Shown here: in pieces, positions 1 to 64,000 of the stretch
Numbering within the stretch: the first letter of the stretch is position 1
How the letters are laid out: each line of letters starts with the position of its first letter
Assembly: GCF_040932485.1 (NCBI RefSeq)
Contig: NZ_JBFRBH010000001.1
Coordinates: 3,584,212-3,648,211 of the forward strand
Reading direction: 5' to 3'
DNA: 64,000 bases
Source of the DNA: Gymnodinialimonas sp. 202GB13-11
GTDB lineage: Bacteria; Pseudomonadota; Alphaproteobacteria; Rhodobacterales; Rhodobacteraceae
Made by a program: the position numbers and the translations under genes
Notes under the pieces: generated by a model
Databases searched by the model: none
What the model saw: only the letters and a program-made list of their open reading frames with translations
What the model was told of the DNA's origin: nothing

Positions 1-186
1 CACGCGAACACCGCCTGCGGAATAAATGCCGCTACCGGATTCAATAACCATGGAGTGGAAATCAGCGACCGCACGCTTGTATCCGTTCGTACCTGAGTTC
101 GCGATATTGTCTGCTATGGTGGCCAAGCGGCTTGCGTTGACCGAGAGGCCCGCAACACCCGCGTTCAGCGAGGAAGAAATCGTCAT
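1..186 (-). CDS. flgE: Flagellar hook protein FlgE, N-terminal part (cut by window edge)
   Basis: Reading the minus strand from the ATG at 184-186 gives an open frame of 62 codons to the window edge. The N-terminus begins MTISSSLNAGVAGL and contains the flagellar rod/hook signature with LATIADNIANSGTNGYKR at about residues 21-38, the conserved ANSxTxGYK region of FlgE/FlgG-type axial proteins. FlgE forms the extracellular hook joining the flagellar motor to the filament. An AAAGG ribosome site lies 8 nt before the ATG. It follows motB by 90 nt on the same strand, which fits a flagellar locus. The subfamily (hook versus another axial protein) is inferred from the N-terminus only. Confidence 0.85.
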   Translation of the reverse strand, partial: MTISSSLNAGVAGLSVNASRLATIADNIANSGTNGYKRAVADFHSMVIESGSGIYSAGGVRV

Positions 187-276
187 CACATGCACCTTTC
201 TGCTGCATCTGGGATTTGCACCAAGGTGGACGATGAAGGTTTAAGGTCGTCCTAACAGATAAAATGTGATGCTTTT

Positions 277-1110
277 TCAGTAGGCGTTGCGCAGCAATAT
301 GATCTCCAAACGATCGTTACGCGGTGCTATGGCAGGCTCAACCACTGGCTCACGATCGGAATGGCCTGTGACACGTGCGACCCGAAGGGCGTTCAAGCCA
401 CCGGCTTCCAGCAATGCTCGCATCGTTTGCGCCCGTTCCGTTGTACGCCGCCACCCGCTGACGCTGGCGCGCACGACAGGCTCTGCTGCGATATGCGCTT
501 CCACTGCAACGCCGTTGTTCACGGTTCCAAACAGGTCAGCCATCGTTGCTGCAAGCTCAGCGAGCCAAGGTTGCGGTGACCCCGTCTCGGGATCGAAAAT
601 CGGTTCTCCGGGGCGAGAAAAAACCTCAATTAAAAGCCCCTCATCCGTGAGGCGCGTTTCGATGTGTGGTCGCGCGAGTTCGCTCACCAAGCTATCCCCA
701 CCTTCGCCGGTTAGAGAGCTTTCGATCTCGGCCAGTTCGGCGGTTTCGCGTTCGGCATCGTGGTCTGTTCCTTGCAAACCGAGAGCCTGCCGCCCTTCGG
801 TCGGTTGCAGACTAGAAGCACCGGTGCCGTTTTGAGTAAGAACCTCTTCTGAGAAGGGGCTTTCCCCACCAAACGCCCCATCGCCGCCGCCGGATACACG
901 CGCGACAGGAACGCTTGGACTAAAGTAGTCAGCCAAGCCTTTTCGCTGGTTTTCAGTCGTCGCGTTGAGCAGCCACATCAGCATGAAGAAGGCCATCATG
1001 GCAGTCACAAAGTCAGCGTATGCGACTTTCCAAGCGCCACCGTGATGTCCGTCACCGCCAGAAACCTTCTTGCGCTTAATGATAAGAGGGCGCAGTTCAT
1101 TCCCGGCCAT
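277..1110 (-). CDS. motB: Flagellar motor protein MotB (277 aa)
   Basis: MotB is the stator subunit that anchors to peptidoglycan and forms the ion channel with MotA. The sequence shows a short basic N-terminus, one membrane segment at about residues 29-50 with the conserved channel aspartate (D33 in the context VAYADFVTAMMAFF), and a C-terminal OmpA-like peptidoglycan-binding region at about 150-277 (WRRTTERAQTMRALLEAGG, then VTGHSDREPVV). The length fits the family. No motA lies next to it here. It sits 58 nt after the cNMP-like/acyltransferase gene and 90 nt before flgE, all on the minus strand. Confidence 0.93.
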   Translation of the reverse strand: MAGNELRPLIIKRKKVSGGDGHHGGAWKVAYADFVTAMMAFFMLMWLLNATTENQRKGLADYFSPSVPVARVSGGGDGAFGGESPFSEEVLTQNGTGASSLQPTEGRQALGLQGTDHDAERETAELAEIESSLTGEGGDSLVSELARPHIETRLTDEGLLIEVFSRPGEPIFDPETGSPQPWLAELAATMADLFGTVNNGVAVEAHIAAEPVVRASVSGWRRTTERAQTMRALLEAGGLNALRVARVTGHSDREPVVEPAIAPRNDRLEIILLRNAY

Positions 1111-1168
1111 ACGGACACTCCCGAAAGTCGAGGGCCGGTTTACCGAAAAGCCATGAACAGAGGTTTAA

Positions 1169-2143
1169 TCAGCGCCAGCGGTTTCGGCGCACGCGATCTT
1201 CAAGCGGCATTCTGCCGAAGTATTCCTGCAAATCGAGAACCATCGGAACGGACAAGCCATTCTCGTAGTGCACGAAATCCGGGGCCGAGCGCACGAACCC
1301 CATGGTCGCGTAGAAGCGGGCCAGCTTGGGATTGCAGTCGATAAAGATCGATCTTGCTCCTGTTGTGTGGACGAAACCCGCGATTGCCGAGAATAGACGC
1401 ATATAAGCGCTGCCGCCGCGATAGGCCTCACGGATCGCGAATTTCGTGACGATAGACGCGTCTTCCAGATCGAAAGCACTCTCCTTCACGCCATAAATAT
1501 CCGTCATTGGGCCGAAGTCGCTATCTCGGCCCAGATTGATGCGGACGGTACCAACCGGAACACCGTCGTGAAGCGCAAGAAAGCTCGTCCCTGATTTGTC
1601 CAGATCGTCGATGATAGTGCCTTCATCCGGGTCCGCGTACGGCGACGAGCGCCCGAATTCGAGGCAATAGATATCGTACCGGATTTTCTGCGTAGTGCGC
1701 AGCTGATCCAAAGTGGAACACCGGATGATATCGAATGAGCGCTCTTCGCTCGGATCGGGGTCGGGAAGCAGGATCTCATTTTCCTCTACACGATCTTGCA
1801 TAAGAATTGCGAGGTGCCTGAGAACCTGTGCTGCGTGTTGTGGGTCATCGCGTTGCAACCGTCCCAAGGCAGACCCGTCAATCGACAACGCCGAAACTGG
1901 GCCGACGGCCCGAAGGGTCGCGTTCGCCCCCTTGCCGGTCAAAAATCCGATTTCTCCGACAATGTCGCCTGCGCCGACCTGAAGGTGGACGTCGTTCTTC
2001 TCAGACAGAATGCATTCAACCACGCCATCCGTGATCAAAAGGATGTCCGACGCGAAAACGCCCTTCATGCGCAGTGCAGTGCCGTCCTCAAACGCCACCG
2101 GTCTGGCGACTTTGGCCAAGGCATTCATCAGGGCGGTATCCAT
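1169..2143 (-). CDS. Cyclic-nucleotide-binding-like domain fused to a GNAT/autoinducer-synthase-like acyltransferase (324 aa)
   Basis: Residues about 10-120 form a cNMP-binding (CRP-like) domain; the phosphate-binding cassette is recognisable as GEIGFLTGKGANATLRA, but the arginine that normally holds the cyclic phosphate is replaced by alanine. Residues about 140-315 resemble GNAT-superfamily N-acyl transferases of the autoinducer-synthase/FeeM type (RYDIYCLEFG, then IVTKFAIREAYRGGSAYMRLF, then FIDCNPKLARFYATMGF). The ATG at 2143 overlaps the stop of the upstream hydroxylase gene by one base (TGATG), with GGAGGAG just upstream; a GTG at 2146 is an alternative. The likely role, ligand-gated or formerly ligand-gated acyl transfer to an amine or amino acid, is inferred. 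Substrate unknown. Confidence 0.75.
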   Translation of the reverse strand: MDTALMNALAKVARPVAFEDGTALRMKGVFASDILLITDGVVECILSEKNDVHLQVGAGDIVGEIGFLTGKGANATLRAVGPVSALSIDGSALGRLQRDDPQHAAQVLRHLAILMQDRVEENEILLPDPDPSEERSFDIIRCSTLDQLRTTQKIRYDIYCLEFGRSSPYADPDEGTIIDDLDKSGTSFLALHDGVPVGTVRINLGRDSDFGPMTDIYGVKESAFDLEDASIVTKFAIREAYRGGSAYMRLFSAIAGFVHTTGARSIFIDCNPKLARFYATMGFVRSAPDFVHYENGLSVPMVLDLQEYFGRMPLEDRVRRNRWR

Positions 2144-2910
2144 CACCGCTCCTCCGCGGGATCGACGCGATCGCGCAAGCCCACAAGAGGCTGTTTATCT
2201 GAAACAACGCGGTCGTAGACGGCCTCAACATCGGGCCATTCTGTACCCAAGATCCTATCGAGGACGCGCGTCCCCAATCCATAGTTCCCGGTATAGCGGC
2301 TATGGTGAAGCGCGTGATAAACCGTTGAGGTCAGAACGGTTCCCTTCAGCTTCATGAAAGTCTCACCTCGGATTTCGTAGTTCGCGTGGCCGAATGAGTT
2401 GACGATCAAGTAGGCCACAAACCATGCAGCTACTCCAAACCAGTTCAGCGGGAGCAAAAGGCCAATTATAGCCATGCCACCAATCATCCCGATGTCGAAG
2501 ATGAGCTTTTCCGTGAACGAAAAGGAAAGCGCCGTGAACGGACTGGACAGGCGGCTTTTGTGATGCTCCGCGTGGATCCAGTGCAACGGTTGCAAGTGGA
2601 ACGCGCGATGCGATGCGTAGTGCCATATCTCGGCCCAAAGCGCGGTTAGAACGAAAGTGTAAAGAAAAGCGCCAAAGCCGCGGTCTTCAAACAAACCAAT
2701 AAGCAGGGCAACCATCAGAAGGATGGCATGCATGGGTGTGTGCAGTGAATTCTTGAGCTCCCGCCGAACCTGTGGATCTTTGATCGTAAGGTCGTAAATT
2801 TGGTCTCTGGAAAGATCGACTTCGTATTCTTCGACGCACAACCAGAACAGGGCCATCAAATGGCCGATGACTGCGACCATACAAAGAACTGCAGCTTCCA
2901 ACGCCGACAT
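2143..2910 (-). CDS. Fatty acid hydroxylase / sterol desaturase family membrane protein (255 aa)
   Basis: This is an integral membrane di-iron oxygenase of the fatty acid hydroxylase superfamily. The histidine boxes are visible as WHYASHRAFH, then WIHAEHHKS, and later HALHHSRYTGNYG, with several hydrophobic segments between them. Members hydroxylate or desaturate sterols, fatty acids or lipid head groups (for example OlsE on ornithine lipids). I start at the ATG at 2908-2910; longer in-frame starts run into pcaC and add an atypical N-terminus. Its stop overlaps the start of the cNMP-like/acyltransferase gene, so the two are probably co-translated and may act on the same acylated product (inference). 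Confidence 0.82.
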   Translation of the reverse strand: MSALEAAVLCMVAVIGHLMALFWLCVEEYEVDLSRDQIYDLTIKDPQVRRELKNSLHTPMHAILLMVALLIGLFEDRGFGAFLYTFVLTALWAEIWHYASHRAFHLQPLHWIHAEHHKSRLSSPFTALSFSFTEKLIFDIGMIGGMAIIGLLLPLNWFGVAAWFVAYLIVNSFGHANYEIRGETFMKLKGTVLTSTVYHALHHSRYTGNYGLGTRVLDRILGTEWPDVEAVYDRVVSDKQPLVGLRDRVDPAEER

Positions 2911-2992
2911 TATGTCCCCCAATCGTACTTTCAGTAGGTGGGCATAAAGTGAGCGATTCGTGCAAGGTGGTGTCCGTGCGAAGAGGCGCTCG

Positions 2993-3373
2993 CTAGGACT
3001 TGCCGTCCATTTCGGCAAATGTGGCTTTGGCCAGTTTGATCGCATGGTTTGCCTTCGGCACGCCTGCGTAAACGGCCACATGCAAGAATGCCTGCATGAT
3101 CTCATCCCGCGTGGCGCCGGTTTGCGCGGTCGCGCGGACATGCATAGGAATTTCTTCAAAGTTCCCGCACGCTGCTAGCAACGCCAATGTAAGAAGAGAC
3201 CGATCCCTGAGCGAGATCGTCTCGTCTGCCCAAAGCGTGCCCCACGCCCCTTCGGTGATCATGGTTTGGAACGGTTCGTCAAAGGCTGTTTTTGAGGTCT
3301 CCGCACGATCAACATGCGCATCACCAAGAACGGCGCGACGGACTTCCATCCCTTTTTTCAGCTTCTCCGACAT
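2993..3373 (-). CDS. pcaC: 4-carboxymuconolactone decarboxylase PcaC-like (126 aa)
   Basis: The carboxymuconolactone decarboxylase family is recognised from the AhpD-like core: ISLRDRSLLTLALLAACGNFEE, HVRATAQTGATRDEIMQAFLHVAVYAGVPKAN in consecutive segments. The length (126 aa) matches dedicated PcaC. The enzyme acts in the beta-ketoadipate pathway after protocatechuate ring cleavage. The ATG at 3371-3373 has AGGAGG 9 nt upstream. It begins 13 nt after the pobA stop, so the two form an operon. The other protocatechuate genes (pcaGH, pcaB, pcaD) are not in the window. Confidence 0.88.
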   Translation of the reverse strand: MSEKLKKGMEVRRAVLGDAHVDRAETSKTAFDEPFQTMITEGAWGTLWADETISLRDRSLLTLALLAACGNFEEIPMHVRATAQTGATRDEIMQAFLHVAVYAGVPKANHAIKLAKATFAEMDGKS

Positions 3374-3386
3374 GTGTAGAGCCCTC

Positions 3387-4556
3387 CTAATAGGGCAGAC
3401 CGACGTAATTCTCGGCCATCGCCTTTTGCGCACTTGCGCTGGCGCGCAGGAATTCGAGATCTGCGATTTGCATCTTGAGATCGAAGTCAGACTGTCCGGG
3501 GAAGCGATGCATCAAGGTTGTGAACCACCAGGAAAAGCGTTCAGCTTTCCATACACGGGCCAGCGCCTTCGCGGAGTATCCATCAAGACCCTCTTCTGAA
3601 CCGTTTTTGTAAAACTGAGCCAAGGCGCGGAACAAGTAGTTCACATCCGACGCGGCCGTATTCAGACCTTTGGCGCCAGTCGGCGGAACGATGTGTGCCG
3701 CATCACCGCAAAGGAAAAGCCGTCCCCACCGCATGGGTTCCGTCACGAACGACCTCAGCGGTGCTATGGATTTTTCGATAGATGGCCCGGTGATAAGCGC
3801 ACTGGCCTGATCTGCTGGAATTCGGCGTTTTAGTTCAGCCCAGAATGCCTCGTCACTCCAGTTCTCGGGTGAATCGTCAAGACTGCATTGGATGTAATAC
3901 CGGCTGAGATTGGCGTTTCGCATTGAGCACAACGCAAAGCCGCGCGGAGAATTGGCGTAGATCAGTTCATGGTTCACCGGGGGTGTTTCTGACAAAACAC
4001 CAAGCCAACCGAACGGATAGACCTTTTCGTACTCGCGACGGACACTTTCAGGAATGGTTTTGCGGCTGACCCCGTGGAATCCATCGCACCCAGCCACAAA
4101 ATCACATTCGATGACGCGGCGTTCGCCGTCCACTTCAAAAGCAACCGAAGGTGTGTCGCGGTCTGCGCCGTGAATGACAACATTCTCAATGGAGTGGATC
4201 GTCTGGCCGCCGCTGGCATCGCGCGCAGCATATAGATCGCGGGTCACTTCTGTCTGGCCGTAAACCACGACCGGCTTGCCCACATGTTCGGTGAAATCGA
4301 CCCGGAACATCTGGTCGCCGTAAGAGATCAGGGTCCCATCATGGATGAAGCCTTCGGCATGCAGACGATCGCCGCAACCAACATCTTTTAGCAGGCCGAC
4401 CAGGCCCTGTTCGAGCACTCCGGCTCTGATGCGGCCAAGGACGTGATCCCGGGTCTGCCGTTCTAGCACGACGGAAGAAATGCCCTGTCCATTCAGGAGC
4501 TGCGCCAGCAACAGGCCAGAGGGCCCCCCGCCAATGATAGCAACTTGAGTGCGCAC
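3387..4556 (-). CDS. pobA: 4-hydroxybenzoate 3-monooxygenase (389 aa)
   Basis: This flavoprotein hydroxylates 4-hydroxybenzoate to protocatechuate using NAD(P)H and O2. The sequence shows the Rossmann FAD motif GGGPSG at about residues 9-14, the DG motif region CDFVAGCDGFHGVSR at about 151-165, and the GD motif CGDAAHIVPPTGAKGLN from about 283, as in PobA. I choose the GTG at 4554-4556 because GGGAGGAC lies just upstream and the FAD motif then sits at the usual distance; the upstream in-frame ATG at 4592 adds a basic, non-homologous extension. It is followed directly by pcaC. Confidence 0.93.
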   Translation of the reverse strand: MRTQVAIIGGGPSGLLLAQLLNGQGISSVVLERQTRDHVLGRIRAGVLEQGLVGLLKDVGCGDRLHAEGFIHDGTLISYGDQMFRVDFTEHVGKPVVVYGQTEVTRDLYAARDASGGQTIHSIENVVIHGADRDTPSVAFEVDGERRVIECDFVAGCDGFHGVSRKTIPESVRREYEKVYPFGWLGVLSETPPVNHELIYANSPRGFALCSMRNANLSRYYIQCSLDDSPENWSDEAFWAELKRRIPADQASALITGPSIEKSIAPLRSFVTEPMRWGRLFLCGDAAHIVPPTGAKGLNTAASDVNYLFRALAQFYKNGSEEGLDGYSAKALARVWKAERFSWWFTTLMHRFPGQSDFDLKMQIADLEFLRASASAQKAMAENYVGLPY

Positions 4557-4621
4557 GTTTGTCCTCCCCTTGGCCGGACGATAACGGGCCACCTTGAAAC
4601 GGCAACAGGGTTGGTCGTGTT

Positions 4622-4966
4622 TTAGGCCTGTTTTGGCAAGAACGCTTCAACCGCCGCTGATGCGATGACCAGCGTCTTGCCCGTATCCGGGTTTGTCACG
4701 TCCAGCCCGCCGAAGACGGCCTTAACCTCGGCACGGCCGCGCGGGAGCTTCTCAGTCAGGCTTTCACAATCCACATGGTCCGGAGCTTGGACGCCGATGG
4801 TGACCTTTACGCGCATTTGATCGTGCGAAATTCCCGTAGCCTCAAACAGTGGGATCGCGGAGTGCCGGATTGCATCTTCAATCGCGCGAGCGGCGGCCTT
4901 GGTGTAATCCTGACCGTATTGATCGTTGCCCATACCCATTTCGATGATGAACCTTTGGTCGCTCAT
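4622..4966 (-). CDS. Lin0512 family protein, copy 2 (114 aa)
   Basis: This is a conserved small protein of the Lin0512 family, function unknown. The family pattern is visible: FIIEMGMGNDQYGQDYTKAA near the start, then AIEDAIRHSAIP, and a late VASAAVEAFL-like end. It is about one-third identical by eye to the neighbouring copy at 4963-5313, so the pair arose by duplication. The ATG overlaps the stop of that copy by 4 nt (ATGA) and has GGAGG 7 nt upstream. The two may form a heteromer (inference). It ends 65 nt before pobA. Confidence 0.8.
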   Translation of the reverse strand: MSDQRFIIEMGMGNDQYGQDYTKAAARAIEDAIRHSAIPLFEATGISHDQMRVKVTIGVQAPDHVDCESLTEKLPRGRAEVKAVFGGLDVTNPDTGKTLVIASAAVEAFLPKQA

Positions 4967-5313
4967 TCCACGCCCTCCAGATCTAGGGCAACTGAAATGG
5001 CCACATTTGCTATGACGGTCGGATTGCCCCCGTCGTCGCGCGGCACATCCAAGCCGCCTTTACGTGGGACAATTGTGATCTGACCGTATGGAAAGATTTC
5101 GACAATCTTCTCAGCATCCAGTTTTTCGGGATCCTGAACACCAACCTCCACCGTGATTTGCATCTCGGATTTATCCTTGCCGTAGAGCTCGGCCAGATTG
5201 ATCGAATTGTGCCAAAGCGCATCCTTCACAGCGCGCGTGGCGGCCTCCGTATAGTCCTGTCGGCGGAGCGAGCTGCCCATTCCGAATTCTGTCAGCAAAC
5301 GTTTGACGGCCAT
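4963..5313 (-). CDS. Lin0512 family protein, copy 1 (116 aa)
   Basis: This is the first of two tandem Lin0512-family genes. The sequence has the same framework as its neighbour: FGMGSSLRRQDYTEAATRAVKDALWHNSI near the N-terminus, in successive segments, then VGVQDPEKLDAEKI and a C-terminal valine-rich strand. A strong GGGAGG site precedes the ATG at 5311-5313. No catalytic motif or membrane segment is evident. The role is unknown; the genes upstream of pobA suggest, weakly, a link to the same operon. Confidence 0.8.
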   Translation of the reverse strand: MAVKRLLTEFGMGSSLRRQDYTEAATRAVKDALWHNSINLAELYGKDKSEMQITVEVGVQDPEKLDAEKIVEIFPYGQITIVPRKGGLDVPRDDGGNPTVIANVAISVALDLEGVE

Positions 5314-5406
5314 CGTGCCCTCCCTTTCCTGCCGCTCTAACGTATTGTTCGAAAACAGACAAACGCCGCCCCTGAGGACGACGTTTGGTAGATCGCTTTG
5401 ATAAAT

Positions 5407-7362
5407 TCAAAGCGAGATGCGGAACCGCGCAAATCCATCAGGTCCATCGCCTGCGGGCTCAATCGTCACGCCCGGCACATCTTCGGCATAGGTCGCGCCC
5501 GCCGGGCCGGTGTCGAACAGAACCGTGGTTCCCTCCATCGGTGCGAAGGTCCAGTTCGCATCGGCCGACGGGCTCACGGTGCCTTGCTCCACGATGTAGC
5601 GAACGATCACGTCCCGGTTGGTGTCGGGCCCTTCGAAGATGATCGTTTCAGGCGAAGCACCAGGGAAGTTGCCACCGCCACCGGCGCGGTAATTGTTGGT
5701 GGCAACGATGAACTCCTGCGCGTCATCAATTGGCTCTCCATTGTAGACCAAATCGACGATGCGGTGTGTGTCCGAAACGACTTCACCATCGTTGTTGTAC
5801 CTCGATGGCTGGCTCAGATCGATGCGGTACGTCACGCCGTCGATGACATCGAAGTTGTAGGATGGGAAATCCGGGTTCAGCAGAACCTGATCTTCGACGC
5901 CCGGCTCGATCTGGTTGAACATGCCTGCGCTGCGTTCCAACCATTCGCGCACCTCGGCCCCGGTGATCCGAACCGCGCGGACGGTGTTTGGGTAAAGGTA
6001 AAGGTCGGCTACATTGCGGATCGCCACGTCGCCTGCCGGAACATCCGTGTAGTATTCCGGTCCACCACGACCGCCCGCCTTAAACGGAGCAGCTGCGGAC
6101 AAGATCGGAAGGCCCTCATGGTCCGTGCCTTCCATCATCTGTTGGATGTACCAAGTTTGCGCATTTGAGACGATCTGGACCGAAGGATCGTCAGCCACCA
6201 GTGCGAAGTAGGAATGCAGAGGTGCATCCGTGCTACCGACGGCGCGCCGCACATAGGCAAGGGTTGCGTCATGTTCTTCCTGCACAGAAGCAAGGATCGT
6301 TTCGTCGCTTTCCACCAACGCAGTGACAGAACGGTCCTCTTCCCGGCGTGAGATCGGGCGTGCCTCCGACGTATGCGTCATCACGCGCCAGCCGTTGCCG
6401 TCGCGTTCCAACATCAGGTCAATCAATCCCATATGGCTGCCCCAATATCCGCCCATCGCGGCGGGTGTGCCCATGATCGTTCCGGCCTCCACATCGACAC
6501 CGGGTGTGTCCGCGTAGTCAGGCCCGGGGAAGACACGGTGATGGTGGCCCGTAAGAATTGCATCGACACCTTCAACAGCTGCAAGCGGGATCGACGCATT
6601 CTCCATCAAGTCGACGGCTTCGGCCCCGCCAATGCCCGAATGGCTAAGTGCAATGACGATATCCGCACCTTCTTCACGCATCTGCGGGATCCACGCTTCC
6701 GCCGCCTCAACGATATCGCGGGTCTGCACATTTCCTTCCAGATGGCGGCGATCCCAAACCATGATCTGTGGTGGTACGAATCCGATCATGCCGATGCGGA
6801 TCGGATGCGTTTCGCCGGCCCCATCCGTAATCTCGCGATCTAGTATCACGTAGGGATCGAACAGCAGACTGTCCTCAGTCGGGGTACCACCCAATTCGCG
6901 GGCAACATTGGCCAGAACTATGGGGAAATCCGCGCCCTGCATGGAGTTCATGAGGAAATCGAGGCCGTAGTTGAATTCGTGGTTGCCGATGGTCGCACCA
7001 TCGAACCCAACCGCGTTCATGGCCGTAATGATTGGGTGTGCATCGCCCTCGGACATGCCGCGTTCGTAGGCCATGTAATCGCCCATCGGATTGCCCTGAA
7101 GAAAATCTCCATTGTCCAGCAGAAGGGAGTTCGCCGACTCCGCTCTCACGTCATTGATCAGGGACGCAGTCCGCGCGAGCCCCACGGTATCAACCTCCCG
7201 GTCGCCGTAATAATCATAGGGAAAGATGTGAACGTGCAGGTCCGTGGTTTCCATGATCCGCAAATGCGCCTGACCCGCCTGCGCGCGAGCTGAAAAGGGG
7301 TGGAGCGCAATGAAGCCAGCGGTCGAGGCAAGAAACGCGCGGCGGTCTAATAGCAACGGCAT
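5407..7362 (-). CDS. cpdB: Bifunctional 2',3'-cyclic-nucleotide 2'-phosphodiesterase/3'-nucleotidase precursor (651 aa)
   Basis: CpdB-type enzymes hydrolyse extracellular 2',3'-cyclic nucleotides and 3'-nucleotides in the periplasm. A twin-arginine leader (LDRRAFLAS, then a hydrophobic stretch ending ARAQA) predicts Tat export. The metallophosphatase domain at about 33-290 shows TTDLHVHIFPYDYYG, then GDFLQGNP, then GNHEFNYG, and GHHHRVFPG. The C-terminal 5'-nucleotidase domain follows, at about 380-570 (NNYRAGGGGNFPG). Length matches the family. It stands alone between the Lin0512 pair and the Rieske operon. Its likely role is phosphate and nucleoside scavenging. Confidence 0.9.
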   Translation of the reverse strand: MPLLLDRRAFLASTAGFIALHPFSARAQAGQAHLRIMETTDLHVHIFPYDYYGDREVDTVGLARTASLINDVRAESANSLLLDNGDFLQGNPMGDYMAYERGMSEGDAHPIITAMNAVGFDGATIGNHEFNYGLDFLMNSMQGADFPIVLANVARELGGTPTEDSLLFDPYVILDREITDGAGETHPIRIGMIGFVPPQIMVWDRRHLEGNVQTRDIVEAAEAWIPQMREEGADIVIALSHSGIGGAEAVDLMENASIPLAAVEGVDAILTGHHHRVFPGPDYADTPGVDVEAGTIMGTPAAMGGYWGSHMGLIDLMLERDGNGWRVMTHTSEARPISRREEDRSVTALVESDETILASVQEEHDATLAYVRRAVGSTDAPLHSYFALVADDPSVQIVSNAQTWYIQQMMEGTDHEGLPILSAAAPFKAGGRGGPEYYTDVPAGDVAIRNVADLYLYPNTVRAVRITGAEVREWLERSAGMFNQIEPGVEDQVLLNPDFPSYNFDVIDGVTYRIDLSQPSRYNNDGEVVSDTHRIVDLVYNGEPIDDAQEFIVATNNYRAGGGGNFPGASPETIIFEGPDTNRDVIVRYIVEQGTVSPSADANWTFAPMEGTTVLFDTGPAGATYAEDVPGVTIEPAGDGPDGFARFRISL

Positions 7363-7529
7363 GACAATCTCCCGTGTTGATCGTTCCGAGGTTTACCCGG
7401 TTTCGATGACGTTCAAGTGTCAGCCAACAGGCAAGATGGCTGGCGATCCCCAACGCCAGACTCAGGAGCGTATCACGAATTCAGTCACGCATAGGGTGCC
7501 TGTTTCGCGTCGGCGAAAATGGGCCGATG

Positions 7530-9506
7530 TCAAACGAGTTCTGCGTCCGACATCACTTCGACCAACGCCGGACCATCCACTGAAAGTGCTTCCGCAATTG
7601 CGCTTTCAAGGTCCGCGCGCTCCGTTACTTTCGTGCCATGCGCCCCACAAAGACGTGCGAATGCCGCGAAGGATGGATTGACCAGTGAGGTCTCCCAAAC
7701 CGGCCATTCGCCGGCCCGCTGCTCTTTCGAGATTTTGCCAAGCTCATCGTTGTGCAGGAGGATATGGGTGATATCCATCCCGTACTTCACCGCCGTTGTC
7801 AGCTCCATCGCGTATTGGCCGAAGCCGCCGTCACCCGAGATCGAAATCACCTTCCGACCACGGAACTCCTCAAAATCCTGCGTTGCAGCCCATGCGCCCA
7901 TCGCGGCCGGTAGTGAGAAGCCGATGGAACCGAGATAACCCGACATCATCACCCGTTGCCCCTTGGTTTCGAAGTATCGACCAAAGGAATACGTGTTGTT
8001 GCCCACATCGACTGCAATCAGCGCATCGTCGGGCACCAGCTTGGAAAGCGCGTCGAAGATCGCTACGGAATGCACGCCTTTCGCGCCTTCTTCTTTCAGG
8101 CGGTTCTTCTTTTCATCTCGCCACATCTGCCACCGCTCAGCCAAATCGCTTAGCTGATCCTCAGCATCAGCGGGTCGCGTGACGCGCGGCGCGATTGCAT
8201 CGCAGAACGCGCCAATCTCGCCCCAGACGGGCAGGGTAACAGGGTGAAATTTCCCGAGCTGCATCCGCTCGAAATCCACCTGAATGGTTGGTTTCGATTT
8301 CTCGATGCCTGTGTGGTTCGAAAAGGACGCGCCCAAGACGATCTGAAGATCGCACTCGTTCATGAACCAACTTGCGATGGGCGTCCCTGACCGACCCAGA
8401 ACACCTGCCGCGTTTGGGTGGCTGTCGGGGATTAGCCCCTTACCTTTGAACGTCGTAACCACCGGCGCGCCAAGCACTTCGGCCAATGCGATGATCTGAT
8501 CGCGCGCCTCCCACGCGCCATGGCCAATGATGATCATCGGGCGCTTGGCGTTTGCGATCAGATCAAGCGCGGCATCCACGTCTGCGTCTGACGGTTTGAC
8601 GATTGGCCCGCTCAGCCGACCTTCCGGGGTCGCTGCTTCAGCATCACTGGGAATGGTCTGCACATCGTCAGGGAAGATCAGGTTCGCCACATCGCGTTCC
8701 ACAAGCGCAGTTTTCATGGCGAGCGACACAAGCTCGGTATGGTTGGAGGAGGGGAGGACCGGCTGCGAAAACCGGCTCACCGCCTCAAATGCCGATTTCA
8801 GATCGATGTCCTGAAACGCGCCGGGCCCGAAGACCTGCGTCTGCACTTGGCCGGTTAGGGCTAGCACCGGCGCGCGATCCACCTTGGCATCCCACATGCC
8901 GGTCAGAAGGTTTGTCGCACCAGGACCTGCAATCGCAAGACAGGCCGCCGGTTTGCCGGTCAATTTGCCATAGGCGGAAGCAGCAAAGGCCGCAGCGCCT
9001 TCATGGCGGATACCGACATAGGCCATCTCACCATCCGCCACCCGCCGCCGGATCGCATCGGCCAGCCCAAGGTTGGAATGACCCACCATCCCGAACACCC
9101 GCTTCAGCCCCCAATTCACCATGGTCTCCGCCATAGCGTCCGTCACCGTCCGCTCATGCTCCGGTTCTGAATCCAGCCCGACAAAGATCTCACCGTCACG
9201 CACATCGACCGGATAAGTCTTCTGACCTGTATCTTCATGGCCACCCGGAGGCGCGCCTGTAAGCGGGTCGAAATCCCAACCATGCCAGGGGCAACGGATC
9301 CAGCATTGCCCTTCCACGCCTTTTTCGATTGTGCCTTCACCCAAAGGTCCACCCTGATGCGGGCACCGATTGTCCATTGCAGCCCATTGGCCATCAAAGT
9401 GTGAAAGGCAAAGAGACGTGGTGCGCGCAGTTACGGTTTTCACGCGTCCCTCGGGCAAATCCTCAACACGACCGACTGAAATCCAATCCAGCGTTTCATC
9501 CGTCAT
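7530..9506 (-). CDS. Rieske [2Fe-2S] domain fused to a thiamine-diphosphate-dependent enzyme (658 aa)
   Basis: Residues about 5-112 are a Rieske ferredoxin-like domain with ligands C48, H50, C72 and H75 (CPHQGG and CPWHGWDF). Residues about 118-658 are a full pyruvate-oxidase/acetolactate-synthase family ThDP enzyme: the cofactor-activating glutamate is E169 in GIRHEGAAAF, and the ThDP/Mg site starts at 558 (GDGGFGQ, with HND about 28 residues later). I start at the ATG at 9504-9506, with GAGGAG upstream; a longer frame to 9566 lacks homology. The start overlaps the preceding gene by 11 nt, making it the last gene of the operon. A redox-linked 2-oxoacid decarboxylation or oxidation is inferred; the substrate is unknown. 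Confidence 0.85.
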   Translation of the reverse strand: MTDETLDWISVGRVEDLPEGRVKTVTARTTSLCLSHFDGQWAAMDNRCPHQGGPLGEGTIEKGVEGQCWIRCPWHGWDFDPLTGAPPGGHEDTGQKTYPVDVRDGEIFVGLDSEPEHERTVTDAMAETMVNWGLKRVFGMVGHSNLGLADAIRRRVADGEMAYVGIRHEGAAAFAASAYGKLTGKPAACLAIAGPGATNLLTGMWDAKVDRAPVLALTGQVQTQVFGPGAFQDIDLKSAFEAVSRFSQPVLPSSNHTELVSLAMKTALVERDVANLIFPDDVQTIPSDAEAATPEGRLSGPIVKPSDADVDAALDLIANAKRPMIIIGHGAWEARDQIIALAEVLGAPVVTTFKGKGLIPDSHPNAAGVLGRSGTPIASWFMNECDLQIVLGASFSNHTGIEKSKPTIQVDFERMQLGKFHPVTLPVWGEIGAFCDAIAPRVTRPADAEDQLSDLAERWQMWRDEKKNRLKEEGAKGVHSVAIFDALSKLVPDDALIAVDVGNNTYSFGRYFETKGQRVMMSGYLGSIGFSLPAAMGAWAATQDFEEFRGRKVISISGDGGFGQYAMELTTAVKYGMDITHILLHNDELGKISKEQRAGEWPVWETSLVNPSFAAFARLCGAHGTKVTERADLESAIAEALSVDGPALVEVMSDAELV

Positions 9507-9777
9507 CGTGAGGCTCCTCTGTCGGTGTGAAGAAATCAAAAATCTTCTGCAGAATTGAAAGTGCAAGGAAGAATGCCACGACCCAGATCAACAGCTCGTA
9601 GGGCGCAAAGTCAGTGCCCCGCAGCCAACGCGCGAGAAGTCCGCCTTGCGGGCGCAGCGCTTCGATCCCGAACAGGCCGTCTCGGTCCCAGAGGCGGAAA
9701 TCCCAAAAGCGTGAGATGTAGTAGAACCACAGACCGAGCAGCGCGGTGAGGCTGAGAAACAGGATGCGGCGGATCAT
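9496..9777 (-). CDS. Small two-helix membrane protein of the Rieske operon (93 aa)
   Basis: I do not recognise a named family. There are two hydrophobic segments, about residues 4-22 (ILFLSLTALLGLWFYYI) and 62-82 (YELLIWVVAFFLALSIL), with a charged linker rich in Trp and Arg between them. It overlaps the upstream gene by 4 nt and the downstream Rieske-ThDP gene by 11 nt, so it is certainly part of the same transcript. A membrane anchor or assembly role for the redox partners is inferred. Confidence 0.7.
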   Translation of the reverse strand: MIRRILFLSLTALLGLWFYYISRFWDFRLWDRDGLFGIEALRPQGGLLARWLRGTDFAPYELLIWVVAFFLALSILQKIFDFFTPTEEPHDDG

Positions 9778-10541
9778 TCGACCACCGTCACTGTGTCTGT
9801 ATCCACGGTCAGAACCAGCAGATCACCGTGGCGAGATACGTCGCCTTCCAGCGTCACATAGAGACCAACATAATCAAGCAGGGCGGGGGGTGTTGTTTCG
9901 TCCCCTTCACCCGCGATCAGCAGAAACTCCTCACCCTCAATGGGTTGCGTCGTGACGAATACTGGTGGCACGCCGCCCAGAAGGCATAGATTTGCGCAGG
10001 CGCGATGCGAGATCCCGCGGCCGGGGCGCATTGCACCTGCCTCGCACTTGCCGTCACATATTTCACCAGTGATTTCCCAGCGGCCCAATGGTTCGGGTTC
10101 CGGAATATCCGGGATCACACTCTGATCATCGGCCGCGCGAAAGTTATTGCCACCGTTAAGCTGCAACATATCCAGGCCGCCACGTTGGAGCAGAATGCCT
10201 GTGGCCTGCACCAATTGACCTTCCAGCGCCTGCGCACGGTCCACCGCACCATTCTTGCCCTGCCCGGAAAGCATCAATGTGTGACCTTCGGGGATGGCAT
10301 CGGTGCCTTGTGTGACATGCAGTACCGGCGATGGTGTCATCTCCAACACGCCGATCACTGTCTGGGGTCCAAAATCGAACCGCAGTCGACCGTCGCCCGG
10401 GTCATCCTGGGTCGAGGCGATGGCGTAGCCAAGCAACCCGGCGCCTGCGAACAGGACCAGAGAAGCGGCCAGCAGAAACAGGCGCAGTCCGGGCGGACAA
10501 GGCAGATAGCCGACAAAGAACGGCTCATCCCGGTTGCTCAT
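9774..10541 (-). CDS. Membrane-anchored protein with a conserved-looking Cys/His cluster (255 aa)
   Basis: One membrane segment lies at about residues 20-42, leaving a large periplasmic domain. Near the middle of that domain is a compact Cys/His cluster, C162, C166, H179, C182 and C186 (CDGKCEAG, PGRGISHRACANLCLLGG), that could bind a metal or form redox-active thiols. I do not know a function for it. It overlaps both neighbours by 4 nt (ATGA). Its position directly after the ferric-reductase-like/Rieske gene suggests that it docks with or matures that protein (inference). Confidence 0.75.
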   Translation of the reverse strand: MSNRDEPFFVGYLPCPPGLRLFLLAASLVLFAGAGLLGYAIASTQDDPGDGRLRFDFGPQTVIGVLEMTPSPVLHVTQGTDAIPEGHTLMLSGQGKNGAVDRAQALEGQLVQATGILLQRGGLDMLQLNGGNNFRAADDQSVIPDIPEPEPLGRWEITGEICDGKCEAGAMRPGRGISHRACANLCLLGGVPPVFVTTQPIEGEEFLLIAGEGDETTPPALLDYVGLYVTLEGDVSRHGDLLVLTVDTDTVTVVE

Positions 10542-11593
10542 GGCATCGCCTCCTGCGTGGCTTGAACCGGTTCAACTGGCGTACCCGGCGCATTCGGAAC
10601 CGGGTCGACGAACACTTCATCCTGCTCAAGCCGGAGGCGGTATGTTGGCACCTTCTCTGTGAAGGGTGCGGGAGAGCGACCGGTGCGGACGTCATATTGA
10701 AAGCCGTGCCACGGGCAGGTGACGATGCAATCGATGATGCGCCCTTCTCCCAAGGGGCCATTCTGGTGCGCGCAGGCATTTGAGATTGCGCTCAATTGCC
10801 CCTCATGTCGAAAAACCGCAACGCGCTTGCCATCTGGCAAACGCGCAATAATCGCACGTCCTTCGGCGATGTCAGAAGCATTGCCGACCTTGACCCAATC
10901 CGTACCGGCCGCGTGCGGATCAACGCGCCGCTCTTTCCAAGCGGCAGCGATATGCAGGCCCGCAACAACAAGCGCACCGGCGCTGAAGATCGCAGCCATA
11001 GTCTCATTGCCGCGTGATTGAAAAGCGCCAAGCGCCACATGCCCAACCACCGCGACATAGGCCGGGTAAATGAGGAAATGAATCGCCTTCCAAACCGGGG
11101 GCGTAAGGAACTTCAGCCAAAAGTCATGGCTTGTTGCTGCAAGAATTAGAAGACACAGCAAGGCGAAGATCCCCAGCGCCTCAAACGGAAAGCCAAGCAC
11201 CTGTCCATAGCTGGTATTGGCGAACAGAACTGTTTCCCAGCGCTCTGCTCCGCGGAAGAATGCGAAGTACCATCCAAGAACGAAGTATGCGTGGGTCATC
11301 GCCACAGCTGCTGTCATCACACCGAAATGGCGCCGATTGTAGAGCAGGGGCAGAAAGCGCCGATCGAGGCGCGCCAAAGGTCCGATGCACAGGATAACCG
11401 TCAGCATAACAAATGCGCATGCCCCGAATGCTCGGGCATTTGCGATCGGCGGGTTCACAGGGAATTCATGGTTCAATGCGCCAGGCGCAACCGAAATGAA
11501 AAGCCACAGGAACAAAGCAATTCCGGCCAACATTACTGCATCGTAGACCCACTTCGAGGTATTCCATTGAACCGGCGTATATTTGACGCTCAT
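10538..11593 (-). CDS. Ferric-reductase-like transmembrane domain fused to a Rieske [2Fe-2S] domain (351 aa)
   Basis: The N-terminal half has about six hydrophobic segments of the ferric reductase/MsrQ-like haem b membrane domain; candidate haem ligands are H89, H101, H172 and H185 (RRHFGVMTAAVAMTHAYF and IHFLIYPAYVAVVGH). The C-terminal part, about 230-330, is a Rieske domain with C274, H276, C293 and H296 (CAHQNG and CPWHGFQYD). The fusion would pass electrons between the membrane haems and a [2Fe-2S] centre. It overlaps the genes on both sides by 4 nt. The electron donor and acceptor are inferred to be the soluble Rieske fusions of the same operon. Confidence 0.88.
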   Translation of the reverse strand: MSVKYTPVQWNTSKWVYDAVMLAGIALFLWLFISVAPGALNHEFPVNPPIANARAFGACAFVMLTVILCIGPLARLDRRFLPLLYNRRHFGVMTAAVAMTHAYFVLGWYFAFFRGAERWETVLFANTSYGQVLGFPFEALGIFALLCLLILAATSHDFWLKFLTPPVWKAIHFLIYPAYVAVVGHVALGAFQSRGNETMAAIFSAGALVVAGLHIAAAWKERRVDPHAAGTDWVKVGNASDIAEGRAIIARLPDGKRVAVFRHEGQLSAISNACAHQNGPLGEGRIIDCIVTCPWHGFQYDVRTGRSPAPFTEKVPTYRLRLEQDEVFVDPVPNAPGTPVEPVQATQEAMP

Positions 11594-11964
11594 TCGCTCG
11601 TCTCCGGTGCAGAGATCTGAGTTGGCGGTAGATCAGCCGGCCAAGTCTGGCGAACGGCAAAAGATGCTAGAAGTGCGGCAACGATCAGCACAGCCATGAA
11701 AATGGCCGCCAGCCCATGTGCCTTGCGCGGTGGCGCATAACGGGCACTATGATCGGCGCGACCTGTCTCTTCACGCAACCAGCGCCACAGCACCAGCGGC
11801 CAGATCAAGAGGATCGCCGGTACGAGCAGGGGCCTGAACGCGTAAGCGCCCCGCGCGTCCTCATCGATGCGGTCCATCCCAATGGTTAGAAAGGCCAAAG
11901 CGACGACGGCTCCGATCATGCAATAGCCTTGGGCCAGCCATATAAGCGTTGCCGCAGCACTCAT
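11590..11964 (-). CDS. Small membrane protein of the Rieske operon (124 aa)
   Basis: I do not recognise a named family. Three hydrophobic segments are visible at about residues 5-28, 44-62 and 86-105. The first two are joined by an acidic loop (MDRIDEDARGAYAF); a WPLVLWRW stretch closes the second segment. It overlaps the Rieske-glutamate-synthase-like gene upstream and the ferric-reductase-like gene downstream by 4 nt each. It is probably a structural subunit of the membrane complex (inference). Confidence 0.72.
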   Translation of the reverse strand: MSAAATLIWLAQGYCMIGAVVALAFLTIGMDRIDEDARGAYAFRPLLVPAILLIWPLVLWRWLREETGRADHSARYAPPRKAHGLAAIFMAVLIVAALLASFAVRQTWPADLPPTQISAPETSE

Positions 11965-13571
11965 GCCATGCCGCCATAGCTAACACCGGACAGGTCAGCC
12001 ATGTCCCGTTTCCAAGTGGTCAGGTCGTCGCGGTTAAATTCGGACAAATGCGAATGACCGCATGCCCGCGCCATCACTTGCATCAACTCGACGGACGCGT
12101 CGAAGAAGTTCGCGAGCCGCTTTGCGGATTTCTCCACTATGATGCGGCTGACCAGATTGGGTTTCTGCGTGGCGATGCCGACGGGGCAATTGTTCGTGTG
12201 ACAGGCCCGCATGGCAAGGCAGCCAATGGCCTGCATGGCGGAGTTTGAAACTGCAATTGCGTCAGCCCCCAGAGCCATCGCCTTGATGAAATCGGCCGGT
12301 TTGCGCAGGCCACCGGTTATCACCAGAGTGACATCCCCACGCCCCATTTCATCCAGATGTCGCCGCGCACGGGCAAGGGCTGGGATGGTCGGTACGCTGA
12401 TATTGTCACGGAACAGGATCGGCGCGGCCCCGGTGCCGCCGCCACGTCCGTCGAGGATGATGTAGTCGACGCCAACCTTCAGCGCTGCATCGATGTCTTT
12501 CTCGATATGCTGCGCGCTGAGCTTGTAGCCGATGGGAATGCCGCCTGTGCGATCCCGGACTTCATCCGCGAAATCCTTGATCTGCACCGGATCGGTCCAT
12601 TCCGGGAATCGCGCTGGCGAAATGGCATCTTCGCCCTCGTCGATGCCTCGAACGTCAGCGATCTTGCCCTTGTTTTTCGCTCCGGGCAGGTGCCCACCGG
12701 TGCCAGTCTTAGCGCCCTGACCGCCCTTGAAATGAAACGCTTGCACGCGGTCGAGCTTTTCCCATTCGAACCCAAATCGAGCTGAGGCGAGCTCATAGAA
12801 ATAGCGTGAATTCGCCTCCTGCTCTTCTGGAAGCATGCCGCCTTCGCCGGAACAGATCCCGGTACCTGCCATCTCTGCCCCTTGGGCCAACGCGATCTTG
12901 GCTGGCTCGGACAGCGCTCCGAATGACATGTCGGATACAAAGAGAGGGATTTTCAGACGCAACGGTTTCTGTGCGTTCGGCCCGATCACAACCTCGGTGC
13001 CGACGGGGTCGTCCTCCAGTAAAGGCGGCTTGTGGAGCTGAGCCGTCAAAAGCTGAATGTCGTCCCAACTGGGCAATTCATCACGCGGTACGCCCATCGA
13101 ATCCATGGCGCCGTGATGCCCGGTCTTGGATAACCCATCGCGCGCGTAGCGTTGTATTAACGCGTTGTGCGGCTCTTCAGCGGTTCCATGCGAAGTGTCG
13201 GCGTATAGCCCAAGGTAAGCATCCCGGTTGAAGGGCTGGGGATTGTCGTCGGCCCAAGTCGCAATCTCATCCTCGTCCACCAGAACGTCATCGCCCTCGA
13301 CCCAGGACGAGAATTTCGGAAGCTTTTCTTCGTTCGCGTATTCTGAAACGCCCGTATCCAGCCGGTAGTCCCAATCATGCACACCGCAGATTAGGTTCTT
13401 TCCGCGCACGAACCCGTCGGACATAAGAGCGCCCCGGTGCAGGCATCGCCCGTAAAAAACCGAGATTTCATCGTCGAAACGCACCACAACCAAATCGACA
13501 TCTGCGACGAGCGCGTATTGCGGATCCCTGTCGGGCAACGCGCTGAGCTGTGCGACGGCGACTTTCTTCAT
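11961..13571 (-). CDS. Rieske domain fused to an FMN-binding glutamate-synthase-like domain (536 aa)
   Basis: Residues about 1-100 form a Rieske domain with C43, H45, C62 and H65 (CLHRGALMS and CGVHDWDY). Residues about 150-536 are the FMN-binding central domain of glutamate synthase (GltB2 family): FVSDMSFGALSEPA, then IILDGRGGGTGAAP, and a [3Fe-4S] cysteine triad C451, C457, C462 (CLAMRACHTNNCPVG). The glutaminase and C-terminal GltB domains are absent, so classical GOGAT activity from glutamine is unlikely without a partner. The ATG at 13571 has AAGGGA upstream and is the first gene of the six-gene operon. The reaction is unknown. Confidence 0.88.
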   Translation of the reverse strand: MKKVAVAQLSALPDRDPQYALVADVDLVVVRFDDEISVFYGRCLHRGALMSDGFVRGKNLICGVHDWDYRLDTGVSEYANEEKLPKFSSWVEGDDVLVDEDEIATWADDNPQPFNRDAYLGLYADTSHGTAEEPHNALIQRYARDGLSKTGHHGAMDSMGVPRDELPSWDDIQLLTAQLHKPPLLEDDPVGTEVVIGPNAQKPLRLKIPLFVSDMSFGALSEPAKIALAQGAEMAGTGICSGEGGMLPEEQEANSRYFYELASARFGFEWEKLDRVQAFHFKGGQGAKTGTGGHLPGAKNKGKIADVRGIDEGEDAISPARFPEWTDPVQIKDFADEVRDRTGGIPIGYKLSAQHIEKDIDAALKVGVDYIILDGRGGGTGAAPILFRDNISVPTIPALARARRHLDEMGRGDVTLVITGGLRKPADFIKAMALGADAIAVSNSAMQAIGCLAMRACHTNNCPVGIATQKPNLVSRIIVEKSAKRLANFFDASVELMQVMARACGHSHLSEFNRDDLTTWKRDMADLSGVSYGGMA

Positions 13572-13681
13572 GCTTTTTCCCTTGGATTGGCCCTAGGTAC
13601 GGAACGTAAGTGTCTGCAACATCGTGCATATCGTTAGGTCAGCCGTCCACCTGTATAGGGCAAACGGCTGATCACATTTTT
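13572..13681 (-). promoter_or_regulatory. Upstream region of the triple-Rieske operon
   Basis: This gap is the only one before the six-gene operon, so its promoter must lie here or inside the TRAP gene. On the minus strand I see a TTGCAG box followed 17 nt later by a weak CTAGGG, and an AAGGGA ribosome site before the ATG. Assignment of the promoter is tentative. Confidence 0.3.
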
Positions 13682-13693
13682 CCGAACGTTCGG
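13682..13693. repeat. 12-bp perfect palindrome after the TRAP permease stop
   Basis: CCGAACGTTCGG is a perfect palindrome touching the stop codon of the TRAP large-permease gene and preceding the Rieske operon promoter region. On the minus strand it is not followed by a T tract, so it is not a normal intrinsic terminator. It may be an operator. Confidence 0.4.
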
Positions 13694-15091
13694 TTAGGCT
13701 TGGCTCGGCAGCCAGAGCACAATCCACGGGAAGGCCACCAGAAGGGCAATCGTGATCGCATCAGCAATGAAGAACGGCGTCACTCCACGGAAAACGTCCT
13801 GAACGCTGAGGTCATCCCGCACACCGGCCACCACGAAACAGTTGAGGCCGATGGGCGGCGTGATCAAACAGAACTCCGCCATCTTCACGACCAATATCCC
13901 GAACCACACCGCACACATGGGCCCGGACATGCCGAACGTGCTGTCTGCGGCAGACACATCCAGCCCCCCGTTCAGCGCCATAACGGCCGGGAAGACCACG
14001 GGAAGCGTCAGTAGCAACATACCGATGGCATCCATGAACATTCCCAACACGGCATAGGCCAAGAGAATGCAAACCAGGATTAGCATCGGCGACATTTCAA
14101 GCGCCGTAATCCAGTCAGAGAAGACACCGGGCAAATCAGCGAAGCCAAGGAAGCGGACGTAAATTAGCACGCCCCAGATGATCGAGAAAATCATCACAGA
14201 CAGTTTCGCGGTCTCGATGAGGGCGCTCTTGAGTTCAGGCCACCGCATGCCTTTGTAAAGCGCCATGCAGAAGACGATGAACGCGCCAACGGCTCCACCT
14301 TCGGTCGGTGTGCCCCAGGCATCGCCGAACGGGTTATAGACGAAGAAGATGATGATCACGACAACTGCTACGATGGGCAGGGCCGGGGGCAATGAAGCAA
14401 AACGCTGGCCCCAAGTGAATCCGGTAACTGGCGGGCCGAACCCCTTGATCGTCAGGGCCATGCCAATGATCAAAAGCGCATACACGAAAGCCGAGAAGAT
14501 GCCGGGTATGAACCCAGCCAGAAGCAGCATCCCAACATCCTGCTCGACGATGATCGCATAGATCACAAGGATTGCCGATGGTGGGATCAGCGAGGCGAGC
14601 GTTCCGCCGGCGGCGACGACACCCGCAGCAAAGCGCTTGTCATAGCCGACCTTGAGCATTTCGGGAATTGCGATGCGGGCAAAAACGGCTGCGGTCGCCA
14701 CGGAGGCTCCGGAAACGGCGGCAAAGCCTGCTGTTGAGAAAACGGTCGATACGGCTAGCCCGCCAGGCACCCAGGCGATCCAGCGTTTCGCTGCCTCGAA
14801 CAGCGCACGGGTCAGGCCCGCGTGATAGGCGAGAAAGCCGATCAGGATGAAGGTCGGGATCAGGCTGAGCGCCTGATTAGCGACCTTGGCATGGGGCACC
14901 TGGCCTGCGGTCTTTACCGCAACCTCAAGCGCCCACCAGATATCTTCGACGCCAAAATCGCGCCGGGCCCAGTTGATTAGGAAAAGTCCGATCAAGCCAG
15001 CGATTGCCGTCGCATAGGCCACCCGCATGCCAAGGACCACCAGCACCAGCATTCCGCCGGTGACCCAGAGACCGATTGTTGTGCTGTCCAT
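13694..15091 (-). CDS. dctM: TRAP transporter large permease, DctM type (465 aa)
   Basis: This is the large membrane subunit of a tripartite ATP-independent periplasmic transporter, which carries out Na+-driven uptake with the DctP receptor and DctQ. The sequence is hydrophobic throughout, with about 12 segments, and contains typical DctM stretches such as FAAVSGASVATAAVFARIAIPEM and GGTLASLIPPSAILVIYAI. The start at 15091 overlaps the DctQ stop by one base (TGATG); the longer frame to 15208 lies inside dctQ. Substrate is probably a carboxylate but is not defined by sequence. Confidence 0.9.
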   Translation of the reverse strand: MDSTTIGLWVTGGMLVLVVLGMRVAYATAIAGLIGLFLINWARRDFGVEDIWWALEVAVKTAGQVPHAKVANQALSLIPTFILIGFLAYHAGLTRALFEAAKRWIAWVPGGLAVSTVFSTAGFAAVSGASVATAAVFARIAIPEMLKVGYDKRFAAGVVAAGGTLASLIPPSAILVIYAIIVEQDVGMLLLAGFIPGIFSAFVYALLIIGMALTIKGFGPPVTGFTWGQRFASLPPALPIVAVVVIIIFFVYNPFGDAWGTPTEGGAVGAFIVFCMALYKGMRWPELKSALIETAKLSVMIFSIIWGVLIYVRFLGFADLPGVFSDWITALEMSPMLILVCILLAYAVLGMFMDAIGMLLLTLPVVFPAVMALNGGLDVSAADSTFGMSGPMCAVWFGILVVKMAEFCLITPPIGLNCFVVAGVRDDLSVQDVFRGVTPFFIADAITIALLVAFPWIVLWLPSQA

Positions 15092-15720
15092 CAGTCCCGC
15101 CCCGTCACTTGGCTGGCCTCGGCAGCGGCCTGTTCTTCGATTGTAGGCGTGAAGGGCACCGCGGCCGGGCGGTCCAGTCCCAGAAACAGGGCACGCCCGT
15201 AGGCCCAAACTTGCAACGCCGCGCGAAGGGTCAGGACAACGAAAGCCAGAACCACGGCCAGTTTTGCGGGCCAGATGGGCAGGTTGATGTCGATGGAGCT
15301 ATCGCGGCTCCAATTCGGACGGCTGAAATCAAAGCTGCGGTCAAAATGTGCCCAAGCGCCCCAAAGGAGGAGTGCAATCAACAAAAAGACCAGGATGGTC
15401 ATAAACAATTCTACCGCCCAGAGCGCGCGCCCGCGGAATGCGCCGATGACGATGTCCATGCGGATATGGCTGCCGGTGCGTTGCACGTAGGAAATGCCGA
15501 AAATCGCGATGAACGGCATCGCCATTTCAATCCAGTCAACATAGCCGCGCAGAGGGGAGCCAAAGAATTCGCGCCCGCCGACCGAGAAGACGGCAAGAAA
15601 CATGAGGCCGAATGTGAATAGGCCACTGACGACAATCATCGCCGTTTCAATCGGCAGAAGCATGCGGTCGAGACGGCTGACAAGGCTGTCGTCCGTCAGC
15701 ACCGTGTTGGCACTCGACAT
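15091..15720 (-). CDS. dctQ: TRAP transporter small permease, DctQ type (209 aa)
   Basis: This is the four-helix small membrane subunit that couples DctP to DctM. Hydrophobic segments occur at about residues 27-50, 68-85, 105-125 and 155-175. The family-typical region is visible around GREFFGSPLRGYVDWIEMAMPFIAIFG. It follows dctP by 66 nt and overlaps dctM by one base. Confidence 0.88.
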   Translation of the reverse strand: MSSANTVLTDDSLVSRLDRMLLPIETAMIVVSGLFTFGLMFLAVFSVGGREFFGSPLRGYVDWIEMAMPFIAIFGISYVQRTGSHIRMDIVIGAFRGRALWAVELFMTILVFLLIALLLWGAWAHFDRSFDFSRPNWSRDSSIDINLPIWPAKLAVVLAFVVLTLRAALQVWAYGRALFLGLDRPAAVPFTPTIEEQAAAEASQVTGRD

Positions 15721-15786
15721 GGGTTTGGGTCCCTGAGATTGGGACGGCCCTGCCCCGATGAGGTGGGCAGGGCCGTCGAAAGGGCT

Positions 15787-16797
15787 TTAGTTGCCCTGAG
15801 CTTCGGCGAGGGTGCTCAGCACGAGGTCATAGAGTTCCTGTGCCGGAAGGCCTTGTCCGGCCATTTCCTCGATCCATGCTGCGTGCAGCGGAGTCGCCGC
15901 CTCGCGGAAGGCGTCGAGTTCGGCTTGATCAATCTCAACCCGCTCAACACCGTTTTCCTCAAGGACACCGTCCCAACGCTCAATGAGTTCGGCGTAGTTG
16001 GCGAGGTAATGATCGAGCGACTCTTCAATGGCGCCATCAAGCGCAGCACGATGCTCGTCCGACAGATCCTCATAAGCGTCGATATTCACGACGACAGGGC
16101 AGTTCACGGTGCCTGGGTTGAGGTTCGCGGTCCACCAATCGGCTTCGTTGATGGTGCCGAACGACAGGTGCGCGTGCTGTGCAAACGCCACGGTATCGAC
16201 AACGCCACCCTGCATGGCCTGGAAGGCTTCGGTTGCGGTCACCGAAGTCGGCACGCCGCCCACAGCCTCAAACGCACGACCGAGGCCGCCGGTGGCACGT
16301 ACGCGCATCCCGTCGAAGTCTGCCAGCGTCGCAGGTGGCTCGCCGGTGCCGACGAGGTTGTACTGGGGCATGGGCGAAGTCATCAGAAGCATCGCGTTCC
16401 ACTGCGCCATTTCCTCGGCCACGGCGGGATGATTGTAGACGGCGGTGGCGACGGCGACTTCCTCTTCCAGCGTGTTCACGCCAAGGAACGGCAGCTCCAG
16501 CACGGTGATCGCGCGGTTCTTGTCGGCGTGGTAGCCGGCGCAGAACTGTGCCATCTCGAATGCGCCGATGGAGATGCCATCGAGGTTTTCACGGTTCGAG
16601 GACAGGCCACCGTAGGAAATGTTCAGAGTGAATTCGCCACCCGTGCGCTCATCCAGCAGCTCTGCCAGACGCTCAACATGTTCGGTAAACGCGCGGCGCT
16701 GACCCCAAAGGGACACGTTCCATTCGACTGCGAAGGCCTCGGAACCAATAGTGATGGCAAGGGTTGCGAGAGCCGTGCGGCTCAGAAGCTTTTGCAT
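15787..16797 (-). CDS. dctP: TRAP transporter substrate-binding protein, DctP type (336 aa)
   Basis: This periplasmic receptor delivers the substrate to DctQM. A Sec signal peptide spans about residues 1-21 (KLLSRTALATLAITIGSEAFA). The conserved arginine that binds substrate carboxylates lies in GMRVRATGG. I start at the ATG at 16797, which has GGGAGGACATC just upstream; a longer frame to 16893 has no leader character. It is the first gene of the dctPQM operon and follows dctBD on the same strand, consistent with control by that two-component system. Confidence 0.9.
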   Translation of the reverse strand: MQKLLSRTALATLAITIGSEAFAVEWNVSLWGQRRAFTEHVERLAELLDERTGGEFTLNISYGGLSSNRENLDGISIGAFEMAQFCAGYHADKNRAITVLELPFLGVNTLEEEVAVATAVYNHPAVAEEMAQWNAMLLMTSPMPQYNLVGTGEPPATLADFDGMRVRATGGLGRAFEAVGGVPTSVTATEAFQAMQGGVVDTVAFAQHAHLSFGTINEADWWTANLNPGTVNCPVVVNIDAYEDLSDEHRAALDGAIEESLDHYLANYAELIERWDGVLEENGVERVEIDQAELDAFREAATPLHAAWIEEMAGQGLPAQELYDLVLSTLAEAQGN

Positions 16798-16900
16798 GAT
16801 GTCCTCCCTAGATGTCATGCGATCATGATGTGACGCGAAGTATGCGGCCTGTTTCAGGCTCTGTTTATGAAGAAATCCGCGCCGCGTCGGCACTGTGCTC

Positions 16901-16914
16901 TGCGGATATCCGCA
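16901..16914. promoter_or_regulatory. 14-bp perfect palindrome, candidate DctD binding site
   Basis: TGCGGATATCCGCA is a perfect palindrome about 105 nt upstream of the dctP ATG, just after the dctD stop. From memory it resembles the dyad reported for rhizobial DctD upstream activating sites (TGTGCGGAAATCCGCACA-like). I see no clear sigma-54 -24/-12 element between it and dctP. Confidence 0.55.
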
Positions 16915-16917
16915 AAG

Positions 16918-18258
16918 CTATAGCAGAGCGTCCTTGTCGAGGCCAAGTTTCACGATTTTCTCGTTCAGGGTCCTGCGGCCAATCCCCAGTGCATCTGCGA
17001 CGTCATCCATCCGCCCGGCGTTCGCGGAAATGGATTTCGCAATCATCTCCCGCTCCAACTCAGCGACGGCGGCGCGCAAAGTTTCCGGGCGTGCATCGTC
17101 CTCAAGGTCGGGCTTAATTGCTAGTGCTAAGCTGCCCGTTCCTTGACGAGCGGCAAGCACCCTGCGTTCCGCCACGGCCCGCAATTCGCGCACATTGCCG
17201 GGCCAATCATGGGCAAGGGCCGCTGCAAGATCCGCAGCCGTCACGTCCGGCGCTGTGACACCGTAGACCACCGACAATTGGCCGATGAAATGCGCCAGCA
17301 GTGGCCGCAGGTCTTCCTGCCGGTGGCGAAGTGGCGGAAGTTCAAGCGAAAATGTGTTCAACCGATAAAGCAGGTCTTCCCGAAAACGCCCGGACGCAAC
17401 CGCGTCTGCCACGTTTTCATTCGTTGCTGAAATCACCCTAAGGCTTACCGGCACAGGTGCGCTAGCCCCCTCTGGCGTCACTGCGCCCTCTTCCAATACC
17501 CGTAAGAATTGCGCCTGAACTTCGGATGGGCAGGCACAGACCTCATCAAGGAATAGCGTGCCTCCATCAGCCTGCAGAATGCGACCGTTCAAATGACCTT
17601 CCGTGCCAAACATCTCAGGCACAAAGGTGTCAGGCGATAGCAGCGCGCAATTGATTGCCACGAACGGTTGATCAGACGCAGGTCCAAGGTCATGCAGCGC
17701 GCGGGCCACCAGATCCTTACCAGTTCCGGTCTCGCCCGTGACCAGAACCGGCGCGCGCGTTTCAGCCAGATCGGCAATGCTTGTACGAAGAGCGCGCAGC
17801 GATGGTGATGTTCCGACCAGGATGCGATCCAGCCCCGACAACTGCGCCAGTCTTTGCCGCAGGCGCTTGTTGCTGTTGCGCATTCTCGTCTGCTCCGCAG
17901 CATGGCGCAGAATGTTGAGCAATCGCCTTGGCTCGTAGGGCTTCTCGACGAACGAATATGCTCCGTTCTGCATGGCTTCGACAGCCATGGGAATGTCGCC
18001 GTGAGCCGTTACGAGGACAACGGGGACTGGGTGCCGCGATTGAACTGCGCTCAGCAGCTCCAAACCGGACATGCCAGGCATGCGGACATCGGAAAGAACC
18101 ACGTCCGCATCGAACTCATCCATGGCGGAAATCGCGCGATCAGCGCGGGCCACATCCCGGACACGCCAGCCGTCAGCCTCAAGCAACTCGACAACGGATT
18201 GGCGCATTGATCGGTCGTCTTCGACAATCAGCGCGCGGAACGGAGCGTCAGATGTCAT
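16918..18258 (-). CDS. dctD: DctD-type response regulator lacking the GAFTGA loop (446 aa)
   Basis: The domain order is receiver (about 1-125, phosphoacceptor in VVLSDVRMPG), AAA+ central domain (about 145-370; Walker A GETGTGKD, Walker B GGTLFLDEV, arginine-finger region FREDLLYRLN) and Fis-type HTH (about 405-446). Where other enhancer-binding proteins have GAFTGA, this one reads EMFGTEGHLNGRILQADGG, about eight residues shorter. GAFTGA contacts sigma-54, so this regulator probably cannot work through sigma-54, as known for Rhodobacter NtrC. It overlaps dctB by 4 nt and lies upstream of dctPQM. Confidence 0.88.
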   Translation of the reverse strand: MTSDAPFRALIVEDDRSMRQSVVELLEADGWRVRDVARADRAISAMDEFDADVVLSDVRMPGMSGLELLSAVQSRHPVPVVLVTAHGDIPMAVEAMQNGAYSFVEKPYEPRRLLNILRHAAEQTRMRNSNKRLRQRLAQLSGLDRILVGTSPSLRALRTSIADLAETRAPVLVTGETGTGKDLVARALHDLGPASDQPFVAINCALLSPDTFVPEMFGTEGHLNGRILQADGGTLFLDEVCACPSEVQAQFLRVLEEGAVTPEGASAPVPVSLRVISATNENVADAVASGRFREDLLYRLNTFSLELPPLRHRQEDLRPLLAHFIGQLSVVYGVTAPDVTAADLAAALAHDWPGNVRELRAVAERRVLAARQGTGSLALAIKPDLEDDARPETLRAAVAELEREMIAKSISANAGRMDDVADALGIGRRTLNEKIVKLGLDKDALL

Positions 18259-20024
18259 TGCGCCGCGACTTCCTCTGCCATGCGTTTAGAAAGCACCATT
18301 CGAAAAACAGCCCCCTTTTTATCCTGCCGATTGCGCGCGTCCAGCCTGCCGCCGTGATCGTCCATGATGCCTGATGAAATCGCCAAACCCAGACCCATTC
18401 CCTGGCCGCTGGCACGCGTCGTCATGAACGGCTCGCGAAGTTCAACCAGTGTTGCATCGCCTAAGCCGGAACCAGTGTCAGCAACCTCGACCCACACCTC
18501 TTCTCCTTCAGCTCCGTAGCTGATTTCGAGCATTGAATGTTCGGCATCTTCCATCGCATCAACGGCATTGCGCATGATGTTCGTTAGAACCTGCTCCAAC
18601 CGCAGGCGCGAACCGCGGACCGTTATAGGAGCCTCCGGCCGCTCATGTGAAACCGTGACGCCAAACGCTTCAACTCCTGGAATCATCAATTCCAATGCTG
18701 CATCTGCGCACTCCCTCAGGTCGACGTCTTCAAAGGGTTCAGACCGAGATCTTGCGAAGAATTTCAAGTCGCGCGCGATGCCTTCCATACGATCGACCAG
18801 ACCGCCGATGGTTTGCGTCAGCTTGCTCGGACTATGTTTTATTTCGTGCGCTGCGAGTTGATTGCGCATCGCCGCAATGGGCTGGCCCAATTCGTGCGTG
18901 ACCGAGGCGGAAAGCTTTCCAAGGGCGGCCAACCGGCTTGCGCGCTCCAACTCACCGCGTGTTTCCTCAAGCCGCATTTCGGTGCGCCGCCGCTCCTCAA
19001 TTTCGCGGGCCAAGGCGGCGTTCGCGCGCCTTAATTGTACCTCTTCCTCTTCGGACCGCCGCAGGGCTTGCCCCAATCGCCTGCCCCTTTGATATTGCGC
19101 AAACAGCAGACCCAAAGCCGAGATGGCGAAAAAGGCGCCCGTCGCGAGCCACGCCCTTAGCACAGCGCTGTCGTTGCGGCGCAAGTAATGTAGTTGCCAG
19201 CTGTGCGGCAGACCCGCGTTCACGACGTGAAGGCGCCACGAGCCATCAATCTCAGCCCATCTCGGCTCAGCTTCCGCGTTCCAATCCAGTGCCTCTAGAG
19301 CTTGTCCTGGAAACTGCCGTGCCACTTCGATCCGCGCACGTTCTTCTTCTGAAAGCGGATCAAGGGCGCGGTATCGCCAAGTTGAATCAGAGGCCAGAAG
19401 GACCACGTCGTGCTGGTCCGTCAGGAAAACCTGTTCTCCGGCATCACGCCAAGCCTGCTCAAACGGGGCGAGGTTCAGCTTGAGGGCAACAACTCCGATC
19501 ACCTCACCTTCATCATCCAAGACGGGGTCCGCGATGAAGTAGCCGGGAAGTCCAGTTGTGGCTCCAATGCCGTAGAACGTGCCAGTTCCGCCGTTCAGCG
19601 CCGTCTGGAAATATGGACGGAAATCATAGGATTGTCCGACGAAGCTTCCGGCCTCATCGGCGTTGGAGGCCGCTATTGTAAGGCCGTTCGGCTCCATCAC
19701 GTAAATTGCGTCCAGCCCTGCCGCGCCTGCAAATAAGTTCAAGCGTTCATTCAGGTCCTCCAACCCGTCACCCTGAAGCCCTGAGAAGACGAACGGATCA
19801 ACGGCAAGCACCTGGGTCAGATGTTCGAAACGCTCGATCTCCGACAAAACAGTGCTGTGATAGAGTGACATGCGCGCTTCGGCGCGCTGCAGTTCCTGCG
19901 CTGTGAAATAGCGGTATGTGCCAGCCCAGACCCCCAAGGCGACAAAGAGCGCCAGCAACGCAAGCAGAGCAATTGGCGCCTTTTGCTTTCCACTACTGGA
20001 AGTTGCAGAGGGTTTGGTTTCCAC
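18255..20024 (-). CDS. dctB: DctB-type sensor histidine kinase (589 aa)
   Basis: This membrane sensor is the partner of DctD. A membrane segment at about residues 18-36 and another at about 290-310 enclose a periplasmic double-PAS-like (dCache) sensor domain. A cytoplasmic coiled region leads into the H box (LGKLSASVTHELGQPIAAMRN, about residue 375), followed by an ATPase domain with NIMRNAVDAMEDA, DTGSGLGDA and GQGMGLGLAIS. Its stop overlaps the dctD start by 4 nt. The ligand is presumably a carboxylate taken up by DctPQM (inference). Confidence 0.9.
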   Translation of the reverse strand: METKPSATSSSGKQKAPIALLALLALFVALGVWAGTYRYFTAQELQRAEARMSLYHSTVLSEIERFEHLTQVLAVDPFVFSGLQGDGLEDLNERLNLFAGAAGLDAIYVMEPNGLTIAASNADEAGSFVGQSYDFRPYFQTALNGGTGTFYGIGATTGLPGYFIADPVLDDEGEVIGVVALKLNLAPFEQAWRDAGEQVFLTDQHDVVLLASDSTWRYRALDPLSEEERARIEVARQFPGQALEALDWNAEAEPRWAEIDGSWRLHVVNAGLPHSWQLHYLRRNDSAVLRAWLATGAFFAISALGLLFAQYQRGRRLGQALRRSEEEEVQLRRANAALAREIEERRRTEMRLEETRGELERASRLAALGKLSASVTHELGQPIAAMRNQLAAHEIKHSPSKLTQTIGGLVDRMEGIARDLKFFARSRSEPFEDVDLRECADAALELMIPGVEAFGVTVSHERPEAPITVRGSRLRLEQVLTNIMRNAVDAMEDAEHSMLEISYGAEGEEVWVEVADTGSGLGDATLVELREPFMTTRASGQGMGLGLAISSGIMDDHGGRLDARNRQDKKGAVFRMVLSKRMAEEVAAQ

Positions 20025-20099
20025 AGTGATACTCTCTGACCGTTGTTGTGCAGGGCTAGCAGACTTCGCAATGCGACGACATGATTGGATCGAAGCGGG

Positions 20100-20501
20100 T
20101 CAATCCACCCTGTTCCAGGTTTGGCCACCACATATCACGCCACCGAACACACAACCCGAAACCCGTAACTGGTTTGCGCCGCGAAAGCGCAGTCTAGACT
20201 GGTAGACACGCCCATTTTCAACATCAAGCAATGTGCCGCCAGCGAATTGCGAACCGTCCCACTGCATGCCTTGGACCAACACTGTGCCAAAGTATTCTGA
20301 GTTCACGTTCGCACCACCACCCCCAACAAGCGTGCCGCAATAATGCCCTCCGCACTGGGCAAAACGCACGAACCCCCAAGACCCATCGCGCGCTCCGGTT
20401 TGCCATACGCCGTCCAAAGCGTGGGGCGGTGACGCGGTTTGCGCGATAGCGTTCTGCGTGGGAAGCAGCAGGAGCATTATCAAAACGAGCAAGTGCTTCA
20501 T
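20100..20501 (-). CDS. Secreted DUF2147-type small protein (133 aa)
   Basis: A signal peptide spans about residues 1-20 (KHLLVLIMLLLLPTQNAIAQ). The mature part has the DUF2147 layout: GVWQTGARDGSWGFVRFAQCGG near the start in consecutive segments, CGTLVGGGG, and a C-terminal WNRVD. Four cysteines could form disulfides. I start at 20501, which overlaps the stop of the histidine-kinase gene by 4 nt (ATGA), so the protein is coupled to it. Function unknown. Confidence 0.72.
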   Translation of the reverse strand: MKHLLVLIMLLLLPTQNAIAQTASPPHALDGVWQTGARDGSWGFVRFAQCGGHYCGTLVGGGGANVNSEYFGTVLVQGMQWDGSQFAGGTLLDVENGRVYQSRLRFRGANQLRVSGCVFGGVICGGQTWNRVD

Positions 20502-22021
20502 GCAGATGCCTCCGTCGAGACCGCTGGAATCGTGACCGTTACGCAAGTCACGTTGGCCTCGCTTTGCGGCGTTGCGATCTGAAGCCCCGCACGTTTGGCT
20601 TGCTCCTCGACGATAGCAAGGCCAAGCCCGCTCCCGCTTGATCCTTCACCCTTTTCCCATTCCTTATGCGAAAGATTTGCGGCGCCAGGATTGCTGATTG
20701 CGAAAACGTATCCCGCGGGCGTTGAACGGCCCTGAACCTCGATGTCACCCGGCGTCCCATGCGCGATAGCGTTCGACATCACGTTGCAAAGAATGCGCAT
20801 CAGGGCCAGGGGTTGGGTCTCCAGCGGGGACTGGGAGACGTCCATCGCAAGATGTAGACCACGCTTTTTCGCATCCCCCTCGAACATACGCTTCAGGGTC
20901 TCCCCAATCTGCGCGGATTGCACCTGCTCGTGTCCTTCCGGGGGAATCCGTTCTTGCCGGGCCAGCGGTTGCGCATCGTTCTCGGCTTCAGCGATATAGC
21001 TTGAGGCCAACTCATCCAGATAATTCAGAGAGTTCTGTAGATGGTCTTTCGTGTCGCTTGGCATATCGCGTGACAACGCGGCAAACGACGTTCTCAGCGA
21101 AGAAAGAGGTTGGCGAATGTCATGGGACGCTGTTGCCAGTCGCATGTTTCTAGTATGCGCCATCTCGACAGCGGCACGATGGTTTTCTTGGGCGATCAGA
21201 AGCTCTTCGTTTATGCGCGCTTTCTCTTCGGCCCGCTCCAGCGCCTCCTGCACCGCCAATTCCCGATCTGATTTCAGAATAAAGATGTTGCGTATGAAAA
21301 GCGCACCAAATCCGATGGTGATAGCCGCAATCAGAAAACGATTGATGGCGACAGTCAGATCAACACCGTCAAAACCGCCCGCAATCAAAAACGATCCGGC
21401 TAACAGCACGCAGGTCAGGAGCACCCAGATCAGGTTGCGGATGATGGTATCGTACCCACCGCGCAGCCTGGAAAAGGTTGAGACAGGGACAAAATGCGCG
21501 GCCGCGACAGTGCACCCGGACAGGCTGAACAGCAGGTACTGAAGCTCAAATGGTTGACCCAGTCCAACAATCCACAGAACCCAGATACCCAGCGCAGCGA
21601 CCCTATACGGCACCTTTAGCGATGCCCATTTGTGATCTTTGGGAATGGTCTGAGCAGCCACCAAGAAATTGATGGTGAGCATCGCGTATCCGCAAATGAT
21701 CAGATTTTCGGATGAAACATCGAGGCCGGACCAAACGACCCCGGTAATGTTCTGTTCAAACAACGCGATGTAGACGAGTCCCAATAGCACTAGAACCGTA
21801 TAGGCCGCCCAAACCCATTGTCTGAGCGATACCGCGATTGCGACCAAGACGCCCAGAACCGAAAGGTTGGCCAGTGAAAATGCAGCGGCGGCAATCGCAC
21901 CCTCGGCCACATCCCCCAGCGGTTGAGGCGGCACATCAAACGTTACGGAGCCACCCGGTATGGCAGTTGTGGCCGCAAGGGCCGCAAACGTTAGGCCGAT
22001 GATCTTATTCAGCTTTGTCAA
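20498..22021 (-). CDS. Membrane sensor histidine kinase (about 507 aa)
   Basis: The N-terminal half (to about residue 240) has about seven hydrophobic segments. A coiled-coil linker (ELAVQEALERAEEKARINEE) precedes the H box (ATASHDIRQPLSSLRTSF) and an ATPase domain (NVMSNAIAHG, then GEGSSGSGLGLAIVEEQA). No ATG fits a good start; I choose the TTG at 22019-22021, preceded by GAGG, because longer frames enter the divergent regulator. It faces the LuxR-type regulator at 22087, its likely partner, and is coupled to the DUF2147 gene. The signal is unknown. Confidence 0.8.
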   Translation of the reverse strand: MTKLNKIIGLTFAALAATTAIPGGSVTFDVPPQPLGDVAEGAIAAAAFSLANLSVLGVLVAIAVSLRQWVWAAYTVLVLLGLVYIALFEQNITGVVWSGLDVSSENLIICGYAMLTINFLVAAQTIPKDHKWASLKVPYRVAALGIWVLWIVGLGQPFELQYLLFSLSGCTVAAAHFVPVSTFSRLRGGYDTIIRNLIWVLLTCVLLAGSFLIAGGFDGVDLTVAINRFLIAAITIGFGALFIRNIFILKSDRELAVQEALERAEEKARINEELLIAQENHRAAVEMAHTRNMRLATASHDIRQPLSSLRTSFAALSRDMPSDTKDHLQNSLNYLDELASSYIAEAENDAQPLARQERIPPEGHEQVQSAQIGETLKRMFEGDAKKRGLHLAMDVSQSPLETQPLALMRILCNVMSNAIAHGTPGDIEVQGRSTPAGYVFAISNPGAANLSHKEWEKGEGSSGSGLGLAIVEEQAKRAGLQIATPQSEANVTCVTVTIPAVSTEASA

Positions 22022-22086
22022 AGGCGCCTCGTCATATACGGTTTTGCCAAATTCGGACGATCTGTTTGCTGCAGGGCTGAGCGACC

Positions 22087-22728
22087 ATGAAACGTTATAC
22101 CGGAATGCTTGCGGATGATCACAGGATTGTTCGAATGGGACTGAGAGGCGCCCTCGAACAGATGGCTCAAGACACGCCGATCGAAATTGTAGCTGAGGCC
22201 GAAGACGGGCTGCAGACAATTGAGGCAGTCAAAGCACACCGCCCTGACCTTTTGATCCTCGACGTGTCCATGCCGGTGGCATCGGGTGCCGAGATCGTCG
22301 TCGATATTCAGCGATGGAGCCCGGATACAAAGATCGTTGTTTACTCGGCAGTGACATCGCCGGGTTTGCTTGCCCATTTGATCGAAGCAGGTGTGCATGG
22401 GCTGTTTGCGAAAGGGTCCGACGCATCGCTTATGCTTGACGCCCTTCCGCTGATTTTGCGGGGTGGGTCGAGGATTGACCCGTCCATCCTTGATATTGTC
22501 CGAGATGCGCCTGAACCCGCGGTCCTGACTGCGCGTGAGCGGCAAACACTCAATATGGTGCTTGCGGGGCGAACCAACGCGGAAGTGGCGGAGTTGATGG
22601 GGATCAGCCCGAAGACAGCCGAAAAGCACCGCGCCAGCATGATGGCAAAGCTGGAGGTGCGGAGCCTGTCCGAGCTTATGGCCAAAGCCTTGCAGGACGG
22701 CCTGATTGAGCAGCATGGCGTGATGTAA
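22087..22728 (+). CDS. NarL/LuxR-type response regulator (213 aa)
   Basis: The receiver domain spans about 1-125, with the acidic pair D10/D11 and the phosphoacceptor D59 in LLILDVSMP. A LuxR-type HTH follows at about 145-210 (LTARERQTLNMVLAGRTNAEVAELMG in consecutive segments, then TAEKHRASMMAKL). It is divergent from the histidine kinase across 65 nt, the usual arrangement for a two-component pair. The secreted protein at 22902 on the same strand is a possible target. Confidence 0.88.
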   Translation: MKRYTGMLADDHRIVRMGLRGALEQMAQDTPIEIVAEAEDGLQTIEAVKAHRPDLLILDVSMPVASGAEIVVDIQRWSPDTKIVVYSAVTSPGLLAHLIEAGVHGLFAKGSDASLMLDALPLILRGGSRIDPSILDIVRDAPEPAVLTARERQTLNMVLAGRTNAEVAELMGISPKTAEKHRASMMAKLEVRSLSELMAKALQDGLIEQHGVM

Positions 22729-22739
22729 GGGTAAAGGAT

Positions 22740-22765
22740 GGTTCGTCGGTTTCATTCGTCGAACC
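22740..22765 (+). terminator. Weak hairpin after the response-regulator gene
   Basis: GGTTCGTCG and CGTCGAACC form a stem with one mismatch and an 8-nt loop starting 12 nt after the stop codon. No T tract follows, so termination would be weak or Rho-assisted. Confidence 0.35.
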
Positions 22766-22788
22766 TAAAAGGTGCTGTGCGTCACTCA

Positions 22789-22808
22789 TATGGGGAGTCA
22801 CCCCCATA
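22789..22808. promoter_or_regulatory. Inverted repeat upstream of the secreted protein
   Basis: TATGGGG and CCCCATA form a perfect 7-bp dyad separated by 6 nt, about 95 nt before the ATG at 22902. It is a candidate operator for the neighbouring LuxR-type regulator. Confidence 0.4.
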
Positions 22809-22901
22809 CGTCAGGGTTCACGTTGCAGGTAGGTATGGCGCATCGGTTGCTGAACGCGACCCTGACAAGCCAAAACACCTGATTTCAAGGACCCCTTCAA
22901 A

Positions 22902-23330
22902 ATGAAACTCTTTTCAAAAACTTCGCCCCGTACCGCAATTGTGGCTGCTGCTTTGGCTGCCACGGCACTTTCCGCAACTGCACCGGCGGCGCAAACCTTC
23001 CAGCCCGGTTACATCCAAACACTGAATGTCACCTCAACGCGTGGCGCCAGCGAAATGGATCAATTCTACAACCCTGGCACGGGTTCCACAGCTTTGACCC
23101 GCGTGTGTGTTGTGAACCTCGGTCAAGTTCAACGCGCCTTTACCCATACAGTGCCGGGCATCAACGCATTGGTCGCACAGCCGGGCAGCCAAAGCTGCGC
23201 CAACTTTTCCTCCGCTGACCGGGTGGCATACGGGATGGTCGATGGCGCGGAACCTGCGCAAGCCAACCGCGCCATGGTCATGAACCTGGACGCCTTCTCT
23301 GGCGGCACGGTAAGTTTCGTCTGGCGCTGA
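22902..23330 (+). CDS. Small secreted protein of unknown function (142 aa)
   Basis: The N-terminus is a clear signal peptide: basic start, hydrophobic run (AIVAAALAATALSATAPAAQ), probable cleavage near residue 30. The mature domain of about 110 residues has two cysteines (in TRVCVVNLG and SQSCANF) and no recognised motif. AAGGA lies about 15 nt before the ATG. It ends at a strong hairpin shared with the urease operon. It may belong to the output of the adjacent two-component system (inference). Confidence 0.72.
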   Translation: MKLFSKTSPRTAIVAAALAATALSATAPAAQTFQPGYIQTLNVTSTRGASEMDQFYNPGTGSTALTRVCVVNLGQVQRAFTHTVPGINALVAQPGSQSCANFSSADRVAYGMVDGAEPAQANRAMVMNLDAFSGGTVSFVWR

Positions 23331-23383
23331 GCCGGACGTTCCCTGCCCGCCGCGCGCTCCGGGGCGGTGGGCAGGGGCTCAAA
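23328..23383. terminator. Strong hairpin between convergent genes
   Basis: CCCTGCCCGCC (23341-23351) pairs with GGTGGGCAGGG (23366-23376) with one G-T pair, and an outer TGAGCC/GGCTCA pair extends the stem. It lies between the convergent secreted-protein and ureG genes and could serve both strands, although neither side has a long T tract. Confidence 0.65.
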
Positions 23384-23990
23384 CCCCTCCGACTTCACAA
23401 ATCAGAGCTTTCACATCATCGACGCCGTGCCGTGACTTCAGGGTTGCGAAAACGGTCGGCTTTTCCGGCCGCATTCGCTTTGAATCCCGATCCATGATCG
23501 ACAGATCCGCCCCGACATGAGGCGCGAGATCGGTCTTGTTGATCACCAAAACATCCGACCGCGTTATCGCAGGCCCACCTTTTCGCGGAATTTCTTCGCC
23601 AGCAGCAACGTCGATCACGTAGATCGTGAAATCCGCCAATTCTGGGCTGAACGTGGCCGACAGATTATCTCCACCGCTTTCGATAAGAACCAGATCAAGG
23701 TCCGGGTGACGCGCTGACATCTCAGCGACGGCTGCGAGGTTGATAGACGCATCTTCGCGGATTGCGGTGTGCGGGCATCCCCCGGTCTCGACACCCAAAA
23801 TGCGATCCGATGGAAGCACCTGCATGCGCATCAGCGCTTCGGCATCCTCCTGTGTGTAGATGTCATTCGTAATGGCCGCGATGGAATGTGTGTCCTTGAA
23901 GGCTTCACATAGGGCAGCTGTCAGCGTTGTTTTTCCGGCACCAACGGGGCCGCCGATCCCAACCCGCAAGGGGCCATTCGGGCTGGTCAT
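23379..23990 (-). CDS. ureG: Urease accessory GTPase UreG (203 aa)
   Basis: UreG is the SIMIBI-class GTPase that drives nickel delivery to urease. The P-loop [11 protein letters not shown] lies at residues 13-23, followed by the metal-binding Cys-Pro-His ([16 protein letters not shown]), [15 protein letters not shown] and the [13 protein letters not shown] guanine-specificity motif. Length is standard. The start overlaps the ureF stop by 4 nt; ureG is the last gene of the operon. Confidence 0.97.
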
Positions 23991-24634
23991 GTTCTGAATA
24001 TCCTCGAATATTGGGTTTCATGCCGCATCGACGCAATGTCACCGATGAACGCGGTTGAACTGAGACGTGAGAGATCGCCGTCCGCTGCATCTTCGGCGAC
24101 GTCGCAACAGGTCGCCGCAAGGTCCCTCAAAAGGCCTTGAGCCTCGGTCTGGCCGATGGGGGCCAGCCGTTGCGCGCAAGCTATCAGGTTCGACATCATG
24201 GCTTGCAACGCCACGCGAAGGGTGAGGTTCAGCGGCAGGCCTTGCAGCTTTGCAGCACGCCCGAGTGCCACAGGATAAGTCAGTTTCCCGGTTGCTTGCG
24301 CCCAGACTGCGTCCGTCACTTTCCCGAAGGCCACGCCAATCTGTTCTGTTTCCAACAGTCTCTCCCGCGATGGGCAGAACGCGCGTGCGGTTGCGTCGAT
24401 GTCGATCACGTCCTCAGCGGTTTCGGCATGCCATGCTGCCGCAATGAAGCGAGCATCATTTGCCCCAGCGCCATACCGCAAAACGTCCTCAAGCCATTTA
24501 CGCAGGGCGCAGACATCGCGAACATGGCCGTCCTCAACCACCGACTCCAAGCCATGGCTATAGGCAAACGCGCCAACCGGATAGGCGGGCGACAGCCACT
24601 GCGTCAGCGTCAGGATAGGGTCGCTAATGGTCAT
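23987..24634 (-). CDS. ureF: Urease accessory protein UreF (215 aa)
   Basis: UreF helps assemble the UreDFG activation complex on apo-urease. The family N-terminus [21 protein letters not shown] is visible as consecutive segments, then a helical domain with [11 protein letters not shown] start at the ATG at 24634; a longer frame to 24712 lies inside ureE. It overlaps ureE by 11 nt and ureG by 4 nt. Confidence 0.94.
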
Positions 24635-25061
24635 GGCTGTGTGTCCGCCCATGCCCATATGCCCCGCCCTCCGGCGTGAACGGCTCATGCACGTCGCGCA
24701 GGGTTGCACCAAGCTTTTCCAGCAAATCGCGGATGACGTGATCTGGCCGGATTAGAAGCCGCTTATCTTCGATCTGACAGGGCATGTGACGATTGCCGAT
24801 ATGCCAAGCGAGCCGTGTCATGTCGCCCGTGACTTCTAGCAAATCTTCCGGTGCGGCGATCACTTCGATCAACCGCCCATCTTCCAGTTTGAAGGCATCG
24901 CCTTGGTTCAGGCTGGTGGTCTGCGCCAGATCAACGAGAAAGCGTTCGCCCCCGTCGGACGTCAGCACCTTCCGACGCAAAAAGCGGGCGTCGTAGTCCA
25001 ACGTCACTTGATCCGAGCCGTGATGGGAGTGCGTAATGCTATGGCTTTTCAGCATGGACAT
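24624..25061 (-). CDS. ureE: Urease accessory nickel chaperone UreE (145 aa)
   Basis: UreE binds nickel and passes it to UreG/urease. The peptide-binding N-terminal domain contains LTSDGGERFLVDLAQTTSL, the C-terminal domain has AWHIGNRHMPCQI with the metal-binding histidine, and a His-rich tail closes the protein ([12 protein letters not shown]). AAAGG lies 7 nt before the ATG at 25061. It follows ureC by 12 nt. Confidence 0.94.
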   Translation of the reverse strand: MSMLKSHSITHSHHGSDQVTLDYDARFLRRKVLTSDGGERFLVDLAQTTSLNQGDAFKLEDGRLIEVIAAPEDLLEVTGDMTRLAWHIGNRHMPCQIEDKRLLIRPDHVIRDLLEKLGATLRDVHEPFTPEGGAYGHGRTHSHDH

Positions 25062-25073
25062 GGATCGGCCTTT

Positions 25074-26834
25074 TCAAAACAGGAAATAGCGCTGCGCCAT
25101 GGGCAGGCTTTCAGCTGGTTGGCAGGTTAGCAATTCGCCGTCGGCGCGCACTTCGTAGGTTTCAGGATTCACCTCAATCTCAGGCAACGCATCGTTCAGC
25201 ATCAGGTCTATCTTGCCGATGCCACGGGTGTTTTTGACCGCTATCGTTTGCTTCGCCAAACCAAGCCCGTCGCCAATCCCAAGGGACTGCGCCGCGGCGC
25301 TGACGAACGTGACGGCGGAGCTCTCAACGTTGCGACCATAGGCGGCAAACATCGGACGCGAATAGACCGGCTGCGGCGTTGGGATCGACGCATTCGGATC
25401 CCCCATCTGGGCACAGGCAATGGAGCCACCAAGTACAACCATCTCGGGCTTCACACCGAAAAAGGCTGGGTTCCACAAAACGAGATCGGCGCGTTTTCCA
25501 ACTTCGATGCTGCCAATCTCATGCGCGATGCCATGTGCGATGGCCGGGTTGATCGTATACTTCGCCACGTAACGCCGTACTCGCATATTGTCGTTTTCAC
25601 CTTGCTCGTCTGGCAGACGCCCGCGCTGCTTCTTCATTTTGTCGGCGGTCTGCCAAGTGCGGATGATGACCTCACCCACACGTCCCATGGCCTGACTGTC
25701 GGACGCGATGATTGAGAAGGCGCCCATGTCGTGCAGGATGTCCTCTGCCGCAATCGTCTCACGCCGAATACGGCTTTCGGCGAAGGCCACATCCTCAGGA
25801 ATGGATTTGTCGAGGTGATGGCACACCATCAGCATATCCAGATGCTCCTCCACCGTATTGACTGTGAAAGGGCGTGTCGGATTGGTTGAGGATGGAAGCA
25901 CGTTCGCATCACCGCAAATTTTGATGATGTCTGGTGCATGGCCACCCCCCGCGCCTTCAGTATGGAATGCGTGGATAGTACGGCCGTTAATCGCCGCGAT
26001 GGTGTTTTCCACAAAACCGGACTCGTTCAACGTGTCTGTATGGATCATCACCTGCACGTCCATGTCGTCCGCCACGGAAAGGCAGCAATCAATCGCGCCG
26101 GGCGTGGTGCCCCAATCTTCATGCAATTTCATGGCGCAAGCACCGGCCTTCACCTGCTCCTCCAATGCATCGGGAAGGGAGGCATTGCCTTTGCCCGCGA
26201 AGGCCAGGTTCATCGGGAACGCATCCGCGGCCTGAAGCATTCGCCCGATATGCCACGGCCCTGGCGTACAAGTAGTGGCCAAAGTGCCATGCGCGGGGCC
26301 CGTGCCGCCGCCGAGCATGGTGGTCAGGCCGGAATGCAGCGCATCTTCGATCTGTTGCGGGCAGATGAAGTGAATGTGGCTGTCGAAACCACCCGCGGTA
26401 AGGATACGCCCCTCGCCAGCAATGGCCTCCGTCCCCGGGCCAACAATGATGTTCACGCCGGGCTGTGTGTCGGGATTGCCGGCTTTGCCAATGGCCGCGA
26501 TGCGCCCGTCCTTCAAACCGATGTCAGCCTTGATGATGCCGGTATGATCCACGACCAGCGCGTTGGTGATGACCGTGTCCACGGCCCCATCCGCGCGCGT
26601 CGTTTGAGCCTGCCCCATCCCATCGCGGATCACCTTGCCCCCGCCGAATTTGACCTCTTCCCCATAACTCAGAGCATTTTGCCCCGAGCCCCCGGTTGTA
26701 GCCTGACCAACGGCCTCCGCCGTCAAATCCCGTTCGACTTCGATGATCAGGTCGGTGTCGGCCAACCGAACCTTGTCGCCCACCGTGGGGCCAAACATGG
26801 CGGCGTAGTCAGCGCGTTTTATGGTGGTGGCCAT
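25074..26834 (-). CDS. ureC: Urease alpha subunit (586 aa)
   Basis: This is the catalytic subunit, hydrolysing urea to ammonia and carbamate at a dinickel site. Visible features are [14 protein letters not shown] (nickel histidines), the carbamylated lysine in [25 protein letters not shown], and the active-site flap [20 protein letters not shown] with its catalytic histidine. It is about 15 residues longer than the common 570, mainly in an early insertion (about 95-125). All catalytic residues are present, so the enzyme should be active. Confidence 0.98.
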
Positions 26835-26837
26835 CGC

Positions 26838-27143
26838 TTATAGATCCCCCATGATCTTCCGGTTGAAGCCGAATATCCGCCGCGCGCCTGCGATCTGTAT
26901 CAGGGCAACCTCGCGCCGCTGGCCGGGTTCGAACCGCACGGCAGTTCCGGCTGCGATATCCAAGCGGTGGCCACGCGCCGCGTCACGGTCGAAGTCCAGC
27001 GCCGAATTTGCCTCGGCAAAATGATAGTGGCTACCAACCTGAACGGGCCTGTCGCCGGTATTTGCGACCATCAGTGTAATCGCCTCGCGGCTGGCGTTTA
27101 GGGTAATCTCACCTTCAGCGGGCATGATTTCTCCGGGGATCAT
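26838..27143 (-). CDS. ureB: Urease beta subunit (101 aa)
   Basis: This is the small structural subunit of urease. The typical pattern starts [13 protein letters not shown], followed by [19 protein letters not shown] and [16 protein letters not shown] start at 27143 because the longer frame to 27254 runs into ureA. It lies 11 nt after ureA and 3 nt before ureC. Confidence 0.96.
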
Positions 27144-27154
27144 CCTGGGCCTCC

Positions 27155-27457
27155 TCAGCGGATGGGTTGGTGGACGGTGACCAGCTTGGTCCCATCGGGA
27201 AAGGTCGCCTCGACCTGCACTTCGTGGATCATCTCGGGCACACCATCCATACATTGCGCGCGGGTGATCACCTGCGCGCCGGCCTGCATCATATCCGCGA
27301 CGGATCGCCCATCACGGGCCCCTTCAACTACTGCGTCGGTGATAAGTGCGATGGCCTCTGGATGGTTCAACTTCACGCCGCGTGCCAATCGTTTGCGGGC
27401 AACTTCAGCGGCCATGGCGACCAGCAGCTTATCTTTTTCTCGGGGGGTCAGGTTCAT
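27155..27457 (-). CDS. ureA: Urease gamma subunit (100 aa)
   Basis: This is the gamma structural subunit: [20 protein letters not shown], then [13 protein letters not shown] and a C-terminal [14 protein letters not shown], all family hallmarks. It begins 1 nt after the ureD stop, so the two are coupled. Confidence 0.97.
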
Positions 27458-27458
27458 C

Positions 27459-28250
27459 TTACAGCATCCAGCATCGGGGTAGGTCAGGTTGGTATAGTTG
27501 GTTCAGCACCGGAATAAGGCTCTTGCGCAAGGCGAAGCCATCGTGTGCCAACAGGCGCAGAACAAGGACATCGGGCAATAGCAGCGACGCACCAGCAGTT
27601 TCTGGTAGCAGATCGCGGATGGTCGATAGCTGGGTTTCGACGTCGTTGGCCACGTAAACCAATGAGGCCATCGCGCGGGCACCGTCCGCCACAAAAGGCC
27701 GATTCAAGTGCGCTTGAATATCGCCCTCCAGCCGGACGGAGTCCAAGTAGATCGGCACACCGTCACGGCGTATGTCAACCCGATCCGAGAAGGCTCCGGC
27801 GCACACAGTCTCTTTCATCGCGGTACGACCAAAGATGATTGGCTCGCAAAAGAGCAACTCCGCCCTGTCTTCCAGATCAATCTGCATGCGCCGAGTTAAC
27901 GAGCAGCCGTCGAAAAGGATTGTCTCCTGCGGAAGCCAATTCAGGCGCGCTCGCCCGCGGACGCTGATCTGGTTTGTGATCCGGCCCGGATCCGTACCCG
28001 CGGCGCCGTAAGCGCGTTCCGCCGCTTGGGTTGTGATCGTACAATCCGACGCAATCTCCGCCGCGAACTTGAAAGCATCGCCGCCCGTGACACCGCCCGC
28101 CGTGTTCACGAGCACCGCGTCCAAGTGTTTGGCCGACCTGCGCGGGAATAGGCATTTGAGCGAACCGGCCTGCCGAAGATCATCGAGTTCGGACCGTTTT
28201 TGCCCGTCCTTCACGCGCAACCAAACATCACCAATCGCCCGCGGCTGCAC
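27459..28250 (-). CDS. ureD: Urease accessory protein UreD (about 263 aa)
   Basis: UreD (UreH) is the scaffold that binds apo-urease and recruits UreF/UreG. Motifs seen are [41 protein letters not shown] and the C-terminal [16 protein letters not shown]. The only standard in-frame start is the GTG at 28250, which lacks a ribosome site. The homologous-looking reading continues 14 codons upstream to an ATC at 28290-28292 that has GAGG 7 nt before it, so the true start may be there. It is the first gene of the urease operon. Confidence 0.92.
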
Positions 28251-28706
28251 GGGTGTCGCAGCAGCTGCGATGATGTTTCTTGGCTGAGTGATGGGCCAAC
28301 CTCACGAACACGTCCGCACTTAAATTCATCGAGTCGTGTACGGATGGCCAATGATTTTGCGTAATCTCGGAGCGCAGCTTTGCTCGCCGCCCACTATTTA
28401 GGCAGAGTCTCACGAATTGACCAAAAAAGGGTCTCCTAGCTGCGAAGCTAAGGTAGGTCTAAGTCTCTGAAATACATGAAACGATTACGGGACTCTTCGC
28501 GAACTCTCGCGCCGCGCGATTTGTGGCCATGACTCCTGAGTGAATACACTGAAAAATGATCAAGCCTGGCCGGGCGGAATGGGGCGCAATGTCGTTGGAA
28601 CGGCGCTGGTTTTGGCTAAGCCACGCTCTGGTGGGCGATACTCACGCAGCGATGACCCAATCCCCAAGTACCGAACAGTTCCTAAAAGTTCGCTATCAAA
28701 GGCGGA
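28251..28706. other. Intergenic region between gntR and ureD
   Basis: About 450 nt lie between the end of the GntR gene and ureD. It must hold the urease operon promoter on the minus strand. I could not find a convincing gene, repeat, tRNA or terminator in it; the short plus-strand frames look non-coding. Confidence 0.5.
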
Positions 28707-29384
28707 TTACAGGAACCGCAGACGATTTCGATTTAGCAACTCAACTATTATGCGCTTCGCGTGTTGCCGGTGCTCCCGATGGGTGTTTCGCGCCATCTCA
28801 AAATCGCCTTCCGCAATGGCTTGGTAGACCTTGCGGTGGTCCTCATTGGATTTTGTTGGCACCGGGCGCATGAACAGGGTCGTGGCGCGCGCGCGGCGGA
28901 CTTGGTCACTCATCATATTAACGATCATGACGATGCGGCTATTGCCGCCCAGACGCACCAATTCCTGATGAAAACGGTCGTCCGCCTCGGCCCACGCTTC
29001 CAGATCAGATGAGGCCAACGCAACGTCCATATCGCTGATTGCGATAGCCAGTTCCTGCAGCTCTGCCTCATCGTGGCCCGCGCTCGCCGCGCGTTCGGCT
29101 GCGAGGCTTTCGAGTTCGGTCAACACGTCGTAGATTTCGGCCATATCCTCAGGTGAAAGAGGCGATATCCGCACGCCTTTTCGGGGGCGCAATTCCAAGA
29201 GCCCCTGGCTTTCAAGCGTCAGCACTGCCTCGCGGATCGGTGTGCGCGACATGTTGAGCAGATCGGCAAGCTCGGATTCCAGATGGTCTGAACCAGCCGC
29301 AAGCTCGCCCGCGAAAATCTTCTCGCGCAATTCGTTCAGGGCCCTTTGAGAGCTTGAAGCCGGTTTGCGTGTTGCGGTCGTCAA
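28707..29384 (-). CDS. GntR-family (FadR/FCD) transcriptional regulator (225 aa)
   Basis: A winged HTH fills residues about 10-75 (ESELADLLNMSRTPIREAVLTLES in consecutive segments, the FCD-type GntR hallmark). The C-terminal all-helical FCD domain follows, with metal- or ligand-binding positions in ADDRFHQELV and HREHRQHAKR. It is the last gene of the minus-strand operon starting at 31500 and overlaps the Gfo/Idh/MocA gene by 4 nt. It probably represses both this operon and the divergent tctC operon until the substrate or an intermediate appears (inference). Confidence 0.88.
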   Translation of the reverse strand: MTTATRKPASSSQRALNELREKIFAGELAAGSDHLESELADLLNMSRTPIREAVLTLESQGLLELRPRKGVRISPLSPEDMAEIYDVLTELESLAAERAASAGHDEAELQELAIAISDMDVALASSDLEAWAEADDRFHQELVRLGGNSRIVMIVNMMSDQVRRARATTLFMRPVPTKSNEDHRKVYQAIAEGDFEMARNTHREHRQHAKRIIVELLNRNRLRFL

Positions 29385-30412
29385 ATGCGGTCCAATTCCT
29401 GTTTGCGCCCGGTCCCAGCCGAAGCGTAGATGGCGTCTTCGATCGCGATGACGGTCAAATAATCTTCCGCTGTGTTTTCTAGCGCGCTTCCTATCAGCAC
29501 GCCAGAAACGACGTGGCTTTGCAAGGCATGAACGCAGTCCCCGCCGAACCCGCTCCAGCTACTGGGCGGATGCAGGGTGGTTTCCTCGGTTTCGCCAAAT
29601 GCGCGCAAACGCACCGCTCCGTCGCCACTGAGTGTCAGCGTTCCTTCGCTGCCCTCGATTAATCCGATGCCCATGGTGCGGCGCAGATTGTCGGCGGCGT
29701 GGTCGAGGGTTCTATTGCCGTCGAACAGGGCCCGAACCCCGCCCGGGTGATCGAAAAGAATGTATCCCGCATCCTCACCCGCAATCACCGGGTTGATCTT
29801 GCGCAAGTCTGCGTAAACGGCCAGCGGATTGCCAAAAAGATAGCGGAACGTGTCGACCCAATGCACGGCAGTTTCGTGGACGAGAAATCGCGGCATTTCT
29901 TGGAAATAGGCCTGCCGGTCCAGATACGCGCGGGGACCTTGGCCGTCGCCTGGGCGAAACCGAAACGTGGCCTGCTGCACGTCGCCCACGCGCTGGTCGT
30001 CTAACGCTTGTCTAATTGCGCGGTACCACGGCTGAAAACGAAAATTCTCATGCACAATGATGGTCGCATTTGCGGAATTGGCCTCTGCCACGATCCGACG
30101 GGCCTCCGCCAGGTTGTTGCAAAACGGCTTTTGACAGATGATCCATTTGATGCCGGCCGCCAGCGCTGTGCAGATGGCTTCGGCATGCGCGGTCGGCGGC
30201 AGGATGATATCCACGAGATCAGGAGATTGCTCTTCGAGCATCGTTCCAAGGTCGCCGTAGGCAGGTAGCCCGGTATCGTTGGCCTTTGCGATGTCGCGGT
30301 CGCACGACCCAACCAGCGTCACACGTTCCATCCTGCGCCAGCTGTCGTAGTGGAATTCGCTGAAATATCCGGCCCCGGCACAGACCACGCGAAGGGAAGC
30401 GCGGTTGGTCAT
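29381..30412 (-). CDS. Gfo/Idh/MocA-family NAD(P)-dependent oxidoreductase (343 aa)
   Basis: The N-terminal Rossmann domain shows CAGAGYFSEFHYDSWRR, and the family catalytic lysine appears in CQKPFCNN (a variant of EKP). The C-terminal substrate domain begins at about residue 130 and includes HETAVHWVDTFRYLFG. Such enzymes oxidise sugars, polyols or sugar acids. It overlaps the dehydrogenase gene upstream and gntR downstream by 4 nt each, placing it in the acid catabolic cluster. Confidence 0.85.
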   Translation of the reverse strand: MTNRASLRVVCAGAGYFSEFHYDSWRRMERVTLVGSCDRDIAKANDTGLPAYGDLGTMLEEQSPDLVDIILPPTAHAEAICTALAAGIKWIICQKPFCNNLAEARRIVAEANSANATIIVHENFRFQPWYRAIRQALDDQRVGDVQQATFRFRPGDGQGPRAYLDRQAYFQEMPRFLVHETAVHWVDTFRYLFGNPLAVYADLRKINPVIAGEDAGYILFDHPGGVRALFDGNRTLDHAADNLRRTMGIGLIEGSEGTLTLSGDGAVRLRAFGETEETTLHPPSSWSGFGGDCVHALQSHVVSGVLIGSALENTAEDYLTVIAIEDAIYASAGTGRKQELDRI

Positions 30413-31500
30413 GCCGCGAAGGTCTCCTCCATAACCGCGCGTGCGGCCTCCTGCGTTCCGGCAGACCCGCCAAGGTCTCGTGTCAGCACTTGACCGCGCG
30501 CCACGACATTCTCCACCGACTCGCGCAGACGAGTGCCATCGCGGCGCATGTCCGAGATCTCGTGTTTAATCCCTAACCAGTCGAGCATCAGGGCTGCCGA
30601 CAGGATCATCGCGAACGGGTTGGCAAGGCCTTGGCCGGCAATGTCAGGCGCGGACCCGTGGCAGGGCTGAAATACGGCATGATCGCGCCCGATATCGGCC
30701 GAGGGGGCGAGCCCCAAACCACCCATTAGACCTGCGCCGAGGTCCGAAAGAATATCTCCGAACATGTTCTCGGTTACCATGACGTCAAAATCCCATGGCT
30801 TCTGAACCATCCAAAGCGCGGTGGCGTCGACATAGGCGTGTTCTGCTTTGATGCCCGTATGCTTTGCTGCCTCAGCATCGAACATTTCCCGGAAGAAGGC
30901 AAAAGCGCGAAAGACGTTGGCTTTATCCACGCAGGTCACCTTACCCGGCCCACGTCCTGCCGCTTTTCGGGTCTTGGCCAGGGTAAAGGCAAATTCAAAG
31001 AGTTGTTCCGAGATTTCCCGGGTGATCAACAGCGTCTCGCGCGCTTCATCCTTGGTGACTTCGCCGCAGCCTTGGCTATGGAACAGGCCTTCCGTGCTTT
31101 CGCGAACAAGCACAAAATCGATCTCCCGGTCGGCCGGCATATTCAGTGGTGTTCGCTGGCCCTTGCGCACTGTCACGGGCCGGACACCCGCGAACAACGT
31201 CAGCGCCTTACGCAGCTCGATCTGGGGCGAGATTTCGGTGCCGTCTGCGTAGCGCACATCCGGCAATCCCATCGCTGAAAGTAGAATTGCATCGGCCCGA
31301 CGCGCCGTTTCCATCGAATGCTCGGGCAACGATTCGCCCGTCTTCGCATAGTGGGCGGCCCCGGCCGGTGCATCAGTGAACGACAGGTCATACGCGCTGG
31401 ACGCCTGCGCCATCTGACCCAGCAGCTCAAGCGTCGGCCCCATGATTTCTGGGCCAATTCCATCCCCCTGAAAGACAGCGATTTCGAAGGTCTTGGTCAT
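30409..31500 (-). CDS. Isocitrate/isopropylmalate dehydrogenase-family enzyme (363 aa)
   Basis: This belongs to the beta-decarboxylating dehydrogenase family (IMDH, tartrate dehydrogenase). Motifs include FQGDGIGPEI at the N-terminus, the substrate-binding RESTEGLF, the catalytic lysine/aspartate in the middle (TCVDKANVFRAF, then TENMFGDILSDLGAGLMGG) and HGSAPDIAGQGLANPFA near the end. The context of sugar-acid genes rather than leucine genes suggests oxidation or decarboxylation of a malate- or tartrate-like acid (inference). It is the first gene of the minus-strand operon, divergent from tctC. Confidence 0.87.
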   Translation of the reverse strand: MTKTFEIAVFQGDGIGPEIMGPTLELLGQMAQASSAYDLSFTDAPAGAAHYAKTGESLPEHSMETARRADAILLSAMGLPDVRYADGTEISPQIELRKALTLFAGVRPVTVRKGQRTPLNMPADREIDFVLVRESTEGLFHSQGCGEVTKDEARETLLITREISEQLFEFAFTLAKTRKAAGRGPGKVTCVDKANVFRAFAFFREMFDAEAAKHTGIKAEHAYVDATALWMVQKPWDFDVMVTENMFGDILSDLGAGLMGGLGLAPSADIGRDHAVFQPCHGSAPDIAGQGLANPFAMILSAALMLDWLGIKHEISDMRRDGTRLRESVENVVARGQVLTRDLGGSAGTQEAARAVMEETFAA

Positions 31501-31559
31501 TCTTGCCCCTCATTCATCTCGATCTGCGCTCCTTAAAGGATCGAACGCTTCATCGGAAG

Positions 31560-31586
31560 TTGACAATGTATCCATTAATGCATACG
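31560..31586. promoter_or_regulatory. Near-perfect palindrome in the divergent promoter region, candidate GntR operator
   Basis: GTATCCATTAATGCATAC (31568-31585) is an 18-bp dyad with only the positions next to the outer GTAT/ATAC blocks unpaired. It overlaps a TTGACA (31560-31565) that could be the -35 box for tctC. FCD-type GntR proteins usually bind such short AT-centred palindromes. Confidence 0.55.
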
Positions 31587-31631
31587 CAAATAAATGCAAC
31601 AATGAACATTGAGCGTCTGGGAGGACATCAA

Positions 31632-32639
31632 ATGACGACGACATTCGGGAAATTGGTGGCAGTTGCTGCCCTTGTGACGGGGCTTGCCAGTGCCGCGACT
31701 GCTCAGGAATATCCGTTCCGCGACATCACCACGGCGGTTGTCTGGGGTGCCGGTGGAGGAACCGACAGCATCAACCGAATGATCATGGCCGAGATGGAGC
31801 AGCATCTGCCGGTGTCGATCAACGTGATCAACCAGACCGGCGGCGTCGCAGGCTCCAACGGGATGGTCTACGTGATGAACCAGCCCGATGACGGCTACAC
31901 GCTTGTAGGGTTGTCAGAATCCAATGTGACCGCCGCCGTGCAAGGCGGGTGGGATCAGCGGTTTGACTTCTGGTATCCCTTCATCGTCGGCGGCTCACCC
32001 GACCTGATCTCGGTCCCCGCCGACAGCCCCTATACGACGCTGGAAGAGTTGGTTGAAGCGGCCCAGGCGGCCCCCGGCACCATCCCCGCCGCCGCCTCTG
32101 GCGCAGGCTCCATACACCACCTCAACCTGCTCGCGATCCAGAACGGCGCAGATGTCGAGTTCCTCTTCGTGCCCTATGACGGCTCCGCATCGGGCCAGGA
32201 AGCCGCCATTGCCGGCGAAGTCGCGCTGGTCGTCACGTCGCTGGCCGAGCAGGCCGCGTTAATCGAAGGCGGCATGCTGCGTCCGCTCGCCATGCTCACT
32301 GAAGACAGCGCCGAGATTGCGGGCACAACCGTCCCCTCCGCGTTCGACATCTATGATGGCCTGGATGCCTATCTGCCGTTGATGCAGGCCATCGGCTTTG
32401 CCGTACACGACAGCGCCTCCGATGAGGTCAAGGCCGCGCTGGCGGCGGCCTTCGAGGCCGCAATGGCCTCAGACGTGGTGGCCGACTGGGCCGAGGCCAA
32501 CAACTACGCCGTCGGTGGCCAGTACGGGGAAGAGGCACAAGCTATCTTCGAAACGCTGGAGGCGAATTTCGCCTACACGCTGCAAGAGCTTGGCTCTGCC
32601 ACGGTCGATCCCGCCAGCCTCGGGATTGAGCGTCCCTGA
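31632..32639 (+). CDS. tctC: Tripartite tricarboxylate transporter substrate-binding protein, TctC type (335 aa)
   Basis: This periplasmic receptor belongs to the TTT family. The signal peptide is TTFGKLVAVAALVTGLASAATA. The mature protein shows the family start YPFRDITTAVVWGAGGGTDS, NQTGGVAGSNG and later AASGAGSIHHLNLLAI. I start at the ATG at 31632, with GGGAGGACATCAA directly upstream; the upstream in-frame starts run back into the promoter. It is the first gene of the plus-strand operon. The substrate is a carboxylate of unknown identity. Confidence 0.9.
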   Translation: MTTTFGKLVAVAALVTGLASAATAQEYPFRDITTAVVWGAGGGTDSINRMIMAEMEQHLPVSINVINQTGGVAGSNGMVYVMNQPDDGYTLVGLSESNVTAAVQGGWDQRFDFWYPFIVGGSPDLISVPADSPYTTLEELVEAAQAAPGTIPAAASGAGSIHHLNLLAIQNGADVEFLFVPYDGSASGQEAAIAGEVALVVTSLAEQAALIEGGMLRPLAMLTEDSAEIAGTTVPSAFDIYDGLDAYLPLMQAIGFAVHDSASDEVKAALAAAFEAAMASDVVADWAEANNYAVGGQYGEEAQAIFETLEANFAYTLQELGSATVDPASLGIERP

Positions 32640-32671
32640 CCTCCACGCCCTCCGGCCACACCAAGGAAAGG

Positions 32672-32695
32672 CGCGGAGCTTAGGTTCCGCGTCTT
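32672..32695 (+). terminator. Hairpin between tctC and tctB
   Basis: CGCGGA and TCCGCG form a 6-bp stem with an 8-nt loop, followed by TCTTTC. It probably makes more receptor than membrane subunits by partial termination or 3' protection. Confidence 0.4.
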
Positions 32696-32725
32696 TCGGC
32701 ACACCAGCGGCAGGAAGACATTGGC

Positions 32726-33493
32726 ATGTCCCAAAAGACCCCCGAGCCCCAATCCGACGACATCGCTGTCCTGCGCGCCCGCGATTTTTGGGGCGCCATC
32801 GTGCTGATGGTCCTGTCGCTGTTTTTCCTGTGGCGCACGTCGTTCATTCCGCTGTTCGGTGACAATCGCGCGGGTGTAAGTGGAACTTCTTGGTATAATT
32901 CCGCCGCAATTGTCCCACTCGGTATCTTCACGGCCCTCTTCATCCTGTCCCTCGTTCTTCTGAGCATCGCGATCCGGGCAGGTGGGGCGAAACGCGCGCT
33001 CTCTCCCATTGGCATCGGGTGGGACCGCGCCGAAGCTGTGCGGTTCATCACCATCGGCGTCATCTTGTTCTTCTACACCGCAGGCCTAGTGCCGCGCGTG
33101 GATTTCATCGCCTGCAGTGGCTTGCTGATCACGGCGCTGACCTTCGGCTATCACAAGGGCCGGATCACACGCATGATCCTGGCCTCGGGCGCGGTGGGCT
33201 TGTGTGGCGCCTACGCATTGGTCGCGCACCTGCCTCAATCCGAATGGGGCGCCCATGACGACGACATCGTCACGCTGGCAGTCTGGGCGGCGCTGACGCT
33301 TTGGGTTCTGCTGTGCGCGCGGGGGGATGGTGTCCTTAAGGCGGTGCCCGTCATCGCGGTCCTCGCGCCGGTCATTCTGGTCTGCGCCATGGCCTTTGGA
33401 TTCCGGCAAAACGTGCCGAACCGGGGCGGACTGATCTTCAGCCAGATCGAATACCACTACTACGTCACCCTCCGCCCGCTCTGGAGGTCCTGA
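32726..33493 (+). CDS. tctB: TTT-family small membrane subunit, TctB type (255 aa)
   Basis: TctB is the small hydrophobic subunit of the tripartite tricarboxylate transporter. About five hydrophobic segments are visible, beginning at residues 22-40 (GAIVLMVLSLFFLWRTSF). It is longer than many TctB proteins (about 150-180 aa) because of an extra pair of C-terminal segments. It lies 86 nt after tctC and 1 nt before tctA. Confidence 0.83.
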   Translation: MSQKTPEPQSDDIAVLRARDFWGAIVLMVLSLFFLWRTSFIPLFGDNRAGVSGTSWYNSAAIVPLGIFTALFILSLVLLSIAIRAGGAKRALSPIGIGWDRAEAVRFITIGVILFFYTAGLVPRVDFIACSGLLITALTFGYHKGRITRMILASGAVGLCGAYALVAHLPQSEWGAHDDDIVTLAVWAALTLWVLLCARGDGVLKAVPVIAVLAPVILVCAMAFGFRQNVPNRGGLIFSQIEYHYYVTLRPLWRS

Positions 33494-33494
33494 G

Positions 33495-35006
33495 ATGGAT
33501 TTCATCCTCACGCAGCTGTCCGGTTTTGGCGGCGCCTTCTGGGCCCTGGTGATCGACCCGGTGACCTACATCTACCTGATTGTCTCAGTCTTTCTGGGCA
33601 TCACATTTGGCGCGCTGCCCGGTTTGACCGCCACCCTTGCCGTCACCATCCTGACGGGCTTTTTCGGCAACAAGGTGCCGCTGGACTATTCCCTGATTGC
33701 GCTTCTCGGGGCCTATGTCGGCGCGATTTACGGCGGGTCCTATCCGTCGATCCTGCTCAACATTCCCGGCACGGCTGCCAGTGCCGCCACCGCGATGGAT
33801 GGTTACCCGCTGGCCAAAGCCGGGCGGGGCGGGGAGGCATTGGGCCTCACCACCACCGCCAGCTTCATCGGCACCCTGATCGGCACGATCGCCCTTTTGG
33901 TCTTCGTCTGGGTGCTGCTGTTGCTGTCGCAAAACATCGCCAGCCCTGAGAAGGCCTTGCTGGCCCTCTTCGGGATTCTACTGTCGGGTACGCTCATGTC
34001 TGAGGATTTGGTGATCAAGGGCTGGATCGCGGGCCTTGTGGGCCTCGCCATGGCGATGGTGGGCCTTGATCCACTGCTGTCCGAGCCGCGCTATACCTTC
34101 GGCTGGTCCTACATGCTCAGCGGGTTTCAGGTGGTGCCTGTGCTGATGGGCGCCTTCGCTGTGCCCCAGATCATCGAAGGTATGCGCCATATGGATGTCG
34201 GCACGCTGACCGAATTGAAGGGCCGCATCCTGCCGAACCTGCGTGCCGTGCGGCGCTATCTGCCGACCATCACCCGCTCCGGTGTGATTGGCACTGGCGT
34301 CGGCGCGCTTCCCGGTGTGGGCGAGGACGTGGCAGGCTGGGTCAGCTACGGCGTTGGAAAATCCGTCAGCCGCGAGGGGCGTAAGTTCGGCAAGGGATCG
34401 CTCGAAGGGCTGTTGTCGTCTGAAACAGCCAATAACGCATGCATCGGCGGTGCGCTTATCCCACTTCTGGTTCTGGGCATTCCAGGCTCGCCTCCGGCGG
34501 CGGCTCTTCTGGGTGCGTTCCGCATCAACAACATCATTCCCGGCCCCACGATTGATCCCGAAATCATCCTGAGAGTCGTGGCAATCATGGTTTTGGCGTC
34601 GTTCACCATGTTCGTAATGGGGCTCTTCACGGCCAAGATATTCATCAAGATCCTGCGCATCCCCCGGGTTGTCTTTCTGCCGATCGTCATGGTGCTCACG
34701 ACCATTGGTTCGTTCAGCGTGGGTGGAGGCATAAACGACCTCTACCTTATGCTAGGCGTGGGTTTTGTGGCGTACTTGATGAACTTACTCAAATTCCCCA
34801 TCGCCCCGCTGGTGATCGGCGTCATCCTAGGCGGCCTGTTTGATGAGACGTTCCGCAGATCACTCCTGATTTCGGGGGGCGATGTGTTCGTGTTCTGGTC
34901 ACGGCCCGTGGCTGCGGTATTGTTGGCTCTCAACGTGGCCTTGATCCTTAGCCAAGTGCCGCTGACCAAACGCTTGTTCGCACGCTTAAAGGGAAAGGCT
35001 TTCTGA
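33495..35006 (+). CDS. tctA: TTT-family large membrane subunit, TctA type (503 aa)
   Basis: This is the main channel subunit. The family signature is clear: ITFGALPGLTATLAVTIL, YGGSYPSILLNIPGTAASAATAMDGYPLAKAG in consecutive parts, and the second repeat with ALPGVGEDVAGWVSYG and ETANNACIGGALIPLLVLGIPG. Its stop overlaps the next start by one base (TGATG). Confidence 0.95.
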   Translation: MDFILTQLSGFGGAFWALVIDPVTYIYLIVSVFLGITFGALPGLTATLAVTILTGFFGNKVPLDYSLIALLGAYVGAIYGGSYPSILLNIPGTAASAATAMDGYPLAKAGRGGEALGLTTTASFIGTLIGTIALLVFVWVLLLLSQNIASPEKALLALFGILLSGTLMSEDLVIKGWIAGLVGLAMAMVGLDPLLSEPRYTFGWSYMLSGFQVVPVLMGAFAVPQIIEGMRHMDVGTLTELKGRILPNLRAVRRYLPTITRSGVIGTGVGALPGVGEDVAGWVSYGVGKSVSREGRKFGKGSLEGLLSSETANNACIGGALIPLLVLGIPGSPPAAALLGAFRINNIIPGPTIDPEIILRVVAIMVLASFTMFVMGLFTAKIFIKILRIPRVVFLPIVMVLTTIGSFSVGGGINDLYLMLGVGFVAYLMNLLKFPIAPLVIGVILGGLFDETFRRSLLISGGDVFVFWSRPVAAVLLALNVALILSQVPLTKRLFARLKGKAF

Positions 35007-35296
35007 TGTACGCGGTTGTGGTGACCTTCAAACTGAAACCGGGGCAGGCGAAGGCATTTTTGGCCCTCATGCGAGACAATGCCGCTACATCGCTGTCGAC
35101 GGAGGAGGGGTGCCACCGCTTCGACGTCTGTACCGATCCTGCCCGCCCGGAGGAGGTCTTTCTCTACGAGTTGTATGACGACCGAGCGGCATTTGACACG
35201 CACCTCGCCAGTGCCCACTTTCAAACATTCGACACGACAGCAGGTCCGATGATCTCGTCGAAATCCATCACAACTTATGCGCAGGTACACCCATGA
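35006..35296 (+). CDS. Antibiotic-biosynthesis-monooxygenase-fold small protein (96 aa)
   Basis: This is an ABM-domain ferredoxin-like fold protein: VVVTFKLKPGQAKAFLALMR, then EEGCHRFDVCTDPARPEEVFLYELYDDRAAFDTH in consecutive segments, matching the LsrG/YgiN pattern. Members are cofactor-free monooxygenases or isomerases. It overlaps tctA by one base and the MBL gene by 4 nt, so it probably acts on the imported acid (inference). Confidence 0.8.
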   Translation: MYAVVVTFKLKPGQAKAFLALMRDNAATSLSTEEGCHRFDVCTDPARPEEVFLYELYDDRAAFDTHLASAHFQTFDTTAGPMISSKSITTYAQVHP

Positions 35297-36090
35297 GCGA
35301 TTGGGAGGTCTATTGCATCAAGTACGCAGACCGAAACGCGCGCACACGCGCCGACAGCTTCATCTTTGATGACAACCACGACGCGCCTCATGCCATGGAT
35401 TACTTCATGTGGCTGCTGCAGCGTGGGGCCGAGGTTATTCTGGTCGACACTGGGTATGATACGGCCGAGGCGCAGGCGCGGGGCCGCCCGATCCGCCTCG
35501 ATCCTGTGGCCGCGCTGGCCCCGTTTGGGATTGCGCCCGAGGATGTGACACAGGTCATCGTCACCCATCTCCACTACGATCATGCGGGCGGGATGCACCT
35601 GTTCCCCAATGCCAGACTGCATTTGCAGACCGCTGAGATGGCTTATGCGACTGGTCCATGCATGTGCCATGAAACATTGCAAATGCCCTTTACGGCATCC
35701 CATGTGTGCACCGCAATCATGCGGCTCTATGCCGGAAAGGTCACTTTCCACGATGGAGATGCCGAGATCGCGGAGGGCGTGACGGTCCACTGCATCGGCG
35801 GCCACAGCCGCGGGCTGCAATGTGTCCGCGTGCGCACGAAAGCCGGGTGGTTGGTGCTGGCCTCTGATGCGGCGCATTTCTACGAAAACGTGTTCGCGCG
35901 AAAGCCCTTTCCCATTGTCGTGGACCTGCAAGACATGCTGGACGGTTTCGACACGCTGCACCGTTTGGCCTCTGCGCCGTCCCTGATCGTGCCGGGCCAT
36001 GATCCGCTGGTGCGCGAATATTTCCCGCAAGACCTGGCCCCCCATATCACCCGCCTCGATGCAGGCCCTCTCAAGGCGTTTCCAATATGA
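35293..36090 (+). CDS. Metallo-beta-lactamase-fold hydrolase, N-acyl-homoserine-lactonase-like (265 aa)
   Basis: The zinc-binding HxHxDH motif is H92, H94, D96 and H97 (THLHYDHAGGM); later ligands appear in GGHSRGL, SDAAHFYEN and PGHDPLV. The overall length and layout resemble AiiB/AttM lactonases. In this operon, between a carboxylate transporter and sugar-acid kinase genes, opening a sugar-acid lactone is a more likely role than quorum quenching (inference). Confidence 0.8.
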   Translation: MSDWEVYCIKYADRNARTRADSFIFDDNHDAPHAMDYFMWLLQRGAEVILVDTGYDTAEAQARGRPIRLDPVAALAPFGIAPEDVTQVIVTHLHYDHAGGMHLFPNARLHLQTAEMAYATGPCMCHETLQMPFTASHVCTAIMRLYAGKVTFHDGDAEIAEGVTVHCIGGHSRGLQCVRVRTKAGWLVLASDAAHFYENVFARKPFPIVVDLQDMLDGFDTLHRLASAPSLIVPGHDPLVREYFPQDLAPHITRLDAGPLKAFPI

Positions 36091-37307
36091 AGATCGGTGT
36101 CATAGCGGATGATTTCACCGGCGCGTCCGACATCGCCCTGACGCTGGCCGAGGCGGGTATGCGCGTTGCGCAATTCATCGGTGTGCCCGGTGGAAGGGCG
36201 GACCCGGACCTTGGGGCAGGGGTCGTGGCCCTCAAATCCCGGACTGCTCCCGTGGCCGAGGCCGTGGAAGCCTCACTTGCGGCGTGCGACTGGCTGCTGG
36301 AACAAGGTGCTCAGCAGATCGTTTTCAAAGTCTGCTCCACGTTCGACAGCACGTCACAAGGCAATATCGGCCCCGTCCTCGACGCCCTTGCGGACCGGTT
36401 GCAGGCGGGCCCCGTCGTCGTCTGCCCGGCCTTTCCCGAAAACGGCCGCAGCGTCTACCAGGGGCACCTGTTTGTGAACGACCGCCTGCTCAATGAAAGC
36501 GGCATGCAGGACCATCCACTCACCCCCATGCGGGACGCCGATCTGCGCCGGGTTCTGGCGACGCAATCCACACGGTCCGTTGGCCATATCCCCGCTTCAG
36601 CCGTGGCGCAGGGGCCGGACGAGATCACGCGCCACCTCGGCCAACCCGCCCACATGATCACCGATGCCATCAGCAATGCTGACCTCATCCAGATCGGACG
36701 CGCCGCCAAGGACACGCAGCTTCTGTGCGGCGGCTCTGGCATCGCCATCGGCCTGCCGGCCAATTTCGGCGCTCAGCCGTCCACGCCGCCCTGGCGCGCC
36801 ATCGACGGGCAGGGGGCCGTGTTCTCCGGCTCGTGCAGCCGCGCCACGCGAGAGCAGGTGGACATCTTTCAAACACACGCCCCGGCTTTCCAGATCGACG
36901 CCGCAACAGCGGTGAACGGCGACTACGACATCGCGGAAATGGCGCGCTGGGTTCTGGCCCAGGACACCGCCCCGCTCGTCTATTCCTCTGCCGATCCAGA
37001 TGCCGTACGCGCGGCCCAGGACAGGTTCGGCACGACCTTGGCCGCAGACGCCATCGAAAGCATCTTCTCGCGCCTCGCAATCGCGTTGCGCGATCAGGGC
37101 TTGCGCAGGCTTATCGTGGCAGGGGGCGAGACCTCGGGCGCGGTCGTCACGGCGCTTGGCGTCCAAACGCTTACCATCGGCCCCCGCGCCGCCGCAGGCG
37201 TGCCCCTGGTGATGGCAGGCGATATGGCAATGGCGCTGAAGTCCGGTAATTTCGGCGGGCCGGATTTCTTTGCCAACACCCTTGCGCTGATGGAGGCTAC
37301 GCCATGA
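36087..37307 (+). CDS. otnK: Four-carbon acid sugar kinase family protein, OtnK-like (406 aa)
   Basis: This is a DUF1537-family ATP-dependent kinase. The N-terminal substrate domain has IGVIADDFTGASDIALTLAE and FKVCSTFDSTSQGNIGPV; the C-terminal nucleotide domain has FSGSCSRATREQ, LIVAGGETSGAVVTAL and a glycine-rich GPRAAAGVPLV. Known members phosphorylate 3-oxo-tetronates (from threonate or erythronate) or related acids. It overlaps the MBL and aldolase genes by 4 nt each. The exact substrate is not decided by sequence. Confidence 0.87.
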   Translation: MKIGVIADDFTGASDIALTLAEAGMRVAQFIGVPGGRADPDLGAGVVALKSRTAPVAEAVEASLAACDWLLEQGAQQIVFKVCSTFDSTSQGNIGPVLDALADRLQAGPVVVCPAFPENGRSVYQGHLFVNDRLLNESGMQDHPLTPMRDADLRRVLATQSTRSVGHIPASAVAQGPDEITRHLGQPAHMITDAISNADLIQIGRAAKDTQLLCGGSGIAIGLPANFGAQPSTPPWRAIDGQGAVFSGSCSRATREQVDIFQTHAPAFQIDAATAVNGDYDIAEMARWVLAQDTAPLVYSSADPDAVRAAQDRFGTTLAADAIESIFSRLAIALRDQGLRRLIVAGGETSGAVVTALGVQTLTIGPRAAAGVPLVMAGDMAMALKSGNFGGPDFFANTLALMEATP

Positions 37308-37948
37308 GCGAGCACGCAAAACTGCGCGAGGATATCTGCACACTGGCCAAATCCATGTTCGATCGCGGGCTGACCGCCGGCTCATCGGGCAATATTTCGG
37401 CAAGGCTGTCCGATGGGTCCGTTCTGGTGACCCCCACCGGGCGGGCGCTGGGGTTTCTCGACCCCGCCCAGATCAGCCATCTCGACGCCAACCAAAAGCT
37501 CCTGTCCGGCGATCCGCCGACCAAGGAAACCCCGCTTCACGCCGCGTTCTATGAAACGCGCGCGGGAACGGGGGCGGTCGTGCACCTGCATTCAACCCAC
37601 TCCGTCGCCTTGTCCATGCTTCCCGACACGGACCCCGACCACGTCCTGCCCCCCCTGACGCCCTACACGATCATGCGTGTGGGCAAGGTGAAACTGCTGC
37701 CGTTCTTCCTGCCCGGCGATCCCGCCATGGGGGACGCGGTGCGCGGATTGGCGGGCAAACGGTCTGCGGTCCTGCTGGCCAATCACGGCCCGGTGGTTGC
37801 GGGAAAAGACATCTGGGCCACAGCCTTCGCAATGGAAGAGCTGGAAGAGACAGCCAAGCTGGCCCTGATCACCCGGGGCCTGTCGCCGCGGATGCTATCG
37901 CCCGCCGATGTCGAGGCCGTCGTTCGGCAGTTTGATATCGATTGGTGA
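37304..37948 (+). CDS. otnC: Class II aldolase/adducin-family protein, OtnC-like (214 aa)
   Basis: Class II aldolase fold: TAGSSGNISARLSDGSVLVTPTG, then the metal-binding HLHSTHSVALS and the late NHGPVVAGKD histidine. Next to an OtnK-type kinase this is most likely 3-oxo-tetronate 4-phosphate decarboxylase, giving dihydroxyacetone phosphate and CO2. It overlaps otnK by 4 nt and ends the operon. Confidence 0.86.
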   Translation: MSEHAKLREDICTLAKSMFDRGLTAGSSGNISARLSDGSVLVTPTGRALGFLDPAQISHLDANQKLLSGDPPTKETPLHAAFYETRAGTGAVVHLHSTHSVALSMLPDTDPDHVLPPLTPYTIMRVGKVKLLPFFLPGDPAMGDAVRGLAGKRSAVLLANHGPVVAGKDIWATAFAMEELEETAKLALITRGLSPRMLSPADVEAVVRQFDIDW

Positions 37949-38347
37949 TAGAGCGTTCGCCGATGCCAATTCAATGACACCATCGTGCTGCCGCCAGCAA
38001 ACGATTTGGCTGAACGCGTCCATGCACAAACAGACATACCAGTAAGTGGGGAACCGGCTTTCCCGAACCCGGCCGTCAGGTTTTCGCTTTGAACGAGCAG
38101 TCAGCAATGGCTGGTCATGAGAATTAACGTTGCCAAAAACGAAGCTCGCGAAGCCGGAGCTATAGCCATTCCTTGTCGCATCAACTAGTTTTGCGTCGCT
38201 GTCGAAAGGTTTAAGGGGCTGCCAACAATAGGCCCCAACGTCGACATCAAACGAAGAGCGGTCTGATGGGGAACAAATGCTTGGTTGTGACACGCTAAGG
38301 CAGCCGGTACGGATCCTTATAACGGTAAAGAAGAACAAGGTCTTTCT
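37949..38347. other. Intergenic region before the mrp operon
   Basis: About 400 nt hold the mrp promoter. On the minus strand a short reading at about 37994-38047 (TYWYVCLCMDAFSQIVCW) faintly resembles the YLYLxxxxDxFSRxIVGW region of IS3/IS481-type integrases, which would make it a decayed transposase scrap. No ends, repeats or intact frame support it. Otherwise I see nothing definable. Confidence 0.3.
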
Positions 38348-41218
38348 ATGAACCTCGAAGGCACGCTCCTTCTTATCATAGCTGCACTGCCTTTTGTCGG
38401 AGCGCTCTTGCCGGGTCTGATGATCAGGGCAGGGCGCAATGTGTGTGCAATTTCGACCGCTGTTCCCACAGTTGCGGCTCTGACCCTTCTCATAGTGCTG
38501 GCACCCGGCGTCCTGCAGGGCGAAATTGTTCAGGCCGAGTTGGAATGGCTTCCGCAGCTTGGGCTGTCGGCTTCGTTTTTTCTCGACGGTCTCGGGCTGT
38601 TATTCGCCGGAATGATCCTTGGCGTTGGATCTCTGATTATTCTGTACGCCCGCTTCTATCTGTCCGGCGAAGACCCGATGGGGCAGTTCTATACATACCT
38701 CCTGCTGTTTCAGGGGGCGATGTTGGGCATCGTATTGTCGGACAACATCCTCCTTTTGTTGATCTTCTGGGAGCTGACATCGCTGTCGTCCTTCCTTCTG
38801 ATCGGATACTGGAAGCATCTGCCTGAAGGGCGCCAGGGTGCACGTATGGCATTGGCCGTTACAGGTGCTGGCGGGTTGGCGTTGATCGGTGGGATGCTCA
38901 TCCTTGGAAATATCGTGGGCAGCTACAACCTGACCGATATCTTGCAGGCCGGGGACCAGATCCGCGCCTCGGACTGGTATCTGCCCGCGCTGATTCTGAT
39001 CCTGCTTGGGGCGTTCACCAAGTCGGCGCAGTTCCCGTTCCATTTCTGGCTGCCGCATGCCATGGCCGCGCCAACGCCAGTATCGGCCTATCTGCATTCG
39101 GCAACCATGGTGAAGGCGGGTGTATTCCTTTTGGCGCGCATGTGGCCAGCGCTCGCCGGCACCGAAGCATGGTTCTACATCGTGGCCACGATCGGCCTAA
39201 TCACGATGGTGCTCGGGGCGCTGATCGCTTTGTTCAAAGACGATCTCAAAGCGCTTCTCGCGTTCTCGACCGTGAGCCATCTTGGGCTGCTTACGATGCT
39301 TTTGGGTTTCGGCACGACCGCCGCTGCGGTGGCCGCAGTCTTCCACATCATCAACCACCTGACCTTCAAAGCCGCCCTCTTCATGACGGCTGGCATTGTG
39401 GATCACGAGACACATACGCGTGACATCAAGCGGTTGGGTGGGCTTAGGCACCTCATGCCGGTCACCTTTGTCATTGGCACCGTCGCGGCCTTGTCGATGG
39501 CCGGTATCCCACTCTTCAACGGATTCATCTCCAAGGAGATGATGTTGGAAGAAGCCTCGCACACCGATTGGTTGAACAGCGCATATGCCGTACCGGTGCT
39601 GGCCACACTCGGCGCACTTTTGTCGGTGGCGTATTCCCTGCGCTTCATTTTCCATGTCTTCATGGGGCCGGAGCGCGATGATTATCCGCAAAAGCCCCAC
39701 GACCCGCCCTTTGGTATGTGGGCCTCGCCCGCACTTCTGGCGACGCTTGTCGTGATCATCGGCGTTGCGCCGTTTCTGGCGGAAGGCATCGTAACCGCCG
39801 CTGTAAATGCAGTGACCGGCGCCGACCTGCACCCCCGTCTTTATATCTGGCATGGGATAACCCCAGCGCTCTTCATGTCGATCATTGCTGTCGCCGGTGG
39901 TGCGGTTCTCTTGCTCATGCACCGACCGCTCAATGCGGCATGGATCGCTGCGCCGCGCCCGGAAGCCAAGGCAATCTTTGATCGTCTGGTCTCCGCTATC
40001 GTTGCACTGTGCCGCTGGATCACTGAATTCAGCCATAACGGCGCGATCAGTCGGTATCTGGCGATTTTCACGGTGACGTCGATCGCACTTGGCTGGTTTG
40101 CCTATTCGTCGAGCGGGCTCAGCGCCCCCACCCGAGAAATGCTGCCCATTGCGCCGGTTATTGCTGTGGGCTGGGTGATGCTGATTGTTGCCACCGTCTC
40201 GGTCGTGACAATGCACCACCACCGGTTCCGCGCGTTGATCCTGATTGGGATCATCGGTTTGTCGATTTCCGCGGGGTTCGCCTACCTCTCTGCGCCAGAC
40301 CTCGCGCTGACGCAAATCTCGGTTGAAACGGTCACGATCATGCTTCTGCTGCTGGCCTTGCACTTCATGCCGAAGACGACCCCAAAAGAGAGCCCATTGG
40401 GTCTAAGGTTGCGCGATAGCGTCATTGCCCTTGGCGCAGGCGGTGGTGTGGCGGCGCTGGCATACGCATTCCTGATGCGCGACATCGACACTATTTCCGA
40501 GTACCACATCGCCAACAGCTATGAAGGCGGCGGCGGCACCAATGTGGTCAACGTAATCCTCGTCGATTTCCGGGGCTATGATACGTTCGGCGAGATCATC
40601 GTGTTGGGCATCGCGGGGCTTCTGATCTACGCGATGATGCATGCCCTCTTGGACGGTCCGGCGGGGCGGAGGTTGAGGAACACCGACTATTCCCAGGATC
40701 GGTCCCGCGACCGGCACCCGATGATGATGGTAGTCGTCACCCGCGTCCTGATGCCGATTGCCGTTGTCGTGGGCCTCTACATCTTCTTGCGGGGTCATAA
40801 CGAACCAGGTGGCGGTTTTGTTGCAGGCCTTGTGATCGCGATTGCGCTGCTCATGCAGTACATGGCGTCCGGTTTCGCCTGGACCCAGCAACGCAAGAAG
40901 ATCGAGTACCACACGATGATCGGCCTTGGCGTGGTGATTGCGGGTCTGACCGGAGTAGGCGCGTGGGTCGCCGGCGCGCCGTTCCTGACCAGCTCTTACA
41001 CCTATGTGCACCTGCCGCCGATCGAGGAATTCGAGCTGGCCACGGCCATGCTGTTTGACCTTGGCGTTTTCCTGACAGTTTTGGGCGCGGTCATGTTGAT
41101 GCTCTACAGCCTAAGTCGGATCGCCCGGTACGCAGGCGAAACCGTCAATATCGAGCCGATGGACTACGACCCCAGCGATCAGACCCCCGACGACGCTCAA
41201 CCAGAGGGGGGTCGCTGA
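38348..41218 (+). CDS. mrpA: Mrp-type Na+/H+ antiporter subunit A/B fusion (956 aa)
   Basis: This is the largest subunit of the Mrp (Mnh/Pha) cation/proton antiporter, related to NuoL of complex I. The first ~780 residues are MrpA (for example AQFPFHFWLPHAMAAPTPVSAYLHSATMVKAG in consecutive segments, with the conserved proton-path Lys and His). The C-terminal ~170 residues are the MrpB domain (RGHNEPGGGFVAGLVIAIALL). The A/B fusion is typical of PhaA in alphaproteobacteria. It functions in Na+ export and pH homeostasis. It is the first of six tightly packed genes. Confidence 0.95.
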   Translation: MNLEGTLLLIIAALPFVGALLPGLMIRAGRNVCAISTAVPTVAALTLLIVLAPGVLQGEIVQAELEWLPQLGLSASFFLDGLGLLFAGMILGVGSLIILYARFYLSGEDPMGQFYTYLLLFQGAMLGIVLSDNILLLLIFWELTSLSSFLLIGYWKHLPEGRQGARMALAVTGAGGLALIGGMLILGNIVGSYNLTDILQAGDQIRASDWYLPALILILLGAFTKSAQFPFHFWLPHAMAAPTPVSAYLHSATMVKAGVFLLARMWPALAGTEAWFYIVATIGLITMVLGALIALFKDDLKALLAFSTVSHLGLLTMLLGFGTTAAAVAAVFHIINHLTFKAALFMTAGIVDHETHTRDIKRLGGLRHLMPVTFVIGTVAALSMAGIPLFNGFISKEMMLEEASHTDWLNSAYAVPVLATLGALLSVAYSLRFIFHVFMGPERDDYPQKPHDPPFGMWASPALLATLVVIIGVAPFLAEGIVTAAVNAVTGADLHPRLYIWHGITPALFMSIIAVAGGAVLLLMHRPLNAAWIAAPRPEAKAIFDRLVSAIVALCRWITEFSHNGAISRYLAIFTVTSIALGWFAYSSSGLSAPTREMLPIAPVIAVGWVMLIVATVSVVTMHHHRFRALILIGIIGLSISAGFAYLSAPDLALTQISVETVTIMLLLLALHFMPKTTPKESPLGLRLRDSVIALGAGGGVAALAYAFLMRDIDTISEYHIANSYEGGGGTNVVNVILVDFRGYDTFGEIIVLGIAGLLIYAMMHALLDGPAGRRLRNTDYSQDRSRDRHPMMMVVVTRVLMPIAVVVGLYIFLRGHNEPGGGFVAGLVIAIALLMQYMASGFAWTQQRKKIEYHTMIGLGVVIAGLTGVGAWVAGAPFLTSSYTYVHLPPIEEFELATAMLFDLGVFLTVLGAVMLMLYSLSRIARYAGETVNIEPMDYDPSDQTPDDAQPEGGR

Positions 41219-41219
41219 G

Positions 41220-41591
41220 ATGGAGATGATTGTTGCAAGCAGTATTGGCGTTCTGACTGCGGGTGGGGTTTACCTGTTGCTGCGGTTGCGGACCTTTCCC
41301 GTGATCCTAGGCCTGGCCCTGTTGTCTTATGCGGTGAACGTGTTCCTCTTTGCCAGTGGACGGCTGGCTATCGACCAATCACCTATCCTGTCGCGCTATG
41401 GCGAAGCGAACTACACTGACCCGCTTCCGCAAGCTTTGGTGCTAACAGCAATCGTGATCTCCTTTGGGATGACAGCAGTGCTGGTGATGATCGGCCTCGG
41501 CGCGTATCTGGAGGCTGACAGCGACCAGATCGACATCGCCCCGGAAGAAGGCGATGACGCTAGTGATCCCGACCAGGAAGGGACTGCGTGA
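41220..41591 (+). CDS. mrpC: Mrp antiporter subunit C (123 aa)
   Basis: MrpC is NuoK-like. Three hydrophobic segments are visible, with GVYLLLRLRTFPVILGLALLSYAVNVFLF as the characteristic core (in consecutive parts), then ALVLTAIVISFGMTAVLVM. The start follows the mrpA stop by one base. Confidence 0.92.
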   Translation: MEMIVASSIGVLTAGGVYLLLRLRTFPVILGLALLSYAVNVFLFASGRLAIDQSPILSRYGEANYTDPLPQALVLTAIVISFGMTAVLVMIGLGAYLEADSDQIDIAPEEGDDASDPDQEGTA

Positions 41592-43180
41592 TGCACTGGG
41601 TAATCCTTCCCGTTGTTCTTCCTGCTCTGCTGGCGCCGTTGATCGCCTTCGTGATGCGTCATGACATGGTTCTCGCGCGCACCGCATCGGTGGCTGGAAC
41701 CATGCTGCTTTTGGGAATCGCGCTGACGCTGACGTTTATGGCGTCCGATGGCACCACCCATGTATATCGGTTGGGCGATTGGCCCGCACCGTTTGGGATT
41801 GTCCTCGTGCTGGATCGTTTATCGGCATTGATGGTTTTGCTGACCGCGACCCTTGCCCTGATTGTGCTGATCCATGCAATCACAACAGGGTGGGACGCGA
41901 AGGGACGGCATTTCCACGCCCTGTTTCAGTTCCAGCTTATGGGCATCTGCGGCGCGTTCCTGACGGGCGACATCTTCAACCTGTTCGTGTTCTTCGAGAT
42001 CCTTCTCATCGCGTCCTACGGGTTGATGATCCATTCGGGTGGCAAGGCGCGGATGCGCGCGGGTCTGCAATATGTGGTGATGAACCTTGCGGGCTCGACC
42101 CTCTTCCTATTTGCGCTCGGAACGCTCTACGCCTCGACCGGAACCCTGAACATTGCCGATCTGGCAGTGCGCATCCCTGAGATTCCGGCGGAAGACGCCG
42201 CCCTCGTTCGGGTGGCCGCGATCCTTCTGATGATCGTCTTCGCGGTAAAGGCCGCGCTCTTCCCGGTTCAATTCTGGCTGCCTGCCACCTACGCCAATGC
42301 ACCTGCACCGGTTGCAGCCCTCTTTGCAATCATGACGAAGGTGGGCGCCTATGCGATCCTGCGCGTGCACACCACCGCGTTCGGGCCGGGCATTTCCGGG
42401 ACCGAGGATCTGGCGGCGACTTGGCTGTTCCCCGCGGCCATCGTCACGATTGCGGTCGGGGCATTCGGCGTGTTGGGCGCACGGCGCCTGATGCCACTCA
42501 TTGCGTTTTCCGTTGTGGGCTCCATGGGAACCCTGCTGGTGGCCGTTTCGGCCTTTTCGACAGTCGCAACAAGCGCTGCGTTGTACTACATGGTCCATTC
42601 GACCTTCGCGGCGGCCTGTTTGTTCCTTATTGCCGATCTGATCATCACACGTCGCACGGCCGATACGCTCCGACCCGAGCCTCCCACGGTACAGAACGGC
42701 CTCTTTGCGGCCCTCTTTTTTGGCGCGGCCATCGCCATGGCGGGGATGCCACCGCTGAGCGGGTTTCTTGGCAAACTTCTTGTCCTCGATGCCCTTCGAG
42801 AGCCCGGTGTGATCGGGTGGGCTTGGACCGCGATCCTTGTTGGGTCCCTCCTCACGATTGTTGGGTTTGCTCGGGCCGGCAGTGTCCTGTTCTGGAAATC
42901 CACAGCCCAAACGGCGTCCGACCCGGACGATACGGCAGAAGTTGAAATGTCACCCCGGGCCACGACTGCTCAGGTTGCGCCAGTCGTTCTGACCTTGGTG
43001 GTGTTGGGTATGCTTGCGTTCTTTGCCGGCCCGGTTTCTGCCTATCTCGGGGATACATCGGAGCAGTTATTTGACCGTGCAGGGTATACGGATGCCGTCC
43101 TCACACCTGTTGCCGTCGAGGAAGCCGAACACAGCCAGACGCACTCACATGCCGATGGCTCCGTTGAGGAGGATCACTAA
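41591..43180 (+). CDS. mrpD: Mrp antiporter subunit D (529 aa)
   Basis: MrpD is NuoN/NuoM-like, with about 14 membrane segments. It shows GDIFNLFVFFEILLIASYGL and KAALFPVQFWLPATYANAPAPVAALF (the latter in consecutive parts), with the conserved Glu and Lys of the proton path. ATG at 41591 overlaps the mrpC stop by one base (TGATG); a GTG three bases earlier is possible. The C-terminal tail is rich in His/Glu/Asp. Confidence 0.94.
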   Translation: MHWVILPVVLPALLAPLIAFVMRHDMVLARTASVAGTMLLLGIALTLTFMASDGTTHVYRLGDWPAPFGIVLVLDRLSALMVLLTATLALIVLIHAITTGWDAKGRHFHALFQFQLMGICGAFLTGDIFNLFVFFEILLIASYGLMIHSGGKARMRAGLQYVVMNLAGSTLFLFALGTLYASTGTLNIADLAVRIPEIPAEDAALVRVAAILLMIVFAVKAALFPVQFWLPATYANAPAPVAALFAIMTKVGAYAILRVHTTAFGPGISGTEDLAATWLFPAAIVTIAVGAFGVLGARRLMPLIAFSVVGSMGTLLVAVSAFSTVATSAALYYMVHSTFAAACLFLIADLIITRRTADTLRPEPPTVQNGLFAALFFGAAIAMAGMPPLSGFLGKLLVLDALREPGVIGWAWTAILVGSLLTIVGFARAGSVLFWKSTAQTASDPDDTAEVEMSPRATTAQVAPVVLTLVVLGMLAFFAGPVSAYLGDTSEQLFDRAGYTDAVLTPVAVEEAEHSQTHSHADGSVEEDH

Positions 43181-43183
43181 GCC

Positions 43184-43675
43184 ATGCTGGTCCGTTTCAT
43201 CCCGCACCCGTTGCTGAGCCTCACGCTTATCCTCGTCTGGATCGGTTTGGTGAACAAATTCACACTTGGAAATCTCATCCTGGGAACAGCCTTTGGCGTG
43301 ATCATCCCGATGCTGACCGCCGCGTATTGGCCGGATCGGCCGAAGCTTCGCCGCCCCCTGAAAGCTGCAGAATACATGATGATCGTTCTTTGGGACATTA
43401 TCGTGGCCAACGTTCAGGTGGCCATGATCATCCTGTTCAAGCGCGAGCGGACCATCACATCGCAGTGGATCCCCGTTCCGCTGGAATTGACCTCAGCCGA
43501 AGCGATTACGGTTCTTGCAGGGACGATCACCATGACACCCGGTACAGTGTCCGCCACCTTGGCGGCGGATGGCACTTCCATTCTGGTGCATTGCTTGCAC
43601 ACGGACGATCCCGACGCTGTTCGGGACGAAATCAAGACCCGCTATGAACGACGCCTTCTGGAGATCTTCCCATGA
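43184..43675 (+). CDS. mrpE: Mrp antiporter subunit E (163 aa)
   Basis: MrpE has two to three hydrophobic N-terminal segments and a cytoplasmic domain with ITMTPGTVSATLAADGTSILVHCLH in consecutive segments, the family hallmark. It begins 3 nt after mrpD and overlaps mrpF by 4 nt. Confidence 0.93.
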   Translation: MLVRFIPHPLLSLTLILVWIGLVNKFTLGNLILGTAFGVIIPMLTAAYWPDRPKLRRPLKAAEYMMIVLWDIIVANVQVAMIILFKRERTITSQWIPVPLELTSAEAITVLAGTITMTPGTVSATLAADGTSILVHCLHTDDPDAVRDEIKTRYERRLLEIFP

Positions 43676-43941
43676 TCGAATATGCACTGCTGTTCGCGGC
43701 TGGCTGTTACGGCATAGCGCTTTTGCTGGATCTTTGGCGCATCGCCGTCGGGCCGGGCCCCGCGGACCGGATCCTTGCGCTAGATACCATGGTGATCAAC
43801 GTGATCGCGCTCTTGGTGCTTTACGGTATCTGGAGGGGGACAGCGATATATTTTGAGGCCGCAATGCTAATTGCCATGGTCGGTTTTGTCTCAACAGTCG
43901 CGTATTGCCGCTTCCTCTTGCGCGGCGACATCATTGAATAG
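43672..43941 (+). CDS. mrpF: Mrp antiporter subunit F (89 aa)
   Basis: MrpF has three hydrophobic segments and the conserved GPGPADRILALDTMVINVIAL stretch (consecutive parts) with its aspartate. It overlaps mrpE by 4 nt and ends 10 nt before mrpG. Confidence 0.92.
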   Translation: MIEYALLFAAGCYGIALLLDLWRIAVGPGPADRILALDTMVINVIALLVLYGIWRGTAIYFEAAMLIAMVGFVSTVAYCRFLLRGDIIE

Positions 43942-43951
43942 GGGCTGAACC

Positions 43952-44332
43952 ATGAACTTGTTTGCAGAAGTCTTGATCTCCATTGCCCTCGTCATAAGCG
44001 GCCTCTTTGGCTTCGTTGGATCGTATGGGTTGATCAAACTGAAGAATAGCCTCCAGCGGCTTCACGCACCAACCAAGGCAACGACACTGGGCGTCGGCGG
44101 AGTGCTGATTGCGTCGATGATTTTCTTCTATGCGACGACTGGCTACATCTCGGTCCATGAGCTGTTGATCTCGCTGTTTCTGTTTTTGACCGCGCCGATC
44201 ACAGCAAATTTCATCGCAAAGACTTACATGGCCTACAATCTGCGCGAAGACGAATTGCCGGAAAATGAAAGCGGTCACGGATGGGCCATCTATGATGATC
44301 CCCCGAACACCAGTTCCGAACCTTTGGACTAG
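43952..44332 (+). CDS. mrpG: Mrp antiporter subunit G (126 aa)
   Basis: MrpG has three hydrophobic segments and the family motif GLIKLKNSLQRLHAPTKATTLG in consecutive parts, followed by a polar C-terminus. It ends the mrp operon; I find no clear terminator before the nasT leader. Confidence 0.92.
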   Translation: MNLFAEVLISIALVISGLFGFVGSYGLIKLKNSLQRLHAPTKATTLGVGGVLIASMIFFYATTGYISVHELLISLFLFLTAPITANFIAKTYMAYNLREDELPENESGHGWAIYDDPPNTSSEPLD

Positions 44333-44587
44333 ACGTACGCCCGATGGGTCGCAGCTTGCGTTCTTTCGATGGAAAAATAGCTCGCCGGTTCTTCGTTGCG
44401 CGCGCGACCTTTGGGCTTCGCTAGTGCCGCGACAACGGCCTGCGCAGTACCCTCCAAGGTTTGCACGCAGATCAGAATATGAGCAATTCGCTTGTCCTTT
44501 GCCAAAGGGTTTCGCAGTTGACCACATGGCAAACCAACAAAGCCCTTCGGGTTTGGCGATCACAAGAGCGGGTTGGTATCTGGCCCC

Positions 44588-45172
44588 ATGGTCTCGCCAC
44601 TCTCAATTGTCGTCGTCGAAGAAGATCGGGATCGCGCCATTTCTATCGTTGATGGGCTAAGATCCAGCGGCGAATACGACGTACATCTGATCGGCAACGT
44701 GTCTGGCCTGGCGCGCAAGATTGCAGGCTTTCAACCTGACGTCGTTCTCATCGACATTGATAACCCAACCCGCGACATGTTGGAGGAACTGACCCTCGCA
44801 TCCGGGCCATTGGACCGCCCGGTTGCAATGTTCGTCTCGGGCGCAGCGGGTGCCTTGGCGCGGACCGCCGTAGAAGCAGGGGTTTCGGCCTATGTGGTCG
44901 ACGGTTTGCAGCCAGATCGCCTTAAACCAGTTTTGGACGCGGCGATCACGCGCTTTCAGATGATGCGCCAGATGCGGACGGAGTTGGACGAAACCCGTCG
45001 CGCGTTAGAGGAGCGAAAAGTGATCGACCGCGCCAAGGGCTTGTTGATGAAGGCCAAAGGCATTGGCGAGGATCGGGCCTATGCAACCCTGAGAAAGGCC
45101 GCGATGGATCAAGGTCGCAGGGTCATTGACGTTGCCGAGGCATTGGTGACAGCGGCAGGCTTGTTGAAATGA
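44588..45172 (+). CDS. nasT: NasT-type ANTAR antiterminator response regulator (194 aa)
   Basis: The N-terminal receiver-like domain is visible with LSIVVVEEDRDRA and VVLIDIDNPTRDM (a pseudo-phosphoacceptor region). The C-terminal ANTAR RNA-binding domain lies at about 135-194 (ERKVIDRAKGLLMKAKGIGEDRAYATLRKAAMDQGR in consecutive parts). NasT binds leader RNA and prevents termination of nitrate genes when released by NasS. I choose the ATG at 44588; a TTG at 44573 is possible. Its stop overlaps nasS by 4 nt. Confidence 0.92.
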   Translation: MVSPLSIVVVEEDRDRAISIVDGLRSSGEYDVHLIGNVSGLARKIAGFQPDVVLIDIDNPTRDMLEELTLASGPLDRPVAMFVSGAAGALARTAVEAGVSAYVVDGLQPDRLKPVLDAAITRFQMMRQMRTELDETRRALEERKVIDRAKGLLMKAKGIGEDRAYATLRKAAMDQGRRVIDVAEALVTAAGLLK

Positions 45173-46341
45173 AGCTTGTTTCGCTGCCCGTTGCTTATAT
45201 GCCGCTCGTGGACGCAGCCCCCCTCATCGTAGCCCAAGAACTGGGTTTTGCGGAGGCTGAGGGACTGTCGCTTGACCTTGTTGCGGCCCCGTCGTGGTCA
45301 TCAGTTCGCGATATGCTCGCTTTTGGTCGGGTCGACGCGGCGCATCTGCTGTCACCGATACCTGTGGCGATGGCCCTTGGCCTCGGTGGCGTAAGCGCAA
45401 AGGTGCATGCGGTCTCGGTCCTGTCAGTTAATGGCAATGTTATCGGAGTCAGCCGCGCGCTTGAAACGCGGCTGCGCGAGATGGGTCACCCTTTCGATTT
45501 TGACGACGCCGCAGCTGCCGGTGCCGCGTTAGCGGCTGTGGCAGGTGACGGACTAACCATCGGTGTACCGTTTCCCTTTTCGATGCATGTCGAATTGCTA
45601 GAGGTTTGGGCGTCAGCAACGCCACTGGCAGATGTCGAAATCGATATCCGGACCGTCCCACCGCCGCTTATGGCGCAAGCCCTGGCCGACGGCGAAATCG
45701 ATGCCTTCGCCGTTGGAGAGCCTTGGGGATCAGTAGCAGTTGAAAAAGATGTTGGCGCGCTTCTTATACCAGGGACAGCGATCTGGGCCTTCGCGCCCGA
45801 GAAGGTTCTCGCGACGCGCGCCGAATGGGCCGACACCGAACCACATCTTCTGGGGCGTCTCATGCGTTCGGTTTATCGGGCCGGGCGTTGGCTGGCACGA
45901 GAGGATAGCAGAACAACTGCGGCCGAATTGCTATCGCGCAGACAATGGCTGGATGTGCCGTCTGAGCTGATCGATCGGGCGCTCTCTGGGCATTTGACGA
46001 TTTCACCAAGCGGTGACGTGCGCGAGATCGAGAACTTTCTCGAGTTCCACAATGGTGCGGCCAGTTTCCCGTGGCGAAGCCAAGCGAAATGGATTGCGCG
46101 TCAGATTTGCAGCCGCACAAACATGGATTTCGCGGCCACAACCGAGCGGGCCGGCGCTGTTTTTCGCAGTGATCTGTTTCGCGCAGCCATGGGAGAGACC
46201 GAAGCAGACCTTCCGGGCGCATCGGAAAAAGTGGAAGGCTCCATCACCCACCAAACTGCGGTGGCGTCGGCGGCGGGGCGGGTGGTTTTGGAGAGGAATG
46301 TGTTTCTGGATGGTCGGATATTTGATCCATCTGAGAAATAG
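45169..46341 (+). CDS. nasS: NasS-type nitrate sensor (390 aa)
   Basis: This is a NrtA/CmpA-like nitrate-binding protein without a signal peptide: it starts KLVSLPVAYMPLVDAAPLIVAQELGFAEAEG in consecutive parts. NasS is cytoplasmic and holds NasT inactive until nitrate or nitrite binds. Its pairing with nasT, and a terminator hairpin just downstream, strongly support this role over a transport role. Confidence 0.9.
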   Translation: MKLVSLPVAYMPLVDAAPLIVAQELGFAEAEGLSLDLVAAPSWSSVRDMLAFGRVDAAHLLSPIPVAMALGLGGVSAKVHAVSVLSVNGNVIGVSRALETRLREMGHPFDFDDAAAAGAALAAVAGDGLTIGVPFPFSMHVELLEVWASATPLADVEIDIRTVPPPLMAQALADGEIDAFAVGEPWGSVAVEKDVGALLIPGTAIWAFAPEKVLATRAEWADTEPHLLGRLMRSVYRAGRWLAREDSRTTAAELLSRRQWLDVPSELIDRALSGHLTISPSGDVREIENFLEFHNGAASFPWRSQAKWIARQICSRTNMDFAATTERAGAVFRSDLFRAAMGETEADLPGASEKVEGSITHQTAVASAAGRVVLERNVFLDGRIFDPSEK

Positions 46342-46468
46342 TGCTGCTTTTTTGAGCGATGCCTCCAGCCAGATGCTGCTGTGCAGCAAAAATTGCAGGC
46401 GGCGCGCCGCAGAGCCTTGAACGACTCGGGGCCTGCTGGCACCAAATACTCATCTGGGGGCAATGGCG

Positions 46469-46499
46469 TCCCTGATCCGAATTCTCCCACTGACAGGGA
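46469..46499 (+). promoter_or_regulatory. Stem-loop in the nrtA leader, candidate NasT target
   Basis: TCCCTG and CAGGGA form a short dyad about 10 nt upstream of the terminator hairpin. NasT-type ANTAR proteins bind paired hairpins in such leaders; I could not confirm two canonical hexanucleotide loops by eye. Confidence 0.35.
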
Positions 46500-46508
46500 T
46501 ATCCGAGC

Positions 46509-46558
46509 AAAGCCGCTCGACTGTGTTGCCTTCCCGGCGACGTGGTCAGCGGCTTTTT
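46509..46558 (+). terminator. Leader terminator (attenuator) upstream of nrtA
   Basis: AAAGCCGCT (46509-46517) and AGCGGCTTT (46548-46556) form a perfect 9-bp stem followed by TTTTT. It lies 65 nt before the nrtA ATG, so transcription from upstream would stop here unless prevented, as expected for NasS/NasT antitermination. Confidence 0.7.
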
Positions 46559-46622
46559 GTCATTTTGTCCGACCGCTCTCCTCCCAAACCGAGGTCGGAT
46601 GCCAGCCAGGAGACACACACAT

Positions 46623-47981
46623 ATGAAACGTCTTATCGCTGCCCTTGCTGCAACAACCGCCCTTGCCGGGCCCCTTGCCGCGCAGGAACTTGAAATCGAC
46701 GAGCTGACCTTCGGCTTCATCAAGCTGACCGACATGGCGCCGCTCGCCGTTGCTTACGAGCTTGGCTACTTTGAGGACGAAGGCCTTTTCGTCACACTGG
46801 AGGCGCAGGCCAACTGGCGCGTGCTGCTGGACGGCGTCATCGATGGCACGCTCGACGGTGCACACATGCTGGCCGGTCAGCCGATCGCGGCCACGATCGG
46901 CTACGGCACGCAGGCCAATATCATCACGCCTTTCTCGATGGACCTGAACGGCAACGGCATCACCGTATCGAACGAGGTGTGGGAGCTGATGCGCCCGCAT
47001 ATCCCGTCGATGGATGATGGCCGCCCGGTCCACCCGATCAGCGCCGAAGCGCTTGTTCCGGTGGTTGAGCAATACCGCGACGAGGGCACGCGCTTTGACA
47101 TGGGCATGGTCTTCCCGGTGTCCACGCACAACTACGAAATCCGCTTCTGGCTAGCGGCCGGTGGCCTGAACCCGGGCTTCTACAGCCCTGACGACATTAC
47201 AGGAACCATCGACGCAGACGTTTTCCTGAGCGTTACACCACCGCCGCAAATGCCCGCCACATTGGAGGCTGGTACGATCTTCGGCTACGCGGTCGGTGAG
47301 CCGTGGAACCAGCAGGCCGTGCAGCGCGGCATCGGGGTGCCGGTGATCACCGATTACCAACTCTGGCCCAACAACCCCGAGAAGGTCTTTGGCATCACCG
47401 AAGAGTTCGCGGAAGAGAACCCCAACACCACCCGCGCCATCGTGCGCGCCCTGATCCGGGCCGGTATGTGGCTGGATGAAAACGACAATGCCAACCGCGA
47501 AGAGGCGGTGGAGATGCTGTCTTGGCCGGAATATGTGGGCGCGGATGCGGAAGTGATCGCGGCCTCGATGACCGGCACGTTCGAGTTCGAGCCCGGCGAT
47601 TTGCGCGAGATCCCCGACTTCAACGTCTTCTTCCGCTACTACGCGACCTATCCTTACTACTCGGATGCTGTCTGGTACCTGACCCAAATGCGCCGCTGGG
47701 GCCAGATCCCCGAAGCGATGCCGGATGAATGGTATCACGAGGTCGCGGCGCAAGTGTATCGCCCGGACATCTATCTGGAGGCCGCGCGGTCGCTGGTCGA
47801 CGACGGTCTGGCGCTTGAGGCCGACTTCCCGTGGGACACCGATGGGTTCCGCGAGCCCGTCTCCGAGATGATCGACGGCATCACCTATGATGGCCGCTAC
47901 CCCAACGCCTATATCGACGCCTTCCCCATCGGCCTGACCGGCGATGAAGTTGTGGTCGATGGCGCCGTGACCGGCGGCTGA
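46623..47981 (+). CDS. nrtA: Nitrate ABC transporter substrate-binding protein (452 aa)
   Basis: This is a periplasmic NrtA-type receptor. The signal peptide is [21 protein letters not shown]; the mature protein begins with [23 protein letters not shown] and contains the family stretch [25 protein letters not shown] in consecutive parts. I start at 46623, after the leader; longer frames run into the attenuator. It is the first gene of the transport and reduction operon. Confidence 0.92.
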
Positions 47982-47996
47982 CCACAAACAATGCTG

Positions 47997-48019
47997 CGGG
48001 TGCAAACACACTGCGCCCG
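47997..48019 (+). terminator. Intercistronic hairpin between nrtA and nrtB
   Basis: CGGGTGC and GCGCCCG form a 7-bp stem with one G-T pair and a 9-nt loop, 16 nt after the nrtA stop. It may raise receptor over membrane-subunit levels. No T tract follows. Confidence 0.4.
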
Positions 48020-48062
48020 TGGCACAGCCTAAAATTCAGGCGGCAAAACCGGCGTAATGAAC

Positions 48063-48091
48063 CTGTAGTTTTTCTGTAGTGCATCTGTAAC
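48063..48091. promoter_or_regulatory. Three 11-bp-spaced direct repeats, PHO-box-like, upstream of nrtB
   Basis: CTGTAGT, CTGTAGT and CTGTAAC are each separated by 4 nt, giving an exact 11-bp period. This is the layout of PhoB-type boxes (CTGTCAT-N4-CTGTCAT) and of other OmpR-class sites. They lie 64-92 nt upstream of nrtB. Confidence 0.45.
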
Positions 48092-48154
48092 TACACGCCC
48101 CCCACGCCGCCTTTTCCAGCCGCCCATGCTGCATTGCAGAAAAGGACGCGAGAG

Positions 48155-49228
48155 ATGACGACGGTAGACCCGAATTTCGACGCAGACCGTGAAGCGCGCC
48201 GCGAGCGCACCTTCACCCGGATCAACAAGGCCGATACGTGGTTCAAGGTTCTGGGTCTGGCGTGGATCACCCCGATGTTGCGGATCGCGGCCGGGGACAA
48301 TCCGAAGGCGCAGGGCGGGCAGATCTGGCGCCTGTTGGGTGTGCCGCTTCTGGCCATCGTGGGCTTCCTGACGCTGTGGGCGATGCTGGCACCGCAGGTT
48401 CAGACTTCGCTTGGCGCCATTCCCGGCCCCGCGCAGGTGTGGGAGCAGGTGGGCAACCTCAATGCGGACGCACAGCGTACCCGTGAACGGGCCGCCGACT
48501 TCTATGAGCGACAAGAGCAACGCAATGCCGACCGGATTGCAGCAGGTGAAGAGCCGCGCCCGATCCGCGAATTCACCGGCGCGCCGACCTACTACCAGCA
48601 GATCTGGACCTCGATCAAAACGGTGTTCTTCGGCTTTCTGATCGCCACGATCGTGGCCGTGCCGCTTGGCATCGCTGCGGGTCTTTCGGCCACGGCCAAT
48701 GCGGCGTTGAACCCGATTATCCAGGTCTTCAAACCGGTCAGCCCGCTGGCCTGGTTACCGATTGTGACGATTGTGGTCTCGGCCGTTTACACAACCGAGG
48801 ACGGCTGGTTCGAGCGGTCGTTCCTGGTGTCGGCGATCACCGTGACGCTCTGCTCGCTTTGGCCTACGCTGATCAACACAGCTTTGGGTGTGGCGAGCAT
48901 CGACAAGGACCTCGTGAACGTATCGAAGGTCTTGAAGATGGGGACGTGGACGAAGATCCAGAAGCTGGTCCTGCCCTCGGCCCTGCCGTTGATCTTCACC
49001 GGCCTGCGCCTGTCCCTTGGCGTTGGTTGGATGGTTCTGATCGCGGCGGAGATGCTGGCGCAGAACCCGGGCCTTGGCAAATTCGTATGGGATGAATTCC
49101 AGAACGGGTCGAGCCAGAGCCTTGCCAAGATCATGGTCGCGGTTCTGACCATTGGGATCATCGGCTTCCTGCTGGATCGCCTGATGTACACGATCCAGTC
49201 GCTTTTCACCTTCACCAACAACCGCTGA
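48155..49228 (+). CDS. nrtB: Nitrate ABC transporter permease (357 aa)
   Basis: This is the membrane permease of the nitrate ABC importer. It has a cytoplasmic N-terminal extension, then about six hydrophobic segments, with the EAA loop that contacts the ATPase visible in TLINTALGVASIDKDLVNVSKVLKMGTWTKIQKLVLPSALP (consecutive parts). AAGGA precedes the ATG at 48155; an upstream in-frame start lies 21 nt earlier. It follows nrtA and precedes the fused ATPase gene. Confidence 0.92.
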   Translation: MTTVDPNFDADREARRERTFTRINKADTWFKVLGLAWITPMLRIAAGDNPKAQGGQIWRLLGVPLLAIVGFLTLWAMLAPQVQTSLGAIPGPAQVWEQVGNLNADAQRTRERAADFYERQEQRNADRIAAGEEPRPIREFTGAPTYYQQIWTSIKTVFFGFLIATIVAVPLGIAAGLSATANAALNPIIQVFKPVSPLAWLPIVTIVVSAVYTTEDGWFERSFLVSAITVTLCSLWPTLINTALGVASIDKDLVNVSKVLKMGTWTKIQKLVLPSALPLIFTGLRLSLGVGWMVLIAAEMLAQNPGLGKFVWDEFQNGSSQSLAKIMVAVLTIGIIGFLLDRLMYTIQSLFTFTNNR

Positions 49229-49238
49229 GGTCAGGCTG

Positions 49239-50906
49239 ATGGCATTCCTTGAATTGAATAATGTGTCCAAGAGCTATGGCGAGACGCCGGTTCTGAAGGA
49301 CATCAACCTGAGCGTGGAAGAGGGGGAGTTTCTGGTGCTGCTGGGGTTTTCGGGCACCGGCAAGACCACCCTGATCAACCTGATGGCCGGGCTTGAGATG
49401 CCGACGAAAGGGGAGGTCACGTTCAAGGGTGAGCCGGTGGTCGAGCCGGGGCCGGAGCGCGGCGTAATCTTCCAGAATTATTCGCTGATGCCGTGGCTAA
49501 CGGTGAACGGGAATGTGGGCCTTGCGGTCGACACGATGTTTGCGGGTCTGTCGAAGGCGGAACGGGCTGCGAAGGTCGAGAAATACGTTGAGATGGTGAG
49601 GCTGGGCCACGCCGCCGGGCGGCGGCCTGCGGAACTGTCGGGCGGTATGCGGCAGCGCGTGAACGTGGCGCGGGCGCTGGCCATGGACCCCGAGATGCTT
49701 CTTCTCGATGAGCCGCTATCAGCGCTCGACGCCCTGACCCGGGGCAATCTTGCCGAAGAGATTGAGCGGATCTGGGAGGCGGACAAGAAGACCTGCGTCC
49801 TGATTACCAATGACGTGGATGAGGCGATCTTGTTGGCCGACCGGATCATTCCGCTGAACCCAGACGGCACGTTGGCGGACCCGATTGAAGTGGGCATTGC
49901 ACGGCCGCGGGATCGCTCGGCCATGAACAACGATGAGGTGTTCAAGCGTCTGCGGGCCGAGGTCACGACCTACCTGATGGATGTGGGGATCGAGGCGAAG
50001 GTCGAGGGATCTCGCGTGTTGCCCGATGTGACGCCGATCCATGGCGTGCCGGTGGCGGTGAAGAACGCGGCGCAGTCTGCGTTGGAGGAGCGGTATCTGG
50101 AGTTTTCCAAGGTCCACAAGGTTTACCCGACGCCGAAGGGGCCGCTGACCGTGGTGGAGGATTTCGATCTGAAGCTGCGGAAAGGCGAGTTCATCTCTTT
50201 GATCGGGCATTCGGGGTGCGGGAAGTCCACGGCTTTGACGATGGTGGCGGGGCTGAACGAGATCAGTAAGGGCGCGATCAAGCTGGATGGTGTTGCGGTA
50301 GAGGGGGCGGACCCCGAACGCGCCGTGGTGTTCCAGTCGCCGTCTTTGTTCCCTTGGCTGACGGCGCGTGAGAACTGCGCAATCGGGGTCGATAAGGTTT
50401 ACCCCAAGGCCAGCCGGGCCGAGCGGCAGGATGTGGTGGAATACTACTTGGAGCGGGTCGGGCTGGCCGATGCGATGGACAAGCAGGCCGCTGATCTGTC
50501 GAACGGGATGAAGCAGAGGGTTGGGATTGCGCGTGCGTTTGCGTTGAGCCCGAAGCTGCTGTTGCTGGACGAGCCGTTCGGGATGTTGGACAGCCTCACG
50601 CGGTGGGAGCTGCAAGAGGTTCTCATGGAAGTGTGGAGCCGGACCAAGGTGACCGCCATCTGCGTGACGCATGATGTGGATGAGGCGATCCTGCTGGCCG
50701 ACAGGGTGGTGATGATGACCAACGGGCCGCAGGCGACGATTGGGAAGATCACCGAGGTCGACCTGCCGCGTCCGAGGACGCGCAAGGCGCTTCTGGAGCA
50801 CCCGGATTACTACGCCTACCGGCAGGATGTGCTCGATTTCCTTGAGGAGTACGAGCATGGCGCGAAACCAAAGAAACCTGCGCCAACTGCGATTGCGGCG
50901 GAGTAG
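49239..50906 (+). CDS. nrtD: Fused nitrate ABC transporter ATPase (NrtC/NrtD type, two ABC domains, 555 aa)
   Basis: Two full ABC ATPase domains lie in one chain. The first (about 1-250) has Walker A GFSGTGKTT, signature LSGGMRQRV and Walker B LLLDEPLSALD, but its H-loop reads CVLITNDVDE with Asn in place of His. The second (about 285-530) has GHSGCGKST, LSNGMKQRV, LLLDEPFGMLD and a normal ITCVTHDVDE-like H-loop (ICVTHDVDE). So the ATPase pair is probably asymmetric. The single chain serves as both NBDs of the NrtABCD importer. Confidence 0.9.
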   Translation: MAFLELNNVSKSYGETPVLKDINLSVEEGEFLVLLGFSGTGKTTLINLMAGLEMPTKGEVTFKGEPVVEPGPERGVIFQNYSLMPWLTVNGNVGLAVDTMFAGLSKAERAAKVEKYVEMVRLGHAAGRRPAELSGGMRQRVNVARALAMDPEMLLLDEPLSALDALTRGNLAEEIERIWEADKKTCVLITNDVDEAILLADRIIPLNPDGTLADPIEVGIARPRDRSAMNNDEVFKRLRAEVTTYLMDVGIEAKVEGSRVLPDVTPIHGVPVAVKNAAQSALEERYLEFSKVHKVYPTPKGPLTVVEDFDLKLRKGEFISLIGHSGCGKSTALTMVAGLNEISKGAIKLDGVAVEGADPERAVVFQSPSLFPWLTARENCAIGVDKVYPKASRAERQDVVEYYLERVGLADAMDKQAADLSNGMKQRVGIARAFALSPKLLLLDEPFGMLDSLTRWELQEVLMEVWSRTKVTAICVTHDVDEAILLADRVVMMTNGPQATIGKITEVDLPRPRTRKALLEHPDYYAYRQDVLDFLEEYEHGAKPKKPAPTAIAAE

Positions 50907-50911
50907 CTGAC

Positions 50912-53347
50912 ATGGGCAAAGAGAGACTCGTAGTGATTGGGGCGGGCATGGCCTCAGGCCGTGTGCTGGAGCATCTGACAGAGGCCGCCCCGGACGCCTT
51001 CGACATCACGCTGTTCAACGCGGAGCCTCGGGGCAACTACAATCGCATCATGCTGTCGCCGGTGCTTGCGGGCGACCAGACCTACGCCGATATCGTGACC
51101 CATGATGAGGGTTGGTACGCAGAGCGGAGCATCGCCACGCGGTTCGGAGAGAAGGTGCTGGAGATCGACCGTGAGGCGAAGGTCGTTGTGGGCGAGAACG
51201 GCCATGTTCCCTACGACAAGCTGATCTTTGGGACTGGATCGAACCCGTTCATGATCCCGCTGCCTGGCCATGATCTGGAGGGGGTGATCGCCTACCGCGA
51301 TCTGGAAGATACGGAATGCATGATGGACCTCAAGGCCGGTCAGAAATGCGTCGTGATCGGTGGGGGGCTTTTGGGCCTTGAGGCTGCTGCGGGCATGGCC
51401 GCGCGAGGCGTTGATGTCACCGTCGTACATATCATGGGCCACCTGATGGAGCGGCAGTTGGATGAAGCGGCGGGTTACCTGCTGCGCAAGTCGCTGGAAG
51501 ATAAGGGCATCACGATCAAGCTTCAGGCGAACTCCAAGGAGATCGTGGGCGAAGACGGCAAAGTCTGCGCGTTGATGCTGGACGATGGCACGGAATTGCC
51601 CTGCGAGCTGCTGGTCATGGCGGTCGGCATCCGGCCCAACGTTGCACTGGCGCAAGCCGCGGGTCTCGCCGTGGGCAATGGCATCCATGTGGATGATCAG
51701 ATGTGCACCAGCGACGCGGATGTGTTTGCCGTGGGCGAGTGCGTGGAGCATCAGGGCGCGATCTTCGGCCTTGTCGCGCCGCTTTATGATCAGGCGAAGG
51801 TTCTGGCGCAGTCGCTTCTCGGTGAAGAGGCTGCGTTTGTGCAGAAGTCACTCAGCACCAAGCTGAAGGTGACGGGCTGCGACCTGTTCAGCGCCGGTGA
51901 CTTCGCGGATGGCGAGGGGCGCGAAGACATCGTTTTTCGCGACCCATCGCGCGGCGTCTACAAGCGACTTGTTATAGAAGAAAATAGGCTCGTCGGCGCG
52001 GTCATGTATGGCGACACGGCCGATGGCAGTTGGTACTTTGGCCTAATCCGCGATGGCACCGATATCGAAGAGATGCGGGAGACGCTGATCTTTGGCCCTG
52101 CCTATCAGGGGGGCGATACTGCGGACCCTCTCTCAGCCGTTGCAGCCTTGCCGCTTGATGCGGAGATCTGTGGCTGCAACGGCGTTTGCAAAGGGACCGT
52201 CGTTGAGGCGATTGAGGGCGGTGCAGGTGATCTGGGCGCGGTGCGCGCGACGACCAAGGCCAGCGCCTCCTGCGGGACCTGTACGGGGCTGGTGGAGCAG
52301 TTGTTGCAAGTCACGCTGGGCGATGACTTCGAAATGCCAACGGCGCAGCCGGTTTGCGGCTGCACCGATCACACGCACGAGGATGTGCGGCGGCTGATAA
52401 AGACGATGCCGCTGAAGTCGCAGGAGGCGGTCTGGCAAGAGCTTGGCTGGAGCACGCGCAACGGCTGCCATGTCTGCCGTCCGGCGATCAACTTCTACCT
52501 GCTGGCCGATTGGCCGCTGGATTATCAGGACGATCCGCAATCGCGGTTCATCAACGAGCGTAAGCACGCGAATATCCAGAAGGATGGGACGTTCAGCGTG
52601 GTGCCGCGCATGTGGGGTGGGATCACGAACCCGACCGAATTGCGCGCCATTGCCGATGCGGCTGACAAATACAAAGTGCCGACCGTGAAAGTGACGGGCG
52701 GGCAGCGCATCGACCTGCTGGGTGTGAAGGGCGAGGACCTGCCCGCCATCTGGGCTGATCTGAACAAGGCCGGGCTGGTCTCGGGCCATGCCTATTCCAA
52801 GGGGCTGCGCACGGTGAAGACCTGTGTGGGCACGGATCATTGCCGGTTCGGGACGCAGGATTCGACGGGTCTGGGCATCAAGTTGGAGCAAGCGCTCTGG
52901 GGGTCCTGGACGCCGCACAAGGTGAAGCTTGGCGTCTCGGGCTGCCCGCGCAATTGCGCGGAGGCGACGTGTAAGGATGTGGGCATCATCTGTGTCGATA
53001 GTGGTTATCAGGTGGGTGTTGCGGGTGCTGCCGGTATGGACGTGAAAGAAACCGAACGGCTGATCGACGTGGCCACCGAGGCCGAGGCCATCGACGTGAC
53101 CGTGGCGTTTGTTCAGCTCTACCGGGAGAACGCCAAGTACCTCGACCGGCCCTACAAATGGGTTGCGAAGGTGGGCCTCGACTGGGTGAAAGAGCGGATC
53201 AACGACCTGGACGAACGCGCGCGTTTGATCGAGGCGTTCGAGCTTTCGCAGTCGATCTATCGCAAGGATCCCTGGGCGGAACATGCCGCTGAGAAGGCAG
53301 AGCGCTATCAGCCGCTCGCTGACCTTACGCTGGAGGCGGCAGAATGA
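50912..53347 (+). CDS. nirB: Assimilatory nitrite reductase large subunit NirB (811 aa)
   Basis: NirB reduces nitrite to ammonium with NAD(P)H. Domain order is an N-terminal FAD/NAD oxidoreductase (VVIGAGMASGRVLEHL; GGGLLGLEAAAGMAARG), a BFD-like [2Fe-2S] region (CGCNGVCKGTVV and ASCGTCTGLVEQ, about 412-465), a nitrite/sulfite reductase ferredoxin half and the siroheme/[4Fe-4S] site (CVGTDHCRFG and LGVSGCPRNCAEATCKD). The siroheme comes from CysG, encoded downstream. It overlaps nirD by 4 nt. Confidence 0.96.
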   Translation: MGKERLVVIGAGMASGRVLEHLTEAAPDAFDITLFNAEPRGNYNRIMLSPVLAGDQTYADIVTHDEGWYAERSIATRFGEKVLEIDREAKVVVGENGHVPYDKLIFGTGSNPFMIPLPGHDLEGVIAYRDLEDTECMMDLKAGQKCVVIGGGLLGLEAAAGMAARGVDVTVVHIMGHLMERQLDEAAGYLLRKSLEDKGITIKLQANSKEIVGEDGKVCALMLDDGTELPCELLVMAVGIRPNVALAQAAGLAVGNGIHVDDQMCTSDADVFAVGECVEHQGAIFGLVAPLYDQAKVLAQSLLGEEAAFVQKSLSTKLKVTGCDLFSAGDFADGEGREDIVFRDPSRGVYKRLVIEENRLVGAVMYGDTADGSWYFGLIRDGTDIEEMRETLIFGPAYQGGDTADPLSAVAALPLDAEICGCNGVCKGTVVEAIEGGAGDLGAVRATTKASASCGTCTGLVEQLLQVTLGDDFEMPTAQPVCGCTDHTHEDVRRLIKTMPLKSQEAVWQELGWSTRNGCHVCRPAINFYLLADWPLDYQDDPQSRFINERKHANIQKDGTFSVVPRMWGGITNPTELRAIADAADKYKVPTVKVTGGQRIDLLGVKGEDLPAIWADLNKAGLVSGHAYSKGLRTVKTCVGTDHCRFGTQDSTGLGIKLEQALWGSWTPHKVKLGVSGCPRNCAEATCKDVGIICVDSGYQVGVAGAAGMDVKETERLIDVATEAEAIDVTVAFVQLYRENAKYLDRPYKWVAKVGLDWVKERINDLDERARLIEAFELSQSIYRKDPWAEHAAEKAERYQPLADLTLEAAE

Positions 53348-53673
53348 GCTGGATCGACATTGGATCAATCGATGATGTGCCACTCAGGGGCGCGCGCAAG
53401 TTGAAGACGCGGTTGGGCTGTGTCGCTGTGTTCCGTACGGACACGGAAGAAGTCTTCGCGGCCTCCAATACCTGCCCCCACAAGGGCGGGCCACTGGCCG
53501 AGGGGATCGTGCATGGGCAATCGGTAACCTGCCCGTTGCACAACTGGGTTTTTGATCTGAACACAGGGCAGGCGCAAGGTGAGGACGGGCAGATTGCCAC
53601 TTATCCCGTGCGGGTCGACGCCGGGCGCATCCTGATTGACGGGACGGCCTTGGCCGCACGGAGTGCCGCGTGA
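53344..53673 (+). CDS. nirD: Assimilatory nitrite reductase small subunit NirD (109 aa)
   Basis: NirD is a Rieske-type subunit of the NirBD complex: CPHKGGPLAEGIVHG followed by CPLHNWVFDLNTG. It overlaps nirB and nasA by 4 nt each. It is separate from the three Rieske fusions at 7530-13571. Confidence 0.94.
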   Translation: MSWIDIGSIDDVPLRGARKLKTRLGCVAVFRTDTEEVFAASNTCPHKGGPLAEGIVHGQSVTCPLHNWVFDLNTGQAQGEDGQIATYPVRVDAGRILIDGTALAARSAA

Positions 53674-56291
53674 TGGATGGCAGTCCAGCCTCGCCTGAAG
53701 TTCGCTCGACCTGTCCCTATTGTGGGGTGGGCTGTGGCGTGTTGCTGCGGCGCGAGGGCGACGGGTTGGCGGTGCGCGGCGATCCAGCCCATCCGGCGAA
53801 TTATGGGCGGCTCTGTTCTAAGGGCACGGCGTTGGGCGAGACAGTCGGCTTGGGTCACCGCTTGCGGGCACCGATAGTTGGCGGGGTCGAGACCGGTTGG
53901 GATGAGGCGCTGCAATTGGTGGCGGATCGGTTTAGCGACGTGGCGCGCGACCACGGCCCGGATGCGACGGCGTTTTACGTGTCGGGCCAGTTGCTGACTG
54001 AGGATTACTACGTCGCCAACAAGCTGATGAAAGGATTCATCAGGTCGGCTAATATCGACACGAATTCAAGGCTTTGCATGGCCTCGACGGTAGCGGGGCA
54101 CAAGCGGGCCTTTGGCACGGATACCGTGCCGGGGACTTACGAGGATCTGGATCAAGCGGACCTGGTGGTTTTGGTCGGATCGAACCTCGCCTGGTGCCAC
54201 CCCGTGCTGTTTCAGCGGGTCAGGGCGTCGGGCGCGAAGGTGGTGGTGATCGATCCACGGCGGACGGCATCTTGCGACGGGGCGACTCTGCATCTGGCGA
54301 TTGAGCCGGGAGCGGATGTGGCGCTGTTCAATGGGTTGTTGCGTGCGATTGCCGAGCGGGGCGCGGTGGATGCAGATTTCGGCGCGCACACCGATGGATT
54401 GGACGCCGCACTTGCCGCTGCGCGCGCTGACACAGCGACGACAGGCCTGAGCCCTGAGGACGAGCGGGCTTTTTACGATCTGTGGATTGGGACCGAGAAG
54501 GTTGTCACGATCTTCAGTCAGGGTGTGAACCAGTCGACCAGCGGGTCGGATAAGGTCAACGCAATCCTGAATTGTCATCTGGCGACGGGGCGGATCGGGA
54601 AGCCGGGCATGGGACCGTTCTCCGTCACCGGGCAGCCCAATGCGATGGGCGGGCGAGAGGTGGGCGGGTTGGCCAATATGCTGGCCTGCCATCTGGATCT
54701 GGAAAACGCCGAACACCGCGCGGCGGTGCAGGGATTTTGGAACGCCGGTGATCTGCCGCAGGCCGCGGGCCTGAAGGCGGTGGATATGTTCCGGGCTGTG
54801 GGGGAGGGGCGCATCAAGGCGCTGTGGATCATCCACACCAATCCGGCCGTCTCGATGCCCGACGCGGATGCCGTGCGCGACGCGATTTCAGGCTGCGAGT
54901 TTGTCGTGGTCAGCGATGTCACGGGGGCCACGGACACGGCGCGGCTGGCCGATGTTCTGCTGCCTGCCACCGCTTGGGCGGAGAAGGAGGGCACAGTCAC
55001 CAACTCTGACCGCACCATCAGCCGACAGCGCGCGGTTTTGCCGGCACCGGGACATGCGCGGCCGGATTGGGATATCCTGGCCGAAGTTGGTCGCCGAATG
55101 GGTTTTGAGACGGCTTTCGATTACGAAACGCCTGCTGAGATTTTTCGAGAGCATGCTGCACTGTCAGGCATTGCCGGAGCGCATTTTGGGCGGGATTTCG
55201 ATATCTCAGGTCTCGCGGATCTGAGTGACGCCGAATACGACACACTCGCGCCTACGCGCTGGCCAACCACGAAGAGCCGCACCGGCGGTCGCTTCTTTGC
55301 GGATGGACGGTTCTTTCACCCTGACGGAAAGGCGCGGTTCGTGCCTGTTACCACGCGCTCACCCGCCGCCACGCCGACCCCGGCGTACCCTTACCGCCTC
55401 AACTCCGGTCGGGTCCGCGACCAATGGCATACGATGACGCGCACCGGCCTGAGCGCGCGCCTGTCCGGGCACCTGGCGGAGCCGTATTTGGATATTCATC
55501 CGCAGGATGCTGTCGCGTTAGACATCAACCCCGCCGATCTGGTTGAGGTCACAAGCCCGCATGGTATGGCGATCCTGCGCGCGCGACTGACCACAGATGT
55601 GCAACCTGGCCAGATGTTTGCACCTATGCACTGGACCGGTGAAACCGCCCCGACGGGTCGGATCGATGCGCTGGTGGCACCGGCAACGGACCCGGTTTCA
55701 GGCCAGCCGGAAAGCAAGGCTGCGGTTGTCTCGGTCAAGCGGATGCAAGCGGCCTGGTACGGCTTTGCGGTTTCAACCATGCCGATGCGGCCGGAAAGTG
55801 ACTATTGGGCCGTCGCCGCCACTCCCGCCGGCTATCGCATGGAACTGGCAGGCTACACGCGCCCCGAGGAATGGGACGCCGCCGCAAGGGCGCTGTTTGG
55901 CATAGAGGATGCCGCCGCGATCTCAGTGAAAGATCCGGCCCGGGGCACAGCCCGCATTGCCTTTGAGCAGGACGGGCGCATCACGGCAGCCCTATTTGTG
56001 GCGCCTGAGCCGATTGCGATCATGCGCGACTATATCGCGGGTCTTCCCGGGACATCCGCCCCGGCCAATCTGACAGGCCGCCCCCCAGCGGATGTGGTCG
56101 ATGCCGGCGCGATCCTTTGTGCGTGTTTCGGTGTCGGGATCAACACCATCGTCACGGCGATTGAGACGGACGGCCTGTTGAGCGTTGAGGCCATTGGCGA
56201 GGCCCTTCAGGCGGGCACAAATTGCGGCTCTTGCAGGCCGGAACTGGCCAGCCTGATCGCCCGCAGTCAGCACCGGGAGGCCGCGGAATGA
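53670..56291 (+). CDS. nasA: Assimilatory nitrate reductase catalytic subunit (873 aa)
   Basis: NasA is a molybdopterin enzyme reducing nitrate to nitrite in the cytoplasm. The N-terminal [4Fe-4S] ligands are C15, C18 and C22 (CPYCGVGCGV) and the cysteine in YGRLCSKG. The molybdopterin domains include SRLCMASTVAGHKRAFG and GVNQSTSGSDKVNAILNCHLATGRIGKPG in consecutive parts. A C-terminal BFD-like [2Fe-2S] domain (CACFGVGINTIV and NCGSCRPELASLI) is the NasA-type addition. It overlaps nirD and the following gene by 4 nt each. Confidence 0.96.
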   Translation: MMDGSPASPEVRSTCPYCGVGCGVLLRREGDGLAVRGDPAHPANYGRLCSKGTALGETVGLGHRLRAPIVGGVETGWDEALQLVADRFSDVARDHGPDATAFYVSGQLLTEDYYVANKLMKGFIRSANIDTNSRLCMASTVAGHKRAFGTDTVPGTYEDLDQADLVVLVGSNLAWCHPVLFQRVRASGAKVVVIDPRRTASCDGATLHLAIEPGADVALFNGLLRAIAERGAVDADFGAHTDGLDAALAAARADTATTGLSPEDERAFYDLWIGTEKVVTIFSQGVNQSTSGSDKVNAILNCHLATGRIGKPGMGPFSVTGQPNAMGGREVGGLANMLACHLDLENAEHRAAVQGFWNAGDLPQAAGLKAVDMFRAVGEGRIKALWIIHTNPAVSMPDADAVRDAISGCEFVVVSDVTGATDTARLADVLLPATAWAEKEGTVTNSDRTISRQRAVLPAPGHARPDWDILAEVGRRMGFETAFDYETPAEIFREHAALSGIAGAHFGRDFDISGLADLSDAEYDTLAPTRWPTTKSRTGGRFFADGRFFHPDGKARFVPVTTRSPAATPTPAYPYRLNSGRVRDQWHTMTRTGLSARLSGHLAEPYLDIHPQDAVALDINPADLVEVTSPHGMAILRARLTTDVQPGQMFAPMHWTGETAPTGRIDALVAPATDPVSGQPESKAAVVSVKRMQAAWYGFAVSTMPMRPESDYWAVAATPAGYRMELAGYTRPEEWDAAARALFGIEDAAAISVKDPARGTARIAFEQDGRITAALFVAPEPIAIMRDYIAGLPGTSAPANLTGRPPADVVDAGAILCACFGVGINTIVTAIETDGLLSVEAIGEALQAGTNCGSCRPELASLIARSQHREAAE

Positions 56292-57250
56292 GCCTTGCAC
56301 CTTTTGTCGCTGCGCTTGGACGCGGGCCGGGTCGGTCACGGTCGCTGACGCAAGCAGAAGCCACCGAGGCAATGGACATCATGCTGTCAGGTGGGGCCGC
56401 GCCCGAGGCGGTCGGTGCCCTGCTGATGCTGTTACGCATGAAGGGCGAGACGGCGGAAGAGATTGCGGGATTTGCCGGGGCGGCGCAGGCTGCTTGCCCG
56501 GCCCTGCCACGCGCCGATCTGGATTGGCCGTCCTATGCGGCGGGCCGCACGCGCGGCTTGCCGTGGTTTCTTCTGTCTGCCCGTTTGGTGGCGCTGAATG
56601 GGCATCGCGTGATGCTGCATGGCTGGAACGGGACGGATAGCGCGGTGCGCGTTCACCTTAAGACGGCGGGCATTCCCGTCGCCCGGACATTCGGTGAGGT
56701 GGAGCGCGCGTTGGGCAACGCCAATATCGTCTATTTGCCGTTGGAAGACTTGAATCCGAACCTGTTTCGCTTGCTTGCCTTGCGTCCGGTTCTTGGCCTG
56801 CGCTCATGCATCAACACAGTGGCGCGGATGGCGAACCCGGGCCGGGCCTCGGCCAGCGTGCAGGGTGTGTTCCACCCCTCCTACCGCCTGTTGCAGGCCG
56901 ACGCAGCCCAACGCCTTGGTTGGCAGGCGTTGAGTGTCATCAAGGGCGGGGGCGGGGAGTTCGAACGCCATCCCGGTAAGGCGATATCGGCCTTTGGTTT
57001 GCGGGCAGGCAAGTCGTGGGAGGCGCTGCATGAAAGCCTGTCAACCGACACTCGGCGCTTGGCGGAAGTGGGCGCCGGTTCTGATCTGGAGTCGATCTGG
57101 TCGGGCGCAGCTCACGATGGTTTTGCCGAATCCATCGTGATCGGCACTGCTGCCTTGGCGCTCGACACGCTTGGATCGGTGGACCCGCTTAAAGCGGCCC
57201 GCGACCTGTGGTGCGCTCGTCCGACCCTGTTAACGGAGGTTGCCGCATGA
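56288..57250 (+). CDS. TrpD2/YbiB-like glycosyltransferase-family protein in the nitrate operon (320 aa)
   Basis: The fold is that of the anthranilate-phosphoribosyltransferase superfamily (N-terminal helical domain LTQAEATEAMDIMLSGGAAPEAVGALLMLLRMKGET in consecutive parts; later GLRSCINTVARMANPG). The PRPP/glycine-rich loop of true TrpD is absent, as in the TrpD2/YbiB subfamily, which binds nucleic acid in known cases. It overlaps nasA and cysG by 4 nt each. Its role in nitrate assimilation is unknown. Confidence 0.8.
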   Translation: MSLAPFVAALGRGPGRSRSLTQAEATEAMDIMLSGGAAPEAVGALLMLLRMKGETAEEIAGFAGAAQAACPALPRADLDWPSYAAGRTRGLPWFLLSARLVALNGHRVMLHGWNGTDSAVRVHLKTAGIPVARTFGEVERALGNANIVYLPLEDLNPNLFRLLALRPVLGLRSCINTVARMANPGRASASVQGVFHPSYRLLQADAAQRLGWQALSVIKGGGGEFERHPGKAISAFGLRAGKSWEALHESLSTDTRRLAEVGAGSDLESIWSGAAHDGFAESIVIGTAALALDTLGSVDPLKAARDLWCARPTLLTEVAA

Positions 57251-58713
57251 AAAGCTTTCCGATGTTCTTTCGCACAAGCGGACGGCGCATTGTCATCGCC
57301 GGAGGTGGCGAGCAGGCTGCGCAAAAGGCGCGGCTGATCCTGAAAACCGACGCACAGATTGTGTTGGCCGCGCCCGAGCTTGATGAGGAATTGGCCGCAT
57401 TGGTGGCAGATGGTCGGGCTGAGCATCATGCGCAGGCCCTGACGCCGGAAGCATTCTCCGGGGCCGCCATGGCCTTTATTGCTACCGGTTGCCCCGGATG
57501 GGACGCGGCCCTGCACGGGTTGGCCAAGGCCGCGCATTGCCCGGTGAATGTGGTCGATCGACCCGACCTTTGTGACATCACCACGCCGTCTATCGTGGAC
57601 CGTGATCCGGTTGTGGTCGCCATCGGGACAGAGGGCACAGCCCCCGTTTTGGGGCGCGATCTGAAGACCCGGATCGAACAGATGCTGCCCGCGAATATCG
57701 GCGGGCTGGCCGCACTGGCGGGTCGTTTGCGCCCTGCGGTGGCGAACCATGTGCCCCGTGCGAAACGGCGCGCTTTCTGGGCCTGGGTTTTCAAATCAGG
57801 CCCGCGCGATGCCTGGGTCAGAGGCGCGGAACGCGAGGCAGCGCAACAGATCAAACAGGCCATCGCCACATCCGCTGCGCCAGGGGCGGATGAAGCTGGT
57901 TCTATCACATTGGTTGGTGCAGGGCCGGGCGCGCGCGATCTGCTTACCTTGCGCGCGGTTGAGCGGCTGCAGGAAGCCGATGTGGTTTTCTACGATCGGC
58001 TTGTGGATGCGGAGGTGTTGGAGCTTGCCCGCCGCGACGCGGAGCGGGTCTTTGTGGGTAAACATGTTGGCGCCCATGCCTGGCCGCAAGATCGCATCAG
58101 TCAGGCGATCGTGGCTGAGGCGTCAAAGGGTCGTCGGGTGGTGCGGTTGAAGTCGGGCGATCCGGGCATTTTCGGCCGTGCCGGTGAAGAGGTTGAAGCG
58201 GCGCGGGCTGCCGGTGTCGCGGTTGAGATCGTGCCGGGTGTGACCGCGGCCTCGGCTGCGGCGGCGTCGTTGGGGCAAAGCCTGACCCTGCGCGGTCAAA
58301 CGGATACGCTGGTTTTGGCGACTGGCACTGGTTGCGCAGACGCGCCTTTGCCCGATTGCGTGCGCCACGCCGGGCCAGGAACGACCGTTGCGGTCTATAT
58401 GGGCGCACGGCAAGTTGATCGGATTTGTGCAGCGCTTGCGGAGCGGGGGTTCCCCGAAGACGCGCAGATCGACGTTTGCGTGGATGTCTCGAAAGGAAGC
58501 CAGCGCCTGTTGTCAGCCGCATTGAAGGATGTTCCCGAATTGCTGAGATCTGAGGCGATAGACGGCTGCGCCATTTTGCTGGTCAGGTGGCCGAAAAGGC
58601 TTGCCCAGATCAGTGCAAGGCCTGTCTTCCAATCGAGCTCCAACCTAATTGCAGGTTTGATTAATGAATCGCGAACCGTCGAAGAGCGGATCTCTGTGAA
58701 TGTCCGAGCCTAA
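57247..58713 (+). CDS. cysG: Siroheme synthase CysG (488 aa)
   Basis: The trifunctional enzyme makes siroheme for NirB. The N-terminal precorrin-2 dehydrogenase/ferrochelatase domain shows GRRIVIAGGGEQAAQKARLIL and a helical dimer domain; the C-terminal uroporphyrinogen-III methyltransferase domain (about 215-450) shows VGAGPGARDLLTLRAVERLQEADVVFYDRL and VRLKSGDPGIFGRAGEEVE, both in consecutive parts. I start at the ATG at 57247, which overlaps the previous stop by 4 nt. It ends the operon. Confidence 0.95.
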   Translation: MKSFPMFFRTSGRRIVIAGGGEQAAQKARLILKTDAQIVLAAPELDEELAALVADGRAEHHAQALTPEAFSGAAMAFIATGCPGWDAALHGLAKAAHCPVNVVDRPDLCDITTPSIVDRDPVVVAIGTEGTAPVLGRDLKTRIEQMLPANIGGLAALAGRLRPAVANHVPRAKRRAFWAWVFKSGPRDAWVRGAEREAAQQIKQAIATSAAPGADEAGSITLVGAGPGARDLLTLRAVERLQEADVVFYDRLVDAEVLELARRDAERVFVGKHVGAHAWPQDRISQAIVAEASKGRRVVRLKSGDPGIFGRAGEEVEAARAAGVAVEIVPGVTAASAAAASLGQSLTLRGQTDTLVLATGTGCADAPLPDCVRHAGPGTTVAVYMGARQVDRICAALAERGFPEDAQIDVCVDVSKGSQRLLSAALKDVPELLRSEAIDGCAILLVRWPKRLAQISARPVFQSSSNLIAGLINESRTVEERISVNVRA

Positions 58714-58731
58714 AGAGACTGCGGCTGACCG

Positions 58732-59619
58732 CTATTCGTCCAAGCGCTCCACGCGCTCAAGAAACTCGATCAGTTTGCGCGTGAGCTTCTTTTGGGGGCC
58801 TATGTCGGGCCAAACTGCGTAGATGCCAAGATCAGGTGGGGACCATCGCGGAAGCACTTCCACCAAACGGCCTTCTGCGATCTCGATGTCCACTTCACTG
58901 TCGGGGAGGTGCTGAACGCCCAGTCCCTCCAGCACTCCAGCCTTCGCGGCCGACAATGAATGAACCTCCAGGCGCACATTTTCCGGCTGGAAACTCACCT
59001 GCTCCTCTTTGCAGACAAGTGTGATTGTGTCGGGCAGCATCGCCATTGCGATGAAATCACAGCTCTGTAGATCGGTCAGCGTTTTGATCGGTGGTCGCTT
59101 CGCCAGATAGTCAGGGCTTGCGACGATCTTGCGCCCGAACGTGCCAATGCGTTTGCTCTTCAGCGCACTGTCGCGCAGCACTCCCAGCCGGATTGCCAAG
59201 TCGAAGCCTTCTTTCACCAAATCCACCTGCTGGTCGCTGCTATGGAGCGACACGGCGACCATGGGATGCTCGTGAGCAAAGCGCAGAATGGCCCGGTTGA
59301 ACGGGTTTCGATCTCCGAAGGCGGGCAGAGTGACCCGAAGCGAGCCGACCAGTTGATCGTTTGCCTCGGCCAAAACATCCAGTGCGTCCTTGGCAGCAGC
59401 GACCATAGCGCGGGCGGCGGGCAGGATCGCTTTGCCTTCCGGTGTCAGTGACAAGGCCCGGGTCGAGCGAAAAAACAGCGATGCCCCGACCTTGGCCTCC
59501 AGCTTCGACACATGATGGCTGACGACTGAGGTCGAAAGCTTGAGGCGCCGCCCTGCTGCGCTGAAGCTTCCAGCGTCATGGACCGCGGCCAAAACGGCGA
59601 GGGAACGATATTCATCCAT
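58732..59619 (-). CDS. LysR-family regulator divergent from the DUF2218/SnoaL genes (295 aa)
   Basis: The N-terminal winged HTH is clear (AVLAAVHDAGSFSAAGRRLKLSTSVVSHHVSKLEAKVG in consecutive parts), followed by the effector-binding domain to residue about 290. It is convergent with cysG and divergent from the gene at 59714 across 94 nt. It most likely controls that divergent group. The effector is unknown. Confidence 0.88.
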   Translation of the reverse strand: MDEYRSLAVLAAVHDAGSFSAAGRRLKLSTSVVSHHVSKLEAKVGASLFFRSTRALSLTPEGKAILPAARAMVAAAKDALDVLAEANDQLVGSLRVTLPAFGDRNPFNRAILRFAHEHPMVAVSLHSSDQQVDLVKEGFDLAIRLGVLRDSALKSKRIGTFGRKIVASPDYLAKRPPIKTLTDLQSCDFIAMAMLPDTITLVCKEEQVSFQPENVRLEVHSLSAAKAGVLEGLGVQHLPDSEVDIEIAEGRLVEVLPRWSPPDLGIYAVWPDIGPQKKLTRKLIEFLERVERLDE

Positions 59620-59641
59620 CTTTCTATTCTATCGAAAAGTG

Positions 59642-59660
59642 ATCCCTACACAATTGGGAT
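59642..59660. promoter_or_regulatory. Inverted repeat in the LysR/DUF2218 divergent region
   Basis: ATCCC and GGGAT flank 9 nt (59642-59660), about 54 nt before the DUF2218 ATG. It is a candidate LysR operator. Confidence 0.4.
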
Positions 59661-59713
59661 AATCAAACGGCAGGACGTTCCTTAAATCTGTGATCCATAG
59701 CAAGGACCGACAG

Positions 59714-59998
59714 ATGACACAGAGCAATCTACACTTCAGCACGACACATGCGTCCCGTTACCTTCAGCAACTGGCTAAGCACTTCGGACATAAGGTTCCG
59801 GTGACATTCACGCCTAGCGAGGGGGAAGTAAGCCTCCCCTTTGGCACTTGCGAAATGGCGGCAACAGACGCGGCATTGTCGATCACCGTTTCGGGAGAGA
59901 CCCGCGATATCCCGCGTCTTGAGCACTTCGTAGGCGACCACCTCGCCCGCTTTGCATTCCGCGAAAACCCAACCCTGACCTGGCAGCGTACTGCCTGA
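59714..59998 (+). CDS. DUF2218 domain protein (94 aa)
   Basis: The DUF2218 pattern is visible: STTHASRYLQQLAKHFGHKVPV near the start in consecutive parts and a C-terminal FRENPTLTWQR. The start at 59714 has AAGGACC upstream; the extra codons to 59690 lack a ribosome site. Function unknown. It is first in a plus-strand group with the two SnoaL genes and is divergent from a LysR gene. Confidence 0.75.
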   Translation: MTQSNLHFSTTHASRYLQQLAKHFGHKVPVTFTPSEGEVSLPFGTCEMAATDAALSITVSGETRDIPRLEHFVGDHLARFAFRENPTLTWQRTA

Positions 59999-60020
59999 CT
60001 CCAACTGGAAGGATCATCCA

Positions 60021-60860
60021 ATGATGAAACCAATTACGACATTCGCAGCCCTGGCGCTCAGCACGACGGCTGCTATGGCAGACACCGCCGAGAATAGGCA
60101 GCTCGTCATCGACGCGATGACCGAGGTCCTCATTCGTGGCAACGTTGACGCGATCCCGGACTACTTCGCTGACCCTTACATCCAGCACAATCCCATGGCG
60201 GCGTCGGGCATCGATGCGCTGGCCGGTTTGGTCGGTCACATGCAGGGAGACCCGGAGGGCACATTTGAGCCCGCTCGGATCATCGCCGAAGATGATTTGG
60301 TCGTGACCCACTACGTCTACGAAAACTTCGGGCCCGTTCCGCTCGTCGCATTTGACGTCTTCCGCATTGAAGAGGGCCGGATCGTTGAGCATTGGGACAA
60401 TATGATCCCGCTGGCCGATGAACCGAACGCCTCAGGTCGCACGCAGATCGATGGCGAGACCGAGGTCACGGACCTTGACCAAACCGCCGCCAATCGCGCC
60501 GTGGTGGAAGACTTCATCACACGGGCGCTGATCAACGGCGAAGAGGTTGATTACACTCAGTACATCAACCCCGAGATGTATCTGCAGCACAATCCGCAGG
60601 TGGCAGACGGGCTCGAAGGGTTCGGGGCGTTCATGCAATATCTGGGCGAGAACGAGATCGCGTTCGGCTATTCGGATCTGCACATGGTGGTGGCCGAAGG
60701 CAACTTCGTATTCACCGCGTCCGAGGGGATCTTCGGCGAAACGCCAACGGCGTATTTCGATCTGTTCCGCCTCGAAGACGGTCGCATCGTGGAGCATTGG
60801 GACGTGATTGCCGACATGCCATCGGGTGATCTTCCCGAAGGCTATCCGGGCAAGTTCTGA
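60021..60860 (+). CDS. Secreted protein with two SnoaL/NTF2-like domains (279 aa)
   Basis: A signal peptide (KPITTFAALALSTTAAMADT) precedes two tandem SnoaL/NTF2-like domains, residues about 22-135 and 145-275. Each has the family marks: YIQHNPMA and RIVEHWDN in the first, YLQHNPQVADG and RIVEHWDV in the second. It lies 22 nt after DUF2218. Small-molecule binding or hydrolysis in the periplasm is inferred; no substrate can be assigned. Confidence 0.82.
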   Translation: MMKPITTFAALALSTTAAMADTAENRQLVIDAMTEVLIRGNVDAIPDYFADPYIQHNPMAASGIDALAGLVGHMQGDPEGTFEPARIIAEDDLVVTHYVYENFGPVPLVAFDVFRIEEGRIVEHWDNMIPLADEPNASGRTQIDGETEVTDLDQTAANRAVVEDFITRALINGEEVDYTQYINPEMYLQHNPQVADGLEGFGAFMQYLGENEIAFGYSDLHMVVAEGNFVFTASEGIFGETPTAYFDLFRLEDGRIVEHWDVIADMPSGDLPEGYPGKF

Positions 60861-60870
60861 GACATCGTTT

Positions 60871-60904
60871 GGCCGGGGCGAACGCCACGTCCCGGCCTCT
60901 CTTC
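60871..60904 (+). terminator. Hairpin between the two SnoaL genes
   Basis: GGCCGGG and CCCGGCC form a perfect 7-bp stem with a 13-nt loop, followed by TCTCTTC. It is a probable terminator or attenuator between the paralogues. Confidence 0.5.
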
Positions 60905-60974
60905 ATTGCACGGACACTGACCCTGAGCCGCGCGTGCATTGTGCGCGCCCGCCCGAGAGGAACGGAGATATGAA

Positions 60975-61763
60975 ATGACAGACAGCATCCGCGTCGCAAA
61001 CGCGAAGGGCCTTTATCTGGAAGGCATTCGCGACGGCAACATGAAAGAAGCGCTCGATAAATACACGGGCGACCGGTACACGCAGCACTCCACCGGTGTG
61101 CGCGATGGCAAAGAGGGCTTCATCGAATTCTTCACGCCGTTTCTGGAGCGCAACCCAATCCGCGATATTCAGGTGTTTCGCACAATCGAAGACGGCCCGT
61201 ACGTTTTTGTGCATGTCTATCAAAGCCTCAACAACGGTGAAGCGCAGTGGGTGACAGCCGATCTCTTTGACACCGATGCCGATGGCAAGATCATTGAGCA
61301 TTGGGACGTCATCGCAGAATACCAATGGCCGACAAAGTCCGGCCGTTCCATGGTCGACGGACCGACGGAGATCGAGGATCTGGACAAAACCGACGCCAAC
61401 AAGACCATCATTCAGGGGTTCGTGGATGACATTCTGATCGGCGGTCAGACCGACAAGATCACCGACTACATCTCGACCGAACAATACGACCAACACAATC
61501 CGTTGGTTGGGGATGGCCTGGACGGCTTTGGCGCCTTTCTTGGCGAGATGGCCGCCAACGGCCAAACGATGGAATACGTCAAAGTCCATCGGCTGATCGG
61601 GCAAGGCAATTTCGTCGTGATCTTCAGCGAAGTGAAGATGGACGGCCACGACTGGGCCTTCTTCGACATCTTCCGCCTCAAAGACGGCAAGATCGTCGAA
61701 CACTGGGATGTGCAGGAACAGATCGGACCGAAAGAGACGTGGAACAATTCGGGCAAGTTTTGA
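60975..61763 (+). CDS. Cytoplasmic protein with two SnoaL/NTF2-like domains (262 aa)
   Basis: This is a paralogue of the preceding gene without a signal peptide. Domain 1 (about 5-130) has YTQHSTGVRDG and KIIEHWDVIAEYQ; domain 2 (about 140-260) has YDQHNPLVGDG and KIVEHWDV. I start at the ATG at 60975, with GGAGATATGAA just upstream; a frame beginning at 60939 adds a non-homologous leader. Role unknown. Confidence 0.82.
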   Translation: MTDSIRVANAKGLYLEGIRDGNMKEALDKYTGDRYTQHSTGVRDGKEGFIEFFTPFLERNPIRDIQVFRTIEDGPYVFVHVYQSLNNGEAQWVTADLFDTDADGKIIEHWDVIAEYQWPTKSGRSMVDGPTEIEDLDKTDANKTIIQGFVDDILIGGQTDKITDYISTEQYDQHNPLVGDGLDGFGAFLGEMAANGQTMEYVKVHRLIGQGNFVVIFSEVKMDGHDWAFFDIFRLKDGKIVEHWDVQEQIGPKETWNNSGKF

Positions 61764-61771
61764 TCCAAGAT

Positions 61772-61808
61772 AGAAGTGCGGCAGACCACTCAGTGTCGCA
61801 CTTCTTTA
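61772..61808 (+). terminator. Terminator after the second SnoaL gene
   Basis: AGAAGTGCG (61772-61780) and CGCACTTCT (61797-61805) form a perfect 9-bp stem followed by TTTA, 9 nt after the stop codon. Confidence 0.65.
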
Positions 61809-62139
61809 CGTGACTTCGAAAACCGCCGTTCATGCGGCGCGCAGCATTTGTCGCGTTAAGCTCTGATCCGCCTTTCGCCGCGTCGCAGCTTTCTGAAAGC
61901 GGACGTTGATTGCAGGAACGGCGTGGTCGTGCTTCAGCTTTCGACCGAATGAGCGTATTTCCCAAAATTCGGTTTGTTGAAGGTAATCTCCTCACGTTTC
62001 GACGAACTGAAATTCACTTCCGGTATGCTTACCGCTGATGGAGATGGCATAGGTCGCTATCCTCTTGGTTGGGAGGACTATTTTTCAAGTCGTACCGAGG
62101 TGCTTTGTCGTCCAGCAATCCTGGGTCTCGCGCCCTGTT
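61809..62139. other. Intergenic region after the SnoaL genes
   Basis: This region has no convincing gene. It includes a GAAAGCGGACGTT stretch of the kind I remember as common between genes in Rhodobacterales. Otherwise nothing is identified. Confidence 0.3.
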
Positions 62140-63021
62140 CTACTTCAAGTGGTCAATAAACAACCTGAGCGGCGTCATGTTTCGGTATTCCCGCGGGAAG
62201 TAGATGAACAAACCGGGCACATTTCGAGAGAATGGTGACAGGACTTGTTCCAATTCACCGCTCTCCAGACTGTCTGCAATGTAATCGCGAAAGGTGTGGA
62301 TCAGCCCATTGCCGCGCTTGGCCATATCTACCAACACAGGCAGATCGTCAGCCAGCAATTTGCCGGCCACAGCCACCTCCTCCTCGCCTTCGGCGCCTTC
62401 AAACAACCAAGGTGCGGTTTGGCGCGAGCTACGGAACCGATAGCGGATGCATTCATGCGCCAGCAGATCTGCGGGCGTGTCTGGTCGCCCTGCTCGGTCA
62501 AGGTAGCCGGGGCTTGCGACAGTCGCGATAGGGAGGGGGGCGGTCAGCCGGACAGCAATCATATCTTGCGCCACGACGTTTCCCAATCGGAAGCCTGCGT
62601 GAAACCCCTCTTCCAAGATATCCACCAACGCATCGGAAAGCGAAATCTCAACCTCAATCTCGGGATACACTGACCGAAAAGTGGGCAGCTTGTCGGCGAT
62701 GATGGTGTGATATGCGTGTTCAGCGGCGGTCAGTCGCAACGTCCCACGCGCGCTGTCGCCTGTTGTTCGCGCGGCTTCGACCGCCTCTCCAAGCTGTTCG
62801 AAGGCGGGGGCTGATCCGCGATGCAAAGCGCGACCTGCTTCTGTGAAGCTGATGGAGCGTGTGGTCCGGATGAACAGGTCAACGTCCAACCGTTCTTCAA
62901 GGCTCTTGAGTTGATGGCTGACCGTGGAGGCTTTCAACCCCAGCCGGTCCGCCGCGCCGCGCAGACTGCCCTCCCGCGCTATCGCGTCGAACACTTCAAG
63001 CATGGCGAAGGGCAGTCTCAT
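62140..63021 (-). CDS. LysR-family regulator divergent from the SDR gene (293 aa)
   Basis: The N-terminal HTH (FDAIAREGSLRGAADRLGLKASTVSHQLKSLEERL in consecutive parts) and C-terminal substrate-binding domain are typical of LysR regulators such as the GcvA-like group. It is divergent from the short-chain dehydrogenase at 63127 across 105 nt and probably regulates it. Confidence 0.88.
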   Translation of the reverse strand: MRLPFAMLEVFDAIAREGSLRGAADRLGLKASTVSHQLKSLEERLDVDLFIRTTRSISFTEAGRALHRGSAPAFEQLGEAVEAARTTGDSARGTLRLTAAEHAYHTIIADKLPTFRSVYPEIEVEISLSDALVDILEEGFHAGFRLGNVVAQDMIAVRLTAPLPIATVASPGYLDRAGRPDTPADLLAHECIRYRFRSSRQTAPWLFEGAEGEEEVAVAGKLLADDLPVLVDMAKRGNGLIHTFRDYIADSLESGELEQVLSPFSRNVPGLFIYFPREYRNMTPLRLFIDHLK

Positions 63022-63035
63022 TATTCGATTTTATA

Positions 63036-63048
63036 CATGAGAGTCATG
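63036..63048. promoter_or_regulatory. Small palindrome in the LysR/SDR divergent region
   Basis: CATGA and TCATG are separated by 3 nt (63036-63048), between the divergent starts. It may be an operator of the LysR regulator. Confidence 0.35.
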
Positions 63049-63126
63049 AGAAAATAGGGCATTAATGAATCTTTGATCGCTGCCTACATCTGGGTCATCG
63101 AAACACAAGCCCGATTGGAGGCGATC

Positions 63127-63786
63127 ATGACCCGCACAGCACTCGTGACCGGAGGCAACCGAGGCATCGGCTTTGCCATTGCCTCCGGCCTGACTTCAAA
63201 AGGCATCGATGTTGTCATCGGGTCGCGTGACGCAGTGGCGGGCCGCGATGCAGCGCACCGGATCGGCGCCCGATCCGTTCAACTCGACCTCCAGGACCGA
63301 GCATCAACAGAAGCGGCAATATCCCAAATCGACGATGTCGAAATCCTCGTCAACAACGCGGGCGTTTTGGGAACCGGCGATCTTTTCAGCGACGACGCGC
63401 AGTTCAAAGCTTCCATGGAGGTGATGGTTGACGGGCCTTACCACCTCCTAAAGGCGGTAACTCCCTACATGAAACGCAACGGCTACGGGCGCATCGTCAA
63501 CGTATCATCTGGCTGGGGGGCATTCTCGGATGGTGTCGCAGGGCCCGGTGCTTATGGCGTTGCCAAGGCTGCGCTGAATGCACTGACCGTTTCCGCCGCG
63601 CGCGCCTTGCCGGAAACGATCAAAATCAATGCCATGTGTCCGGGCTGGGTGCGCACGCGCATGGGCGGATCCAGTGCCTCGCTATCCGCCGAGGAAGGCG
63701 CGGATACCGCGATTTGGCTGGCAACACTGCCTGAAACCGGGCCGACTGGGATGTTCTTCCGGGACCGCGAGAGAATTGGATGGTGA
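63127..63786 (+). CDS. Short-chain dehydrogenase/reductase (219 aa)
   Basis: This is a classical SDR: NAD(P)-binding TGGNRGIGFAIA near the start, NNAGVLGTG, the catalytic serine in VNVSSGWGAFSDG and the YxxxK pair in GAYGVAKAALNAL. Classical SDRs are usually about 250 aa; this one is shorter at the C-terminus but looks complete. I start at the ATG at 63127 because TTGGAGG lies close upstream and the fold starts there. Substrate unknown. Confidence 0.88.
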   Translation: MTRTALVTGGNRGIGFAIASGLTSKGIDVVIGSRDAVAGRDAAHRIGARSVQLDLQDRASTEAAISQIDDVEILVNNAGVLGTGDLFSDDAQFKASMEVMVDGPYHLLKAVTPYMKRNGYGRIVNVSSGWGAFSDGVAGPGAYGVAKAALNALTVSAARALPETIKINAMCPGWVRTRMGGSSASLSAEEGADTAIWLATLPETGPTGMFFRDRERIGW

Positions 63787-63816
63787 GTGGACGCATATCA
63801 TGGACAGTCGTGCGAC

Positions 63817-63861
63817 TGAGCCAAGGTTTGGTTTTGTGCTTGTAGCGCACGGCTTGGCTCA
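63817..63861. repeat. Long inverted repeat downstream of the SDR gene
   Basis: TGAGCCAAG (63817-63825) and CTTGGCTCA (63853-63861) are a perfect 9-bp dyad with a 27-nt loop. No T tract follows on either strand, so terminator function is uncertain. The 214 nt after the SDR gene hold no other feature I can support. Confidence 0.35.
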
Positions 63862-64000
63862 AAGCAGGTTTTCGAGATGGGCAACTGCGCCGCAGGGAAG
63901 CGTTTCCTGAAGCAGGAGCCGGTAATTGACGCAGCCGGCCGGGCGTTCAGAGCTCAAAAGCTGACCTTGATACTATTTGCGCCCCGCAAAGTTCCTCCAT

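Follow-up and report, generated by a model that had tools for sequence, protein, structure and literature searches.

Enzymes that act on 2-oxo acids with the help of ThDP can be drained to quinone, as in PoxB, a protein with a membrane-binding tail at its end, or to ferredoxin, as in the 2-oxoacid:ferredoxin oxidoreductases. Among bacterial proteins with a ferric-reductase domain (FRD), those that carry a Rieske domain form module M4 of PMC3591440. In the 64,000-nucleotide stretch of DNA analysed here (the window), ORF analysis revealed an operon of six minus-strand genes, A to F, running from 13571 to 7530, in which all neighbours overlap. Re-measured from the ORFs, the overlaps at A/B, B/C, C/D, D/E and E/F amount to 4, 4, 4, 4 and 11 nt, and the overlapping six-gene operon proposed in an earlier note on this DNA is thereby borne out. 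The same is true of its claim of three Rieske fusions with complete ligand sets, the pattern C-x-H...C-x2-H being present in A, C and F. No published description of the A–F combination was found in a search of open-licence literature.

Gene A (13571-11961, minus strand; 536 aa) joins a Rieske domain (13317..13562, residues 4-85; PF00355, E 9.1e-12; ligands C43, H45, C62 and H65) to an FMN/[3Fe-4S] glutamate-synthase-like core (12057..13004, residues 190-505; PF01645, E 5.1e-89). The Rieske ligands are invariant in 43/43 aligned sequences (42 of 88 homologues plus the window), as are C451, C457 and C462 of the core, which, by the glutamate synthase family, we take to be the [3Fe-4S] ligands. 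The best 80 relatives of A are of full or nearly full length, with 70-88% identity. At the other end of the operon, gene F (9506-7530, minus strand; 658 aa, counted from the ATG at 9506, with a TTG at 9566 treated as an upstream extension) carries a Rieske domain (9243..9485, residues 8-88; PF00355, E 4.6e-17; ligands C48, H50, C72 and H75) ahead of a pyruvate-oxidase-like ThDP enzyme (7554..9149, residues 120-651; PF02776/PF00205/PF02775, TPP_enzyme_N/M/C). Both the Rieske ligands and E169, the candidate catalytic Glu, are found in 33/33 aligned sequences, the window included, and conservation extends to many positions in the middle (nucleotide) domain, FAD being the predicted cofactor.

Gene C (11593-10538, minus strand; 351 aa) combines a YedZ/MsrQ-like ferric reductase membrane domain (11048..11425, residues 57-182; PF01794, E 5.4e-10) with a Rieske domain (10640..10900, residues 232-318; PF00355, E 8.4e-16) whose ligands are invariant in 39/39 aligned sequences, again with the window included. 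H89, H101, H156, H172, H185 and H214 are present in all 39, R87 is invariant, and R87-x13-H101 and H172-x12-H185 fit, by spacing rather than by alignment to YedZ, the YedZ/STEAP signature given in PMC3591440. A hydropathy scan picked out five segments, with the H89-H101 helix escaping it, and the predicted six helices, like the presumed cytoplasmic side of the Rieske domain, therefore rest on the family. Genes B (11964-11590, minus strand; 124 aa, three hydrophobic stretches) and E (9777-9496, minus strand; 93 aa, one clear hydrophobic segment) encode small membrane proteins, and of the three that the earlier note had counted these two stand. The third, the product of gene D (10541-9774, minus strand; 255 aa), is more than a small membrane protein: it is membrane-anchored and probably periplasmic, with a single hydrophobic segment at its N-terminus and a probably extracytoplasmic domain of ~218 residues. 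Its motif (9984..10064, minus strand, residues 160-186) contains C166, H179, C182 and C186, all found in 41/41 aligned sequences (40 of 44 homologues plus the window), while C162 is replaced in 10 of the 41; such a 3Cys-1His motif is not known from any described family. A Pfam search with B, D and E returned nothing above cut-off. In a Nitrospirales bin (L182), C and D form a single 603-aa ORF, within a gene run to which A and F belong as well, together with an alpha carbonic anhydrase adjoining F; this last enzyme, also present in the related L183, would suit the release of CO2. Wiring of the system through membrane haems appears plausible, since C keeps the YedZ-type haem residues throughout its alignment and is fused to D in this bin.

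The idea that the Rieske domains are one module by descent fared less well. In a tree with nine chosen rows for each, the domains of A, C and F fall into three separate clades, and one origin for all three is not supported and was rejected, the clades showing no recent shared origin. What is seen instead is a grouping of C and F with the NirD-like Rieske protein of their own genome, with A apart; identity is 36.8% between C and F (72 bits) and 37.1% between F and the NirD-like protein (65 bits).

The operon genes look functional, because A, B, D, E and F have dN/dS values of 0.015-0.077 between the window and the same-genus locus L237, a rough estimate with synonymous sites near saturation; C is saturated and yields no estimate. 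The same A–F gene order recurs in at least two further species of the genus, in a different genus and in a different family of the class (G365, G389, G284 and G233), these counts being lower bounds as three candidates at most were scored per genome. Gene E of G233 is intact, and apparent interruptions elsewhere leave the genes unbroken: in E of L240 the stop lies past the natural end, and the in-frame stops in DctM and DctP of L237 occur only in upstream extensions.

A neighbourhood and co-occurrence check across 149 family genomes speaks for the dedicated, co-inherited system that the earlier note had envisaged, in that the fusion genes are not scattered in related genomes. A full A was found in 15 of these genomes, a full F in 9 and C in 15, and the genomes with a full F hold A in 9/9 and C in 8/9 cases. 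As pairs, A and F share 9 genomes (Fisher p 6e-11), A and C 10 (p 7e-9), and C and F 8 (p 1e-8), with relatedness not removed. Linked genes were seen in the orders A-BCDE-F, A-F, A-F-BCD, A-BCD and BCD-A-F, and with F divergent from A, and A and F stand together on three of the five plasmid records that hold a full F, all three of them haloarchaeal. The operon looks like a conserved electron-transfer system, since its relatives are repeatedly found as a group in bacteria and, for two of the three enzymes, also in salt-loving archaea. A is not tied to F, because it also occurs alone: neither F nor C nor an NhaP-like antiporter was seen at 30 of 80 A loci within the stretch covered (shorter than the full 21.5 kb at 37 of the 80), and a full F is missing from 29 of 37 genomes that had been picked for having no F near A, many of them incomplete bins (38 genomes were searched for F in all). 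ABCDE occurs without F in one genome (G078) and, within its stretch, in locus L168, and some genomes have BCD(E) but neither A nor F. C is found without A or F in five of its 15 genomes (G004, G008, G055, G083 and G139, the contig of the last breaking off at the place expected for A) and on three stretches of Rhizobium plasmids. The occurrence of A without F, of ABCDE without F and of BCD(E) without A or F counts against an obligate three-part pathway.

Upstream of A, on the same strand, lie the genes for a TRAP transporter (DctM, DctQ and DctP, 13694..16893) and for an NtrC-type response regulator with a dCache histidine kinase (16918..20024). These are linked neighbours: DctM and DctP occupy the same place in L237 but not in L238, also of the genus, and as the transporter and the two-component system are not beside the operon in L238, both were rejected as core parts. 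A motif scan of the window for sigma-54 sites gave 24 matches against 24.15 expected by chance, and thus no signal. Degradation of homarine or betaine by a Rieske oxygenase operon was likewise rejected, as the Pfam search shows no oxygenase domain in the operon and the literature yielded one passing match. Five loci (L143, L197, L205, L206 and L212) have sodium:solute symporters or an acetyl-CoA-synthetase-like protein in the vicinity of F or A, and because acetate-type neighbours are confined to so few, a pyruvate-to-acetate route with acetate recovery was rejected.

The reading that we prefer, tentatively and at somewhat less than an even chance, is a Rieske-based system that would carry electrons between 2-oxo-acid chemistry in the cytoplasm and a haem conduit through the membrane. 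F, with ThDP and probably FAD, would oxidatively decarboxylate a pyruvate-class 2-oxo acid and, rather than reduce quinone directly, pass the electrons to the [2Fe-2S] cluster of its own Rieske domain; this Rieske domain would dock with that of C on the cytoplasmic face, and electrons would cross the b-haem(s) of C to reach D, whose 3Cys-1His site may act as the outer acceptor or as a relay, while B and E could hold the membrane complex together. A may be a second enzyme on the circuit, its Rieske domain exchanging electrons with a [3Fe-4S]/FMN core that would need no NAD(P)H to convert a 2-oxo acid and ammonia into an amino acid or back. The sequences themselves show the domain make-up, the invariance of the ligands, the co-inheritance and, in one locus, the fusion of C to D; to these we add every redox step, the direction, the substrates and the membrane sidedness by inference. 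The scheme gains support from the coupling of the six genes and the retention of their order in the four genomes named above, from the co-occurrence of A, C and F, their linkage in changed orders and the presence of A and F on haloarchaeal plasmids, as well as from the invariant Rieske, haem and cysteine residues and the fusion of C to D. It is weakened by the loci in which A stands alone, ABCDE lacks F or C lacks both A and F, by a phylogeny-aware test of F against C near A that was not significant (only 7 pairs, median p 0.25), by the lack of a recent common origin for the three Rieske domains, and by D belonging to no recognised cofactor family. A pyruvate-class substrate for F is suggested by PoxB, its best match among solved structures, and by its best NCBIfam model, which describes a pyruvate oxidase; the scarcity of acetate-type neighbours makes such a substrate less certain. 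The broader claim should be treated as doubtful: that this is a new redox network of several bacterial phyla and, in part, of haloarchaeal plasmids, in which fused Rieske domains would wire 2-oxo-acid oxidation and glutamate-type amination to each other and, by way of the YedZ-like haem protein, to the cell exterior. Such a network would avoid NAD(P)H, ferredoxin and the direct reduction of quinone, and its end point would be the 3Cys-1His site of D, as a new redox or metal site in the periplasm.

The same observations can be arranged differently. A and F could form a soluble pair, in which electrons from the 2-oxo acid of F drive reductive amination in A and so permit glutamate-type synthesis free of NAD(P)H and ferredoxin, BCDE being a separate device that bleeds off excess electrons. 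That 15 of 80 A loci have F but no C within the stretch is consistent with such a pair, as are the adjacent A and F genes of G126, which has no C, and of G001, where C lies elsewhere in the genome, the absence of BCDE from the examined stretches of two haloarchaeal plasmid loci with A and F, and the company of A in every family genome with a full F; yet 14 of the 80 loci have C linked to A but no F within the stretch, A exists without F, and the overlaps couple BCDE to both enzymes. We hold this arrangement to be unlikely. Were A to run in the oxidising direction, deaminating amino acids while F oxidises 2-oxo acids, both would be dehydrogenases, and substrates taken up by the cell could be respired by way of C and D, with the TRAP transporter and the two-component system supplying and sensing the acids. 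This is distinctly unlikely, as TRAP transporters are common in marine alphaproteobacteria and glutamate synthases normally run in the synthetic direction; moreover, transporter and regulator do not flank the operon in L238, and a DctM match was found in only three of the 80 A loci (L139, L144 and L165). In its favour are the linkage of dCache kinase, NtrC-type regulator and TRAP genes in the window (DctP type) and in L240/L241 (TAXI type, with homologues of regulator and kinase following F in L240), another TRAP transporter convergent to F in L239 and L139, and the low potential of Rieske-type ferredoxins, which could accept electrons from glutamate-level donors.

More improbable still is a stress module for redox and ion homeostasis, in which the Rieske domains would switch metabolic enzymes according to redox state, in connection with cation/proton antiport in saline habitats. 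The conserved active-site residues point to catalysis rather than to sensing alone, no antiporter match was found in the window, and a pair test of F with the antiporter near A was not significant, with few pairs. Of the 80 A loci, 25 nevertheless contain an NhaP-like antiporter (PF00999); for 24 of these the aligned match ends 7-103 bp upstream of A, in four (L151, L167, L169 and L205) the antiporter ORF overlaps A by 4 nt, and since the genome of the window has only 3 PF00999 matches, this adjacency is unlikely to be due to chance. F also has other antiporters nearby in Halorarius (28% identity, a distant relative), in M. abscessus (within 4 kb) and in a Fidelibacterota bin. Very improbable, finally, is the view that these are unrelated enzymes with the same popular electron carrier, together by chance or as loose genes of a stress island. 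A, and C with D, do each occur apart from the rest, and F stands without A on plasmid records of Haloferax and M. abscessus, in a survey that covered plasmid records. Against this weigh the overlap at all five junctions, the recurrent linkage in changed orders, extending to A and F on haloarchaeal plasmids, the Fisher probabilities of 1e-8 to 6e-11 (relatedness not removed) and the 17 changes of F near A on a quick tree of A; a long-branch warning makes the haloarchaeal placement in the quick tree uncertain.

If the Rieske-based scheme is correct, it would provide a function for proteins annotated, in the records examined, only as 'thiamine pyrophosphate-binding protein', 'glutamate synthase-related protein' or 'Rieske 2Fe-2S domain-containing protein', and for D, a family of membrane proteins without a Pfam match. 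A would then represent a core of the glutamate-synthase type to which a Rieske cluster feeds electrons. A shares with the synthase domain of glutamate synthase (GltB / Fd-GltS) the PF01645 core and the cysteines of the [3Fe-4S] site, but has only 536 aa and a Rieske domain at its N-terminus, and no class II glutaminase domain in the Pfam search; its 128 bits fall short of the 1047 that the GltB equivalog model demands. The CDGSH-Glu_synthase fusion proteins of PMC5859297 have this core in common with A (68-70% identity over approximately residues 126-535 of A) and also an N-terminal [2Fe-2S] part, though with two CDGSH domains in place of one Rieske; no F or C homologue was seen in the 5 stretches examined around them. 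The core thus works with other wiring too, and the attachment of two unrelated [2Fe-2S] carriers to one core argues that the N-terminal domain transfers electrons. C resembles YedZ/MsrQ and the M4 proteins of PMC3591440 in having an FRD in which Arg replaces the first haem His (TM3), three further canonical His and a Rieske domain; it scores 35.3 bits against a cut-off of 130 for the MsrQ equivalog model and differs from YedZ/MsrQ-type systems in its partner D, with its 3Cys-1His motif. F has all three TPP_enzyme domains of pyruvate oxidase and PoxB, aligned over nearly the whole enzyme part, yet falls below the curated cut-off of each of the 25 NCBIfam models listed, out of 59 (387.6 against 742 for PRK08611, 310.3 against 792 for PRK09124). 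Compared with its nearest solved relatives, the pyruvate dehydrogenase [cytochrome] structures 3EYA and 3EY9, it has an additional N-terminal Rieske domain and, because its alignment ends near PoxB residue 530, would be without the membrane-binding tail; if the scheme holds, F would represent a further way to drain a 2-oxo-acid ThDP enzyme, besides quinone and ferredoxin.

Six genes with overlapping reading frames occupy the minus strand of the window: A (13571-11961), in which Pfam recognizes a Rieske and a Glu_synthase domain; B (11964-11590); C (11593-10538), with Ferric_reduct and Rieske domains; D (10541-9774); E (9777-9496); and F (9506-7530), with a Rieske domain and three ThDP-enzyme domains. 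The overlaps are 4 nt at the A/B, B/C, C/D and D/E junctions and 11 nt at E/F, while B, D and E matched no Pfam family over its cut-off. Both the arrangement and the three Rieske fusions described in the earlier note are thus confirmed. Compared with the same-genus locus L237 (L numbers denote loci from other genomes or plasmids, G numbers sampled genomes), dN/dS was 0.034 for A, 0.077 for B, 0.021 for D, 0.028 for E and 0.015 for F. These figures are approximate, since synonymous substitution is close to saturation, and for the same reason C yields no value. Given this range of 0.015-0.077, A, B, D, E and F look like genes under purifying selection.

Co-occurrence of the fusion genes across genomes had been named as the observation on which the proposed electron-transfer system would stand or fall. 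Among 149 genomes of the Rhodobacteraceae, 15 have full-length Rieske-A (truncated by a contig end in one of them), nine have full F and 15 have C, with D strong in the same 15 and weak in three more. The genes do occur together: A is present in all nine F genomes, C in eight of these nine and in 10 of the 15 A genomes (Fisher p, uncorrected for relatedness: A+F 6e-11, C+F 1e-8, A+C 7e-9). When phylogeny was taken into account, using a quick A tree of the 64 loci that span 15 kb or more, a small test with seven pairs gave a median p of 0.25; the presence of F near A changes 17 times on this tree. In a phylum-wide sample, full F was found in at least 5 of 398 genomes (counts here are lower bounds, few candidates having been scored), three from the genus of the window, its own genome included, one from another genus and one from another family; all five also have A and D, spaced as in the operon, and the six-gene order is intact in all four besides that of the window.

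Linkage extends well beyond this order. Among 80 A loci kept from the more than 80 in the GTDB contig collection, 31 have F within the stretch retrieved and 30 have C; 16 have both and 45 have one or the other. Where the stretch reaches 21.5 kb or more (43 loci), F or C accompanies A in 27. Culturable carriers include Labrenzia sp. THAF82 and Roseivivax jejudonensis (L132, L144). The orders seen include A-BCDE-F, A-F, A-F-BCD, A-BCD, BCD-A-F and F divergent from A, in loci recorded as Pseudomonadota, Nitrospirota, Acidobacteriota and one Campylobacteraceae bin, although bins may be mis-assigned. Full F is found on five plasmid records, three of which, all haloarchaeal, also carry full A; on the Halorarius and Salinirubellus plasmids A (60-62% identity) and F (58-59%) are separated by 4.0 and 1.4 kb. 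In one Nitrospirales bin (L182), C and D are fused in a single 603-aa ORF without a stop. Taken together, co-occurrence, linkage in varied orders, the joint presence of A and F on plasmids and the C-D fusion provide strong sequence-based evidence for one system built from two exchangeable blocks, the enzymes A/F and the membrane block BCD(E).

These blocks have other partners too. In 30 of the 80 loci A stands alone, the retrieved stretch showing neither F nor C nor an NhaP-like antiporter. The search for F covered the genomes of 38 of the 80 A loci, 37 of them picked because F was not near A, and full F was absent from 29 of these 37, many of which are incomplete bins. ABCDE without F is seen in genome G078 and in the stretch of L168, and C without A or F in G004, G008, G055, G083 and G139 (where the contig ends at the place A would occupy). 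C likewise occurs without A or F on three stretches of Rhizobium plasmids, where it lies beside another kind of ThDP enzyme, one resembling acetolactate synthase. On these plasmids (L041, L042, L060) and in L055, BCD is accompanied by an OpgC-like protein and the Rieske-less ThDP enzyme in place of A and F. The A copy at L163:10001-11604 is split across two reading frames, reflecting a broken copy or a sequencing error.

An NhaP-like antiporter is present in 25 of the 80 A loci (e.g., the cation:proton antiporter at L126:8699-9994), ending 7-103 bp upstream of A in 24 of them, and its ORF overlaps A by 4 nt in L151, L167, L169 and L205; it was also found in L047, L051, L214, L239 and L240. Chance is unlikely to explain this adjacency, as the genome of the window has only three PF00999 matches in 4 Mb; the window itself contains no antiporter match. 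Loci from Halorarius, M. abscessus and Fidelibacterota have other antiporters close to F. Upstream of the operon are a TRAP transporter, an NtrC-type regulator and a dCache kinase, and in another family (L240/L241) F is directly followed by a homologous kinase (35%) and regulator (42% identity) and then a TAXI-type TRAP transporter; we keep these as linked parts, not as core. A protein of about 285 aa recurs beside F (L129, L135, L140, L144, L146, L153, L163, L182, L183, L214) and stands beside A in L143, with a weak DUF5996 match, below cut-off, in L140. Right after F (5407-7362) lies a CpdB-like 2',3'-cyclic nucleotide phosphodiesterase; the Hoeflea and Nitratireductor loci (L146, L153) have a CpdB of 67-68% identity, there 3.5 kb ahead of A. 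Pirin-like genes occur in stretches with BCD (L057, L058), A alone (L189, L190, L192) or a CDGSH core (L217, L219), and on a Haloferax plasmid (L045) F has an annotated pirin at a distance of about 5 kb. Urease accessory genes (UreF; a CobW/HypB/UreG-domain protein) are located at 23379-24712 on the minus strand.

Alignments combined the window with homologues of suitable length (42 of 88 for A, 38 of 43 for C, 40 of 44 for D, 32 of 38 for F). The Rieske ligands and three cysteines of A are invariant in all 43 sequences. Twelve of the 149 family genomes have a match to the A core, at 68-70% identity, that begins at residue 126-129; two CDGSH motifs were evident at the N-terminus of the A-like core in the five loci read out of ten such loci, with Pfam confirmation for one. 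The [2Fe-2S] motifs replace the Rieske domain in L077, L079, L082, L083 and L085, and stretches with a CDGSH core are L216-L220. In the phylum-wide sample, 27 of 38 A-core matches start at residue 109-130; we infer that these are CDGSH forms, which would probably make this form commoner there than the Rieske form. That two unrelated [2Fe-2S] folds occupy an equivalent position on a single type of core is good evidence for a role of the N-terminal domain in delivering electrons to or from [3Fe-4S]/FMN.

For C, a simple hydropathy scan returned five segments and missed the H89-H101 helix, so that the count of six helices and the cytoplasmic location of the Rieske domain are predictions from family membership. 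D has a single N-terminal segment and a large domain in which all 41 sequences have C166, H179, C182 and C186. These residues are a candidate site for a metal or a cluster; C162, present in the window, is substituted in 10 of the 41. The gene run with the C-D fusion (L182:538-11979) reads CDO_I (cysteine-dioxygenase-like), B-like, fused C-D, EamA transporter, glutathione-synthetase-like ATP-grasp protein, A, a 291-aa protein that matches no Pfam family, F and alpha carbonic anhydrase.

A common origin of the three Rieske domains is not supported. In a tree with nine chosen rows per clade, those of A, C and F form one clade each and are separate lineages; the C and F clades fall together with the NirD-like protein of the same genome as the window, and A stands apart (identities: C-F 36.8%, 72 bits; F-NirD-like 37.1%, 65 bits). 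The earlier interpretation as a whole is partly supported, in that the co-inherited assembly stands. A fourth Rieske domain in the window, outside the operon, belongs to a 109-aa NirD-like protein that follows NirB (over cut-off), the two together spanning 50912-53673; the next gene (53670-56291) scores below the cut-offs but resembles formate dehydrogenase or assimilatory nitrate reductase.

Sequence shows which components are present, what ligands they have, that they are inherited together and that C and D are fused at one locus. In the scheme we favour, each electron transfer, the membrane orientation, the cofactors and the substrates are inferred, as is the direction in which A runs. Electrons from a 2-oxo acid would be taken up by F (ThDP, probably FAD), pass to its Rieske cluster and on to the cytoplasmic Rieske domain of C, and from there through b-haem to D, with A feeding, or drawing on, the same carriers. 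No description of this six-gene combination was found by title or abstract start in the open-licence literature, subscription papers and preprints being outside this scope; as far as searched, the operon is an undescribed, conserved assembly of known families.

F is closest to the pyruvate oxidases (top NCBIfam model PRK08611), under the curated cut-off of every one of the 25 models shown of 59, and its nearest solved relatives are 3EYA/3EY9, E. coli PoxB. PoxB carries a membrane-binding tail, whereas the alignment of F ends near PoxB residue 530, and F would thus be without it. A corresponds to that half of glutamate synthase which holds FMN and [3Fe-4S]; Pfam searches gave no glutaminase domain in it. 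CDGSH-Glu_synthase proteins, already in print (PMC5859297), have the same core but bear two CDGSH motifs where A has its Rieske domain. By residue spacing (R87 14 residues ahead of H101; H172 and H185 13 apart), C belongs with the ferric-reductase-domain proteins of the YedZ/STEAP group, sharing with that group the Arg (R87) that replaces the first haem His; PMC3591440 gives this signature and also records bacterial ferric-reductase-domain proteins that bear a Rieske domain.
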